DNA from: Diphasiastrum complanatum | Taxonomy: Eukaryota; Streptophyta; Lycopodiopsida; Lycopodiales; Lycopodiaceae | Assembly: GCA_029204225.1 (NCBI GenBank) | Contig: CM055102.1 | Span: forward strand, 47,152,870 to 47,216,869 | DNA length: 64,000 bases | Reading direction: 5' to 3' | Shown here: positions 1 through 64,000 of the stretch, piece after piece | Position numbering within the stretch: position 1 is the stretch's first letter | Layout of the letters: every line of letters starts with the position of its first letter | The notes under the pieces: model-generated | The model's database searches: none | Told to the model about the DNA's origin: nothing | Seen by the model: only the letters and a program-made list of their open reading frames with translations | Translations under genes and position numbers: made by a program

Positions 1-29
1 TTCAATTGCTTTGCAAGACACCCTATTCA

Positions 30-1952
30 TCAAGTAGTTTGCACATACAAGAGACTCACCCCAAAAGGATTTGGGCAATCTAATCTTAAAGCCTTAGAAC
101 ATTCACATAATGTTCTATTCCTTCTTTCAGCAACTCCATTTTGTTGAGGAGTGTAAGGACAAGAAGTCTCTTTCTTGATCCCTTCCTCCTCACAAAAGGC
201 CTTGAACTCATTGGAGATGAATTCTCCACCATTGTCACTTCTAAGAATCTTGATGCTATGATTATGATGCTTTTCCACAAACAACTTGAACTTTACAAAA
301 GTATCAAATACTTGAGACTTGAAGGAAAGTAAGAACACCCAACAATATCTTGAGTAGTCATCAATGAAGGTTAAAAACATGGATGAACCTCCATTAGATT
401 TGGTGCTAGCAATGTGCACATCCGAGTGTATGAGTTCAAGAGGATGAGATGACTTTGTGATGGAGTTAGGAAACACCTTCTTATGTGCCTTGGATAAGGC
501 ACAAGCTTCACAAACCTTGTCTTCCTTCCCAATAGACCTTGGTAGGCCTAAAGCATACTCCTCCTTGATCATAGCCTCCATGGAACCCGAGTTGACATGT
601 CCAAGTCTTTTGTGCCATAAAGTAAAGGTAGATATTTTGCTCTTCTCGGCCAACATGACAACATTAGTATCCACAAATGCATCCAGGTTATAAAGTTTGC
701 CAAGTCTAGTGCCCTTAGCCACTATCTTACCCTTCTTCTTGATGAAACATTCATTTGAAGCAAAGTCAAAATTGAAACCATTGTCTACCATTTGGCCAAC
801 ACTTAGTAGATTCTTTGTTATTGTAGGAATGTACAAAACACCTTCTATGTTGATCTTTTTGGAAGATCCTAAGCAAAGGGGAATGCTACCAACTCCTTCA
901 ATCTTACAAGCTTCATCATTTGCTGTATAGATAGACTTTATAGGTCCATCATAAGATAAGAGAGAAGAGAAAAACTCCCTTTTACTAGTCATGTGTGAAC
1001 TAGCACCCGAGTCAATCCACCAAGGATCTTCTCCTTTGAAGCTTGTTGAAGAAAATATGGACATCATGAGAGAGTCCTCATGTGAACTCTCCTCCTCCTC
1101 CTCTTTGCTCATGTTGGCTTGGCTTTGATCTTGCTTCCTCTTGAAGCATTCCGAGGCATAATGCCCCATCTTGCTACAATAGTAGCACTTCACCTTTGAT
1201 TTGTCCTTCTTGACTTTGGTGGTTGATGGAGATGCCTTTGGGGGTCCTTCTTGATCCTCAAGCTTTGTAGACTTCTTGAATGTTGATCCTTTGCCTTTGG
1301 ACTTGCCTTTGCCTTTGGTGAAGAGAGCTTGGTCATCTCCACCTTGGATGGAAAGCCTATCCATCCTCTCTTGCATTTGGCTCCTTCTTGATTCCTCGGC
1401 CATGAGTGTGCCTTGGAGTTCTTCAAGTATGGGTAGCTTACCCATAATTGCATATCCCTGAACCAAATTGTCAAATTCAAAGCTTAGTCCATTCAATATG
1501 AGTTGAACAAGCTCTTCATCCTTGATAGGGTCACCTATAAAGGCTAGCTCTTTGTTCAATTCCTTTACTCTTAGGACAAAAGTATGTGCACTCTCTCCTT
1601 TCTTTTGATAGCTTCTATAGATTTGATTCTTCAAAGCTAACATTCTAGTTTGGTTCTTGGATTCATAGACCTTTTGCAAAGTCTCCCAAGCATCTTGAGC
1701 TGAAGTGCAATCTCCTACCTCTCTTAAGAGTTCATTTGCAACATTCATTTTTATGCAATGTAGTGCAACATTGCACCTCTTGATGTATTTGGCTTTTTCT
1801 TGAGGATGAATAGGTTCACCCTCCTTACCATTTACAATTTCCATCAGATCTTGCATGATCATGATAGATTCCATTCTAACTTTCCATATGGAATAGTTAG
1901 TTTTGTTGAGCCTTTCATTAGTATCCAAAAGATATGCATTTATAGATGCCAT
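30..1952 (-). CDS. Copia gag-protease-integrase polyprotein (5' part)
   Basis: The frame encodes 640 residues. Domains in order: a UBN2-type gag (about 1-200, starting MASINAYLLDTNERLNKTNY), a lysine-rich linker, a CCHC zinc knuckle (CYYCSKMGHYASEC, about 255-268), an aspartic protease with the active-site motif WWIDSGASSH (about 310-320), a GAG-pre-integrase domain with the zinc-binding pattern LWHKRLGH...CEAC, and an integrase core with the catalytic stretch from HSDVH through DDYSRY to SDNGGEF. This order, with integrase before reverse transcriptase, is diagnostic of Ty1/copia. Near position 50 the frame is lost by a small shift; the neighbouring frame continues the family sequence to the window edge. 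The long open frame suggests a fairly young copy, though this one base shift would stop a full polyprotein. Confidence 0.9.
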   Translation of the reverse strand: MASINAYLLDTNERLNKTNYSIWKVRMESIMIMQDLMEIVNGKEGEPIHPQEKAKYIKRCNVALHCIKMNVANELLREVGDCTSAQDAWETLQKVYESKNQTRMLALKNQIYRSYQKKGESAHTFVLRVKELNKELAFIGDPIKDEELVQLILNGLSFEFDNLVQGYAIMGKLPILEELQGTLMAEESRRSQMQERMDRLSIQGGDDQALFTKGKGKSKGKGSTFKKSTKLEDQEGPPKASPSTTKVKKDKSKVKCYYCSKMGHYASECFKRKQDQSQANMSKEEEEESSHEDSLMMSIFSSTSFKGEDPWWIDSGASSHMTSKREFFSSLLSYDGPIKSIYTANDEACKIEGVGSIPLCLGSSKKINIEGVLYIPTITKNLLSVGQMVDNGFNFDFASNECFIKKKGKIVAKGTRLGKLYNLDAFVDTNVVMLAEKSKISTFTLWHKRLGHVNSGSMEAMIKEEYALGLPRSIGKEDKVCEACALSKAHKKVFPNSITKSSHPLELIHSDVHIASTKSNGGSSMFLTFIDDYSRYCWVFLLSFKSQVFDTFVKFKLFVEKHHNHSIKILRSDNGGEFISNEFKAFCEEEGIKKETSCPYTPQQNGVAERRNRTLCECSKALRLDCPNPFGVSLLYVQTT

Positions 1953-2763
1953 CTAGTCTCCTAATCAAGGACTTGACACAAATGAAGGTTACTTCTATTG
2001 ATTTGATTGAAGGTCTACCTTATCCCACTTCTTAGGGACCTTAAAAGATCAGTAATAGACTTCCTATAAAGATCTAAGAATGATCTCTAACAAAATCAAA
2101 TCATAGAATACTAGAAACAATGCACTTGCTTGATTGAAGTAGACAATACTAGTAGAATTGCCCCTCTTTCTATAAAGAACATTAAAGCTTCCAAATGATC
2201 TGATCAAGAGTGAATTTCAGCAACCTAATATACTTCCAAAATCACTTGTAAAAGATCTAAATGGAACTTAATGAGGATGCAACACAATCTACTATCCAAT
2301 CACAAGCAAAAAATGATCAAAATTGATGAAAAATTGATCTAATTTGGTGCATAAGTCAAGCAATGGTTGGACTGAATCTAAATCACTTTAGGAGGTGTCT
2401 ACTACACCTTAGAACAGCCTTGAAGAGTCCCCAAAACTCTGATCTTCCCTCTCCTTGAATGCTAGAAAGCCTTCTCTATGAAATCACCTCCAAAACTCGC
2501 TTAGAAATCAATGCTTGGAGCAAGCAAAACTTGCTATCTTGGTAATGTGAATTGAATTCAACTTTGCCTCTGGTTTTAGACACCTAAACACCTGCAAATG
2601 AAGTCACACAACACCAATCTCCAATGTATTTGACTCACTTTGAGTTCTAGAATCAATACTAGATGCTAAGATCCAATCTACACAAGATTTAGATCAAAAA
2701 TTGTGATCAAATTGAATGAAAACCAAGGATTTAGCTCATTTCAGCCTTTAGGCTCTGATACCA

Positions 2764-3445
2764 TGTAAAAATTACAGCAAATAAGGATCCTAAAACACTT
2801 GAAATGATGAGGGAAACAATAGATTATGATTTCATAAGATTAGCACAAGTTGAACCATCAAAATCCATCAAAAATCTATGCTTGAACCTCACTAAATGGC
2901 CCAAATCCTTGAAGAAGGCTTCACACGTGTGAAAGTACGGCCTCACACAGTCTGAGTACTGTACACCAGACCTACATTCAATCCTATAATCATTAGTAAT
3001 CACAAGTACTCAAACAATTATGAACATAGAGAGCAATTGCACCATTATGAGAGAAAAAACATGAAATTGCTTGATTGATTTTGGTGAGATATCATCACCT
3101 ATATATACATGATCCATCACGGTTTTGGGCAGGTATGAGTAGCCCTAAACCTATCCCTAATGCTAATTTTGGTGGATCTTTCATCCCTACCAAGTTAGGG
3201 TTGGAATCTTGGAGATCCCTCAACAATGCAAAAATTACCAAAAATAGCTCCTATTTTTTCTCCCTTGTATCTAAGCATAATTTGGACTCATTCCAAAGGT
3301 TCTAACACTTAGGTCTACTTGAGAACATCCTTATGAATGGAATCCTATGCTATTTGGCACGTGTGACAAGCCACATCATGACCATCTAACTATTTACAAG
3401 TCATATGACCAAAACTAGTCAAGCTAGAATTGTGAATTTTTAACA
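2764..3445 (-). repeat. 5' LTR of the copia element at the window start
   Basis: The repeat is about 682 bp. Its lower edge begins TGTAAAAATTAC directly next to the primer-binding site, and its upper edge ends GAATTTTTAACA, giving a short imperfect terminal inverted repeat (TGTWAAAATT). The last ~110 bp, with the phrase ctatttggcacgtgtg and the end caagctagaattgtga, resemble the LTR family seen at 9252-9641 and 30206-30897. The LTRs are therefore related, but the rest differs enough to be a separate subfamily. Confidence 0.8.
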
Positions 3446-3519
3446 TCTGTCGTATGTATGAGTGTTCGGATGTGCATCATACATGCACATACCAAAAAAA
3501 ATGGAGAAGCAAACTAGAT

Positions 3520-4269
3520 GAAAAGTCGGTGCAGACAATGATGGTCGAATATTTAATGGGTCGCAGATCTATCGACTCTACAATCCAACCTCAAAGAAGG
3601 TGGTAATGAGCAGAGACGTGAAATTCGACAAATCGACATTTCCAAGAGTCAAAGAATCAAGAGGCCATGAAATCTTCTCAATACTACCAATTGAAGAGAG
3701 TTCAAGGCTAGAAATCGATTCACAATGTCGAACCACAGACTCTAGAATAGGAAGCGAAAGATCATCTTGTCAAAGAATTCGAAGAGCAAACACACCAGCA
3801 ATGACAAATCAAACGAAGAAGGTCGACAAGAATAAGAAGACCCCCTGACAGGTTCATCAATAATCTTCAATGGAGCGAGGACACAGATGTCGAATTCTGC
3901 AGCTTCACTTAGACATATCTAGAAGTAATCCAGAACCCAGAAGGAGAATTTTGGGAGCAAGCAAGTCGGAAGAGATCAAATCGATGAAGCAGAAGTAGAA
4001 TCAGACGTGGACACTTGAACCACTTCTCGAAAGAAAAATAAAGGTCAATTGTAAATGGGTATACAAAAAGAAGCTGAGATGGTAGTATTAGAAGAAACAA
4101 AGCTCAACTTGTCGCTAAAGGCTACACTAAGAGGTATGGTATGGATAACTTCGATACATACTCCCTGATGGTGACGATGTTGATAATCCGAGTACTCATA
4201 GCTTATGCTACAAAGTATGGTCTGGAAGTACACCAGATTGATGTAAAGACAACATTTCTCCACAGAGAC
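3520..4269 (+). pseudogene. Decayed copia pol, left part, split by a CACTA insertion
   Basis: Translated fragments of a copia polyprotein lie on the plus strand with several stops and frame changes. They include a post-integrase linker with RRSTRIRRPPDRF (about 3815-3855), the start of the reverse transcriptase (AQLVAKGYTKRYGMDNFDTY, about 4096-4155), and the conserved RT segment HQIDVKTTFL (about 4231-4260). The frame is cut at 4269 and resumes at 8021 with LDEQIFMKQPEGYED, exactly the next residues expected in a copia RT. The cut coincides with the left end of the CACTA element. Confidence 0.8.
4267..4269. other. Target-site duplication GAC, left copy (right copy 8021-8023)
   Basis: The trinucleotide GAC precedes the CACTA left terminus and is repeated directly after the right terminus at 8021-8023. 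It forms an aspartate codon in the interrupted copia reading frame. Confidence 0.85.
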
Positions 4270-4488
4270 CACAATAACATATCGCGCAAATTTCGACGTC
4301 CGCATCCGACATATGCTCGAAAATTTCATAATCCATTGCAATCCGACACGTTGAGTTCCGAAGTCCCAATAAAGAATCCGGAAATCACAGTCCGACGATC
4401 GGGAAATCTGGGCGGCAACCAATTTTTTAAAGGCACGTCGGAGTCCGACATGATGTCCATATGCCCACATGGCAGTGTATGATGTATA

Positions 4489-4812
4489 CTAAAACACAAA
4501 AAAAAAAAACAAATGTGTGTAATTAGAAATACTATTCATATATTGAGTAGTACAAAAACAAAACTTTACATAAACAATATTACACACCTTCCATCCACAT
4601 CTGTGAACAAATTCCCATTCTAATTCGGTCACTTCTTCTCCGTTTTTGGATGCTTTTAGCATCGTATCAAAAACCCATTCACAAGAGCATTTTGAAGGTA
4701 AAGGCTCCAAAGGTTCGTCATTCTCCAACGCCCTTCTTCTTCTTTGATTGATATTTCGTCTTCGTTTCCTTTCCTTTTTGGCTTCTTCATACCTTGAAAT
4801 CCACTTTTCCAT
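4489..4812 (-). CDS. Short basic frame at the CACTA left end, possibly the TNP2 tail
   Basis: A 107-residue frame on the minus strand lies directly downstream of the DUF4218-like part of TNP2. It starts with a very basic helix (about residues 10-27, rich in KK, RRR and ER) and continues with an acidic C-terminal half (ELEWEFVHRCGWK). It could be the separate C-terminal exon or tail of the transposase, or a small accessory frame of the element. I recognise no domain. Confidence 0.35.
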   Translation of the reverse strand: MEKWISRYEEAKKERKRRRNINQRRRRALENDEPLEPLPSKCSCEWVFDTMLKASKNGEEVTELEWEFVHRCGWKVCNIVYVKFCFCTTQYMNSISNYTHLFFFFVF

Positions 4813-6059
4813 CTATCCACCATTATATAATATGAATGTGTCAATTTTCTCTTTTGATTGAGGTGAAAGTCTTTTTTGCACACCATTTCCTTGTGTTACT
4901 TCACCCTTAACACGTTCATCTTCTTCTTCACACCACATCCTTGGACTTGCAGGATGCAATTGTGAGATTATTTCGGTGATATAAAACAAAGATTCCTGTA
5001 CATGCCAAATTTCTGCAATGCTACCTTCTGGCCTTGCCTTTTGTCTCACAAAGCCCTTCAAAACTTTCATAAACGCTCAAGGTAGAACATCCATCTCGTG
5101 TGCACAGGTCCTGCAATTGATACTTCTACGACCAAATGCACTAGAAGATGAACTTGTATATCCAAAAAGGAAGTTGGAAAATCTCTTTCCAACAAACTTA
5201 CCATTTCAATCATTTGGATTTTCATGGAATCCAATTCACTATTTTATATTTCTTTTGAGGAAATCCACCTGCAAGTTTGATAGTACATTAGGTTGTTTAA
5301 CACATAAAAAAATTGAAATATCACATATTTATACAAGTGCTTAAAAGAATATACAAACCTAATCATCAATGATAAATTGTAAAGCGTATTTTGTACGTCA
5401 TCGTTGAAGAGACCTCAAATAGAAATTGGAAGTATAAATTGCAACATCTTATGCCAATCATGTGATTTCAATCCACTTAATTTACCATCTTTGGTAAATG
5501 ACTTACATAAAGAATGTGCATAGCCTATTGGAGTTTTCATTTGTTTTATGACATGTTTAACATATGAGAGTTGCTCTTTTGTAAGAATCCACGGCACGCT
5601 AGGTAGAATCTCATCTCCATCTTCGGTGTATTGAATCCAATAGGGTCTTTTCACATCGGCCGCTTGTAGATCTTTACGAGCTGCGGAGTTGTCTTTTATG
5701 CCAATGATGTGGTTCCATAAGGATTCACCGACGTTTTTGAATATGTGCATAGGATCCAATAGATGGTTTATCAATAAATTCCTCCTATAGGGTAATTTAT
5801 GAAAAATAGACAACCGTTTCATACCATCAATGGATTCATTCCATGAAGAATTAACGTCGTGATGTTTAAGCCATTCACCATGCCATTCCGCTACTCCCAT
5901 GCGTGGGGGTGGTGGTGTAGTTAGAGGATTATCTCCTCGCTCTCCAAAAAATCGCCTATTCAACTTTCGAAAAGGACGATCAGGCGGCAAGTATTTGCGA
6001 TGATTGTCGTACACCACTTTTTTTAACATATGAATCATTAACTCCCGAGCAAAGAACAC
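4810..6059 (-). pseudogene. TNP2-type CACTA transposase, 5'-truncated and frameshifted
   Basis: Read on the minus strand, 6059-5415 encodes 214 residues of the transposase core. Recognisable family segments are MGVAEWHGEWLKHHDVN, MKRLSIFHKLPYRRNLLINH followed by LLDPMHIFKNVGESLW, and LKSHDWHKMLQFILPISI. The DUF4218 region follows toward 4810 with LKGFVRQKARPEGSIAE (about 5067-5017). Just before this segment the frame shifts by one base, with CGTTTATG where a longer T run would keep frame. The N-terminal several hundred residues usual in TNP2 are missing; the frame begins abruptly at the divergent gene boundary near 6060. TNP2 normally binds the ends and cuts the element, so this copy could not do so alone. 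Confidence 0.8.
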
Positions 6060-6061
6060 AA

Positions 6062-6972
6062 TTGCAAAATATGCTTAGCCATAATGAGGGTGGTCCCTCA
6101 CAAGAGGCAGCAGCTCCTGCCCCCACTGAAGAGTCATCCACAAATCCTTATTATGACGTGGATCCTCAAGGCAATATAATTGCCAATAGAAAAGGAAGGG
6201 TGATTTTGGACCTACTCTATTCTTTATGCCAACGTCATTTTGGCGACAGATTATTTAGTAAATGGTCCAAACAACCTGCCACCGATAAACGACAGGTTAT
6301 TGGTACCCTTCGTGACGAATTCCAACAAGAAGAGGAATTCAAGGAGAAGGAAATCCATAAGCATATGAGCTTATGGATTAGGCATCGTCGTGATATGGCC
6401 CGACGAGCTTATAGGGACGGGCAATCTAAGCCTTCCTGGTGTTCAAGAAGTGATTGGAACCGTGTAAAAGCGGATGAACGAACACCAGATAAATATAAGA
6501 TTCAGAAAGATGATGCAGCCGCTAGGATGCATGGGACAGGCAATCCTAGGTTGGGCTTGAGCGGAAAGGCGGGATTGCAAGCAAGTATGGTAAGTGAACT
6601 TACACTACTCTTATAGTTTATCTTTGATTTTATATGCTTTTATTATTTAATATGCATTATGACTAGCTGCTTCAACGTAGCCCTACATTAATTTCAACTT
6701 CAATTGAATGCATGGATAGTTGGCGGACTATGGACGTCTGCCAACTAAGGAGGAGTACGAATTTGCCTTCAGGGAATCGTATGACGCATTAGTCGACAAA
6801 CTAAAGAACGAGGGTCATCCTGCAAATGTAAGTATTAGTTTTTGTATTTATACTAATGTGGTTTGTATTTTGACGTCAATTTTATTTAATTTAATACGAT
6901 CAAGCATTAAATATTAATGTAGTTTGTTTGCTTGAGTTCATGCAGACTAGACTTCACGACGACGACGAGTAG
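6062..6972 (+). CDS. Second CACTA gene (plant Transposase_24/TNPA-like), three exons
   Basis: The likely exons are 6062-6589, 6720-6827 and 6946-6972. The donors (ATG|GTAAGT and AAT|GTAAGT) and acceptors (GATAG and TGCAG) are visible, and the joined frame stays open to a TAG at 6970. Exon 1 has an acidic N-terminus (first ATG at 6071) followed by IIANRKGRVILDLLY, a long charged helix and YRDGQSKPSWCSRSDWNRV. Exon 2 reads LPTKEEYEFAFRESYDALVD. The GRLPT...EYE arrangement resembles the plant transposase family found beside TNP2 in En/Spm elements, which in related elements binds subterminal repeats. The total is about 221 codons. It starts 3 bp from the 5' edge of the TNP2 remnant on the other strand, so a shared promoter has probably been deleted. 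The 5' limit is uncertain. Confidence 0.65.
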
Positions 6973-7114
6973 ATTAGGTTTATAAGTTTTAGTTGATGTT
7001 AGATCTAGAAAGACTCGTGCGACATTAAAGCACCAATTTTGTGATACATTAATTCATATTATGAAAAATATTACTATTGCAAATGATTGTGTTATATTGC
7101 CATTGCTTTTATAT

Positions 7115-7142
7115 GTGCAATGTTTTTTTTTTTTTTTTTTTT
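7115..7142. repeat. Poly-T run inside the CACTA element
   Basis: A run of about 26 thymines lies in the noncoding stretch 6980-7500, which holds no other recognisable feature. Confidence 0.8.
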
Positions 7143-7499
7143 CGAAAATTGCAATGTCAAATTTAGGGATGTGGATTGACGTAATAATCAACTAAGAAAT
7201 GTCGAATTTCAAAACAACAATCGATATTATATCTAAAAATCTAAATGAAATTTATGATGTGCACAAAGCAATGCAATAAAGTATTGTCATTCATAATGAA
7301 CATGAAGTAATGCAATAAAATATAAAATGAAAAGTAGTTTAAGAATGAAAAGTACCTCATGCTTAGTTTGTTGTTTGATCCAAATGTTGAATGCAACTCG
7401 AAAGTAGTGTTTTAAAAACAATTCACGAACAACGCTTCTCCAAGAACTCAATTCCAAGAACAGCCCGAAAAAATGCGCGCGCTATTTTTTACGTATTTT

Positions 7500-8020
7500 T
7501 TATTTGTTTTACCTAATTTGGGACGTCGGAATCTGACATCCTAACGCGTCAGATAGACGTTGGATAGACATCAGACACACGTCGGACATATTTTTTGATC
7601 ATTCTATTAACAGATGTCGGACTCCGACAACTTTAAGGAACGTCAGATTCCGACGTCCAAGGATACGTCGGATGAGCATCGGACATCCGTCGGTAAAATT
7701 TTGACATCATTCTGTGTTTACAGACGTCGGAATCCGACTGAATTCTAGGATGTCGCATTCCGACAGCCATGTCAGAGCGTTTGTGACGTCTTTGGACGTC
7801 GCATTGCGACGTCCAGGTCAACACCTATTCTCGTCACTGGAATTTTGTCCTGTGGTGTCCAACACGTTGTGCCTGTCGGACTGCGACGTGTTTTAAAGTC
7901 GTCGGATTCCAACGACCTTATAGCGACATGTTTTTCCGACGTTCGCGACGAATTAAAAAAAAATTAAGCTCGCGATTCACGTCACAAAACACGTCGCAAA
8001 TTGCGGCGGGTGTTGTTGTG
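7500..8020. repeat. CACTA subterminal repeats (GTCGGAnTCCGAC class)
   Basis: The right subterminal region holds a dense set of short inverted motifs around GTCGGANTCCGAC, for example near 7527, 7617, 7646, 7727, 7753, 7798, 7876 and 7900, in both orientations. The left end (4290-4460) has the same class of motif. In En/Spm elements such repeats are where the TNPA-type protein binds. The region is much more GC- and CpG-rich than its neighbours. Confidence 0.75.
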
Positions 8021-8745
8021 GACCTAGATGAACAAATCTTCATGAAGCAACCTGAAGGATACGAAGACTCGAACAATCAAGATTACGTTTGTCGGTTGCA
8101 TCCATGTATCTACGGTCTTAAGCAAGCCTCACAAGCTTGGTATAAGAAGCTCGATGGTCTCCTGAAGTCTCTAGGCTTCACTCCTACACAACTTGACTCT
8201 AGTGTCTATATCAAAAGAATAGAAATGAATTTTGTGATTTTGACAATATTTGTGGACGACTCTTTGATGATAGGAAATTGTTTGATGATGATTAATGAAA
8301 TGAAGAGTCAGATATCTGCAAATTACGAGATCACAGATCCAGGGGAAGCGATGAAATGTCTGGGGCTGCAAATCAAAAGCGACCTAATAAGAGGAGTCAT
8401 GCATCTAAACCAATCCAAATATCCTGAAAAAGTATTGAAGCAATATGGAATGATCGAGTGCAAAGAGAAGACAACATCGATGATAGCCGGAGCCATATTG
8501 TCGAGCAAGATTGCCCAAGCATAGATGAGGAGAGACAAAAGATGGAGAGAATACCATACCAAAATTTGATCAGGAGTCTGATGTACCTTACAGTTTGTAC
8601 AAGACCCGATTTAGCGTTCTCTGTTTATTCACTCAGTCAATGCTCCTCCAATCCTAGCATGCAACACTAGTTGATGGCAAAACGAATTCTACAATATCTG
8701 AAAGGCACTCAAAACTTGGGATTGATCTATGAAAGATAAAAGGAA
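8021..8745 (+). pseudogene. Decayed copia pol, right part (reverse transcriptase)
   Basis: This continues the RT cut at 4269. Visible segments are LDEQIFMKQPEGYED, the family-typical YGLKQASQAWYKKLDGLL, and the catalytic region TIFVDDSLMIGN, where FVDD replaces the usual YVDD. The frame closes at 8522. The shifted continuation RIPYQNLIRSLMYLTVCTRP and RILQYLKGTQNLGLIYE is readable to about 8735. The RNase H domain that should follow is absent; sequence from about 8750 belongs to another element. Confidence 0.8.
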
Positions 8746-8749
8746 TTCA

Positions 8750-9251
8750 TTCTACAACATTACAATGAATTTTTCTTAATAATTGGAGTGCATTCCATAG
8801 GAAAAGCAACGTGCAAATGGAACATTTCCATTGTTAAAAGCTACAATCCGTAAATGCTTCAAACTATAGTAAATCAACATGAATAGATCTAGCATACCTT
8901 ACTTTTGTAATGTTTATATCGCATTGAAAAATCGTCTCGCCTCATATTTCACTATAAGCATACAATGATTTCAAAAGTTTTGCTACTCCCGCTTTAGTTG
9001 TTGCATTGAGCAGACCAAGATTTTCAGTCTTAAAGCTCTAGTCCCAAATTTTGGAACGAGCATGAAGAGAAGTTATTACATACTTAGCTAACTATTGTCT
9101 GAAGTTAACCATACCAGTTAAACGTCGGGCAAGGTCGGAAACTCAAAAAACGTTGACCAGAAGTTACCGGTTCGCATTCTCTCTCTACATAACCTCTCTC
9201 TAAAGTAAAGTTTCTTAAAGGGCCCATTTTGAGCCCATACTTCCCCTAATG
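8750..9251 (-). mobile_element. Left-end fragment of an E-family element (E2), inverted
   Basis: On the minus strand, from 9251 downward, this begins CATTAGGGG and continues GGGCTCAAAATGGGCCC. That matches the termini at 20226, 26699 and 28744. Its upper edge abuts an LTR (9252-9641) interrupted at the same point as the LTR resuming at 28745, so it reads as the left end of the element whose right end is at 28744. The ~500 bp are noncoding. Its lower edge abuts the copia relic, probably at the inversion breakpoint. Confidence 0.6.
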
Positions 9252-9641
9252 AAACTCGATTTTTTTTTCATATTTAGATGGAGATCTCATCACATCTTTA
9301 TACATTTCGAGCTTGGATCTGAAAATTTAGAGAATCTTTGATATTATCATACCTTAACCCTAACATCTAGCCTAATAGATCATTGGATCAACCCTAATAT
9401 GGGGTCAAGATCTCAAAATCCAAAAGCAATGTAAAACACGCTATTTTTAGATCCTAAAATTTCTCTAGCTTATCTAAGCACACTTTGGCCTCATTTCAAA
9501 GATGCTATCACAATGTAATATGAGGAATGAAGTCTTGGGAAAGCATCCTATGCTATTTGGCACGTGTGGCAACTATTTACATGGCCATCTTGCCATGAAT
9601 GTGACCAAAATTGGTCAAGCTAGAATTGTGAAATTTCAACA
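9252..9641 (-). repeat. First 390 bp of an LTR, inverted half of a split LTR
   Basis: Read on the minus strand from 9641, it starts TGTTGAAATTTCACAATTC and follows the LTR at 30206-30897 closely until the E-family terminus. The remaining 305 bp of the same LTR are at 28745-29049. The two pieces sum to 695 bp against 692 bp for the intact 3' LTR. CCAAA follows at 9642-9646. Confidence 0.85.
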
Positions 9642-10505
9642 CCAAAGGTACATTGACCGATAAATCCTCCAAATGGGTAAAATCTTTAATATCCAATTGT
9701 CATCATCATATAAACTAAGTTTACATGATATATTGGATGAGCATTCAACCAATCATAATGATCAAGATTAAAAGCTAACAAATCAATCTTTTAACTTTCA
9801 CATTTACCCTGAAAATCAATCTTTAGTTTGACTTCAATATCAAATAAGTACTTAGAGATGGAATAATTCTCCAATTAACTATCTTTGCACTGAAATACTA
9901 TATCGACCTTTAGAAGTACACTAAGAGAAATTTTTTTCTATTGGGTCTAATTCTCTCCAATCTACTAACATCACCTTCATCTAACCTCAATTTACATGAA
10001 TCTCTGGGTGAAATGTCACCTTTCATTGGAAATCAATGTTCAAAAGTTAAAGATCCAAACAATTGTAGTCCAAGACTATCCACAATTACTTGTAGACCTG
10101 TCATAAATGCTTCTTGGTACCCATACACTTAGAATTTTTTTTTAAAACTAAAGTACAACCATTCATCCTACCAAAATCTCTAGGAGATCCATCAAGATAA
10201 AAATGACTTTAACTCCATCCTTGGTACTCCATATACTCTCTTGAGTCAAATGCTCTTATTCCTAGCATCGTATGTAAGAAAATAGCAACCTTAAATTTTG
10301 ATAGACTTGTTTGTCTCCTAATTAATCGGAGACTTTAGGCTGAAAACAGTACTTAAGCATTCCTTGACTACAATCTGTAAATGTAAGCAAATTCCTCATA
10401 AGTAAGCAATTACTTAATGAAAATGTCTGTGAGATGTACATAATCTCAAATATGCATTGGAGTAAAGAATTTTATAGTTCAAATAACAGATCTGGGGATT
10501 GACAT
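9642..10505 (-). repeat. Internal fragment of the non-autonomous LTR family at 48976-55865
   Basis: The segment matches the region starting near 49660, for example tcatcatcatataaacta and the phrases around ccaagactatccacaatt. It is noncoding. It begins exactly where the fragment at 30898-31571 leaves off in the family sequence (at ggtccaaagg), so the two are halves of one copy. Confidence 0.8.
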
Positions 10506-11040
10506 TTTGCGAGTAGAGTTTTGCGAGTTTTTAATTGGAAACAATACAAATTGTGGCTACAACATTTTTTCTTAAAAGAAATAGAATATACATGGAATAT
10601 TCTCTAGATACCAAGGTCAACAAAAAAACATCAATGTTGTATTTGACTGTATTGATGATGCAAGTTCCAAGATGCACAAATTTTTTTCAAATATCAATAT
10701 GTCATTGTACATGTTTGATATATATTGAAAATTTTCTAACTAGGTGTAACTTTCCAAAAGACATTTTCTATCCACCAAACCTTATTGGGTAAGCACCAAG
10801 GGTCCAATACATCAACAATGCATCACATGTTAACCACGTAATAAGTCAAAAGTAATAACAAAAAAGACACACTGCAAACCAACAGAAATACATCCCGAAA
10901 TTTGTTCTACTGCAAAACGTAATGAGATACATCCTGAAATTTGTTGCACCTTGAAGTCATTAGAAATGCACCCCCTCAGGCAATCCCAAAATGAACATAG
11001 AATCTGCATGAGACGCAAATCCATGTGATCAAAAAACACA
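10506..11040. other. No gene seen
   Basis: AT-rich sequence with only short chance frames. I recognise no repeat, RNA gene or regulatory feature. Confidence 0.5.
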
Positions 11041-11043
11041 ATC

Positions 11044-12850
11044 CTAGAAATCTGTGTAACTACTTGCTTCTAAACTGTTGCTATCAATCCATTCCTGCAC
11101 TGGACGTTTTCTTCTTAATGTTTGCATGTTGTTCACATCAATGGCTACTTCGGAAGTAAGGTCCACCGTCTCTACGAAGCTGTTAACAGATTCTGAAAGT
11201 GAGGCACCAACAATCGAAGCACGACGACCTGCATGCACTCGAGCAAGCAAATCTTGTAGATTTGGACCTTTGCCTACGAACATCTCAGCCAGAAAAGATT
11301 TTTCTCTCGAACTCTAAAATATGGCATTTTCCATATCACCCACTGATGCCTCGTATAGGGATACTTTTGTGCCTTGATTGTCCACTCTTTGCCAAACACT
11401 ATGTACAACCTCCGCCAAGCATCAAAGCATCATCCACATCATTCATCATCTAAGATACATGAAAACAACAAAAAGAGATTAGCTATTATCAAAATGTGTG
11501 TTCAGTGTTCATAAACACAATATGTTGAAGATGTACCTCACAAATGAATTTCTCCCATTGGAAGATCCTATTTCTCCACCATGCCAGCCAACTCTCCAGC
11601 TCCTTGTAGCTATTTTCATATGCGTGTCCAATTTTCCACCAAGCAAATATTTTGTTGAAGACATTGTTCGCGTCTGATCTAAAAACTACATTTCTCCACT
11701 AAAGACACAGTCCAATATGTTCATCTCTATAATCAATCTTAATATATTTCTTAGTGTGTTTTCTTACAGTATCCATGAAATGAAAGAGACAAGAATGTTC
11801 TCTTCTGACCAAGGGGACTTCTGGATCCCCTCCATAGATAGTGCGAACTGCCAACCAATTTGCCTGAGCTACATCTATCATAAATCCTCTAAACTCTACT
11901 AGCTTATCCCAATGCCTAGCCATCACACGATTCAGCAATTCCCAAAAGAGTATTTGTGCCTGAACGTCTTGTAGTTACATTTCACATATTGCTATAGTTT
12001 GCATTGCTTGTATTCTACCAAAAGATTGCAACTTCCTTTTAGACATCACTAAAAAAAAAAAACAATGACTTTGGAGACTTTACAATATTACCTCGTATCA
12101 TACACATGGCATGCCATGGTCACCCTGTTTCATACACGATACACATGATCGAAACAACACCAAGCTTTAGCCAGATCTCCTCCTGGTTGTATTCTTCTCA
12201 CAAGATCTACCCTAGAAGCAAGGCCCATAGTTGACATCTTGAACACATAACATTTGAGAAACATGAATCCTTGAAAGAAATTGTATTTAGAATGTTCTTT
12301 TAAATGCATAGTGCAATAATATCCTATGACAAATCCACTGGCTGCAGCTCCTTTCTAGCCATAACAATCCATCTTTTCAACATGTATCAATAAAAACAAC
12401 CTATCCACTTAAAGAAAGAATCATAGCTTGAGCTATTGCAACATAAGGTACCTACAAAATACCTTTTGCTATTTGTAGTAGGTTCAATAGAAGCAAGGAG
12501 TTCTTGCAGTTTTTCTTCTGTGATATTTGTTGGATTGATCTCCTCCACTCTCCGAAATCCCATGTTAATCTAGTTCCATTCATTGCTGCATATCTACTTG
12601 CATTGTCGCACAGTTCAACTACTAAAGACGAGCAAGAGAAGATGGCCGACATATCGGAGTTGGACGAACTATCAGATAGACCAAACTTGGTCGACACATC
12701 GGAGAAGCTCAACTTATTGGCCTCCTCATGCTCATCCTCTGTACTGCGCAACCAACTTGACAATGACAACAGCCACGATCTTCTCCCTGACGGCACAATG
12801 GCTCCACTCCTTCTCTTGTACACTCATCTGCATAGATGTAAATAGCACAC
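11044..12850 (-). pseudogene. Decayed multi-exon gene, possibly a Mutator-like transposase relic
   Basis: On the minus strand several protein-like blocks follow one another: about 12823-12470 (serine/acidic stretch, then ASRYAAMNGTRLTWDFGEW), 11938-11699 (FMIDVAQANWLAVRTIYGG and EHSCLFHFMDTVRKHTKKYI), 11700-11530 (WRNRIFQWEKFICE) and 11283-11044 (a short tail). The middle block, with an acidic residue in FMID.AQ.NW and a CxFH segment, resembles transposase-like proteins of the MULE type seen in plants, but I am not certain of the family. Stops and gaps between blocks indicate decay or unrecognised introns. Confidence 0.4.
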
Positions 12851-12879
12851 AGATCATGTAATTGATCTATGATCAAGAA

Positions 12880-13298
12880 CAAGGATTATCAAATCCAATA
12901 AGGCAGACACAATAGATGCTTTTATGCATTGATTCTCTTCTTCAGAAGGATCGTCAATAATAAGCTCATAGCTTTTACAAATTGTAGTTAGCTTTGTGAG
13001 CACACGGTTTCGCCTGCTATTATCTTTTGCTCACCTACATCACTGACTTGTATTTCACTACAATTAATCTGAATAAAGTACTATCTAGTTCTGCGTTCAG
13101 GTTCTGTCAGTATTTGCAATGCTTTCCGCTCTTTCTATCTGACTTTCTGATTGCTTTGTCTGATAGTCTGCTCTTGCTTCCGCTACCATCACACATTTAG
13201 CTCTAAATTTTATTTCATTATTGTGTTCACCTATTGTTACCAATAGTGCATGCACTAAGAGAGTTGAACGGATTGATCCTCACATTCATTTCTCCAAC
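12880..13298 (+). repeat. LTR remnant ending at a primer-binding site
   Basis: The stretch ends with ctccaaca at 13298. It is followed at once by TGGTATCAGAGCTG, the methionine-tRNA primer-binding site of a plus-strand LTR element. The 5' limit of the LTR is not clear. Confidence 0.55.
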
Positions 13299-14490
13299 AT
13301 GGTATCAGAGCTGTAGGTTACTATTCTCTGATTATTTAGAGCTTTAATATCAAAAACCATCTGATTTCTTAAGCGATTTTTATGTCAGAGCTATTTCTAT
13401 AGCCTGATAAGTTCCATAGAACCTGATCCTACTAGCTGATAGGATAACTATTTTCTTGTTCTGTGATTTAACACTAGATTCTCATACTTAAGTCACCAAT
13501 TTCATGGACAGTCGCAAGCAAACCTCAATAGCTCTATCGTCTACACAAACAGACTATACCATTGTCTCTCAATCGGCAAAGAAAGCACTGCTGTCGTGAA
13601 ATTTACTATCGGACATTTGTTTGAAATAGTATGCTCTGCTATTACTTTATTGGCCAATCATGAGTTTCATTCGAAGAGTAAGCACATTGAAATCAAAAAC
13701 TACTAAAACAAAGAGGTAAGCTTGAAGTATTGTTGAACGCAAGACATGACAAAAAATATTTTCACTAAGGCGTTGAGCTTGGATGCACTCAAAAGATTTT
13801 GCGCAATGTTAAGTTTAAAGGTCAAGGCTTTCATGGATTCAGATTAAGGAGAAGTGTTGGATTATTAACCTCATAATTGATCTTTAATCTTTGTACTCAT
13901 GTTTCTACACAGTTTACAGAAATACACGGTAATGGACAACAATGATAACGACAACTGTCGAGTGACTATTGAAGGTATTCGAACTATCGAATGTTAATAG
14001 AACATGTTGTTACTTGTTTTGAAGCTAATGACTTGTCCTAATCATTATTAGCAAGTAATTACCATGTAACCTAATTGGATAACTAAGTGCCAATTGTGAT
14101 TTGTGACCTTACAATTGTCTTTTACTATCATTTTGGATAAGTCTAAACAACATTCCTAACTAGTATAAATAGCTGATCATTTCTCATTTACTTAGTACTC
14201 TTTAGCTCTCTTAGTTGATTAAGTATTGTTAGAAGCACTTATTGTTCATTAGCGGAAGTGCACCAAATAGAGTCAATTAGTTACACAAAGTTAGTTTCGA
14301 GTAAGTGGTTGCATCCGGTACTATTTTGTACTCACTATTCATCTTATTTGTACATGTTACTTATTGAATCAGTCATACAATTCTAATTGCATTTAGTATT
14401 ATGTCAAAATGAATAAATACTTTCTTGTTCTATTGTACTCTGATTGCGTTCTCTTATAGTTTTTGTCTGAACTATTTTTCAATTTTCAAT
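13299..14490 (+). mobile_element. Internally deleted copia relic with 3' LTR
   Basis: After the primer-binding site only about 550 bp of internal sequence remain. The end of RNase H is readable at about 13675-13840 (sense of SKHIEIK...KLEY...QDM...F.KALSLD). A polypurine tract, attaaggagaagtg, then leads into an LTR starting TGTTGGATTATTAACC at about 13856. The LTR contains a TATA-like agtataaatagc near 14162 and is lost near 14490, where a gag-like frame on the other strand begins. The same 3' end and LTR family appear at 33.6-34.7 kb and, as a 5' LTR, at 62.4-63.36 kb. Confidence 0.7.
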
Positions 14491-15330
14491 TTCAAGATTT
14501 CTTTGGGGAATGATGATCCTCAGTTTGATCTCCAAAGATAAATTTGTCATATATACAATGCTGTAAGCAGTGATTATCTTCAGTTCGATCTCCAGAGATA
14601 AAATCGTCATATATAAAATGATAGGTAGTGGTAATATTAATCTCAAAAGCTCTCGGATCAACAATATTAGAAGATGAGTCAGAATCCATCTGTTGTTGAT
14701 GTCGAAACATGATTGGATGTTCAAGAGACGTAGGTTGCAGTTCCTTGATTCCTTTTGATTTTTCATCTGTTGAAGAATTATCCTCGATAGTTCTGGGGAG
14801 TTTTGCTCATGGAGAGTTGAACACATTGGTTTAGGGATTTCTTCCTGTTGAGACTTCAATTTGATATGTAGTTGCATCTTTTGTTGTCTTATCCATAGAT
14901 CTCCAATTAACGCCTTTTGCATTACATCTGTCAAAGTTGAATTTACTTGAAGTACTTTATCCAAATGTTGACGGATGTGATCTTGAAGACCACGCAGATA
15001 GTGTTGGATGGATAGCTCTTCATTAAGCCACTTTAATTTAGATGCTATCAAACTGAACCTTGCGTTATATGTCTTTATTGAACCAGTTTGTTCTAGCATA
15101 TACCAAGAGTCCATATAATAATCTATGAATATTTTTGCACAAAACTCTTTGAAATCATCCCATGATTTCGGTTCATACTCTGGATGACGTAATACTCCTT
15201 GCCACCAATCATAGGATTTTCCTCGAAAGTGGGATACTGCTATGATAATTTTTCCCTGATCAAAGATAGAATATAGTCGCAGATTCTCATCGACAATAGA
15301 TAACCAGTCATCAATATGTAATGGACTCAT
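14479..15330 (-). CDS. Ty3/gypsy-type gag (Retrotrans_gag) frame
   Basis: The 283-residue frame has the retrotransposon gag pattern: FRGKSYDWWQGVLRHPEYE, SWDDFKEFCAKIFIDYYMDS, then SIKTYNARFSLIASKL and a helical C-terminal part. This W...F...F...Y...Y...F.L spacing is typical of Ty3/gypsy capsid-like gag in plants. No zinc knuckle, protease or pol follows; downstream toward 14490 lies another element's LTR, so the copy is truncated. The upstream acidic region (15.4-16.28 kb) is probably the N-terminal extension of the same protein. Confidence 0.65.
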   Translation of the reverse strand: MSPLHIDDWLSIVDENLRLYSIFDQGKIIIAVSHFRGKSYDWWQGVLRHPEYEPKSWDDFKEFCAKIFIDYYMDSWYMLEQTGSIKTYNARFSLIASKLKWLNEELSIQHYLRGLQDHIRQHLDKVLQVNSTLTDVMQKALIGDLWIRQQKMQLHIKLKSQQEEIPKPMCSTLHEQNSPELSRIILQQMKNQKESRNCNLRLLNIQSCFDINNRWILTHLLILLIRELLRLILPLPIILYMTILSLEIELKIITAYSIVYMTNLSLEIKLRIIIPQRNLEIEN

Positions 15331-15441
15331 TTCTCCTTCAAAGGTAAATCACCAAAAAGCTACTCTCAAATGATGTAGATGTTCCTAAAAAGTGCTACTA
15401 ATAATAAGAATCTCATCAAAATATACAATAAGAATTTCATT

Positions 15442-16277
15442 TCAGCAGTCTTGAAGGATGTTGTGGGGTAGGTGGCAAAAGTGTTGTTGATTCTCAAAAG
15501 GAACATCATTAGGATTTTGTTGAATATTGATTTGTTGATGTTGATTTGCCTCTAACGAACTGCTCTCACCATTGTAACAGGAACTAGGAATGGTCACTAT
15601 GCTCCCATAACTGGTATTGTCCTCTAACTGTAACTTTGTGGTGCCAGCAATTGGTTCAAGAGCCATATATGAAGCCTCTTCTATTTGCATGGATGTACCG
15701 TTGAATGCCATTGTACAAAGAGATGATTGGTATTTTCTTCTTCAACTTCGTATTGTTCGGAACTAGCTTCGTTATCATCATTGCAGTCTCCATCCTCACC
15801 GATGTAGTGATTGGGATGCAATTCTGTCTTTTGACAATGTAATCTTTTGTTGTACACGTTGTGAACCATTGGATCTTCTTCATCATACTCACAACTTTCA
15901 GGGATATCATTTGGTTGACCTGTAGGCTCATATTGGTCCTCATGTTTCCATTCAGAGTGATTATGCCCCTCATAATCAACAATGTTATACTCGGTTTCAT
16001 ATTGGCCATTATTATATTCGTCTACATCACCAGGCTGATATTCTTGATCATCTGGTTGACAATCATGATCCGCATTGGAATATTGTTCATGCTCGTTCGT
16101 ATCATCACATTGTTGATGATCATCTTGCTGAAAATCGCTACCATCATCACACTGCGGATCATCCTGTTGACAATCATCACCACCATCGTCATACCCGTCA
16201 CTTTGGTTATCGTACTCATAATCACTTCCATCCTATTGATCTTCATATTCGGACATATATTCATTATCAGTGTCCAT
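15442..16277 (-). pseudogene. Acidic Asp/Gln/Tyr-rich N-terminal extension of the gypsy gag
   Basis: From an ATG at 16277 the minus strand reads MDTDNEYMSEYEDQ, a TAG stop, and then about 190 residues very rich in D, Q, Y, N and H (DGGDDCQQDD, QPDDQEYQPGD). A second open block at 15711-15442 is rich in Q and N. Such long, disordered, acidic leaders occur before gag in some plant gypsy elements. The early stop is TAG, one C-to-T step from CAG. The opposite-strand frames here are artefacts of the repeated codons. Confidence 0.45.
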
Positions 16278-16329
16278 GGTATAGTGACAGACAATTGTGG
16301 GTTATGGGTCCACAAAATTGAATGAAGTG

Positions 16330-17040
16330 AAAAGAATTTGGAACAATCATAAATTTCACTGGTAAAATCACAAATTTGCTAGTAACAAATTTGTTCTTCT
16401 TCGCCGTCCCAAAATTCTAAGTCCTTGAAGAATGTAACTTGTAGCTTTTGGCAAAATGTCAAGTTGGGTTTCAGTAGTTGATTTTGGGTTTTTATACCAC
16501 TGCTATCTTGTTAAGATCAACGTAATGATCACCTTTGCTTTTTACTGCATCGCCATCCGAGGTCAAACGGAGAAGATACAATAATTTCAAAAATTTGTAT
16601 ATAAAACGTAAATATACTCAAGGAAAAAAGGGGTGGAAAATAAAACTAAAATAATGATTATGGAGTACTCAGCTCGACGAAATGATCACTTTTCATTCTT
16701 GCAGCACTGAATTCCGACATCATATGAAAAAGTCAAGGCTACACGAAGAAAGGAAAATAACGAACTTAGAAAGGGGCCCTAACACAATTTTTTTTTTTGG
16801 GTTTCTTTGAAATATTGGACCGTAAGGAAAAGAAAACCGTAAACAATCTTAGAATTTGACGGGTTTTTGTTTTCTTTGGTCACTAAGATGGAGGAGCCAT
16901 ATGCTCATGAAAGAACAAAGGATCCCAAAAGAAATAAGAAATCAAAATATTTTCCTCACGGTTTATGCACTCTACAACAATCATAGGTGATTTTCTTTAT
17001 TGATGCTCTTCAAATTATGATTTAAATGCTTCAACATTGT
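16330..17040. other. No gene seen; AT-rich spacer before the gene A fragment
   Basis: The spacer contains homopolymer runs and a pyrimidine tract leading into a splice-acceptor-like CAG at 17051-17053. No coding frame or known repeat was recognised. Confidence 0.5.
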
Positions 17041-17053
17041 TTTTTTCTTTCAG

Positions 17054-17181
17054 ATTTATATCCATCATGCATAAGTGAATGGGAGCCCGCACAATCACTT
17101 GCAGGAATATTAGACGTGATTCACTCTGATGTTGGAAAGCTGCAATATAGAGGAAGAAGTCCAAAGGAACTTGCAGATTGT
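17054..17181 (+). pseudogene. Gene A copy 3: start of exon 2 only (BAH-like)
   Basis: After a pyrimidine-rich acceptor ending CAG, about 43 residues match the start of exon 2 of the other gene A copies: YPSCISEWEPAQSLAGILD followed by HSDVGKLQYRGRSPKEL. Copy 2 reads YPSNFVEWQTIQSIARIID and YKGRSPKSL at the same place. Homology stops near 17181, where the tail of a histone-H3-like frame on the other strand begins. No exon 1 was found upstream. Confidence 0.7.
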
Positions 17182-17683
17182 GGTGGGTTATCCAAAACAG
17201 ATGTAGCTATATTTACAACATTATCAACAACAACGTTATCTACAATGGATTCCAGGTCAGGCTTCACAGAATATGTGGTGTCTACCCTCCTTACTTTCTT
17301 CGGAGCTCTCTTGGGGGCTGTTTGCTTCCTAGGACGCTTCGTAGGAAGATCAGTACTATCTTCCTTGGGCATTATGGTGACTCTCTTGGAATGGATTGTA
17401 AGCAAAAAAGAATCCTAAAAAAAAGGCTAATGTAATCTTCAGTAGCCTCCTGAAGGCACTGAAGAGCACTGGGTGTGAATCTAACTAGCTGTCCGAGATC
17501 ATTTCTTGTTATGTTTTGGATAGCACGGCAGAATGGAGCTCTTGGGATCAACAGAGGTGTTGATCTTTGATACTTGCGTATCTCAGAGAGCCACCTGCTA
17601 CGATTGCGCGTTCTAGGTCTAGCGGGTGGTGTAATGGCAACCGCAGGGGCTGAGGATGAGCCAGGAGAGAAGAAGTCCCTCAT
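17182..17683 (-). pseudogene. Histone H3-like domain with C-terminal extension, one frameshift (H3-like 2)
   Basis: From 17683 the minus strand reads a proline/arginine-rich tail, then the H3 alphaN helix (WLSEIRKYQRSTPLLI), alpha1 (PFCRAIQNI), and alpha2 (RFTPSALQCLQEATEDYI). At a run of eight T/A at 17417-17424 the frame shifts, and the next frame continues with alpha3 IHSKRVTIMPKED, identical over KRVTIMPK to canonical H3. A basic extension follows (DLPTKRPRKQTAPKRAPKKVRR) and ends near gene A copy 3. The loop between alpha1 and alpha2 is about one residue longer than in canonical H3. The 5' end is cut by a copia LTR near 17695. With its extension and frameshift it is not a canonical host H3 gene. 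It is probably inactive. Confidence 0.8.
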
Positions 17684-17696
17684 TGTCTACTTTCTC

Positions 17697-18150
17697 CTAT
17701 CCATGGATGTGTATTATGGGATAGCGGACTTGTGCATGATGGTTAGGATGAGGAGGGAGGGATGATAAAGACCTCGCAGAGGACCGATATGTACGGACAG
17801 AATGTACGGTATATCGGACCTGTGTGAGCCGAATATAAGAGAGAGCGATTAGTTTTGAAGAAAGGCGCACAAATGCGATACGGAGAGACACGTAGGCAGA
17901 TGTATCAGACCTGTGCGCATGGAAGGCGGTAGGAGGAATATCGATTGTGAAGGACGCGCACAAGTGCGATATGCGAAGTGAAAAAAATTCATCGAAGTTT
18001 GTGATTTTATATCGCGGTTCACACGTGTGAAAGAACGTTCTGTCACACGTGTGGGAGTTGTACAGACAAATGCGAGAGCGACTAGTGGAAATTATCATGG
18101 ACATGACCCCAAACTCAAGATAGGAAGATAATATTTTAATAATCTTCACA
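17697..18150 (-). repeat. Truncated 3' LTR of the copia element at 18.2-20.2 kb
   Basis: On the minus strand a polypurine tract (taaggaggag, complement of 18151-18160) precedes TGTGAAGATTATTAAAATA. The LTR runs about 450 bp with several CACACGTGTG-like motifs and ends abruptly at the H3-like 2 frame, so its own 3' terminus is missing or fused. Confidence 0.65.
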
Positions 18151-18154
18151 CTCC

Positions 18155-20225
18155 TCCTTAAAATTTATGTTTCTATCAAAATAGATTTCGAAATTAGGCC
18201 AAGATTAGACCTCATCTTCATAAAGACATTCTTGAGTAGAGGCTTGGTGAGAAGATCTGCAACACAATCTGAAGATGAAACATGCTCCAATGAGATCTCT
18301 CTTCCAATGACTTTTTCTCTTACAAAATGATGAGCCACTTCAATATGCTTGCTCCTTGCATGAAAGACTGATTATTTGCAAGAGCCTGAGTAGAAATGTT
18401 ATCATTCTTGATAATTGGTAAATCTTCATCTGCATAACACTTAAGCTCCAAAAGTAGCCTTTTGATCCATAAAACCTCCTTTGTTGTGTTGTAAGAGATG
18501 TGTATTCAGCTTCACAGGATGATAAGAAAATAGTTGCTTGTTTCTTTGACAGCCAAGAAACCAAATTTCCTCCAAGAAATATAGTGTAAGCACTTGTGGA
18601 TTTCCTATCCAACCTATCTCCTGCAAAATCTGAATCTGAAAAAGCAATCAAAGTCAGATCTTCTCCTTCATAGTATAGTCCATAATCCAAGGTAGAAGAT
18701 ATATACCTCAAGACTCTTTTAGCCAACTTCCAATGATATAATTTTGGATCCTGCATGTGTTGACTTAGCTTATGGACACAAAAGCTTAGATCAAACCTAG
18801 TCACTGCTGACCAAATAAGTGAGCCAATAAGACTCCTATAAAGAGTGATGTCCTCAAAGGATTTTTCATCATCTTTAATAGGAACTTTTACAATGTGCTC
18901 CATAGGTGTATCTATGCCTTTACAGTTCTCCATATGAGATTTCCTGAGCATGGAAAGTGCATATCTACTTTGGCTTATAAATGCATGACCTTTCCAAAAA
19001 TCTATTTCAAGGCCAAGAATATAGTGAAGAACTCCTAAGTCCTGCATTTTAAACTCAGTACCAAGTGCATGCTTAGTTTCTTCAACTAACTTCTCACTGT
19101 TTCCACAAAGAATAATATCATCTACATAGATGAGAAGAATAATTACAAAGTTATCTACAAACTTATAATACAGAGAAGGGTCATATTCACTTAGACAAAA
19201 TCCAAGTGATATGAGATAAGAATTGAGCCTTACATACCAAGACCTTGGTGCCTGTTTCAGTCCATACAGACTTTTGAACAAAAGACAAACTTTTGATTCA
19301 TCACCTTCCTTCACAAAACCTGGAGGCTGCTCCATATAAATCTCCTCCTCAAGGTAACCATTGAGAAATGCATTAGAAACATCAAACTGGAACATACTCC
19401 ATTTGTGAAAACATGCAAAAGAGATAAGTATTCGAATTGTTACCATCTTTGCAACTGGTGCAAAGGTATCTTCATAATCAAGACCTTTAAATTGTGAGTA
19501 GCCTTTAGCACAAAGTCTTGCTTTATACTTATAGATAGATCCATCATGATTATACTTGATTTTGAATACCCACTTACATTCAATCACATGCATGTTGTTT
19601 GGTGGCTCCACAAGCTCCCATGTGTTATTTGACATCAAGGCTTCAAATTCTTGGGTCATTGCTTCAACCCACTCCTTGGATTGAAAAGCTTCTTGGACAT
19701 CCTTAGGCTCTTCATGTGATATAAAACGTTTTCACCTTCCACTTGCCTTCCTTCTTCATCATATGTGAGCCTCCTTGGCTCAGATCTTGCTCGTGTAGAT
19801 CTTCTTGGTGTGATAGCTTGAATCTGCTCCTCCTCAAGCCTCGGCCTCACCTCTTCCATGGATTTTGAAGACAACATATAGATCCAAGAATGTCTTGTAT
19901 AATCATCTACAAAAGAGACAAAGCAGTTGGCTCCTGCTTTACTCTTAGTTGATGAGAAATGAACATTTGAGTGTACAAGTTCAAATGGTTGCTTTGTCTT
20001 GATACTTGATCTAGGAAAAGGCCTTCTGTGTGACTTTGCCAGCACACAAGCTTCACAAGGTAGAAGCTCCTTTGACAGTGTCTTTGGTAGACCAACAGCT
20101 TCTTTGACCATAGATTGCATGGATTTGAAATTGGGATGACCCAATCTCTTATGCCACAGATCCTCCTATAGAACCTGGGTCTCATAAGCAATATCTGAAA
20201 TGTTAGCACTCTCCCTAGAATCTAG
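18155..20225 (-). pseudogene. Copia pol, interrupted by element E1 and internally deleted
   Basis: Two minus-strand blocks are readable. At 20209-19656: a GAG-pre-integrase/integrase N-terminus (GHPNFKSMQSMVKEAVGLP, CEACVLAKSH) and the start of the integrase core (FVDDYTRHSWIYMLSSKS), which jumps directly to a linker (RPRLEEEQIQAITPRRSTRA), so most of the integrase core is deleted. At 19659-18340: a nearly complete reverse transcriptase (FAPVAKMVTIRILISFA, YGLKQAPRSWY, LIYVDDIILCGN) and RNase H (SDSDFAGDRLDRKSTSAY, SSCEAEYTSL), frameshifted near its end. Upstream the sequence is cut at 20225 by the CATTAGGG end of E1, and the gag-protease part was not found. Confidence 0.85.
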
Positions 20226-20517
20226 CATTAGGGCCCTTTTTGGACTCAAAAAGGGCCTCTTCACTAATCATGATTAGTGTTAATGACGACACGTGTGCCA
20301 ATAAAAGAATGACAATTGAGTAGCAATGGCCCATATGACATGGCAAATTGCATGGTGTAGATTAAATCAAGTGTGGGACCACTAAGTACACCTCTAGCAT
20401 TAACCCTACATTAACTCTACATGGGAGGCTAACTACACCTATCACATAGCTATTAACTAGACCCAACATACCTGCACCTAATGGCTAGTTTATCTACTCA
20501 TTCAAAATATTCAACCC

Positions 20518-20540
20518 CCCTCTCTCTCTCTCTCTCTCAA
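20518..20540. repeat. CT microsatellite upstream of gene A copy 1
   Basis: A run of about eleven CT repeats lies 100 bp upstream of the gene A start. Pyrimidine-rich tracts are common in plant 5' leaders. Confidence 0.7.
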
Positions 20541-20641
20541 TGACCTCCCACTCTACTCATTCTCCATATTGACATAGCAATCTTTCCACTATATTATACA
20601 CTCTCTAACTCCAGACCAGACACATTGTCTTTTCGTAGATC

Positions 20642-21989
20642 ATGACTTCTAGTCAACCAAGAAGAACAAAGATTCAATTAAACTCCGTTGTTGCACCGAT
20701 CAAAGACTCCAATGACCATTGGGTGCCTACGACATTTTCGACTCTTGATTGGGTATATATGCAACCCTCTGGTAAAGGAATTCATAGGGTTGCAAAGAGA
20801 AAACGTGACAACAGAAAGCAGCATTGGAGAGGAAGAATTCATGAATTCAAAGTCGATTGTAGTGGAGATTACCTAGCCAGAGTGCAACATGTCTACATGC
20901 GTAGAGATATTTTGTTGGACACGACAGTTGCTGATAGAAATATACTTTCACATTGTAAGTCTTACATCTTTGAATGTCAAAGATATTTTACTTGTAAATT
21001 ATTGTTGCTTCATTCTATTACCTCTTGTGCAGATGTTTTTCCTTCAGATAGCTATGACTGGCAGCATGTAAAATCGTTTACGGGAAAGTTCTCTGCAATA
21101 CATGCAAAATATGGAGTACTAATATATGATGGGCTCAAGTCTTCTGCGATGATAGGACTGGGCTTTTACGATCACATGTATGAAGTTCCAAAGAAGAACT
21201 TTGGGACTGGCAAATTATTGCCTCTTTCTGAGCCTACAATTGATTCTCACGATTGGCCTTATATTGATGAATTGACCATCAAATTGACAAAATTCCAACT
21301 TGTCACAGAGATTACGATGAATATGAAGCCAACATTCGGATCCAAACGTGTTTACACTAGTGTCAGCGTGCCTATCACTGTATTTGTTGCCACATTTAAA
21401 ACAATCCCATTTAGAAAAACAAATACATTATGGGTATGGAAAGCGACGGAATCCTTATTGTTGGACAATGTATTTACTTCTTGGGACTCATAGAATGTAG
21501 ATCACAAAGGTGATTTAATAAGGTATGATATTTGTCGTGAGACGATGACAATAAAATATCACATTGCACGCCAAACGTGCTCCTTCAGTTTTGTTTATAG
21601 GCGGTTCAAGTTTGCTCACGGTCGATGGGATAGCTTGGATGCAGAGACGAGACATCAAGAATTTTGAACTACCCATCCATATGCCAAATGATGAAGTGCA
21701 GGAAGTCTGTGTTAATGGTGAATGGAGTCTGGAAGATGTACGGGCTATGGTTGGTATAATATATGCTGATGTGCCCACAAATTTTGTGTTCACTATCAAC
21801 GGACAGACCGTAAGTGTAAACAATAAATGTGCTTCTAAATTTTGTAAATGGTTGTTGAACGTGTATATAAAATGAATATTAATATTGAAGCGGTGGTGTC
21901 TGGTTTTGCAGATCAGGAGACGCGCGAAAAAACACCAAAAGTGTGTATCATTTTTAGATTCGGTCACCGTAAAAATACATGAACTATGA
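20642..21989 (+). pseudogene. Gene A copy 1: BAH-like chromatin-reader type protein, three exons
   Basis: The exons are 20642-20954, 21033-21809 and 21912-21989. Splice signals are clean (T|GTAAGT...TGCAG; ACC|GTAAGT...TGCAG) and intron 1 is phase 1. The N-terminal ~190 residues resemble a BAH domain as in plant SHL/EBS-type readers: DWVYMQPSGKG, WRGRIHEFKV, a basic stretch, then YVFPSDSYDW...FTGKFSAIH, to compare with the family pattern EVFLSDHYD...IEGKC.V. BAH domains bind histones or nucleosomes. A TAG at 21491 and a frameshift near 21562 break exon 2. The last part (VRAMVGIIYADVPTNFVFT, then the exon 3 peptide ending VTVKIHEL) is conserved in copy 2. The BAH assignment is mine by eye. The copy-to-copy homology is clear. 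Confidence 0.6.
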
Positions 21990-22270
21990 GTTGCTCTTAT
22001 GTACTAGCTTTAACTAATAACAATCTATCCGATGGGATTTCATCAAAGATTTGGTTCTATCATTTCCATGTTTGTTAGGGCATTAGCTATGGTTCAGTTT
22101 GGTATGCAATTGCAATGTAAATATTTTGACTAGACATTTTCTATAGGAAATTGTTGATAACATGTTTTGGAAATGTGTAGAATTATTTCATTGTGTATAT
22201 ATTTCTTACTTTACTATTTTTGAACAATCGAGAGATCTTTTTGGAATGCTTGCTATAATTGGAATGGCAC

Positions 22271-22278
22271 ACTATATA
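22271..22278 (+). promoter_or_regulatory. Possible TATA box of the H3-like gene
   Basis: TATATAAG lies about 170 bp upstream of the ATG at 22446, in the noncoding gap 21990-22445, which otherwise shows nothing. A leader of that length is plausible, but the site is unsupported by other data. Confidence 0.3.
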
Positions 22279-22445
22279 AGGGTGTGTGGGTCCCCATTTC
22301 GCCATTTCATTCTTAGTGTCAGAGAGTTTCCTTTGTTTTTCATAGGTTGATATCATCTTGCTATGCTCACACAAGTGCAAATTAGTGTCGTTATTGCAAT
22401 TCCTATACATTAGTACTCTACTATATCTTCATGGTGACCTAGTTT

Positions 22446-23645
22446 ATGGCACGTACGAAACAAACAGGAAGGCGGAATCCAAGGGAAACAACGTTATTGC
22501 ACCAAGCGGCTTTAGAAGCAATAGAAGCACGGGAAAGGCGCTCGAGGAGTAGGAGTAGGAGCAGAAGTACCAGCATTGAACCTGTGATGGAGGAAATGGA
22601 CAAAACTCGGGATGAGCAGGCAACAATGGTTGATCCTAGGCAAGTTTTGATGGATTGTGAGCAGGTGCAGGGGCAGGAGCAAGGGCAACAACATGTGGCA
22701 ATGGAGGAGCTTGGGCAACAACAAGAGGCAATGGATGAGCTGGGGCAACAACAAATACCTCTGGATGAGCAGTATGATTTTGGTGTGAGGTCAGTGTTGG
22801 GAAGCCCCTCTCCAACATAGAGCCAACGCGACGCCACTCAGGCTTTTCTGGACAGTGAGGTAGCTGCTTTCGGGCCGATTCCCAATGATTTCCTTGGGAT
22901 CTTTGACGATCAGGGTCCTCAGGAACAGGTGCCTCTTGATGGCTTTGTGGTTGGTTCGTTAGGAGTCGGAGCAGCTTCAGGGGACTCCACTCCGACACAA
23001 TCACTCGGACATGTGCAAGGGCCTGTAATGGGGCCCATTTTGTCCTTGTTCATCGGCTCGGACCAGACACCAAACGCAGTAGTTGTTGGAGAGGCTTCTT
23101 AGCATGTCACACCCACATCACGGCTGAAAACTAAAGTTGTTCATCGAAAGAGAGGTCGCTCGAAGCCTCGATGCCTTCCGCGGACCATCCCTCAAGCACA
23201 GCCGTAGCCGGAAGCTCCCCAGGTGCCTCAAGATCAGTCAACACCAGAGGTGCCGTAGGACCCCCCGCAGGACCCTCCCACGCAAGATGAGACAGGACCT
23301 AGCCAGGCGGCAACACGGAGAAGGGCAGCCACACCGCGTAAGGTCCTCAGAAGGATGCAGCCTCCGCAACCACGTCGCCGAAGGAAGAGCAGAATTCCGA
23401 ACTGGTATAAAGAGATTCGAAAATACCAGAAATCCACGGAATTCCTCATTTCAAGAGCTCCATTTGTCCAGACGATCAAGGAGATCATGGACGAATTCGC
23501 CCTTGGGCTCAGAATTACAAGCGAGGTTGCATCGGCTATCCAAGAGGCGGCAGAAATGTATCTGACAAATTTGTTTGAAGACTCATTTTTGTGTGCTGTC
23601 CATGAGGTAGTGACGAGATTTCTGAACAGAAAAAATCATGGCTAA
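22446..23645 (+). pseudogene. Histone H3-like protein with long tail; four in-frame TAG stops (H3-like 1)
   Basis: One frame of 400 codons runs from ATG 22446 to TAA 23643. It begins MARTKQTGRR; the first seven residues equal the N-terminus of histone H3, including the sites equivalent to R2 and K4. Then come an RS run (about 31-42), a Q/E-rich part (about 75-115), a spacer, a P/Q-rich part, a basic part, and from about residue 321 a histone fold: YKEIRKYQKSTEFLI (alphaN), PFVQTIKEIMDEF, RITSEVASAIQEAAEMYL (alpha2), NLFEDSFLCAVH (alpha3). The alpha1-alpha2 loop has the canonical H3 length, unlike most CENH3. The only interruptions are TAG at 22818, 23100, 23205 and 23256, each explicable by CAG to TAG. 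Canonical H3 has 135 residues, so this is a greatly extended form. It lies between gene A and the convergent gene B. Confidence 0.8.
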
Positions 23646-23687
23646 TGCCTCACGTTCTATTGACACACTAAATTTATTGGACTCACT

Positions 23688-26400
23688 TCAAGTTGACTCC
23701 TGCAATGCTTGGTTCATCAACATGATTGTGACACGTTCTAGTTTGTGACCTTTTACGATCTTCGCTTCATCCAACTTAATGACAAATATAGCTTTGCATC
23801 CAATATCTGCAATACCAAATTCTTGTAAATAACATACAATAATTGTTGCTTACGAAAAAGAGAAAAATAATAATTGAAATTGTTGTGAAACGAACTCACC
23901 ATCTCTTTTGACATTGTAATGTCGTATCATCATTGCTTGGACCTTTTCCAGATCCAAAAATATATTGTTGTATTGGTTATAATGAAAACAAACAATAGAT
24001 CCCTTTTGCTTGTCGGATATCTTAAAAGTATCATAAATATGGAAGAATTCACCTAATTCATTTTCTATAAATAAGTTGCATTCTCACTTTGTAGTTTGAA
24101 GCAATTTGTAAACAGGTAATATTTGACATCGTTTCAATCCGTTTTGGTCAGATTTTTTCATAAATTTTTTCACTGCTCTATATCATTTTCGACTCACACC
24201 TCCTTGATCCCACGCATGAACTATTTCTCTAACATTTGGATTCGGTTGAAACCTAGTAGCAAGTCTTCTTGCAATCTTTAAACGAAATGAATCACTTGTT
24301 TCATTTTCCACAATCTGCATCAAATCTTTACCCTTCATGAATTGCTTCATATGTTTGGTGCTTTGGAAATGATTTCCGACCATGTTATTCAAAAATTCTT
24401 TCGTCAATCTCTTGCGTCTTTTACTAGCACCACCACCTAGTGTCAAAACATCTAGTTTGTGCCTTTTAGTATTGTCTTTTGATTGGTCATCCGTTGAGAC
24501 TCGACGCTTTCGCTGAAATCCATATAATATCTTTTGAAGACTAATGTTTGAAGATTGCTATTCTTCAAACTTTGTGACAGATCTGGTGAGCTCTAATTTT
24601 AGATTTGTTATCTCTTTAGCCAATGTCTGATTTGTTTGTTGCAATGATTTTAATTGCTCATTCATGTATGTAATATGAATGTTTGCACTATTTGCTAGCA
24701 TTTCAGCTTGGATTCTTCGAAAATCCATAACTTGACAGTAGCCAAGAAGTCCGTTGGCACCATCGCCAACGAACCTTAACAAACTATGTACATCACAAAA
24801 TTGAGGAGAAATATTGGTCAATGGATTAGGTGGATACAAATCACCTTTTACCCATAGATCGATATTTTTCATTCCTTTTAACCTCCAACAATGGATTTTG
24901 TATGAGTTCAGATTAACACCCCATGCAGCTTTGGTTGTGGAATACTCCTTCTCTAAGTTCACATGCAAGTGACATTTTGTTCCCATCTTGAAATTATTTT
25001 TCCATTCACCTTTTCATAGGTTATATCATAGAATGTGACGATGTATCTCAACAAGTAATTTAGATCAACATATAAATTGTTTGATGAATTATAGAATATC
25101 GATCTTCCATCAGTTTCATACACCTCCTCAATATGAAATGGAGTTCCAGTGATCTTATACATACCTATGTTTAATGTATCCCTCTCTTTTTTCAAGTGAT
25201 ATGTCCTAGGGATTGGGACTTTTCTAATTTGAACTTGCTTGAAAGCTTCTCTAATTAGTTTAAATATTGTCGCATATGCTTCCTGCTAATACCTGCAAAA
25301 TCACAAGCACCTTGAACTATAGTCTTATCTAAATTTTTTTGAATGTCCACCATCAAAGAATCTGTTATTTTACACTTTACATTTGAAATCCTATTGTTCA
25401 TCATGATATGCTCAGTGGATTTGCAAGTCAATATTGTGCCCAATGACATTCCTAGTGAAGCATTGTCTTTAATATTCCGAAAAAATAGATAGTTAACAGA
25501 AGATCACCATAGCTGAAATTAAATCCAAATGTCATTGAAAAACTTACAAAAATCAGAATATGCTTACTTGAATGCACAGATCTTTCTATTTCGATAACCT
25601 CCTTTTAAAAGCGTTTGAATATCCTTGCAACTTTGTCGCTTTCGCTTCTTACTTTCAGCCTTCTTCTTTGCCAAATCCACATCCTTTAATAATTGTAAGT
25701 TTTCAATACGAATAGACTGTAAGACTGATTGCATTTGCTCTAGTTCTGATTTGATATTGATTGTTATCTTTTGTAATGATTCATTATTATTTTTAAGTTG
25801 TTCATTTTCTTCTAACATCTTTTGGAGATGACAATCTCTATTCTGACAATAAGAGGGTATCCGAATTAACTCACCTTCTAAAAAGTGAACTTTATTCATA
25901 TAAAGTTGTTTTCCATGGTTCTGCAATCGTTCACAATATCCTAGTAATCCACTATGCCCATTGCATATCCATGTAACTAAATGAGTTATTGAAGAGAATG
26001 GGGGATGTGCCAAAGTGCTTGGATCTTGTGGATATAATGTTCCATCTATCCACAAATCCAAGTTTTTTTTTTTCCTTCTGCCCTATAACAAGAATGATCC
26101 TCAGCGGATATTTGAATTCCTTTGCCTTCTCTTCTCTGCAAAGGTGCCAAATCAATAGGGATATCCACATGTAGATGATACAATGTCATCATCAAAAAAA
26201 TAATAGAGTAATCAGTTGCATCAAAGTACTATGACCAGATTCTATGAAGCAAAACAAAATACTCATCTTTGATTGTATTATATACTATGTACGATCAATC
26301 CAATCTCCATGCTTGTATGCTTGATTCAAATTTGAAAATGCCGCTCATTTTTTCATTCCAATTCCATTATCGTGGAAGGAATGCATATGTAAACATTTTG
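23688..26400 (-). pseudogene. Gene B of E1: unknown protein with two related modules and coiled coils
   Basis: I do not recognise this gene. On the minus strand the blocks are: module 1 (about 26400-25564: HLHVDIPIDLAP, DLWIDGTLYPQDP, CNGHSGLLGYC, then a coiled coil and a basic tail KKKAESKKRKRQSC), module 2 (about 25450-24558: FHIEEVYETDGRSIFY, CHLHVNLEKEY, DLWVKGDLYPPNP, GDGANGLLGYC, then a coiled coil), a basic block (24446-24183: SKRRKRLTKEFLN), and a last exon at 23806-23688 after a TTGCAG acceptor. Modules 1 and 2 align (HLHV, DLW.G.LYP, LLGYC, then coiled coil), so one arose by duplication. Stops and frame changes lie between blocks; some gaps may be introns. The 5' limit is uncertain. 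Confidence 0.5.
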
Positions 26401-26699
26401 CAATTTTTCCTGATTCGAATTTGGGGATGGCGGTCATATTCTAGATCCAGTAAAAATATTGTCCTTTTCGTAACCAATGGAGGGAATATTTTTGAATTTA
26501 GTCAAGTTATACTACGAACTGTTAACAGTTCTTAACTGTGACTATAGACACATTGTGGTTAGATCATTGGGAGTTGGGAAGGCCTTGGGAGTGGTGTGGG
26601 CAAGCAAATAAACAATATTGTTTTTTTTATTTGATATTTTTCTATATCCTACATGGCATTCCTTAAAGGGTCTTTTTGATATTGAGAACTCCTCTAATG

Positions 26700-26969
26700 A
26701 AGGGCAAGCCGATATATCTGATTGTAGTGGTCACTGGAGTTCAATTGTCCGAAGATCTCCCCAATGGAGATAATGCATTTTCTGCAGGAGACAATGAATC
26801 TTGTTATCGAAAACTCATATTATCCAGTTGCAATTACATTGTGTTCTGCACCATGGAAATGGAGATCATAGAAATGAAAGAGCCTCATAGAAAAAGTGGT
26901 TCATATATTTTCAAAAATGATGTATACAAAAAATTGTATTACATAATACAAAATTCCATTGTTCATAAT
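26700..26969. other. Unassigned spacer between E1 and gene A copy 2
   Basis: The plus strand carries a short open frame (to 26975), but no similarity to a known family was seen. It is not similar to the spacer after gene A copy 1. Confidence 0.4.
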
Positions 26970-28293
26970 CTATAGATCTTCAATTTCGATGGATGTTCCA
27001 ATGTCTTTGCATTTTATATGCTCTTCCTGCCTTACTCTTACCTGCACCAGAGAAATTGTTTTAGTTGATATATTTTTTGAAACCGATTCACTTAGAAATC
27101 TAAAAAACGAATAGTTTCATATGGCATAACGAACCGAAATTGATAGTACTGAGGTAGATCGAATTGCAACATATCTAGTTCTGATCGAATGATTGAGACA
27201 CCAATCTTCCTCGACCTCAACCATTGGAAGAATGTTCTCATTTCTTTTCACTGTTATTTGAAGTTTCTCTTGAGGGTTTGTACCAAAATCTTGATCAAGT
27301 GGCTTCCAAACATTTTTGCATTAAATCCATCTTCTACAATACACAGCAAAGTGAGCATTTGTTTTTCGATGTGATATCTAAATGTCATTGATGAGTAACA
27401 TACTCTGCACTCAACTTGTTGATTTTGTTTCGTATCCCAACCATCATCCAACAACTCGGCGATTATTTCAGCACTCAAGTCCTTACAAATAAACATTGTT
27501 TTCATTCTCCGAACATTACATTTGAAAAAAAAATCAATAAAAATAGTAAATGGTAGATACCAACTTAGTCTATTATTTTTTGATCCAGTGCTACATTTTA
27601 ATATACTCTGAATATCAATATATAGTCTAGATCGAAAACTTTTTGAAATTGCTACATCAGGAGAAATCCATTCCTCACTTGAAAAATTTGGTAGAGGATA
27701 TGGCTCAAATCTACCAACTAAACCATCTTTATTAGGAAAATAGGTGTGATCATAAAATAAAACTCCTGACTCTAAAAGTGATTTTGGGGAACGACCTTTA
27801 TATTGTAAAATACCGATATATGAATGTATAACATCGATTATTCTTGCAATCGATTGAATTGTTTGCCATTCAACGAAATTTGATGGATACAAATATGCAA
27901 AACCAACAAAAATATTACAAGAAAAATATAATTTAAAGAAAATTCTAACTTTAAAGAAATTAAATCTGAAAACTTACAATTGCATTTTCTTCTATCATTT
28001 GGATTCAAATCATGAATGTTGAGCTCATTGTGAAGATAAGCATGTTGAACTAAAACTTCCGTGATAGATTGACCGACAGGTGATACTTTGAAATCCATTA
28101 TCCTGCCTTTCCAAGAGCTTCTATATATGTTATCCGATCTTTTTCTTTTACGAAATGATCCTTTTGCAGAGGGATGCATCAAGATCCATTGATATTTTTG
28201 ATATATTCTTGGTTTCCATTGATCTTCTACATTTTTTTCATTGCAAATATTGATTGCATCAATGGTTCCTCTTGGTCTCCGATTATGTGCCAT
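26970..28293 (-). pseudogene. Gene A copy 2: BAH-like protein, three exons, decayed acceptor
   Basis: The exons on the minus strand are 28293-27978, about 27894 to 27060, and 27041-26970. Exon 1 starts MAHNRRPRGTIDAI and contains YQWILMHPSAKGSFRKRKR and WKGRIMDFKV. It ends at a phase-1 GTAAGT donor, the same place as in copy 1. The acceptor of intron 1 reads CAT where CAG is expected (copy 3 keeps CAG). Exon 2 (LYPSNFVEWQTIQSIARIID, LQYKGRSPKSL, FYDHTYF, WISPDVAISKSFRSRLYID, CRVCYSSMTFRYHIEKQ) is open to 27254, then frameshifted to its end. Exon 3 is open for 24 codons. The gene points inward from the E-family end at 28744, as copy 1 does from 20226. Confidence 0.6.
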
Positions 28294-28744
28294 TAGTCGA
28301 AAATACGAGTACACAAGTTGAGAACAGAGATAATGAAGAGATTGAGAGGTATACCTAAGAATTACAATCCAAAATAAGAGATCAAATGAAGAGAATGAGA
28401 GGTATAACTATGAATGACAAGAAGTTCCTAAACTACAAGGATTAGTTAACTACAGTTTACGACTATGGACGTTAAATCAACCTCGAGTGTACAAAGACGG
28501 GCAACATAAGAGTATTCGGGCAATAACTGTGGTCCAATCACAATTGTTTGTTCTGCCCGGCGGGATATTTGAAAATGACAAAAATTTGACCGGGAAAGTT
28601 AAATACAATTTCCGTCCGTCAACCACTGTTACAGTTCGTCACAGATGGACACCATTCATTGGGACACATAAGCGTTGAAAGCGTGCAAAGTCAAAAATAG
28701 CATTTCGACAAAGGGTCCATTTTGAGTTCTAATATCCCCTGATG
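28294..28744 (-). mobile_element. Right end of element E2, upstream region of gene A copy 2
   Basis: The right terminus, read inward from 28744, is CATCAGGGG...AACTCAAAATGGACCC, matching the terminus at 9251. It interrupts an LTR that resumes at 28745. The distance from terminus to the gene A start codon is about 450 bp, close to the 416 bp in E1, which supports a common element plan. Confidence 0.6.
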
Positions 28745-29638
28745 TTCCACTTCCACCAACATGGTCTTCGAGTGGCGAGTTATAGCTATTGTATGTGAGT
28801 GATTTTATGCATTAATTACATGTTTTGGAAGGTACCGAAGTTGATTATAGATCTAGCATGCTTGCTTTACTTTACTTTTGTGTATTTGATCAAATCTATG
28901 TGGCCATTGTGGAGTTAAATGCCAAATTGGCTAGTTTTGGTCACTAGTCTTGATTCTAGCTCATAGTTTGGATCTAGATCTTTGATTTGTGCATACTCCA
29001 TCACTGTTAGGATTGATTGAGATTGAATTTTTTTAGTAAAATTTTGTCATGGTATTAGAGCCTGATCAAAAGTGAGCTTTAGATTTGATTTTATTAAGCT
29101 TTGATCCTAGATTTGAGTAGTATTGGCTTTGTCCTTGCTACTAGTTGCTAATCTAGTGATTGTACCTCCAAATTTGGTTTCATTTGAGTGAGAATAGATC
29201 AAAGGGGACTTTTATTTTGCTAAGTTATAGCTGCAAGAACCAAAATTGAGTCATTTCCATTCAACCTAACCAAATTAAAAAGTTCTTATCTGTTGAATCT
29301 TGGAGTACATGTTTCATAGTAGAGATTTTCATAAGGATTGGAATGCCACCACTCTTTAGGAATTTGGATCAGCATTTGAGAGCTTAATTAGGTCGTCCTT
29401 AGCTTCTTAAGGTACTAAAATATACCTTTTAGGATCAAATCAAGTGTTTTGATGTTTTCTTCATCTAGAAATGCAAAAGTAGTGAAAATTGTGTTTCTTT
29501 TTTACTCGAGTTTGGATAGGTTTGTGATTGAACATGTCTGTGTGATTCAACCTGAATTTAGAGGGCTTTATGTGAAAGTACTGTGAGAAAGGAGCAGCAA
29601 GAAATTTTTTCCATATCTCCTTTTACTCATCTTACTTT

Positions 29639-30097
29639 GTGTTTGATATCATGTATTTGACAATGTCCTTTGATTATGCTAGTATGAACATTGGTTTTCA
29701 TCCTATATCTTATGATGATGAAATAGTGATCATTACTACTTTGATTGGAGTTTCAAAGATGTATTCAAAGGTCCCATATTGTGATCCATTCACTCTTGAA
29801 TTTCCAAGGAATGAAGACTTTCATTGGAAGGATGCCAAGTTGGAGTTCATTGTTTTGGCGGATAAAGTCAAGATGGTGATATTTGAAACTTTGGTTGTAT
29901 GTGCTTCATCCAAAGTTGGATCTTATGGAAAGCTGCTATTTTTTCATTTTTATTTTGAGAAGGAGACTCACATTTTGCAGACCAAGGTGATCATTCAACA
30001 ACCTACCAAAGACAAAGCTTGGATCTTGAAGACAACCTTTATGGAGCTCTCACTACATTTGACAACTTGGAGCTCAAATTATGTTCTTATTGTATGA
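29639..30097 (+). CDS. Unknown 152-residue frame inside the small LTR element
   Basis: A single open frame occupies most of the 3' part of the internal region (first ATG codons near 29650). It has mixed hydrophobic and charged composition, for example FTLEFPRNEDFHWKDAKLEF. No retroviral domain, signal peptide or zinc knuckle is visible. It may be a remnant of gag or a captured fragment. It ends about 110 bp before the polypurine tract. Confidence 0.3.
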   Translation: MFDIMYLTMSFDYASMNIGFHPISYDDEIVIITTLIGVSKMYSKVPYCDPFTLEFPRNEDFHWKDAKLEFIVLADKVKMVIFETLVVCASSKVGSYGKLLFFHFYFEKETHILQTKVIIQQPTKDKAWILKTTFMELSLHLTTWSSNYVLIV

Positions 30098-30205
30098 GTG
30101 ATCATACTCACTACATACATCAAGAACCTATTCATTATGTTGTTTTTATGCATGTAATTATTATTGATCCAGGACAGTCTCATCAAGCTAAATTGTGAGG
30201 AGGAG

Positions 30206-30897
30206 TGTTGAAATTTCACAATTCTAGCTTGACTAATTTTGGTCACATGCATTGTAATTGGCAAGATGGCCATGTAAATAGATGCCACACGTGTCAAATA
30301 GCATAAGTTGCTTTCCCAATACTTCATTCCTCATATTACATTGTGATAGCATCTTTGAAATGAGGCCAAAGTGTGCTTAGAGAGAAATTCTAGGAGCTAA
30401 AAATAGCATGTTTTATATTGTTTTTGGATTTTGAGATCTTGATCCCATATTAGGATGGATCCAATGATGTATTAGGTTAGATGTTAGGGTTAGGGTATGA
30501 TAAGATCAGATATGCCCTAAATGTTCATATCCAAGCTCGAAATGTGTAAAGATGTGATGGGATCTCCATCCAAATATGAAAAAAAATTGAGCTTTTTTAC
30601 TTCCATCAACATTGTCTTTGAGTGACGAGTTATAGCTATTGTATGTGAGTAATTTAATGCATTAATTACATGTTTTGGAAGGTACTGAAGTTGATTATAG
30701 GTCTAGTATGCTTGTTGCACTTTACTTTTGTGTATTTGATAAAATCTATGTGGCCATTGTGGAGTTAAATGCCAAATTAGCTAGTATTGGTAACTAGTCT
30801 TTATTCTAGCTCATAGTTTGGATCGAGATCTTTGATTTGTGCGTCCTCCATCACTTTTAGGATTGATTGGCATTGAATTTGCTATAAAATATTGTCA
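30206..30897 (+). repeat. 3' LTR of the small LTR element
   Basis: The LTR runs from TGTTGAAATTTCAC to TATTGTCA. Its last 300 bp repeat 28745-29049, and its first 390 bp repeat the minus strand of 9641-9252, with scattered substitutions. Confidence 0.88.
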
Positions 30898-31571
30898 TTT
30901 GGAACCTGAATAAGTACTCAGAATCAGAGATAAACAATTGAGAAATCGTTCTATTTCTGAGTGCTTGATTAGGTTGGTTGGTCAGATTGAGGATAATGAT
31001 TCATAGGAAAAAGTTAAAAGCATACAAATGTGGATCTTCCCTAGTTGCTCGTTCTGAGAATAGAACTTGATTAAGGGAGAAAAAATGTTATGTCCATGTC
31101 CAGTATGTGGGATTCGAAATAATTCCTGACATGAATAGCTAGTCACTCCAGTGTATGTGGTTATTAGTTATGCCTTGTCATTCCGGGCTTGGCCGATAAA
31201 GTCATTAATAATCACATGAGGGCCCAGACCTATAATTGGACATCGGAGCACTTGCATGGTGTTTGACTGCTATAATGCAAGAATATGAGGTCAATTGCTA
31301 TTCCAAGTTGCATGGGGATCCTAAGAGAAATATTCTCTCCTCATGGGAGAGAATATATACTAGTGGAAACTTGCCCATCTACCTATTGGATTTTCTGATC
31401 CTTGTAGCCAGGAGCCCTTCCTCTCTTGCATTCATTCACCATGGCATGGGGGTGAAGTGGTTAGGATATTGACTAGCCATTTCCTATTGGTTGGATGGTT
31501 TTTGCTCCACAGGTGTCCTTTTGGTTGCATGCAGTAGGATCTAGTCAGATCTTCACTAGGCGATTTTAGTA
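30898..31571 (+). repeat. 3' end and LTR of the non-autonomous LTR family (second half of 9642-10505 copy)
   Basis: 30898-31085 matches the family's last internal segment (compare 49464-49655 reversed), including a polypurine tract aagggagaaaaaa. The LTR follows from TGTTATGTCC at 31086 to about 31571, homologous to the LTRs at 48976-49463 and 55377-55865 but clearly more diverged. Confidence 0.8.
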
Positions 31572-31618
31572 TGAATAAGAAGTGATGTTGCTCAATGCAT
31601 TTGCTAAGGTAATACTCC

Positions 31619-32050
31619 TTGAATTTGGTTGAAATGTATTCTCTAGCGCAACTTACACTTTTGGAAGCAGAGAACACGCGCCTGGGGACAGAGGTTAAAG
31701 CCTTACAAGAAGAGAAGCTCGTCTGGTTAGCTCAAACTGCACCCGACACAAGGCCGCTTTCCCAATCAGAGATGACTCTTCTACGACGTCAGGTGCAGAT
31801 TTATAGCCAAACCCTAAACAGCTACCAGGCGGAGTTCATTAAGTATCGAACAAGCGCAACGCAAGAGCTCGCCCAGGCCAAGCAAGCCTTCAAGGCATGC
31901 CAAAAATACATGGAAACGAAGGCCCAGCCCTCCCTCGTGGTAATTCCACCAACACCGAATTTTGACGCTGCACAAGCGAGTACAAGCCAAGACCAGAGCC
32001 AGCAGGCAGCATGGGACATCGCTTTAGTTCTTGTTTCCATCATCTTGTAA
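31619..32050 (+). CDS. Unknown coiled-coil frame, 143 residues
   Basis: The frame is more GC-rich than its surroundings. It encodes a long helix with heptad-like leucines (LTLLEAENTRLGTEVKALQE, then a second helix to about residue 105) and a Pro/Gln/Ser-rich tail (VVIPPTPNFDAAQ). I recognise no family. It lies between an LTR end (31571) and a decayed copia pol (from 32095), so it may be a captured host fragment or part of an element. The start codon is unsupported. Confidence 0.35.
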   Translation: MNLVEMYSLAQLTLLEAENTRLGTEVKALQEEKLVWLAQTAPDTRPLSQSEMTLLRRQVQIYSQTLNSYQAEFIKYRTSATQELAQAKQAFKACQKYMETKAQPSLVVIPPTPNFDAAQASTSQDQSQQAAWDIALVLVSIIL

Positions 32051-32094
32051 TAAAGATTGGACAAAATTAGGATTGTAGAATATTGAAAACAAAA

Positions 32095-33230
32095 AATGCC
32101 AATAACAAGCAATCAGACATTGAACCTCAAAGTTTTTGGATGTATTTATTGCCTATGTGCAGATACCGAAGGAGATCAGAAAGAAGTTGGAATCCCATAG
32201 TACTAAATTCATTTTCATTGGTTATACTACTTCAAACAAAGTTTATAAGTTGTATGATCTCATGGAATCAAAGATATTCACCAACAGAGATGTTATCTTT
32301 ATCAAGGATTAGTTTATCAATCTCAAAGGCAAGGGCAAAGCTCAGATAGTTGAACTATCAAATACTCATGTTTTTTATACAACTATATTTATCGAAGGTT
32401 TAAATATGTCAATTTTAGATGAACAACTTATCAATAGTGAATTAGAAGAATATGTTGCAACTCAATGGCAACAAAACTATGGAAAGGATCACTAGTCTCT
32501 GTCACCTCCCAGAAGATCGTCAACAAGAGCTCGCACACCACCTAATAGGTATATTGACGAATTTGCTTGTTAAGTCATTTGAGAGCCGACTACTATAGAA
32601 GAAGCACTTAGTCAGTTAGAGTTTGATCTATGGAGAGAAGCTATGGATAAAAAGTTTTCATCTCTAATCAAAAAGTAGACTTGGACTATTGTCGAATTAC
32701 TTGCTAGCAAAAATGTAGTTGATTGCAAATGGGTATTCAAGATCGAATACAAAGCGGATGAAAGCATTGATTGAAGGAAAGCTCGACTTGTCGCAAGAGG
32801 ATTTTTTGAGATCTTGAACATCAACTATATTGAGACTTTCAATCCAATAGTCAAGTAGTCTTCAATCAGACCTCTTCTATCATATGTTGGTGCAACTTTG
32901 TATATAAACTCCACAAAGCACTTTATGGTCTGAAAAAATCTACTAGAGCTTGGTTCCAAAGGATCAACACATTCCTTATTGAACATGGTTATAACTCAAG
33001 CACTTCAGATCTGAATGTTTACTTCAAGTCAGTGGAGCATTTTTTTTATTATTATTATCTTGTATGTGGACAAGACACTACTTTCAACGATAGTGTCGAA
33101 CTGATAAAAGATGCGAAACAAATATTGTCCTATTTCTATATTTGTGGAAGACTAGCTTTTTGGTTTCTAGCTAATGAGATAAGTCAACTTTGGATAATGA
33201 GCATATTTGGCTCCTATTGGTGGATCTAGA
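32095..33230 (+). pseudogene. Heavily decayed copia pol (reverse transcriptase)
   Basis: Readable pieces in shifting frames include a region like HSTKFIFIGYTTSNKVYKL, a linker with STRARTPPNRYIDEF, then SQLEFDLWREAMDKKF, CKWVFKIEYKADESID, KARLVARGFFEI and a damaged YVDD region near 33060. Stops are frequent. Together with the 3' end at 33640-34690 this is one plus-strand copia relic. Confidence 0.75.
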
Positions 33231-33639
33231 TGACTAGGCACTCTTCACACATTTGAAGGCCTGCTGGACAGTACACAGCTCGTGGATGTACTTGATCTAT
33301 AAAGAGATCAACCATTTCAATAGAAAGTTGATGAGAGATTTACAATCTAGCAATTTGCTCATGATTCACACATTTGTCTTGTGATTTTATGCTTGAAATG
33401 CTATCAAAAGTTATAATACTTTGCTCTCTGGTGACAGTCCTTACAGTGGCTATTTTCCACACGTGTGAGGCCGCTCTTGATGATTATTGATGTTTACATT
33501 AGTTGATCTTGCTAAATAGTTGATGATCTATGTGTAGATCAAGATCTAGTCAATAGAATTTGTTACATCCATAGATTTGGCAATCAATACCTCTTGTAGA
33601 TTGATTTGTACAATCAATCATTGTCTTTTTTTTTTTTTT

Positions 33640-34690
33640 TGAAATTCAACAAATTTCATTCTAGGAGTAAGCACATTGAAATAAAATATGAGTATGTCAT
33701 AAACAAAGTTCTCAAAAAAGAGTTAAGCTTGGGGTACTGTCAAATGCAAGATATGATGACAAAATTTTCAGTAAGGCATTGATCTTGGATGCACACAAAA
33801 GATTTTGTGCAATGCTAAGTTTAAAGGTCAAGGCATTCATGGATTCCGATTAAGGGGAAGCGTTGGATTATTATCCTCATAAGCCAATCTTTAATCTATA
33901 TCCATTCATTTATTCAATTTTTGCATTTTTACTCGCGTTATCACACAATTTGCAGAAATACATAGGAATTTCCAATAGGTGGGTCGAATTGACAACGACA
34001 ACTATCGAGTGACTATTTAAGAGTCAAACAAATATTTGTTGAAGGTTAACACTTGTTATAAAGCTAATAACTTGCTCTAACCAATGTTAGCAAGTAATTA
34101 TTGAGTAATTTAATTGGATAAGTGACAACACAATATGGCTAATTGCCAATTGCGACGATCAAACATATGTATTTAACCGTCATTTGGATAAGTCCATGTG
34201 ACATTCCTAACTAGTATAAATAGATGATCATTTTCTCAAGTAAAGCTTGCTTTAAAAGTTCATAAAGTATCGTTGAAGCGCTATTAATTAGCGTAAGTGC
34301 ATCAAACGAAAATGATCAGAGATTCAGATTTAGTTTTGAGTACGTGGTTGCATCCGCTATTGTCTTGTGCTTGTTATTCATCTACTTTGTATATGCTATT
34401 TACTGAATCAATCATACAATTTTATTGCGTTCAATATTATGTTAGAATGAATGTATTCTTCTCCATTCTACTGTAATCTGATTACGTTTTCTTAACGTTT
34501 TGTCTGAGCTATTGAATACTTCCACATAGCAATATTATCTTTGTTTATATTTGTCTACTAAATCAATCTCATAGATTCTAGTGATTTTAAAGTTAGAATC
34601 AAGTAGAATCAAATGTGATAATGGTCGCGATAGTATTGTTCAAATTTGATAGGCATAGTCATACATTGAAAAAAGGACCATTCTACAACA
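33640..34690 (+). mobile_element. Copia 3' end: RNase H tail, polypurine tract and LTR
   Basis: 33660-33860 encodes the degenerate end of RNase H, near-identical in outline to 13675-13840. A purine tract, attaaggggaagc, leads to an LTR starting at about 33861 (GTTGGATTATTATCC), with a TATA-like agtataaataga near 34214. It ends around 34690 with ttctac. The same LTR family occurs at 13856-14490 and 62395-63358. Confidence 0.7.
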
Positions 34691-34699
34691 CACCTTCAA

Positions 34700-35570
34700 T
34701 CTAATTCTCTTGGTGGATCAAAGACATAGGGATTGATTCTACTCCCTCAATCTTGCATTCAATATAATTTGTTATGAATAAGCTTTTTAGACCCAACAAA
34801 AAGTAAGGGTTCAGAGAAATACTCTTTGTGACTTGTCATGTTGGAGCTTTCCCCACTCTTTATCCACCAAGTGAAGTTTGTTAATGGGAAGTTGGGCACC
34901 ATTAGAGACTGCTCCTCATTGTAAGAATGATACCCTTCTTGTTTGCTGAAGTTTGCTTGCTTTTCTTGTGCATCTTTCTTCTTGAAGCATTTAGATGCAA
35001 AGTGGCACTTCTTGCCACAAAAGTAGCACTAGAATCTTGAACTTTGTTCATGGAATGTGCCTTCCCCTTGCCTTGAGTGATGAGTGCCTTCTCTTTTTCT
35101 CCTTCTTTGATCATGAGTTGGCCCATCCCTGAAAGTTTGTGCTATTGCCTATTCTCCTCATCCACCTCCATGGATGAAAGAGATTGGACAAGGTTAAAGA
35201 AATCCTCATTAAGAACAACAACACTATTCGGGCAAGCTCCTTTGGTTTGATAGCATCTCCTATGCATGCAAGAGATTCCTTGGAATATTATTGGATTCAT
35301 AAATAGATTGAATGTGTCCCAAGCCTCCTTGGCGGAGGTACAAGAGGCTACCTCTCTTAGTAGCTCATTGTTTACATTCATCTTAATGCAATGTAGAGCA
35401 AGATTTGCCTTCTTCTTGTACCTTTCAATCTTGTTCACCTTGAGGCTCCTCCACCTCATCAAGGACAAAGTCATATAGTTCTTGGAGTATTAGCAATGAT
35501 TCCATTCGGACCTTCCCTGTAGAATAGTTAGATGGATTTAGCCTCTCATTAGATTCTATGAGAAATCATT
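34700..35570 (-). pseudogene. Decayed copia gag, relative of the element at the window start
   Basis: The minus strand shows LALHCIKMNVNNELLREVASC (compare VALHCIKMNVANELLREVGDC in the 30-1952 gag), CTSAKEAWDTF, and a lysine-rich segment with a damaged zinc-knuckle region near 35000. Frames are broken in several places and nothing of pol follows. Confidence 0.75.
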
Positions 35571-37350
35571 AAAATAGATCCTAACTTGAATTTATTGTAT
35601 GATTGAGGAAGAGTTATTTCTTGATTGAGGGAGAATTTTTTCTCTTACATGCTTTATCGACTCTCTTTAACCTCAAATTATATGATGAATTTCTAATGGC
35701 AATGATCTTTGTTGGATGGAAACAAGTCTATATGAATGTTAGATCTAAAATATAATGTCAATTGATAAAGTGCAGAACCATGGTCCATGTCATAGTTTGT
35801 TCAAATCGGTTGGCTCAAACAATCGTCGTTTTGAAATGATCCAAGTCCAACGGGCTGTTCAATCTGGATTTTTTCTTTTGAAACGGGAAAAAGAAAAATT
35901 CGAACCCTTTCAAAACGAAACTATTTGTTGCCTAAATGTAAGCGTGCCACTCAAGCTTCATGAACTTCACAAAGGCAACTCTAAGGTTAGGGCATAGAAA
36001 CATACATTTTGAACTAGAATAAGACGTATATTTTTTTTTAGGGTTTGAGAGAGAGAGAGAGAGAGAGAGAGAGTAGGGAATGAGATGAAACATAAATTAG
36101 TAGAAATCAGGGCACTATGTAGAAGTGATTATTAGATAATAGGTTAGATTAGTATTAGATACTAGAATCTAGATTAGTGTGTAATCGATTACTAATTAGT
36201 GTGCGATTAGTGTTGGGAGTTAGAGATTGGTGCTGGATTTAGGGTTTAGAGAGAGTCGAGATCATGTTGGAGATTTTACATGACTTAATGTATGTACTAT
36301 ATATAGTATGGATCATGAAAATAGGTGGGACTTGGGAATTAGGTATGAATCATGAAAATAGTGGGGGTTTTGGAGTTGGATTCAAGATTGATCGCTGAGT
36401 GATTATATAATGTACATTGTAATATAAACACACAAAAAGAAGTTTTTGCTATGATAGAAGGCTAGAAAAAAATAGGTTTTTTGAAACTGTCCATGAAACA
36501 TTGGTCCATATAACCGTCCATTTAATGTCTTAACTTCTAGAACTTAATTGAACTTTCACTATATATTCATCAGGCTAATATCTCTTGATGTCATGTACTC
36601 ATGAGGGAAACTTCCTCAGGTTGATATAACCATCAAACAACAATTCAAAAATTACTTGTTGGTTTCCTGTTGTAAACCATATCGGAGTTTTACTGAGATG
36701 AACAAAGAAGCACATGATACTGGGACAGATATAAGTTATATAACTAACTCTGAAGCATGCAGAAATTATTCTAATGATCACACAACTGAAGTTTGAAAGA
36801 CATGTGCAGTGTTGGAGTGAATGACCTTGTTTAACTTATGATTTTCCATAACTCTCCAGAAGACAGCAAGTCGGATCAGTGGACTTGCAAATTGATTACA
36901 TTTTACTAGGAATGCAGCAGCCTCAAAATTTTGACGAGAGGAGAAATATAACTTCATAATATTTTCTCTTCATTCTGAAGAAATCCATCAATCAATTAGC
37001 AGAAATGTTTGAACATTCAGTCCAACAAGGAAATCAAAAGATGGCAAATTCGAGGTACATTGCAATCAAAGCAAGTACTCTCTTTCCAGCCGATGCTCAA
37101 TAATAGCATAAGTATGTGTTGACAGACATGGGCTCTATATCCCAAAACCCACATGTATGAACATGGGTGTGCAAGCCCACCAACAAAAGGAGGCTACACC
37201 AGACCACACACAGGCCGATGCTCTTCACTCACCAGACGAGGAACACAATGACATATTAATTATACTATACATGACCAAAGGGTTGGAATGCTGTCTTCAT
37301 AGGCTTCCTAATAGAAAAATTAATGCTTATTGGGGAGGGGGGGGGGGGGG

Positions 37351-37406
<56 letters not shown>

Positions 37407-37650
37407 ACTGTCAACATTACAGATGCTCCTCCAAATCATGCGTCAGTGAGTCATCCCCCTTGAGACATGATCTTTTTCTAGTGCAACCGTGCACAGCAAG
37501 GGGGCCTCGCCTACTATGATACAGTGACAAGCAGGGAACTAGACTGCTATCATGCAATCAATGAATATGTGGAAAATCATCCACCAGTAAAATACACTTT
37601 AACTGTGAGAAGAAAATTATAAAAGGGGGTGGGTTTAAAAAATGTGCCCC
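35571..37650. other. No gene seen; region downstream of the Cdh1-type gene
   Basis: The region holds short GA repeats (36047-36073; a G run then GA repeat at 37332-37402) and AT-rich sequence. The frame at 37157-37405 is produced by the repeat. The 3' UTR of the minus-strand gene should lie in 37000-37659, but no poly(A) signal stands out. Confidence 0.5.
37332..37402. repeat. Poly-G run followed by (GA)n microsatellite
   Basis: About 21 bases of almost pure G are followed by roughly 24 GA units. Confidence 0.9.
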
Positions 37651-37659
37651 TGAGTATGT

Positions 37660-40600
37660 TTAGCGTATATGAGTCCTGCCTAGCGACCAGATTCCTGTAT
37701 CACGTACAGCATTCTGAAATTCGCACAGCAAAACAAATATAAAGGGGCATACAATATCCATACTGATGCAAGAAAGTGTATAAAAATACTTCAACCATAT
37801 TGATAGCATTAATAAAAATGCTAGGGGGAAACCATGTAGGTTACTGTACCTGAGATTTTGGTGAAGGAAAGACATTCCAGAATCTTAGTGTCTCATCTCC
37901 TGCTCCAGTAACAATGGTCTACATGCATCACAAAATTAGCCATATCAGACATTAGAATCTAGACTATTTCCATAAATGCTGATACTAGCAACTAAATTTG
38001 ATGAATTCTTCAGGGAACATCAAAATAATCCAGCTGCCAAAAAGTTGTATGACAGATGTGTTCTAGGTTTCTGGTTTAGCTTCAACAGCAGAAAACTAAA
38101 ACGGGGCATGAGCCTTGCCTGCCCATCCGGGGACATGGCAAGATACAAGACTCTGTATGAATGTCCGGTCAGCGTTGCAAGCTGTGAAAAAAAGGAGAAA
38201 AAGGTTTTAGCCAGAATTTGACGATAGATTTGAGTCACATGAGAACTTCCAGCAACTGCATTTAGAGCAATGTTAAAGAGCTTTATTCAAACTTCTGACT
38301 GCATGGCTAAACTCAAGGTATTGCTAGAAATCATAAGTCCTTGATGCACCAGAGAAGTAACTTGCCTTTGCCATTGCCGGATATCGCCAAACAATTACTT
38401 GATTTTGAGAGTAACCATGTGTGCTGACAAGCTCGTTCACATTCTTAGACCAAACCAGACTGCAAACCTGCGTTTGAACTAAATTTCTGAGAAATTTTCA
38501 TCCTTACGGTAATGCAAAGAGAAACTCGACAATGATCAATCTAACAAGGGACTTGAAAAGAGAATGACCTGGCTACCAGTGTCAACACAATTCAGATGAG
38601 AATTCGTTGACGTATTCCAAAATCGGATGCATCGGTCAGCTGTTCCACCACCAGATGCAAGAAGCCCATGCTGATGGGGTGACCAAGCAATAGCTTTGAC
38701 TGCTGCTGTATGTTCACTAAATTTTGAGAGAGGTTGAGTAGAAAATTGGTTCCACACAAGTAGCTGAAACAATGACAGACAAATACAATGTCAAGTGATG
38801 GAAAACAATGACAGACAAATACAATGTCAAGTGATGGAAAAGTATTGTGTGTCCAGTGTCCAGTAACACAATCAAGTGTCCTTTTCATGTTTTGTGTCCA
38901 GTGTCCACTAACACAATCAAGTTTTCCAAGAAGCTACATTATCAGAAAGTCCATACCTGATTGTCGTTACCCCCGGATGCAAGCTCTCGGTCATCATAAG
39001 ACCATTTCAGGCCACAAACCTGTTTGATACAGCAGTTAGACACCCATCTGAAAGGCGTCATCTTGATCAATATTGGCATCACATTTACACTGAACAAGAC
39101 ATTGTCGTTAAGCTTACTTCAGACTTGTGGCCGACAAGCTTGCTGACGAAATCCTCTTGCACACGTATATCTCTCTGCAAAATCTTACGATCTCGACTGC
39201 CAGATGACAGCATTTGGGAATTCCAAGCTAATGTTCCCACTCTTGTGCGATGACCACCCATTAACCGGACTCTCTTGCATCGAGTGACATCCCATATCTG
39301 CAAATGAGCTCAAAATGATTGGCTTTAATGGCAACATTTCATTGATTGAAAAGGTTGTAAACTTGTATGTGTTAAAACTGATATTAGTCAGTTACTACAG
39401 ATTATAGAATCGCGGTGGCAGATGCAATTTTTCTTTATAAAACCTAGAAAGGGACCCTACTTTACTGTATAGAACTTAGCCAGTCTACGTGAGTGGCACT
39501 AGGAATCGGAGGGACTCTAATGTATTACTCTCATTGTATGCAAGCCAGATGGTATATTAATGCTCTGTGACCAAACTTAGGTTTTGAACAAATCGATTTG
39601 GAATAGTAACAGTGTAGCAAACAAAGAATGACAATCATGAATTTACTAATGCAATATGAACACTTTGTTGAATCACGAAGCAATGTGACTTGAATAGGAC
39701 ATCCTTGTTAGAGAAGAAAATCAAATTAGGCTACATTGGAATAAGGCTATACCGTGTCATCATCGCCATTGTCGATTGTTAGTTAGCATTTGAAGAACGT
39801 TCAACAGTACAACCAGAAAGGCTGCAATTCATATGACATAGAGGGGACTGTGCTTTGGACAAACTAGGAAGAGATAAATGATCTGTGATGACAAGAATCG
39901 TGGAGCTCGTTCGAACATAATAGATCATCTGTTTATTTTATATGCAAGGATAGTGTAGTTCCAACATACTTTTAACCAGGCACAACCCTTGGGAAAACTC
40001 TAAAACAAGAATCAGTATGAAAGGAAAAGTGAAAGAGACGAGGAAAATAAGGGTATTGCAAATCGTCATAAAAAGGAGATAACTTCATAATGTTAGACTA
40101 TGAGAGAACTATTGAAAAGAATAAATTGAGTTATTGGGGCGCACCAGCACAAATTGGTCTTTATGCACATCAATATGAGGCTTGAATGGCACCTCCGGTT
40201 TTTCCTTCTAATTCACAGATAAAATAGGCAGACTCTACTGTAGATAAGAATTGCAAACTAAGCCCAACCTAGAGCTTTACCATTTCTGGGAATAGTAAAA
40301 CTCCTCACTTATTGATATGACAACAAATACACATCACAGATCCTGGAGGATGGAAAGAGAAGAGTGCAAACATATTGAAAAGTACATTGAATACTACCTG
40401 CTACATGCTATTTTTAGGCAAATCGAGTAGTCTAGCAACAAGGATCAAAGCCTATTTATGCTTGCTAGAGGACCTGCAAGCTGCTTTGGATGCATTGCTG
40501 TGAAGAGACCCAATCACATACATCCAAATGGCATAAGAGGATACGGGGACCCAAGTGCTTGAAGCATAGGGTGATGTGTAACGTCTCCAATTCACCTATT

Positions 40601-43600
40601 TTGATGAGGTTTGAAATTCAAACTATAATCGACCATTCAAATTGTGTAAAAATTTAGGGCAAAATGAAATTTTACCGTTTTTTTTTGTCAAATAGGGTTC
40701 TAGAACGAGCGTTCCGGAACTCAGCTTCCGGAACGTCGGAATGTCTAACATGGTAGAGAGATACAATAAAAGAAAATCTCTATAAGCTTTGACACTTAAG
40801 GTAGATAATTCAGACAAAGGAAGATGGAATTTTTTTAACATCCCTAAATGTTGTTTTTTCCCATCCCAACACATAGTTTTAAGAAAAATCCCAAAAAACC
40901 AACAAAAAAATTGCAACATTCCAATTTGGAACGCTCCCAGAGTCTGGAACCGTTCTGGAACTCTCATCCCGGAATGCAACGTTTCGAAACTCAGGCAGCA
41001 TCTATGGTGAATAGATTCTGAATCTTAAAATAGGTTGACCCTGAGCCAATCTAGAGCTTTACCCCACCTTGGAAGTTGTAGAACTCCTCACTTGTCAATA
41101 TAGCAACACACACATCATAGATCCTAGAGCATGGAAGGAGAAGAGTGCAAATATACCGAAGAGTATATTGAACAGTCATTGAAGTCCATCATCAAATCCA
41201 TTGAAGATAATGATCTTGATATGGAAATAAGTATCTAACTATCCAATCTAATGTTATGCTGAATTGTCCCCTATTAGAGCTACTTGCTACATGCTGTGAG
41301 TAGAGTCGTCAAGCATTGATCTAGCAATGAGGCATCATAGCCTATTTCTGCTTGATAGAGGATCCGCAAGCTGGGAGGATGCACTGCTATCAAGAGTGAA
41401 TAATACATATGCAAATGGCATAACAAATATGGGAACCCAAATGTGCTTGAAGAATAAGGGAATGTCCAACATTTCCAATTCACCTGTTTGATGAGGTTTA
41501 AAGTATGATTTTGATTTAAACTACAATCGGCCAATTCAAGTTGTGAAAAAGTTTAGGGCAAAATAAAATTATAGCTTTTTCTTAACAAAATTCCAATTTG
41601 ATGCAAGCAAAACCTTTGCTGAATCAACGTGCAAATCTCATCCATATGTATTATTCTAGTGTACGAGCACAATTTAGGGTATAGGACCTAAAATATAAGC
41701 AAGAGGAAGGAAAAAGTTATATGTAAAACATTCAAAAAATTGCAAAAAATCAATTGATAGCCCTGCATTTTTTTTGTCGATTGGAAAGAATCTGGTCTAT
41801 CAACTCATATCAAACAAATCGGCCCGAGTTGAACCACTAATTCGATTGGGCCAAGTAAACATTGATAAATGTCAAGTAATAACCTAGAGCGTAGATCCCA
41901 ACAATGTAAGACTAACAACCCATATTGCTCCCTTCTTAAAAAGATAATCTCCTTGATGTCCCTATTAAAACAATGCTAATGTCAAAAAGTAGAACTACAT
42001 TTCTCTCATAGAATTGATGGCCAAATTTCTAACTGTTGAGGCTACAATTTAACCATCTAGTGCCCACTAAAATGGAAAATTGATCCCCTATAGAATATGC
42101 CACCCACTTCCCCCCCACAAAATTGATAAGAAGTTAACAACAAAATAGTACAAACACATCACAAATCATAGGGAAAAGAGAGAAGAGTGCAAACATATTC
42201 AAGATTCACAAAAGTACATGGAATCAATGGGGAATAATGATCTTCCGGAAGTATCGAATAATCTAACTGTCCTGAAATAATGCTATGCCAAGTTGTCCCT
42301 ACCTAAGCTACTAGCTACAAGCTATCCCTAGAGATGGTAAAAACTCATCCATCTAGCCACGAGGCATAAATGACTATTTATGGTTGCTCAAGGGCCCACA
42401 ACTTGTGGCTAGGTCTACACCCAAGGTACAAAAGGTATACTACCAAAAATGTGCTCAAATGTAAGGTCATGCCACCAAATAGAGGCCCAAGTGCCTCAAG
42501 CATAAGAAATGTCAACTAGTAAGTAGAGGCCAAGAGCCTAATTCACTACGTATCGATAGCCCAGACCTTCCTTTACTAGCAAACATTGAAATAGTAACTT
42601 AATGGAAAAGCAACAACTTTCATCAAATTAAAACATAAGCATACATGGTAGGAAGACCAACTAGCTAGCAAGAACCAAATATCAAAATCAAAAGACATGC
42701 AATGCAAGGAAAAAACTATAACAACCATAAGCAAGTAGAAAAAAAAGGGCCCACAACTTCCGTTTTTACTAGCAAACATTGAGTTACTCTCAACATGACT
42801 AGTATTTATCTCATTCACAAGCTAGTGGTTTTTTTGGGACAAGTAATGTTCTTTATGCATTTAACATAATTGCTTCATCTTTTATCGTATTGTTCTGCTC
42901 CATGTGATGCTACATTTGTGATTTGTGATTGAGTTCATAAAAACCAACAATTGGATATAACGTTTAATAGCTTATCAATAGGGTGCAAATACGAAGTAGA
43001 GGCATTCATTAAGTAGCAAATGATCTACATTATTCTTGAGTTCTTTGTAGAAGATTGACTGCTTCAACTTGTAGGGTGTCAACATACAAAATGTTGCGTC
43101 ATGTATTTTGTGTGTAAGCCCTTATTTTTTAATGCAAACTAACTAGAAGATACATGCTAGAGCATGTTGAATTGGTAAATGAAGCTCTCACCAACCAACA
43201 TTTATACCATTTGTGTCCCAACTATTTCTTATATACATAGTAAACATTAAAGTACAAAAAAGAGGTCCCATCCAATAGATAATCAGATTTAAATTTAGCA
43301 ACAACTGAAGCTCAATGAAGCTCTTTTGAGTGTAACGAATTCTTACTTGCACATCACCAACATTAGTCCCAATTGCCAAGTAAGTTCCACGTTGACTCCA
43401 ACCAACAGAACAAACACCATCACCTGGCCCTAAGTCACATAATTTTGTCACCTATGACATAAAAAACATAATCATGTTAACTACAACAAGTAAGGATGGG
43501 GAATATAAGCATGTATGCTTGTATTGAATACTAGTACTTTCTTGAATGTACCAAAGACTCAACATTGAACAATTCGATTTTTGAGAATCATCACATCATA

Positions 43601-46600
43601 GAAAAAATATTTGGAGATTTTGCTTTTCACACAAATCACTGTTGAGACCATGATTGGAATACACAAGTATTTGGATCAAAGTTTTGAATCTCTCAATCAA
43701 TGTAGAACACTACCCCCCATGATTGTAAGTTTGTTTCTATTCAACACTAGTAGACATAAAAACTTAGAAATAAATCAAGCAATGGCAACTAGACAATCCT
43801 TAGGTAGACACATGAGAATAATTTTTTATTACAACTTGAATCTAAAAATAGTGGTGAAATTTACATGAATGCAAACATTTCTGCCCCACAAACAATGTGA
43901 GCTGAATTCATTCTTGGATATGACAATTTCATCTACCTTACGTTGATACAATCCCACAATCCAAGAAGGGTATATTCCAAACATAGAAATGCAACAATTG
44001 GTCCTACCATCTTGACCATTCCAAATTGATCAAATAACAAGTATAGCAATATAATATACAAATCTAAATAAAACCTTGTAGTTGTAAGTAGATGCATAGA
44101 TGCAACATAGTGAATTTATACCCATTTTCTAAAGAGAAAGAATGAGGAACATGAAATAAATAAATAAAATACACCATTAAGGAAGGCCTATATCAATCGA
44201 AGGGACTTCTACATTAGTAGGCCTATTGTACTGCTTAGGTATTGGGCTTTGAGTCTAGAAGGTTGGGGGACCTTAGTTCTAATTCAATATTGTCCTAGGA
44301 GGTTCCTTTCAAGTCCTCCAAAATAGTATAGCTGGAGTAGTGGCTATTGACACATTAGCTTATGTTTTGGATTACTCTAAAGATCTTTGTAGAAAGTTCA
44401 TTGATTTTCCTTGTAAGGGATCAACTATTGATTGTGTTTGATGTTCATATTGTATTCTTACTCGGAGGATGCTATATTTTTCATCTTCTAAGTCTATTTG
44501 TTTGTAGGTGATGCCATATTCACATGTCTTGTTCATAACCTGATAGTCAAAGCACTTTTCGAGGCATGTAGAAGCTACATTTTATGCAATTGATGTATAC
44601 TTTGGGGTGGAATTTTCAATGCCCCAATTTTTTTAAGCCATATTTGTGCATTGATTCAAATTATTTCCATATCCTTCTCTATAGTGATCTGAAGGAATTT
44701 GAATCTAACAATTGCATTGGATTCTTGACATCAAATAGCTCAAAGAGATATCATTTTTCTCTAGTTTGGAGACTTTGTCCAAACTCATCTTTTTCATGCT
44801 TTTTGACAACAAAAATAAAAAGAACTACATTTTTGATAGCATAGGATCAAGGTGCACCTATAAAGATAATCGACACATTGATCAAAGTTTTGTTCAAACT
44901 CTTAAATTTTTTAAGATCCACGAATGACCCATTTCAAACACACTTCTTGGGGAGAAAACAAGTTGTCGAGAGAGGAATACGAGCCCAAATGGGTAGTATG
45001 AGCACTCTATGTGAAGGCCATGATGAGTGGAAGGTGACTGTTCCAAATAGAAGAGGGCAACAGTGACTATGTGAAGATTTGCAAGCAAAGCAACTTCTTG
45101 AAACTTTTTTTCACCCTTTTTTTCCTTGCTTTGTTTGGAGGCTATGATGCATCATTTTGAGTGATTCATGTTGCTAAGATTGGTCGTAGGGTTGCTAGGG
45201 AGAGAGTGATTGCATGTTCCCAAGCTTCTTTATGCATACGTGGTCACTATGAGCATTCATGTGGTTAGTGTGCATGAGGCATTTTGCATTTTTTTTTTCT
45301 AGGTGTAAGGGTTAGGGTTTAGTGATTTAGGGTAGGTCTTAGGTGTCCATTGGCATTACAGTTTAGGTCTTAGGCGGCTCTAGGCTTGTTTTAGCTCCCT
45401 TTTGCCACTTATCCACTTTCCATTGAGTTTTTCACCTTTTTTATAGCGTCTTGAGAGTTTATATAGCTATGCTTGTGGCGGGACGAGGCGTCTAGGCAAA
45501 GGTGGATCTCTTGGAGGGAGACGCCGTAGTTTTTACGGGTTCAGGTGTACGCAGATGGCATGATTGTTTTGTGATGCTACTTTTTGCAACATGGCGATGA
45601 GGATTAGAGCACACTTTCTTGGTTTGATCAGGCAAGATGGGCGGACCATGGGCATTTCCCCATGTGTGTCAATTCCTGCACCTAAGCGAGAGTGCCTATT
45701 GAGCACATATGGAGGAGTAACATCGGGTGGATTAGTGGCACTATTACAGATTGGTCCATCAGTAGCAGGGCCATCGTGGAACAGACTTCATCAATAGAGT
45801 TAGAGGCCCATCACGACCACCATCAGCAGTAGCAGCAGGGGCCAGCATCTACAGGAGAGGCTTTTCCATCAAGAAAGTCAGTTGGGGGAGGGCCTAGTAA
45901 GGGTAGTGACCATGTTGGGGAGAGACCATAGGGTGGAGCACACACACGGCCTAGAGTCAGGCCATGACAGATGCACCTACATAGGACAATGCGAGTAGTT
46001 ATCGACAGACCACAATGCCTACAGAGCTGCAATGGACACACTTGAGGCAGCCACTAGACTTACATGCCAATTTTTCAACAATGGATACCTTGAATTTGCC
46101 TTGGCCGACACCACCATCTTCCGTCACATGATGAGGGAGGTTGCAGGTTGTGATGTCACTTGAAGAACCCCCACATGCAAGGCTCTTTGTACTCATCATT
46201 TGAGAGAGGAGCATGCATACATCACGAGAGAGCTCAGCCCCATACGACATGCTTGGGCCACATATGGTTGCTCTATACTATTGGATGGGTGGACTGATAT
46301 TAGGAGTAGGCCTACTATCGACATCTTGGTTTCATGTCCGTTGGGCACTGTATTTCTCAGGAGTGTGGATGCTTCCCGTCATGGCGTTGTTGAGTCGAGA
46401 AAAATTATCTATGAGCATATACGTGCAACATTCATCGAGGTTGGGGCACAACATGTGTAGGTGGTCATTGACAATGCTAGCAATTGTGGATGAGCTTTTG
46501 GAGAGCAATATTTTTTCCACCCGTTTCATACGTTGTTTCAAAACACGTTTGAAACGAGAGGTCCAGAATTGAAACGGGAAACTTTTTTAGGGTTTAAAAA

Positions 46601-49600
46601 AAAAGTGTTTTTATGGGTTTTGGGGGCTAAGATATGTCATAGAAAGACTAGTACTAAGTAGATATATCCAATTTCTATCTCCAACTTAGTGGCTTTAGTG
46701 CTTATTGTGATAACTTTAAGTCATAAATTAAGAAGATTAAAACTGGAAGAGCTTTGAGAAATTTTTCTGAAACAAAATAGCATTATAGCAGGTACATGAT
46801 TAATGAAAGCAAGACATATGTCACCTAGTATTTGAACTTTAGAATCAAGATTGAAATCAATGGCTTCAATGCTCATGGCTCAGAGTTATGGTTTAAGAAG
46901 ATTGAAGAACTTTTTGAAATTGTTTCAAAACTTTGGACATGGTAGTAGGTACTCAATAACATGTCCATTGTCAACAATCACACTTCTATGTTGGGCCCTA
47001 TGGGACCCCATAAATAGGTGATCATAAACTTGTAGATACTAGATATTGCCTTAATCCATACATATTACAAGACTAAGTTGAAATTTCACAATGCTGAGTG
47101 CTTCAAAGTTGCAAAAACATTTGGTTTTTTTTCAGTCGTTTCGAATGACCGTTTGACGTTTCAAATGTGGCATTTCGAATGCGTTTCATTGTTTGAAACA
47201 CGTTTCAATACAACATTGTTGGAGAGGGACTATCCTCCTATTGTATGGACACCATGTTTGATGCATCGCATAGAAGGCCTTTCTTGGGTTTTCACCATCA
47301 CATCCAGTAGTTGGATACACATGATACTCTAGTACTCAAGATTATTGGTTATGCCTAGTTATCCCGAACTAGGCTAAAAAGGTAACTAATAATCTTATGA
47401 GGACCCAGCACACATATTGTGATGTGTCACGACTATTGGCATGGTGTAGAGTATCAATAGTAATGATTGCAGTATGGGAATATTGTATGCTTGCATGGGT
47501 ACATGCACAGGTAAAGCAAGGGCTATCTCCTCTAGGAGAAACTCGCCCTACTCCCATTTTTGTTGTGAGATTTCATTGCCAAGTTACTCTCTCTACACCT
47601 GCATCCTATCCTTTGGCATGGGGGAGATGCTATTGGAGATTGATCAGTAGCATCTCATGGTTTGGTGGTTTGGCTCCACAGTCATTCCTTTGTGTGTGTC
47701 TTGTAAGGAGGAGCTTGGAGGAGCTTCTCCTTACAATGGTATCAAAGCAAGGCCTATGAAGATCAAAGGAATTGGAGCTATGAAGCATTTCATTGACACT
47801 TTGGTGGAGATCAATCCGTTTTCTGTTGCTGGTGGTGAACAAGCTTCCAAGTGGGTGCTCTCTCAGTATTTCCACTTGCATGTTGCTAAGATGGGTGACT
47901 GTCGATTTTGGCCAGTTTATGATCGTTTTTTGGTAGTTTGCATGTGTATCTCATAACTTATGATACATCTGAATTTCCATCAACTGTGCCTTCGGTTAGG
48001 GGGTCATTAAATGCTGATTTAATGATTGCATGCCGGAAATTTGCAAGATTCACGGTTCTAGGCTATGTTCTAGTAAAAAATTGCTTGTTTTTTAAGATTT
48101 TCGACTAGAAAAAAGGTAGTAAGAGCTATGATCTAGAAAAATCAGAACGTTTTGTGCTTGCATGTAGATAAATTACAGTAGATTGGGCCTGATTGCACTT
48201 GCATGTGGATTAGATCCACAAGATCTTGCCAAAAAAGGTGAAAATGGTCAGAAATTTTTCATTGTTTTGGAAGTTTTTCTCAAGATCCACGTATGAAACT
48301 TTGCATGCATGTTCGCAAGTGTGTATTGAAGCTGTTCAAAAGCTATTACCAGGTTTGGTAGCAATTGATCACGTTTAAGGGCCTCAAAAAGTCAAATTTT
48401 GGTGTATTTTTTGATGATTTTTGAGCAAAGGCAAAACCTCACAATAACTTGGCATAAACATAAGAAGTCATGTCCACCAAGCTTGGAGAAGGCTTAGAGT
48501 ATGTGCCATACCAGTTCAAGAGACTTTTAACCCTGGGAGAAACCTCTGATGACCCCTAGAAATATAGATTTAGGGCACCTTAAGTATTATTTTAGGTCAT
48601 GGAAAACACCACCCTACCTTCAACAATCACGTCGTTACATTTTGTTGCAAGTTCTGTCTGTCACATACGTAGAGGCTACGCCTAATTCTTTTTTTTCATT
48701 CATTGAATAAATAGCCAATTTCGTTATTTCTCTCTCTCTCTTTCTCTCGCTCGGTTGCTCTCTTGTTGCATCAATTCAGTAAAGTATCTGACAAGTGGAA
48801 TTTCTTCCACAAGCCCATACACACAATTACTCATTTGTTTCACCCTATGTGGGTTAGTGGAGATGGCCATATGCACAGACGCCGAGCTTGTGGACTGTTG
48901 GAGGACATACATGCAGATTGTGTATCCAAATCAGTGTTGTCCCCTGTACGTAGAGCCCCGGGGGAGTAGGAGTAGTCTAAGAATCACCAATGAAGATCTG
49001 ACTAGATCCTGTTGCAAAACAATCAAAAGGACACCTGTGGAGCAAAACCACCCATCCAAACCTAGATCCCTCCTGGAGTTTCCTCCTGGACCTAGCCCCC
49101 AAGCCATAGTGAAGAACCTAAGAGAGAGGAGGAGAAACAGGCTCAAGAAACTGAATAGCCAATAGGAGGATGGGCGAGTTTCCAATGGACATATTCTCCT
49201 TATGAAAGAGAGAATATTCCCCCTAGGATCCCCATGCAACCTATATTGAGCTATTAACCTCCTATTCTTGCATTAAAGCAGTCATTCACTATGCATGTGC
49301 TCCTATGTCCAATTATAGGTCTGGGCCCTCATATGATTATTAATTACTTTATAGGCCAAGCCCGGAATGACGAGGCATAACCAATAACCATATACACCTG
49401 GAGTGACCGGCTATCCACGTCAGGAATTATTCCGATTCCCTTATACAGGACATGGACGTAACATTCTTCCCCCCTTAAACCAGTTCTGTCCTCAGAATGA
49501 GTAACTAGGGAAAACCCAATTTGTATGCTTTTAACTCTTCCCATGAATCATTATCCTCAATTTGACCAACCAACCTAAGCAAGCACACAGAGATAGAGCA

Positions 49601-52600
49601 ATTTCTCAATTGTTTGTCTCTGATCCTGAGTACTCATTCAGGGTCCAAAGGGACACTGAGCGATAAATCTTCCAAATGGGCACAATCTTCAATACATCAA
49701 ACTGTCATCATCATATAAACTAAATTTACATGATACACCGGATGAGCAGTCGACCAAACCTGAAGATTATTAAAAGCTAACAGATCAATCATTTAACTTT
49801 CACAATTACCCTGAAAATCAATCTTTACTCTAACTTCAATATCAAATAAGTATTTAGAGATGGGATAGTTCTCAAATTATCTGTCTCTACACTGAAATAC
49901 TATATCGACCTTTAGAAGTACACTAAAAGATAAATTTCCCTATTGGGTTTGATTCTCTCCAATCTAATAACATCACCTTCATGTACCTCAATTTACATGA
50001 ATCACTGGGTGAGTCCTCACCTTACATTGGAAATCAATGTTCAAAAGTTAAAGATCCAAAACAATTATAGTCCAAGACTATCCACAATTACTTGTAGACT
50101 TGTCATAAATGCTTCTTGGTACAAAACTCATCCCACCAAAATCTCTTAGGAGATCCATCAAGATAAAAATGACTTCAACTCAGTCCTGAGTACCCCAAAA
50201 TACTCTCCTGAGATAAGTGCTCTATCCCTAGCATCATATACCAAAAAATAGCAACCATTCAATCTTGATAGACTTAACTGCTCCTAATTAACCGGAGATT
50301 TTAGGCTGAAAAACAGTACACAAGCATTCCTTGACTAGAATCTGTAAAGGTAAGCAAATTCCTCGTAAGTAAACAATTACTTAATGAAAATGCCTGTGAA
50401 ATCCAAACAATCTCAAGTTTGTACACAAATTTAGAGTTCAATTAACAAATCTAAATTTTAACTCCACCAATTGATCAAGAATTACTCATCATCTTAAGAA
50501 TCATCATATTTCCATATAATCATCTAATGACCTTTAAGTATCAATTTATGATCCGTCAATCATAAACATTTAGAGTCTTATGATTCGTCAATCATAATCT
50601 ATCGGATTCTAAACCCATACTTAATCATTTAGAGATATTGGAGTATATGCACAACAAACCACTCAGGAAATATAAAAAACATTTTGAAATCTTTTCTACA
50701 AAGAAAATTACTAGATTCCAAGAATATTCTATCATCTCAATTCTTAACCAGATTATGAGTTCCAAATTCTACAATCAACCTAGTGATTAAAGACCATTAT
50801 AACATTTGTCTTTAATAATAAACTTTATACAATCACCTAGAACCACATCTAGAGATTATATAGTTCTGCTGAATTCCAACTGAATTCAGTGGTTATCCTT
50901 GACATTAGTTAGAGTCTGTCATCCAATATATGTATATGAGCTCACTTGGATATTTCTCCTTCAAGAAATATTCTATATCAAGAATCTTCTATATTCTATG
51001 TACAATTCTCATAAATGAATCCAAATGACTCACTAATCATTCAGGAGTAATCCAATTACTCAAGTCAATTGTAAATGATTCAGAAATCTTAAATGTCTAG
51101 GTGCAGATAGATCTCAATTACACATGTATAGCACCACATTTAGATCTTCTTCCAAACCATAAATAAGTTAATGAATTATCCTATCCACAGAAAGAGACAT
51201 TAATCTGCAAGTAACTGTTCCACACATTACTTGTTCATATGTCTATGCACTCTGACTAGTTTAAGTATACGATATAAACTCAATATATAGAAAACACATA
51301 GTAGATCCACAAGATTAAGATGTACATAAGCAACTTATCCAACTATGTTCCTATACATAAACATAGGCTATAAACTGATAGATATCCACAATCTGCATAT
51401 GTTACTCACATAATTCACTGAGAATCTTGCAACTCAGCTACCAAAAAACTCTATTTCTCATGAGTTAATAACATATCTGGGAAATCTTTGAAGTAAATAA
51501 CTCCACATCACAAGTTTTCCAACCATCTAACTCTTATTAACAAAATTTCTTCTACCAATCAGCCTACAACAGATCTTAGTGTACAAACCAAGATTAGGCT
51601 AATTCATACAGACATCTTTGGACATAGAATTAAGATTAAAGCTTTATTCCACTGATCCAATCCATAACAAAATGGTACTTGGTTACAATTAGTGAATCTT
51701 GATTTGAGCTTTACCATTACTTCCCATATTAATGAATATCTCACAGCTCAATAACCCCAAAACTCCTCTAGTTCCAGATTACTCAAAATAATCACTTAGA
51801 GAGTTTGTCTATTTCAACCTGGATAGTTCTACCTTTGCACACATACAAGATTTTTTTTTCCAAAATCAATGCAACTGGCTGATTCCTCAAAAGACTTATT
51901 CCTATCTTTTCTTCCCCCCTTTTAAAAAAGAAATTCCATAATTTTGATTTAAAAGTTCCCAGGAGACAACGTATAAGATATCAAAGATTCAAAAAAGTCA
52001 GAAATAAGTATCCAATACTATTACAAACAGGACTTTTTCCTCAGTAGAATATCTTATCCCGAATGATAGAAATATTATCTCTCAATAATCAACTATCAAA
52101 TAGAGACTAACGTTAGGGTTCAGGAAACCTACGTTCCGAGCCATATTAAAAAATCTTATATGGAAGTACAATCTCATATAATTATATCAGTCCTTCAGAA
52201 CAGAGTTCTACACTGGAAGGAATTATATGAATCTCAATTCAATTGTCATGTATTAAGAAAGTTCTAAAGAGTAGAGGCCTAATAAAATAGAGAAATAGAT
52301 GTAAGGGCTTCCATATTTTGTAATTAATGAGATACCATTTAGGGATCGATCTATATCTCATAATTGCCAAAATACCCTTAACAAAAACCAATGGACTCTA
52401 TTAGTATTACCATTATAGCAATCACTAACCATCGGTCTACAAATCATTCTACCCAAGAAATCCCTTTTAGAATCATTGATGTCCGATACCACCAGCTTTT
52501 CCTCCACGAATTCTCTGCATCCAGATCTGTTTTGCCCAAAAAGTCAAAAAAGACAATTTGGCTATCCTATACCCAGATATAGGATCAAATTCACAACCAA

Positions 52601-55600
52601 TTCCAGGAGATAATCCTAACAATTGAAATCTCTCATGCTTCTTTAGTGTTACACAAAAAATACCATTTCATATTGTATCCATCATGGACAAACAGAATGT
52701 ATCATCCCAATATAATAGAATGTATCACTAACCCAAAAGAAACATAGATTTCAACAAAACCGAATTTCATACTGTCCTAGATATCCAATATCTATTCCAG
52801 AATCGGTAAAAAGAACTTAATTCTTTTAACAATTTAGAACTCTCTTGGTTGTTACTGTCATTATAGAGGAATACTCTATAACTGAAAAGAATTTAAATTA
52901 CTAGATTCCTGTATGGAACACCTTCTAGTTGCATTACTTTGCAAGATCCAAATCCAATTGCAAAACAGAGATGGTTCCATAAATGGATTATCAGTCTTGC
53001 CACCGCTTTTCCCTTAGAATCTGCGAATTCTCAAAATTATAATTCACACTGGGGAAAAGGAATCTAAATTCCCAGAGGCAGCCTTATTAAATAATTCCCA
53101 ATTTTATTCTCACTTGATACTTCAGGAATTGAATGTAAATTAAATAATTGGATCACTAAGACCAGCAAGCATCTACATATTAGACTTCCACTCTTTCCCC
53201 CCCCTTCCAAAAATGGTTTCGGTTAACAAAACCCCAAATTTGTACTAGGAAAAAGTTCAATTTGGTATCACTAACTTTAGCACAATCACCCTGACAGTTT
53301 TGATTTGTTCATCAAGTGCCGCACTTAATCCTTAGCAAATCCCCTTATAGATCAGCATAGAACTATTCTATTGGATTTATATTATTTTGGTCATTATTGA
53401 TCCCCAGAACAAGAAATGCTCCTCAATTGACAGATTCACAAAATCTTCAACTAAAAGTGAAGCGTACAGTCACATTAACAATCGACTAATTTCAACTTAG
53501 TAAGATTGTTCACTTTACAGGTCATTTCTGTTTGATCAATAACCAAAGAATGGGAACAAATCGAAAACGTCCATGGTTTCTTCAAATTTTACGTAAACTG
53601 GGATTTTCATGTTCCATTCAATATGGACCTAAACTATGAAAATTGACCAAACATCGACTTGACAGTTTCACAATTACCATCTCATATTAGAAGGATTCTG
53701 AAACATCCAGCATGCATCCCACTTGACATGCAGTGATTTCAAAAAAATTTAATTTTTACGTAAATTGCCAAGAAACTGGGATTCACAAAATCAGTTCGAT
53801 TGTGAAAATCGATTAAAATGATCGATTTATCGAATTCACAGGCACTTCACATATCAAAACTTGACATTCACAGATTTTTTCGAAAAAACAAAAAAATTCC
53901 CGTAATTAGCCTAGCCACTAGGAAATCTGCTTTTTGAACTAGAATTGACAAAAATAGCTTCATGCAAAAAATCTTCTGATCAATCTACTGATTATGCATG
54001 CAACATGCATCCATGCATGCTTACAGGTCTATCCATACATTTTCATCAACAGAAAAGCACTACACTGAGTTACAAGCATGCATGCATCAGAACATTTCGA
54101 AAATTTTGCAAATTTTAGTTCAAAAATTGCCAAACTTCCAACAGCCATAACTTTCTCTACAGGACACCAAATTGGTCGCTGTAAAGCACAGTACGGAGGG
54201 AGAGTGGTCTACAAGGCACTTGCCACATCACCCTGCATCCCTGGCTTCACACGTGCGAGCAATAAATGCATGAAAAACAGGTAGGAGGGCGCACTTTTGT
54301 GGAGAGGAATCTTCAAAAAACACATCCCAGCCCAAAAAGCCTTGGATCAGAGGTTACAATCACTCTACTAAGGTTCATTAGAGAGGCATAGAAGCTTCTA
54401 ACAGGTCCAGCAAGCAATCATAAGCTCTAATCATGCAAAAAATGCATTTTTGGCCTCCTTCAACAAGCAAAACTTCAACATGATGGTGTCTAATGCTCAC
54501 CCATACAAATTGAAGGCATGATGGCTCAAAACAGACGCAATCCATCATATCTTTAAGCTTGTAACAAGAACCAACAGGTTCAGACCCCCAATTGAGAGGT
54601 ATTCATGCTCAAAAATCATCAAAAATACACTAATTTTTGGTGTTTTGAGCCCCCTACAATAATGGTAGGAATTTTATGCTAGAGATAGAATGTCGTGTTG
54701 CAAGCTTTTGACCAAAAGCCCTGCTCAGGGACAGCTTCATTACATCTCTGAAAACGTTCACACCAGGTCTTGGCTGAGAATTTTGAGATCTACCCCAAAA
54801 TTAGTCCAAAAAACATCAAAAAACCTTGGTTTTTGACCAATTTTGACCAAAATTTGTGAGAAAAATCCACAAATTCGTGCAATCAGATCCAAATCCCTGT
54901 AAATCCATCGCATGCAAGCACTAAAAGTTTTGATTCTAGTCAAACATGGTTTCTATAGCCCATTTATGGTCCAAAAACCCCAATTTTTGGTCCAAAATCA
55001 CTATCTAAAAAACCTTTTGACTACTCCAACATCATGCAATCATTAGATCCAATCAATAATGACTGTAAACAGCAAGTACAATCTAGAAAACGTACTACAC
55101 CAGTACCTATGATCAATTTCAAGCAAAAAACTTCAATTCTAGGTGAAAAGTCCACTAAAACCATCAAGAAATCCATAGATTTCCACCAAAAAGTATGGAG
55201 AAACCCCATAATTATGATCTTTAGGCTGACAGTACACCAAATTCAGAGAAGCCGCCTACTTGGAGGTCAATTCCACCACCTGGAAGTAACATGCAAGGAG
55301 AAATCCACAAAAACTGAGAAAATACAAGAAGTAGCTCCACCTTCTGATTGGTGCAAATCCATAGCTCTGATACCACTGTAAGAATCACCAAATGAAGATC
55401 TGACTAGATCCTGTTGCAAAACAATCAAAGGGACACCTGTGGAGCAAAACCACCCATCCAAACCTAGATCCCTCCTAGAGTTTCCTCCTGGACCTAGCCC
55501 CCAAGCCATAGTGAAGAACCTAAGAGAGAGGAGGAGAAACAGGCTCAAGAAACTAAATCTCCAATTGGAGGATGGGCGAGTTTCCAATGGACATATTCTC

Positions 55601-57207
55601 CTTATGAGAGAGAGAATATTCCCCCTAGGATCCCCATGCAACCTATATTGAGCTATTAACATCCTATTCTTGTATTAAAGCAGTCATTCACTATGCATGT
55701 GCTCCTATGTCCAATTATAGGTCTGGGCCCTCATATGATTATTAATTACTTTACAGGCCAAGCCCGGAATGACGAGGCATAACCAATAACCATATACACA
55801 TGGAGTGACCGGCTATCCACGTCAGGAATTATTCCGATTCCCTTATACAGGACATGGACGTAACAAGTAGGGTATGCCTAATGGATTTGCATGTTGAGCC
55901 AAAGACAACGGTATCACAGGCAGAGGGAGCAGTGGCCTGTCGAGGCCCTGATAGAACTAGAGGCAACGGTAGAGGTAGAGGCAACGGCAGGGGCAGAGAT
56001 AGAGGTAGAGGTGCAGGGACACAACCACATATACTCAAGGAGGATTTCCTATCTTCCTACTCGTCTACCAATGATAGTAATAAGGAGGAATCCCCATCTA
56101 ATCATGATGCCTTCGAGTCATAGAGATTCAAGGTTCTGTTTTGTGTCACATGACTCTACGAGTCCATTGTCCATCTATCATACTCATGTACATGGCCATT
56201 GGCCCACTCATTGTATATATAAGAGCTTTATCATTTATGACATAAGATTGATTCGTCATTCTCATGAGGCATGTGTGGAATGTGGATCAGTTTCCATGTT
56301 TTTGTACCATATACACATAGCATTGTAGTCTGCACTATGTGATTGCTTTCAAGTTTCAAATTTGGTATGCAGCATGCTGAAGCCTAAATGCTTTGTTCAG
56401 CTAGTGTATGGACTTCAATGTACTCTACTTTGTTCAATTAGCAGTAAGTACTATGCTTTGTAATGTGTTTGGAAGTTTTCTTACATACCTAAATGTTGTT
56501 CTTTCCCATCCCAACACATAGATTTAAAAAAAAAACAAAATAAAATGAAATGTAGCGTTTCGATCCAGACCACTCTTAGATCCTGAAACCGTTTTGGAAT
56601 GCTCTCAAAATGCAGCGTTCTTGAACTCGATGCTTTGTAGCTTGTTCTCTATTGTTCTATAGCATCAAGTTCCATAACATATCCATTTTGACCTACTAAA
56701 AGCAAGTTATTCCATAATCAAACATTGATAATTGTGAATAACTTGTTCTCCTTTGCAACACTCTATTTAAATTTCAAGTGGATCTACACATTTTTGTGTT
56801 TTCAAAGAACTTCGTAGCAATTTAAAGTTCATCCATCATATTTTTTGATCATAAGATCTTGCAACTTGAAGTTTGGTCTGAAGTGGGGAATATTGGGCTT
56901 TATGTGTGAATCTTCCTGTTTATTTTACTTCACAAGTTCATAGCACTGCAGGTTTCATTCATTTGATATTCCTACCCAAAGGTGTTGTGTTTTCAAGTTT
57001 CTACACAAGTTTTTGTAGTTCATCCTTTTCGTACTTTTTAAGAGTTTTTTTTGACAACTTTTGGATAAATTGAGTTTCCTACAATATGATGCTTTTAAGG
57101 CCGTTCATGGTTTCTTGGAAGTCAAGAAACTGTAGAGAGAAACTGAACCATACTGAATCATGTCACTGGACCCATAATGAACCATACTGAAGAGACACGA
57201 CACATGT

Positions 57208-57281
<74 letters not shown>

Positions 57282-60200
57282 CACACTTTCACTCATTCAA
57301 AATTTGACTTCATGTTTTGATGTAATGTAAACTAGTTAAAGTTGAATGAAGTTGCTTCGACTCTTGTTTTGTTATGGTAAGTCTAAATGTTTACTTTTTG
57401 AGTAAATGACTCATTCTAGTTACCATGCTTTTGTACTTGTTGTGATGTTTTTACTTGTTTTGTGAATTGGATACGATGTGAGATTACCAAAAGGCTCTCA
57501 TTGAATTGAACACCTTGCATCACACGTACTTTAAATCCCTTTGCCTAATGTAAAATGTAAATTGGAATTATTAAATCATAAATGGCTAAGTCACCTGCCC
57601 GTTGGACTGACCTCCTAAAAGTAGGGAGGGTTGACTGGTAAACTTGACATGTATCATATGCTCACTGGGACACGTGGTCCAGTGTATGAGTGACACTTGT
57701 TGGATGGTCAACAAGACGTGTCATGCTCAACACGGTCCAATGTATCAGTGACAAGTGTTAGACGATACCTACTAGCTGGCCTATGTGTCAGGGTATCGCC
57801 AAGTGGCAAGTGTCGAATGTGCATGGAGTTTGCCATGTGTCGACGTTAGGACGTGTCAGGGTTAAGGGTGTTGGAGATTAAGCTCACAGTTTCCTCCCTA
57901 GTGTTTCAATTTCATTCAAGACTTTTCTTGCACATTCTTGATCCTTGAATTAATCATTGATCTAGGGTCAAATGCAACCTCCTTAGGTCTATTGTCTGCT
58001 CATTTGATACCTGCAGGAATCATAGTTTTCTGTTTTGCCACTTTGCACTTTTAGTTGTGTTTCTTAACAAACTACTCGAACGCTATCTTTCTGCACTACT
58101 AAATTAAATTCTGAATTGAACTTCATTTTCAAAGTGGACATCAGTAATTTCACATACTGTTTATCCTCTTCGGTGACCGTACTCAAGTCACATAATTCGT
58201 TTGAGTATGCAACTATTTCTAGCGGTCCTTAATGCATGAGCTATGATTCTATTCGGCATTTTCTATCCTATCGTTGACGTCAAGATCGTTCTTGTTGATA
58301 GTCAGTAGCAGCCCACATCGGGGGAGTAAGTCGATAACAACGCTTGAGTATCGAGCCACAGCTTCGACAATCACCCTCCCTACCTTGCTGCTGCCATCGA
58401 CCTGTTTGGCATTACATCTCTTTCTCCTCCCCAAACAAGGGGGTGCTTGAGGGGATATAGTCTGAGCCAAGCATTCCCTATCTTATTCCTATGCAGCTAT
58501 GGTTGGGAGGAGACTTGCAAGCTCTCATGTTTGCTTGTTGATCTACGTACCTTTGCTTGAGATTAATAAAGTGACGAAATTGTTGGGTATTTCTGCATCT
58601 TTACTTAGGTTTTGTGAGCTTGTGTGCTGTTAACATTGCACCATACTTCAGGACGACTCCGATAATTGGTAGATCCCTTCCCACAAGCCCTATGTTGAAA
58701 AATCTCTAAGTAAAGCTCTTGAGACACACTAATAACAAATGTTTTCCATTCCATTAGTTGGCTCAATGTTTAGTTGTTTTTGGTGCAACATTGAAGATAT
58801 TAAAACTATGACACCTTTGTTCCCCTACATGCATAGTACCCACGGTTCTCAGAACCGTGGGGTGAATTGTACCACGGTTCATGAACCATGGTACGGTTCA
58901 TCATGTTAATTAATTAATTAATTTAATTAATTAATGTTTTGGCCTCATTTGAGTAAAAATGAACTTAAAAAAACAATAAAATCAATTAATTAATTATTAA
59001 TTAAACAGTTCACCACGGTTTTGGCCAAATATTTTTGAGAACCGTATGGTTCACTGAACCGTGGTGAACCGTACACGGTTCATTAATTCTATGCCTGCAT
59101 GTCAATGTGCTTGCTCGTAATATCTAGGGAAACATAATGCATCTGATGTTCTCACTAACAGTATACAATGAAAGTATTGAAAGAAGAGGATAATGTAATT
59201 TGCTTGCTTGATATATCCTCTAATGCTTGCTTGGTTGTTTAAGAGCCACACACTCCAAATTTCCCTCTATTACTAAGGATTTTCCTTTTGTCTTTTGTGG
59301 AACATGATGGTCAATGTTGATATATCAATCAATATTTGTTGTAGGGGGAAGTTCAACCAATTGACCAGCTACAAGGGAGTTTACATACTTGTTCGGGATC
59401 AATCTCTCGAGCTATAGTACCTACTCATCATTAAGTTTAATTTACTTAAACTACACCAATGCTTTTGAGAAATATGGACGTTAATTAGTCAAAACCTACT
59501 TCCTATTGGCATGCATGCCCTTCATGTTGGGATGATCATTTGCTAAGGCATCTAGTGCCATAACTCTTAGGCAAAAACCTAGTGTTGTTTCTAGAGGTAA
59601 GAATGTTTTGATAACTGATGACCAAGGGCCAAGGCTATCAAAAGGTCCTTACATTAACATCAAAGAAGTTAGAAGGTTCATCTTTGAGGTATTTAGAGGA
59701 AAATTTTATATTGAATCATCAAGGTGCTTGAAGCAGGGAACTTTGTTCCACCTCACTTTTTAGGAAATGACCCATAGTCTTCATGTGTTAGAAGTTAGAA
59801 CTCTCATTCATTCTTCTTCACATTTCCAGGAACTGTAATCATAACTGCTGAAAAGTTGGGATTGTATTGATGATTATCAGCCAGTGACTGCAGGTTTCAA
59901 TTTCAATAATCAAGAAACTCGCAATGAGTTTCCTAGACATCGAAAATCAAGAGAATCACTTAAAACTGAAAACATACACCTCTTTTTGGCATTCTTTAGG
60001 TGGAATGCCGACATGGAGAGAGAAGCATGTTCTATGACCAATCAATTATACCTTGCGTGATTGTCACACATTTTATGAGACTTTTCATTATAAATGTAAA
60101 CAGCTCAGATCGTATAAAATAAAAGCCAACCTTGCTTGTGCTTGCGTTCCATAGGTAGACACATGTACCAAGTCCCACAGCCAGAATATTATGAGAAGAC

Positions 60201-61105
60201 CAGTCCACCAGGTTAAGGTAGAAATCATCTTGCAGAGCAGGAGCATCCAGGACCTGCAAATAAATCAGATGCTTTCACGTTAAACTTTTCCAAGCTCAAG
60301 AAAAAATATCAATTCGTGAATCAGATACTATTTACAGAAACTGTTGTGTCGCTAAACTTTTCCAATCTGACTTCAATGGAAAAAAAACTCATAAGTTGAG
60401 AGCTCAATTAAGGAACTGTTTGCAGGAAAGTGGGCGCTGGGTTGCACTCAAAGTGGAAGCTTTTGTTCAATTGTTTTAATGCAATGGCTGTGGTATGTTT
60501 ACCTTGTATGGAGAGCGTGAAATCTTGCGCGCTGCTGCTCTAGGACTACTCGCCATTCCAGGGACAGCAGCATCATAGTTGATGGGCGATGCAGAGTAAG
60601 GTGATTCAGACCACAAAGCTACTGCACTGCTGCGAGGGTCGCTTTTGAACCTAAATAGATTCTTGGCAGGGCTTAAGGGTGATCCTGTTTGATCCCTTGC
60701 CAGTAGCCCATTTGACTTTTCAGGAGCAGAGGGCGAGAAATGTCCTGCATCACTACCCAAAAGCTCTGATCTTAAAAGCATTGTATATGCTGCTGATCCA
60801 TCCTCTCTGGCATCAGTGCCTGGCGCAGGGCTTGTCCCAGATGGAGATTTTTCAAGCCAACCAATGCCTGTGAAGTTTGAACTGGACCTGCTGGGGATGA
60901 AGCGGTCACTATAGGTTGATCGAGGGGGGGATGGCGTGCTTAAACCACCTGCATTGCCCATACGAGAAAACCTTGAACTTGTGTCCACTTTGAGTCTCTC
61001 TGCTGACATACTCCCAGGTAAATTCAGCCCACTCCTCCTTCCGGAACGCTCTTGTGCTTGTCCCCCATTCTCTAAGCTCTCCTCCATCACCATCACCGTC
61101 TCCAT
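37660..61105 (-). CDS. FZR: FIZZY-RELATED / CCS52-type (Cdh1) APC/C activator, ten coding exons
   Basis: Exons on the minus strand: 61105-60503, 60253-60131, 43451-43347, 39297-39118, 39019-38957, 38763-38569, 38467-38366, 38181-38119, 37918-37850, 37713-37660. All junctions are phase 0 and the joined frame gives 518 residues. Landmarks are the C-box DRFIPSR (67-73), KNLFRFK (148-154), the linker [23 protein letters not shown], seven WD-type repeats (for example [43 protein letters not shown]) and the C-terminal IR tail (SLGRTHIR). The C-box and IR tail dock such activators on the APC/C, and the WD propeller binds D-box/KEN substrates. [17 protein letters not shown] separates FZR/CCS52 from CDC20. 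In plants FZR drives mitotic exit and endoreduplication. No disabling change was seen. Intron 2 is 16,679 bp and intron 3 is 4,049 bp. Confidence 0.93.
38767..38930. repeat. Short tandem duplications in FZR intron 5
   Basis: A 36-bp unit (caatgacagacaaatacaat core) is repeated at 38767-38802 and 38803-38838, immediately beside the 3' splice site of intron 5. A second pair of ~46-bp units (gtgtccagtgtcca...acacaatcaagt) follows at about 38847-38930. Confidence 0.85.
40140..42560. repeat. Three diverged ~0.5-kb repeat units in FZR intron 3
   Basis: Units at about 40140-40640, 41030-41580 and 42060-42560 share phrases such as gagctttacc, agaagagtgcaaa, gctac(atgct), cctatttatgcttg and aattcacct. 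They are in the same orientation and noncoding. Spacer 1 holds a separate MITE-like repeat (40660-41010). This looks like an old tandem amplification or a repeated element. Confidence 0.6.
40660..41010. repeat. MITE-like repeat with GTTCCGGAAC motifs (second copy 56460-56640)
   Basis: The ends carry inverted motifs around GCGTTCCGGAACTC / GGAACGCTCCC...GGAACTC. The interior phrase ccctaaatgttgtt...ttcccatcccaacacatag recurs at about 56480-56525 in intron 2. No target duplication was defined. Confidence 0.5.
43453..45480. other. FZR intron 2, distal stretch without recognised element
   Basis: AT-rich intronic sequence with short chance frames only. No transposon domain or RNA gene was recognised. 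Confidence 0.5.
46506..47218. mobile_element. hAT-like MITE with 8-bp target duplication TTGGAGAG
   Basis: The 713-bp insertion is flanked by TTGGAGAG at 46498-46505 and 47219-47226. It sits in the hAT transposase between the DNASN motif and the [12 protein letters not shown] segment. The ends are CAATATT and, inverted, CAATGTT, followed by GTTTCA/GAAAC-rich sequence on both sides. An 8-bp duplication is characteristic of hAT insertions. The interior is noncoding. Confidence 0.8.
47320..48720 (+). repeat. LTR plus 5' internal fragment of a retroelement related to the 48976 family
   Basis: The LTR-like part ends near 47731 (cttaca). It is followed by TGGTATCAAAGC, a methionine-tRNA-type primer-binding site on the plus strand. 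The LTR shares phrases with the 48976 family (ggttatgcct, aataatcttatgaggaccca). A short frame after it ([20 protein letters not shown]) recalls a gag start. The second LTR is missing. Confidence 0.55.
48976..49463 (-). repeat. 3' LTR of the LARD-type element
   Basis: The LTR has 488 bp. The end next to the flank reads TCTAAGAATC (TGTAAGAATC in the other LTR) and the inner end is GGACGTAACA. Confidence 0.93.
55377..55865 (-). repeat. 5' LTR of the LARD-type element
   Basis: The LTR has 489 bp from TGTAAGAATC to GGACGTAACA. Since the element is on the minus strand, transcription would start here, toward lower coordinates and in the same direction as FZR. Confidence 0.93.
56460..56640. repeat. 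Second copy of the GTTCCGGAAC-class MITE-like repeat
   Basis: It shares ttcccatcccaacacatag and gaaccgttttggaat-type phrases with 40820-41000. It is partial and diverged. Confidence 0.45.
57212..57273. repeat. (CT)n microsatellite in FZR intron 2
   Basis: About 31 uninterrupted CT units. Confidence 0.95.
57274..58830. other. FZR intron 2 stretch with short degenerate tandem motifs, no gene
   Basis: 57640-57860 repeats short phrases of the type gacacttgtt / gacaagtgtt / gtgtcaggg in a loose tandem. No coding feature was recognised. Confidence 0.45.
58838..59088. repeat. Palindromic MITE-like repeat with ACCACGGTTC motifs
   Basis: The left arm starts with a near-perfect palindrome, CCACGGTTCT-C-AGAACCGTGG (58840-58860). 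Both arms carry ACCACGGTTC/GAACCGTGGT motifs in inverted order around an AT-rich core of ATTA repeats. The size (~250 bp) and symmetry fit a small non-autonomous DNA element able to fold into a hairpin. Confidence 0.65.
59089..60130. other. Proximal part of FZR intron 2, no element recognised
   Basis: No coding frame or repeat was recognised between the MITE-like repeat and exon 2. Confidence 0.45.
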
Positions 61106-62000
61106 CTAGTTAAGCCAGCTGAGCAGACACTCTCCTAAAGGCTAAAACTATTAAACCTCTTGGTGGGAGTTTTGTTGAAGTGTCTTACAACTAAGCTACA
61201 TATAGAAAGGCCATTCTGCAGTCCAGAATTTCACATAGAACAAAATATAATACGTGCTTGCTGCAGAAGTTGCCAATCACTAACATCTGCCATTCTAGTA
61301 GGAGCTTCCAGAGACCTGAAGTTATAATGTGCTAAACATTTGATGAGATACTCATCCAATTTGGCTCAGCATGTGGTAGTATCCTCCCCTCCTTTTTATG
61401 ATCGTTTTATGATTACAGAGACGAAGTGCCCACATCTAATCATCAGTAGTTAGATGCTTGGATGAAGCTTCTCTTTCTCTGCTCCCACAAAACTGTTGCA
61501 TTGGGAGGAGATTTTCCACCAAAATCAGTTCTCTGTGTTTTCTGTTGTAGACACAGGCAGCTATAGCCTCTAGATCGATCGCTCATCAGCTTACAGACAA
61601 AGGAGATTATGAAGGAAGAGGATGAAGGCCACTTGTCAAACTGCCCTTCAAGCTAGAAGGTTGACTCAACAGGTCAACCGTCATCCGAAACTCCATGGGG
61701 TTTAATCCCATCTGTTGACAACTTTCATCACGTTTCATTTGAAAGGCGCATAACACGTTGAAGATGTCTGCAGAAAACGTCATAAGCGAGGTTCGATTTT
61801 TCACGGTTGGATTTCAATCAGCGCCTTTGCGATTTTGCCACGTGTCATGATGATGGGCAACGACGTGGCAATTTGCAACGTGGCAAGAATCTAATGGTGA
61901 AACTAAAACCTAAAATAGACCAAAGGGGAACGAAGGAAGGGTACCCGTTCGACGTTTCTCTTTCAAACTATCCCCAACGGCTCTTTCTCACATCCTTTTC
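61106..62000 (-). promoter_or_regulatory. Upstream region of FZR with ACGT and AACGG motifs
   Basis: Upstream of the start codon lie a G-box-type CCACGTGTC (61838-61846), two further ACGTGGCA motifs nearby (about 61865-61885), and two AACGG cores (61944-61950 on the minus strand; CAACGG at 61975-61980). AACGG is the core of the mitosis-specific activator element bound by MYB3R factors. For a cell-cycle gene this is suggestive, but such short motifs also occur by chance. The transcription start is unknown. Confidence 0.3.
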
Positions 62001-62394
62001 ATAAAATTGCAAATAATACAAAATATATTTGATTGACACTATAACCTCACATACTACCCAACCAACTACTCAAATGTACACATTGTTTTTCAAAACTTAC
62101 AGCCCTTAATCCTACTTCCATCAAGTGGATCTTTTGATGGATGTTGGAACTTGGGTGAGATTTTTGATCACACTATGATATGTATTGTGTAACTAAACTT
62201 CATTGATCAGCTAGTTATGTCCATCATCCAGTTATGTCCATCATCCGTAGCTCAATTGGTTTTATCTCTCAATTGGTTTCTTCAAAGACCTAGGCATAAC
62301 CATGCAAATTCCAAGAAAAAGGGCCCACGAAAATATGGAGTAAAAGATGCTCGCAACAAGGTCTATTCCAAAGAGATTTGCACACGTCACATCC
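62001..62394. other. No gene seen between FZR promoter and copia LTR
   Basis: AT-rich sequence with only short chance frames. Confidence 0.5.
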
Positions 62395-63358
62395 TTTAAT
62401 ATCCAATCATCCTCATAATCAATTTACAAATTATATGTGATCTACTATGTACATAATTTGAGTCTAGTTCACGACTTTAAAGCTTTAAACAAAGTGGTAC
62501 GAACCATTACAACTCTTATTATATAAGGACCTTCATCCCTTTTTTTTCCTAGTCTCAATCATAAGCTATTGATTCGAAGTGGACACCAGAAGCCACAAAA
62601 GCTTTTGAGTCGAAAGCATGTTCAACACGTACTTGAGAAAAAAAAAACAACAAGAATGCAATGTTGGCATGTCTTTTCCACATCAACTATACTGGGGAAT
62701 CGCTCAAGCTAAAGACTTGCTCGTCTAGCAAGTAAATTTCTAGGAAGTAATAACTGGATGGATGTCAGCTCACTACGGCCAACTGGTCATTAATATCTAC
62801 AACCTAATTAGCTGTCCTACTAGACTAGCCTCATTTGCTTAGTATAAATAGCTAATGATCATACTTCTATTATTTTGAATCAAGTAGCAGCTCTCTCAAG
62901 CTTTCAAGCTTGAACACTCTTGAGCATTCTAGCTCAGTTCTTTTAGTTCATTTAGAGTTTTGCTATTAACGCTTACTGCTTATCAGTGGAAGTGCAAATC
63001 AAACAGAGTTTTCAGAGATAGCTTAGAGTACGTAGTTTAGAGTATTGTCTTGTGCTCATCATTATCTGTTTTGCTGAATCAATCTATCCTTTATTGCGTT
63101 CAATATTATGTTAGAATCTCTGTGATCTCATATTGCTTTTGTCTGATAATTCAATTCTTCATTGTTTGGCTACATAATCACTTTAGTTCTGATGATTTCA
63201 AAGTTAGTTGTTAAAAGATTGAACGTGACTCTTGTCATTATGTTTTGTTCAATATTGATAGGCGTAGTCATGCATTAGGAAAGCAGGTCCATTCCGCTGC
63301 ACTCGATAAGTCGTTCAATGCCTTCGACTTGTCATTATTGCTATCACCTCTTTCCAAA
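62395..63358 (+). repeat. 5' LTR of a copia element running off the window end
   Basis: It resembles the LTRs at 13856-14490 and 33861-34690 (agtataaatagctaatgatcat, gcgttcaatattatgttagaat, tgataggcgtagtcatgcatt). It ends just before TGGTATTAGAGCTG at about 63360, a primer-binding site variant. The 5' limit is approximate. Confidence 0.65.
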
Positions 63359-63596
63359 ATGGTATTAGAGCTGTAATATATAATATTAGAGTGTACCTTC
63401 ATGATATCAGAGTGATCTGTTATACCAGGGCTCTAATACTTGATATCTTTCGCGATATTATTTGATGCTTTTCTCAGTATCATATTCTTCAATTTGTGGT
63501 ATCAAATTTCAATATCAAATAATTGATTTCCAATTGTAGCACAGCACGATATCTCTCTCTTAATGTCATCGATATATCGATAGACTAAAGTTCCAG

Positions 63597-64000
63597 ATGG
63601 ATTCTCAGAGTAAAGCTGGTATTATCACAGACAAGCTTAATGGATCCAATTACTACTTGTGAAAATTTAAGATGAAGACCTTGCTAATCGCCAATGAGTT
63701 GTGGGATGTTGTCACAGATACAGAAGAGAAGTCTGAAGACGACACAACCGACTCAAAATGGAAGTCGAAGGATGGTACAATGAGTTGTGGGATGTTGCCA
63801 CAGATACAGAAGAGAAGCTTGAAGACGAGACAACCGACTCAAAATGGAAGTCGAAGGATGGTAAAGCCTTCACGCTTATTATTCTCAATATATTAGACAC
63901 TCAGATTGGCCACATAGCTGAAGCTCAAACTTCGAAACAAGTATGGGACATCTTGAACTCACTATATAGGACGTAACTTCTAAGTTACATCTACGAAGAA
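63597..64000 (+). pseudogene. Copia gag start with TGA stop and 86-bp tandem duplication
   Basis: From ATG 63597 the frame reads DKLNGSNYYL, then TGA where copia gags have a tryptophan (YYLWKFKM). It continues KFKMKTLLIANELWDVV. An 86-bp segment starting gagttgtgggatgtt at 63696 is repeated at 63782. Because 86 is not a multiple of three, the frame shifts after it. The next frame continues with HIAEAQTSKQVWDILNSLY, a UBN2-type gag segment, to the window edge. Confidence 0.8.

Follow-up and report, generated by a model that had tools for sequence, protein, structure and literature searches.

Two probable decayed DNA-transposon-like elements with candidate BAH-type and histone H3-like genes in the clubmoss Diphasiastrum complanatum

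The window analyzed here, a stretch of 64,000 nucleotides from contig CM055102.1 of Diphasiastrum complanatum, contains two sequences, E1 and E2, that can be explained, with a probability of about 0.6, as decayed members of an old and diverged DNA-transposon-like family that ancestrally carried a BAH-type gene (gene A), an H3-like gene and probably a further gene (gene B). That E1 and E2 are elements is very likely, and gene A and the H3-like gene are probably genuine element genes. An anti-silencing role for these two genes is put forward only tentatively. The features discussed are collected in Table 1.

Table 1. Features of E1, E2 and their surroundings, in positions of the window
Feature	Position	Strand	Remarks
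E1, whole element	20226..26699	+	Shared inverted ends; copia reading frame stops at 20225, next to the left end
E1 left end motif, gene A side	20226..20261	+	36-column end profile
E1 right end motif	26664..26699	-	36-column end profile
E1 gene A	20642..21874	+	Starts 416 nt from E1 end; intron about 20955-21032 (by eye)
E1 H3-like gene	22446..23645	+	400 codons in one frame; four internal TAG stops
E1 gene B unit 1	23850..24986 (approximate)	-	Paralogue of unit 2; three internal stops
E1 gene B unit 2	25030..26200 (approximate)	-	Coiled coil; frameshift near 25275
E2 end motif, gene A side	28709..28744	-	End profile
E2 gene A	26972..28294	-	Starts at 28294, 450 nt from E2 end
E2 other end	8738..9251	-	Motif at 9216-9251 plus ~480 nt of subterminal DNA
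5' LTR, first half (E2 insertion target)	9252..9641	-	Retrotransposon target duplication at 9642-9646
Same 5' LTR, second half	28745..29049	+	Followed by TGGTATTAGAGCC
Partner LTR without E2 (empty site)	30206..30897	+	Retrotransposon target duplication at 30898-30902
E3, truncated gene A fragment	17026..17190	+	Intron end and start of exon 2
Second H3-like gene	17121..17683	-	Frameshifted; KRVTIMPK loop kept; last part overlaps E3 fragment

Results

Shared Ends of E1 and E2

A 36-nt motif is common to four ends, at 20226 and 26699 (E1) and at 9251 and 28744 (E2), and occurs nowhere else in the window at a comparable score. The left end of E1 (20226, +) reads CATTAGGGCCC..CTCAAAAAGGGCC and is partly palindromic, and the right end (26699, -) reads CATTAGAGGAG..ATCAAAAAGACCC; the ends of E2 read CATTAGGGGAA..CTCAAAATGGGCCC (9251, -) and CATCAGGGGAT..CTCAAAATGGACCC (28744, -, gene A side). 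The inverted end consensus is CAT(T/C)AG(G/A)G...(C/A)TCAAAA.GG.CC, the last part of which is loose because the right end of E1 reads ATCAAAAAGACC. When a 36-column profile built from these ends was applied to both strands of the 64 kb, the ends scored 39-46 bits and the next site reached 10.2, leaving aside sites that overlap the E1 left end (20227+, 20262- and 20263-). In leave-one-out scoring, with the background taken as the best site outside the four ends and not overlapping the E1 left end, values of 32.3 against 12.7 and 24.4 against 10.0 were obtained for the E2 ends at 9251 and 28744, respectively, and 20.6 against 12.3 for the right end of E1. Given its score of 15.0 against 12.5, the left end of E1 is the weakest of the four and lies barely above background. 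Matching ends, inverted relative to each other, are nevertheless present in the end profile at both boundaries of E1, as an earlier note on this DNA had proposed.

Evidence for the insertion of E1 comes from the left side only, where a copia reading frame and its alignment halt at exactly 20225, the base adjoining the element. The right flank (from 26700) is not copia and corresponds to the region just behind the gene A of E2. The bases flanking E1 are TAG and AAG, and the two flanks derive from different loci.

A single LTR supplies both flanks of E2: one half adjoins the end at 9251 and the other the end at 28744, with each E2 end facing its half, and the partner LTR is uninterrupted and provides the empty site for the E2 insertion. 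The TGGTATTAGAGCC that follows the second LTR half is presumably a primer-binding site. The two ends belong to a single insertion. Their earlier attribution to another copy stands insofar as they mark one E2 insertion; given that both point the same way in the window, however, E2 is not an intact element running from 9251 to 28744. It is a single insertion that was split afterwards, so that its ends now lie apart, and either an inversion that broke near 8.74 kb or a misassembly may be responsible; the inner boundary of the E2 piece that ends at 9251 (about 8738) is the point where copia homology stops. At the one readable insertion site (...GAGTTT / TTCCAC..., within a T run), the target-site duplication of E2 is 0-3 bp or absent, and an 8-bp duplication of the hAT type was not found at this single site, the flanks AATCGAGTTT and TTCCACTTCC sharing no 8 bp. 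A region at 10.5-13.3 kb (-) looked transposase-like by eye but was set aside: it yielded no match, and with the LTR halves joined it would fall outside E2.

Gene A

Gene A has the same orientation relative to the element end in E1 and E2 and begins at the distance described before (416 and 450 nt). The noncoding DNA between the end and gene A is collinear in the two elements over about 340 nt, with a score of 62 against a mean of 33.8 (S.D. 4.7, maximum 46) in 60 shuffles. Both copies are decayed: that of E1 is interrupted by a TAG stop at 21491-21493 and shifts frame near 21660, and that of E2 has lost its first intron acceptor (by eye) and carries a frameshift near 27270. The last short exon of E2 gene A lies at about 27050-26972, and the tail aligns with the database proteins P0003 and P0004. 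The E1 and E2 proteins are only about 28-35% identical, so that E1 and E2 are old relatives and not recent duplicates.

Relatives of gene A were found outside the window in Diphasiastrum, where two are annotated, and in other assemblies. E1 gene A is identical to P0002 at 325 of 341 residues (95%), and P0002 has a residue at the position of the E1 stop. The E3 fragment, which does lie beside a second H3-like frame (17683-17121, -) as previously noted, is identical to P0003 at all 53 of 53 residues. Gene A resembles solved BAH domains by profile and fold, and a curated Pfam BAH match was not found. The designation BAH-like is thus retained at moderate strength, gene A being a predicted BAH-type protein with an unclassified second half. 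At the position of the BAH aromatic cage, read by eye, gene A has VQHVY where BAHCC1 has VKWFY, the W and F not being kept.

H3-like Genes

That the H3-like gene is real was substantiated by matches to Pfam Histone for E1 (E=1.6e-18; 23355-23645, +) and for the second gene (E=1.3e-13; 17372-17683, -), the latter of which could belong to E2 or E3. An H3-type histone fold was found in both, that of E1 breaking off after helix 2. The E1 gene consists of an N terminus beginning MARTKQTGRR, a long Q/E/P-rich linker and a C-terminal H3 fold. Compared by eye with the canonical H3 tail, its tail (MARTKQTGRRNPRE) departs from the K4/K9/K27 pattern: K4 is kept, R occupies position 9, and an unrelated linker follows. 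With R at position 9, a K9 methyl mark could not be carried. A PDB search with the E1 tail alone gave no H3 match and returned two unrelated matches (E 0.95 and 1.6).

A protein search with residues 290-399 of the E1 protein gave one match among 59 candidates, P0001, presumably because ordinary H3 proteins lie outside the length limit of the search. P0001 is 53% identical to each of the two H3-like folds (66 and 77 aligned residues), and the start of its tail resembles that of E1 at 9 of 13 positions. The E1 protein aligns to H3 without gaps, loop 1 of the E3 protein is mostly one residue longer than in canonical H3, and the best match of the E3 helix 2-loop 2 piece was to H3.1/CENP-A chimeras (8.5e-06). 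A tree with reference sequences of H3 and CENH3 did not resolve their placement; E1 and E3 grouped with a support of 64, both on long branches.

Host genes are frequently captured by plant transposons, and it is possible, although unlikely, that E1 and E2 are real elements whose H3-like gene, and perhaps gene A as well, derives from a captured host gene or gene fragment and is carried without function. The broken H3-like copies, the loss of parts of the fold in E1 and the long branches of E1 and E3 are consistent with such a capture, as is the case of Pseudocercospora fijiensis, where all copies of a hAT-captured H3 except the original gene are described as inactivated (PMC6710886). Against it, gene A occupies the same position in E1 and E2 despite about 30% protein identity, and about half of the fold residues are still common to the E1 and E3 H3-like sequences; this placement and these shared residues suggest that both genes were maintained through a long history. 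Third codon positions also differ most in 5 of 5 comparisons, one of them by just 0.56 against 0.55, an outcome favored by the choice of alignments through protein similarity.

Gene B and the Transposase

Gene B, formerly taken as one gene, is resolved here into two tandem, broken paralogous units. In E1, the only place where they were found, these units lie beyond gene A and the H3-like gene and are read from the opposite strand. No relatives of unit 1 were present among 868 candidates, neither unit gave a Pfam or NCBIfam match of note, and a piece of unit 2 gave one PDB match (E 0.31). No Pfam match to a transposase was obtained for the gene A, gene B or H3-like frames.

The restriction of gene B to E1, its strand and the abundance of nested elements in the window would suit a composite origin of E1, in which a smaller gene A element received a nested mobile element with gene B and/or the H3-like gene, so that the three genes would not form one unit. 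Such an origin is considered rather improbable, given that no further ends of the E1/E2 type were seen inside E1 with the 36-nt profile and that the window contains two cases of an H3-like gene close to gene A sequence.

Discussion

The proposal of a repeated, perhaps mobile unit is partly supported, by the shared ends, the E2 empty site, the copia break at E1 and the gene A sequences elsewhere; as to the short flanking duplications it expects, the E2 site allows 0-3 bp at most. The earlier note had also considered host genes copied by segmental duplication. A host gene family spread in this way, with end motifs that arose by chance or from a different small repeat, could account for the unrecognized transposase, the lack of a clear target duplication and the two annotated Diphasiastrum relatives of gene A. 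It is nonetheless very improbable: the E2 ends lie at an empty site inside an LTR, the copia alignment stops at the exact left base of E1, and the motif has just four sites in 64 kb, every one at an element boundary. Motif ends and an LTR empty site are not explained by recent segmental duplication of host genes. Large DNA viruses can carry histone genes, and an H3-like gene beside genes without known relatives might suggest the relic of an integrated virus, but this is extremely unlikely, as none of the 18 stretches picked up in viral contigs by a single gene A pattern encoded a gene A relative, and the gene A intron, the inverted ends and the E1 size of about 6.5 kb fit a transposon better. 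A plasmid scan for related sequences found nothing.

In the transposon-like family favored here, the ancestral element would have encoded gene A together with an H3-like protein, in which the canonical H3 start was followed by a very long linker, and probably also gene B, with its coiled coil. A transposase supplied by gene B, by gene A or in trans by a related element would have acted on the ends, and the element would have inserted with a minimal target duplication or none at all. The chromatin of the element might have been the target of both gene A and the H3-like protein, with silencing most likely being counteracted. That the element encodes chromatin proteins of its own may be true of such ancestral genes, whereas both copies in the window are broken. 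More speculatively still, and with considerable doubt, this could be a plant transposon lineage with its own chromatin system, in which a K9-unmarkable H3-like protein, perhaps of the centromeric-H3 type, is recognized by the BAH protein, and copies are packaged or marked so as to escape host silencing or steer insertion.

CACTA (EnSpm) transposons have ends that start with CACTA and a 2-3 bp target duplication. The present ends likewise start CA.TA, and a 2-3 bp duplication would suit E2, whereas the E1/E2 core is CATTA or CATCA and no CACTA transposase was matched. VANDAL transposons have a MULE transposase, unlike E1 and E2, in which no transposase was recognized, and their protein VANC is not, to our knowledge, a BAH or histone protein. 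VANC is the anti-silencing protein encoded by Arabidopsis VANDALs (PMC5735166), which provide a parallel in plants for a DNA transposon that brings along an accessory protein related to chromatin, a role only proposed here.

In the fungus Pyrenophora tritici-repentis, hAT transposons carry H3-like "H3L" genes, and, as in the present case, the H3-like gene lies between the inverted ends of a DNA transposon, beside an open reading frame of unknown function; H3L has insertions in the H3 tail and fits neither H3 nor CenH3, which is likewise counted as shared here (PMC3538342). Unlike here, a hAT transposase is present and the copies are recent and near-identical, and the parts of that report drawn on mention no BAH gene (PMC3538342). 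The hAT elements of P. fijiensis and its relatives similarly show amplification of an H3 sequence within a DNA transposon; they have 8-bp target duplications and a hAT domain, compared with 0-3 bp for E2 and no hAT domain found here, and no BAH gene is mentioned in the portion of the account used (PMC6710886). Transposons with chromatin enzymes are also on record, namely HarbingerS and MuDR with SET and fungal transposons with TET/JBP; these too are mobile elements carrying genes for epigenetic marks, but the products are enzymes, whereas E1 and E2 have a reader-type domain and a histone-like protein (PMC12730594).

The earlier view that such a transposon has not been described in plants is not contradicted by the literature matches obtained, but has to be set in the context of fungal H3 and VANC. 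Among the literature matches listed, as far as titles and abstract openings go, none concerned a transposon of plants that carries both histone H3 and BAH genes. A histone gene on a transposon is thus already known in fungi, and the pairing of H3-like and BAH genes in a plant element appears new within the reports found. If gene A and the H3-like gene were maintained parts of the element, E1 and E2 would represent a plant transposon with a histone-like gene and a histone-binding-type domain, apart from the fungal hAT elements, and the clubmoss would offer a test case for whether mobile elements repeatedly acquire histones that act on their own silencing.

Ends of the Elements and Insertion of E2

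A profile was made from the four element ends that the earlier note had claimed to be shared (20226 and 26699 for E1, 9251 and 28744 for E2). All four were recovered by it, and no other comparable site was found within the window. When each end was in turn left out of the profile and compared with the best background site lying outside the four ends and not overlapping the E1 left end, the scores were 15.0 versus 12.5 (E1 left), 20.6 versus 12.3 (E1 right), 32.3 versus 12.7 (E2, 9251) and 24.4 versus 10.0 (E2, 28744). By these values the E1 left end, which is partly palindromic, is the weakest of the four. The E1 ends are mutually inverted. Given that both E2 ends face lower coordinates, they do not delimit one intact element.

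The E2 ends are flanked by the two halves of one LTR, and the partner LTR is complete and uninterrupted by E2; therefore, a retrotransposon once carried E2 within its 5′ LTR. TTTGG (5 nt) is present outside both LTRs, and the stretch after the first LTR resembles a primer-binding site. The E2 ends were separated afterwards, by rearrangement or in assembly. Rejoining the E2 flanks gives the empty site with zero net extra bases, within a T run, and this match implies a target duplication of 0-3 bp.

The window is plant DNA dense with copia and other repeats. A copia frame adjoins the E1 left end, where its alignment with the other copia protein of the window begins at residue 423, base 20225. 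Given that the E1 right flank is not copia and is instead the region immediately behind E2 gene A, the surroundings of E1 have also been rearranged. At its end, the database protein P0004 can be aligned to the last exon of E2 gene A (about 27050-26972).

Features of the elements and of neighboring repeats
Feature	Position	Strand	Remark
E1	20226-26699		
E1 gene A	20642-21874	+	BAH-type
E1 H3-like gene	22446-23645	+	
E2 gene A	26972-28294	-	
E3 gene A fragment	17026-17190	+	truncated
17-kb H3-like gene	17121-17683	-	overlaps E3 fragment
LTR, first half	9252-9641	-	
LTR, second half	28745-29049		
Partner LTR	30206-30897		
Retrotransposon	9252-30902		LTRs ~690 nt; short internal part 29050-30205; TTTGG target duplication; sits within another repeat
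Host repeat of retrotransposon	9642-10493 and 30898-31569		match 49645-50452 and 49649-48977
Copia element	4000-8737 and about 13500-14476	+	seems split by 8738-13490
Apparent interruption of copia	8738-13490		contains E2 far end
Broken frames	10500-13300	-	conserved-looking stretch (VAQANWLAVRTIYGGDP...REHSCLFHF...); by eye, looks like an old transposase-type gene; pieces tried gave zero matches in Pfam, NCBIfam or PDB
Repeat pair	48978-49463 and 55379-55865		487 nt, 97.5% identical, 6.4 kb apart; more similar to each other than the other long repeats listed

Genes of the Elements

Searches with gene A gave eight matches, and the only named relatives among them are two Diphasiastrum complanatum proteins (P0007 and P0009). 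The E3 fragment is identical to the database protein P0003 at 53/53 residues and to P0007 at 42/45. By these matches, the host is probably a lycopod of the family Lycopodiaceae (a clubmoss). P0009 is annotated as O6H91_02G084400, with a phosphoesterase domain (PF04185); its C-terminal end is a piece of gene A exon 2 with 32/39 identity to E2, and this piece may represent an element exon absorbed into a host gene model.

The E1 and E2 gene A proteins share about 28-35% identity, and the 340 noncoding nucleotides from end to gene A can be aligned collinearly (score 62, above all 60 shuffles; mean 33.8, maximum 46). On these two grounds E1 and E2 appear to be old relatives within a single family whose layout has been kept next to gene A. 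At the opposite ends (E1 right and E2 9251) there was no excess over shuffles beyond the motif (59 versus 50.9, S.D. 8.4, maximum 74).

The E1 H3-like frame contains five stops including the last, versus 19 expected, and the other two frames contain 14 and 21. Each of the four internal stops is TAG, as one would expect if CAG codons of a glutamine-rich gene had mutated to TAG; CHG methylation decay could be responsible. The protein starts with MARTKQTGRRNPRE, a tail that, compared with the canonical sequence, retains H3 lysine 4 and has arginine at position 9. A Q/E/P-rich linker and a C-terminal H3 fold follow (Pfam, 66 bits; H3.1, 1.7e-18), the fold stopping short after helix 2. With the tail by itself, H3 was absent from the PDB search matches. 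The 17-kb copy retains loop 2 (KRVTIMPK), and its loop 1 is one residue longer than in canonical H3 in most of the five alignments listed; its helix 2-loop 2 piece best matched H3.1/CENP-A chimeras (8.5e-06). In a small tree with reference sequences, both H3-like genes had long branches and lay between H3 and CENH3, grouping together with support of 64; they may derive from either H3 or CENH3.

Third codon positions were the most different in all five comparisons (H3 E1/E3; gene A exon 1 and exon 2, each E1/E2; gene A E3/E2; gene B units 1/2), in alignments picked by protein similarity and thus biased toward such an excess. It was clearest for H3 E1/E3 (0.49, 0.38, 0.71) and gene A E3/E2 (0.36, 0.22, 0.56), and negligible for gene A exon 2 (0.55, 0.44, 0.56).

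Gene B is a tandem pair of units of a single protein type, both broken, on the strand opposite to gene A and the H3-like gene. Unit 1 had zero relatives among 868 candidates, and neither unit matched a family. We conjecture that gene B is the sole remaining transposase candidate within E1.

Relation to Known Systems

The evidence from E1 and E2 fits an old transposon family carrying chromatin-type genes; the unit of gene A, H3-like gene and gene B is drawn from E1 and one partial second case. The nearest known systems are hAT elements of fungi that carry H3-like genes (PMC3538342, PMC6710886). Those of Pyrenophora are described as falling outside both H3 and CenH3 and as having tail insertions, a feature shared with the present H3-like gene (PMC3538342). 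The 8-bp duplication of a hAT element is absent at the E2 site, and by this one test at a single site the element is not a hAT. Given that plant VANC offers a precedent (PMC5735166) and that transposons with SET or TET/JBP genes exist (PMC12730594), an anti-silencing role for the genes of the E1/E2 family would, by analogy, be reasonable.
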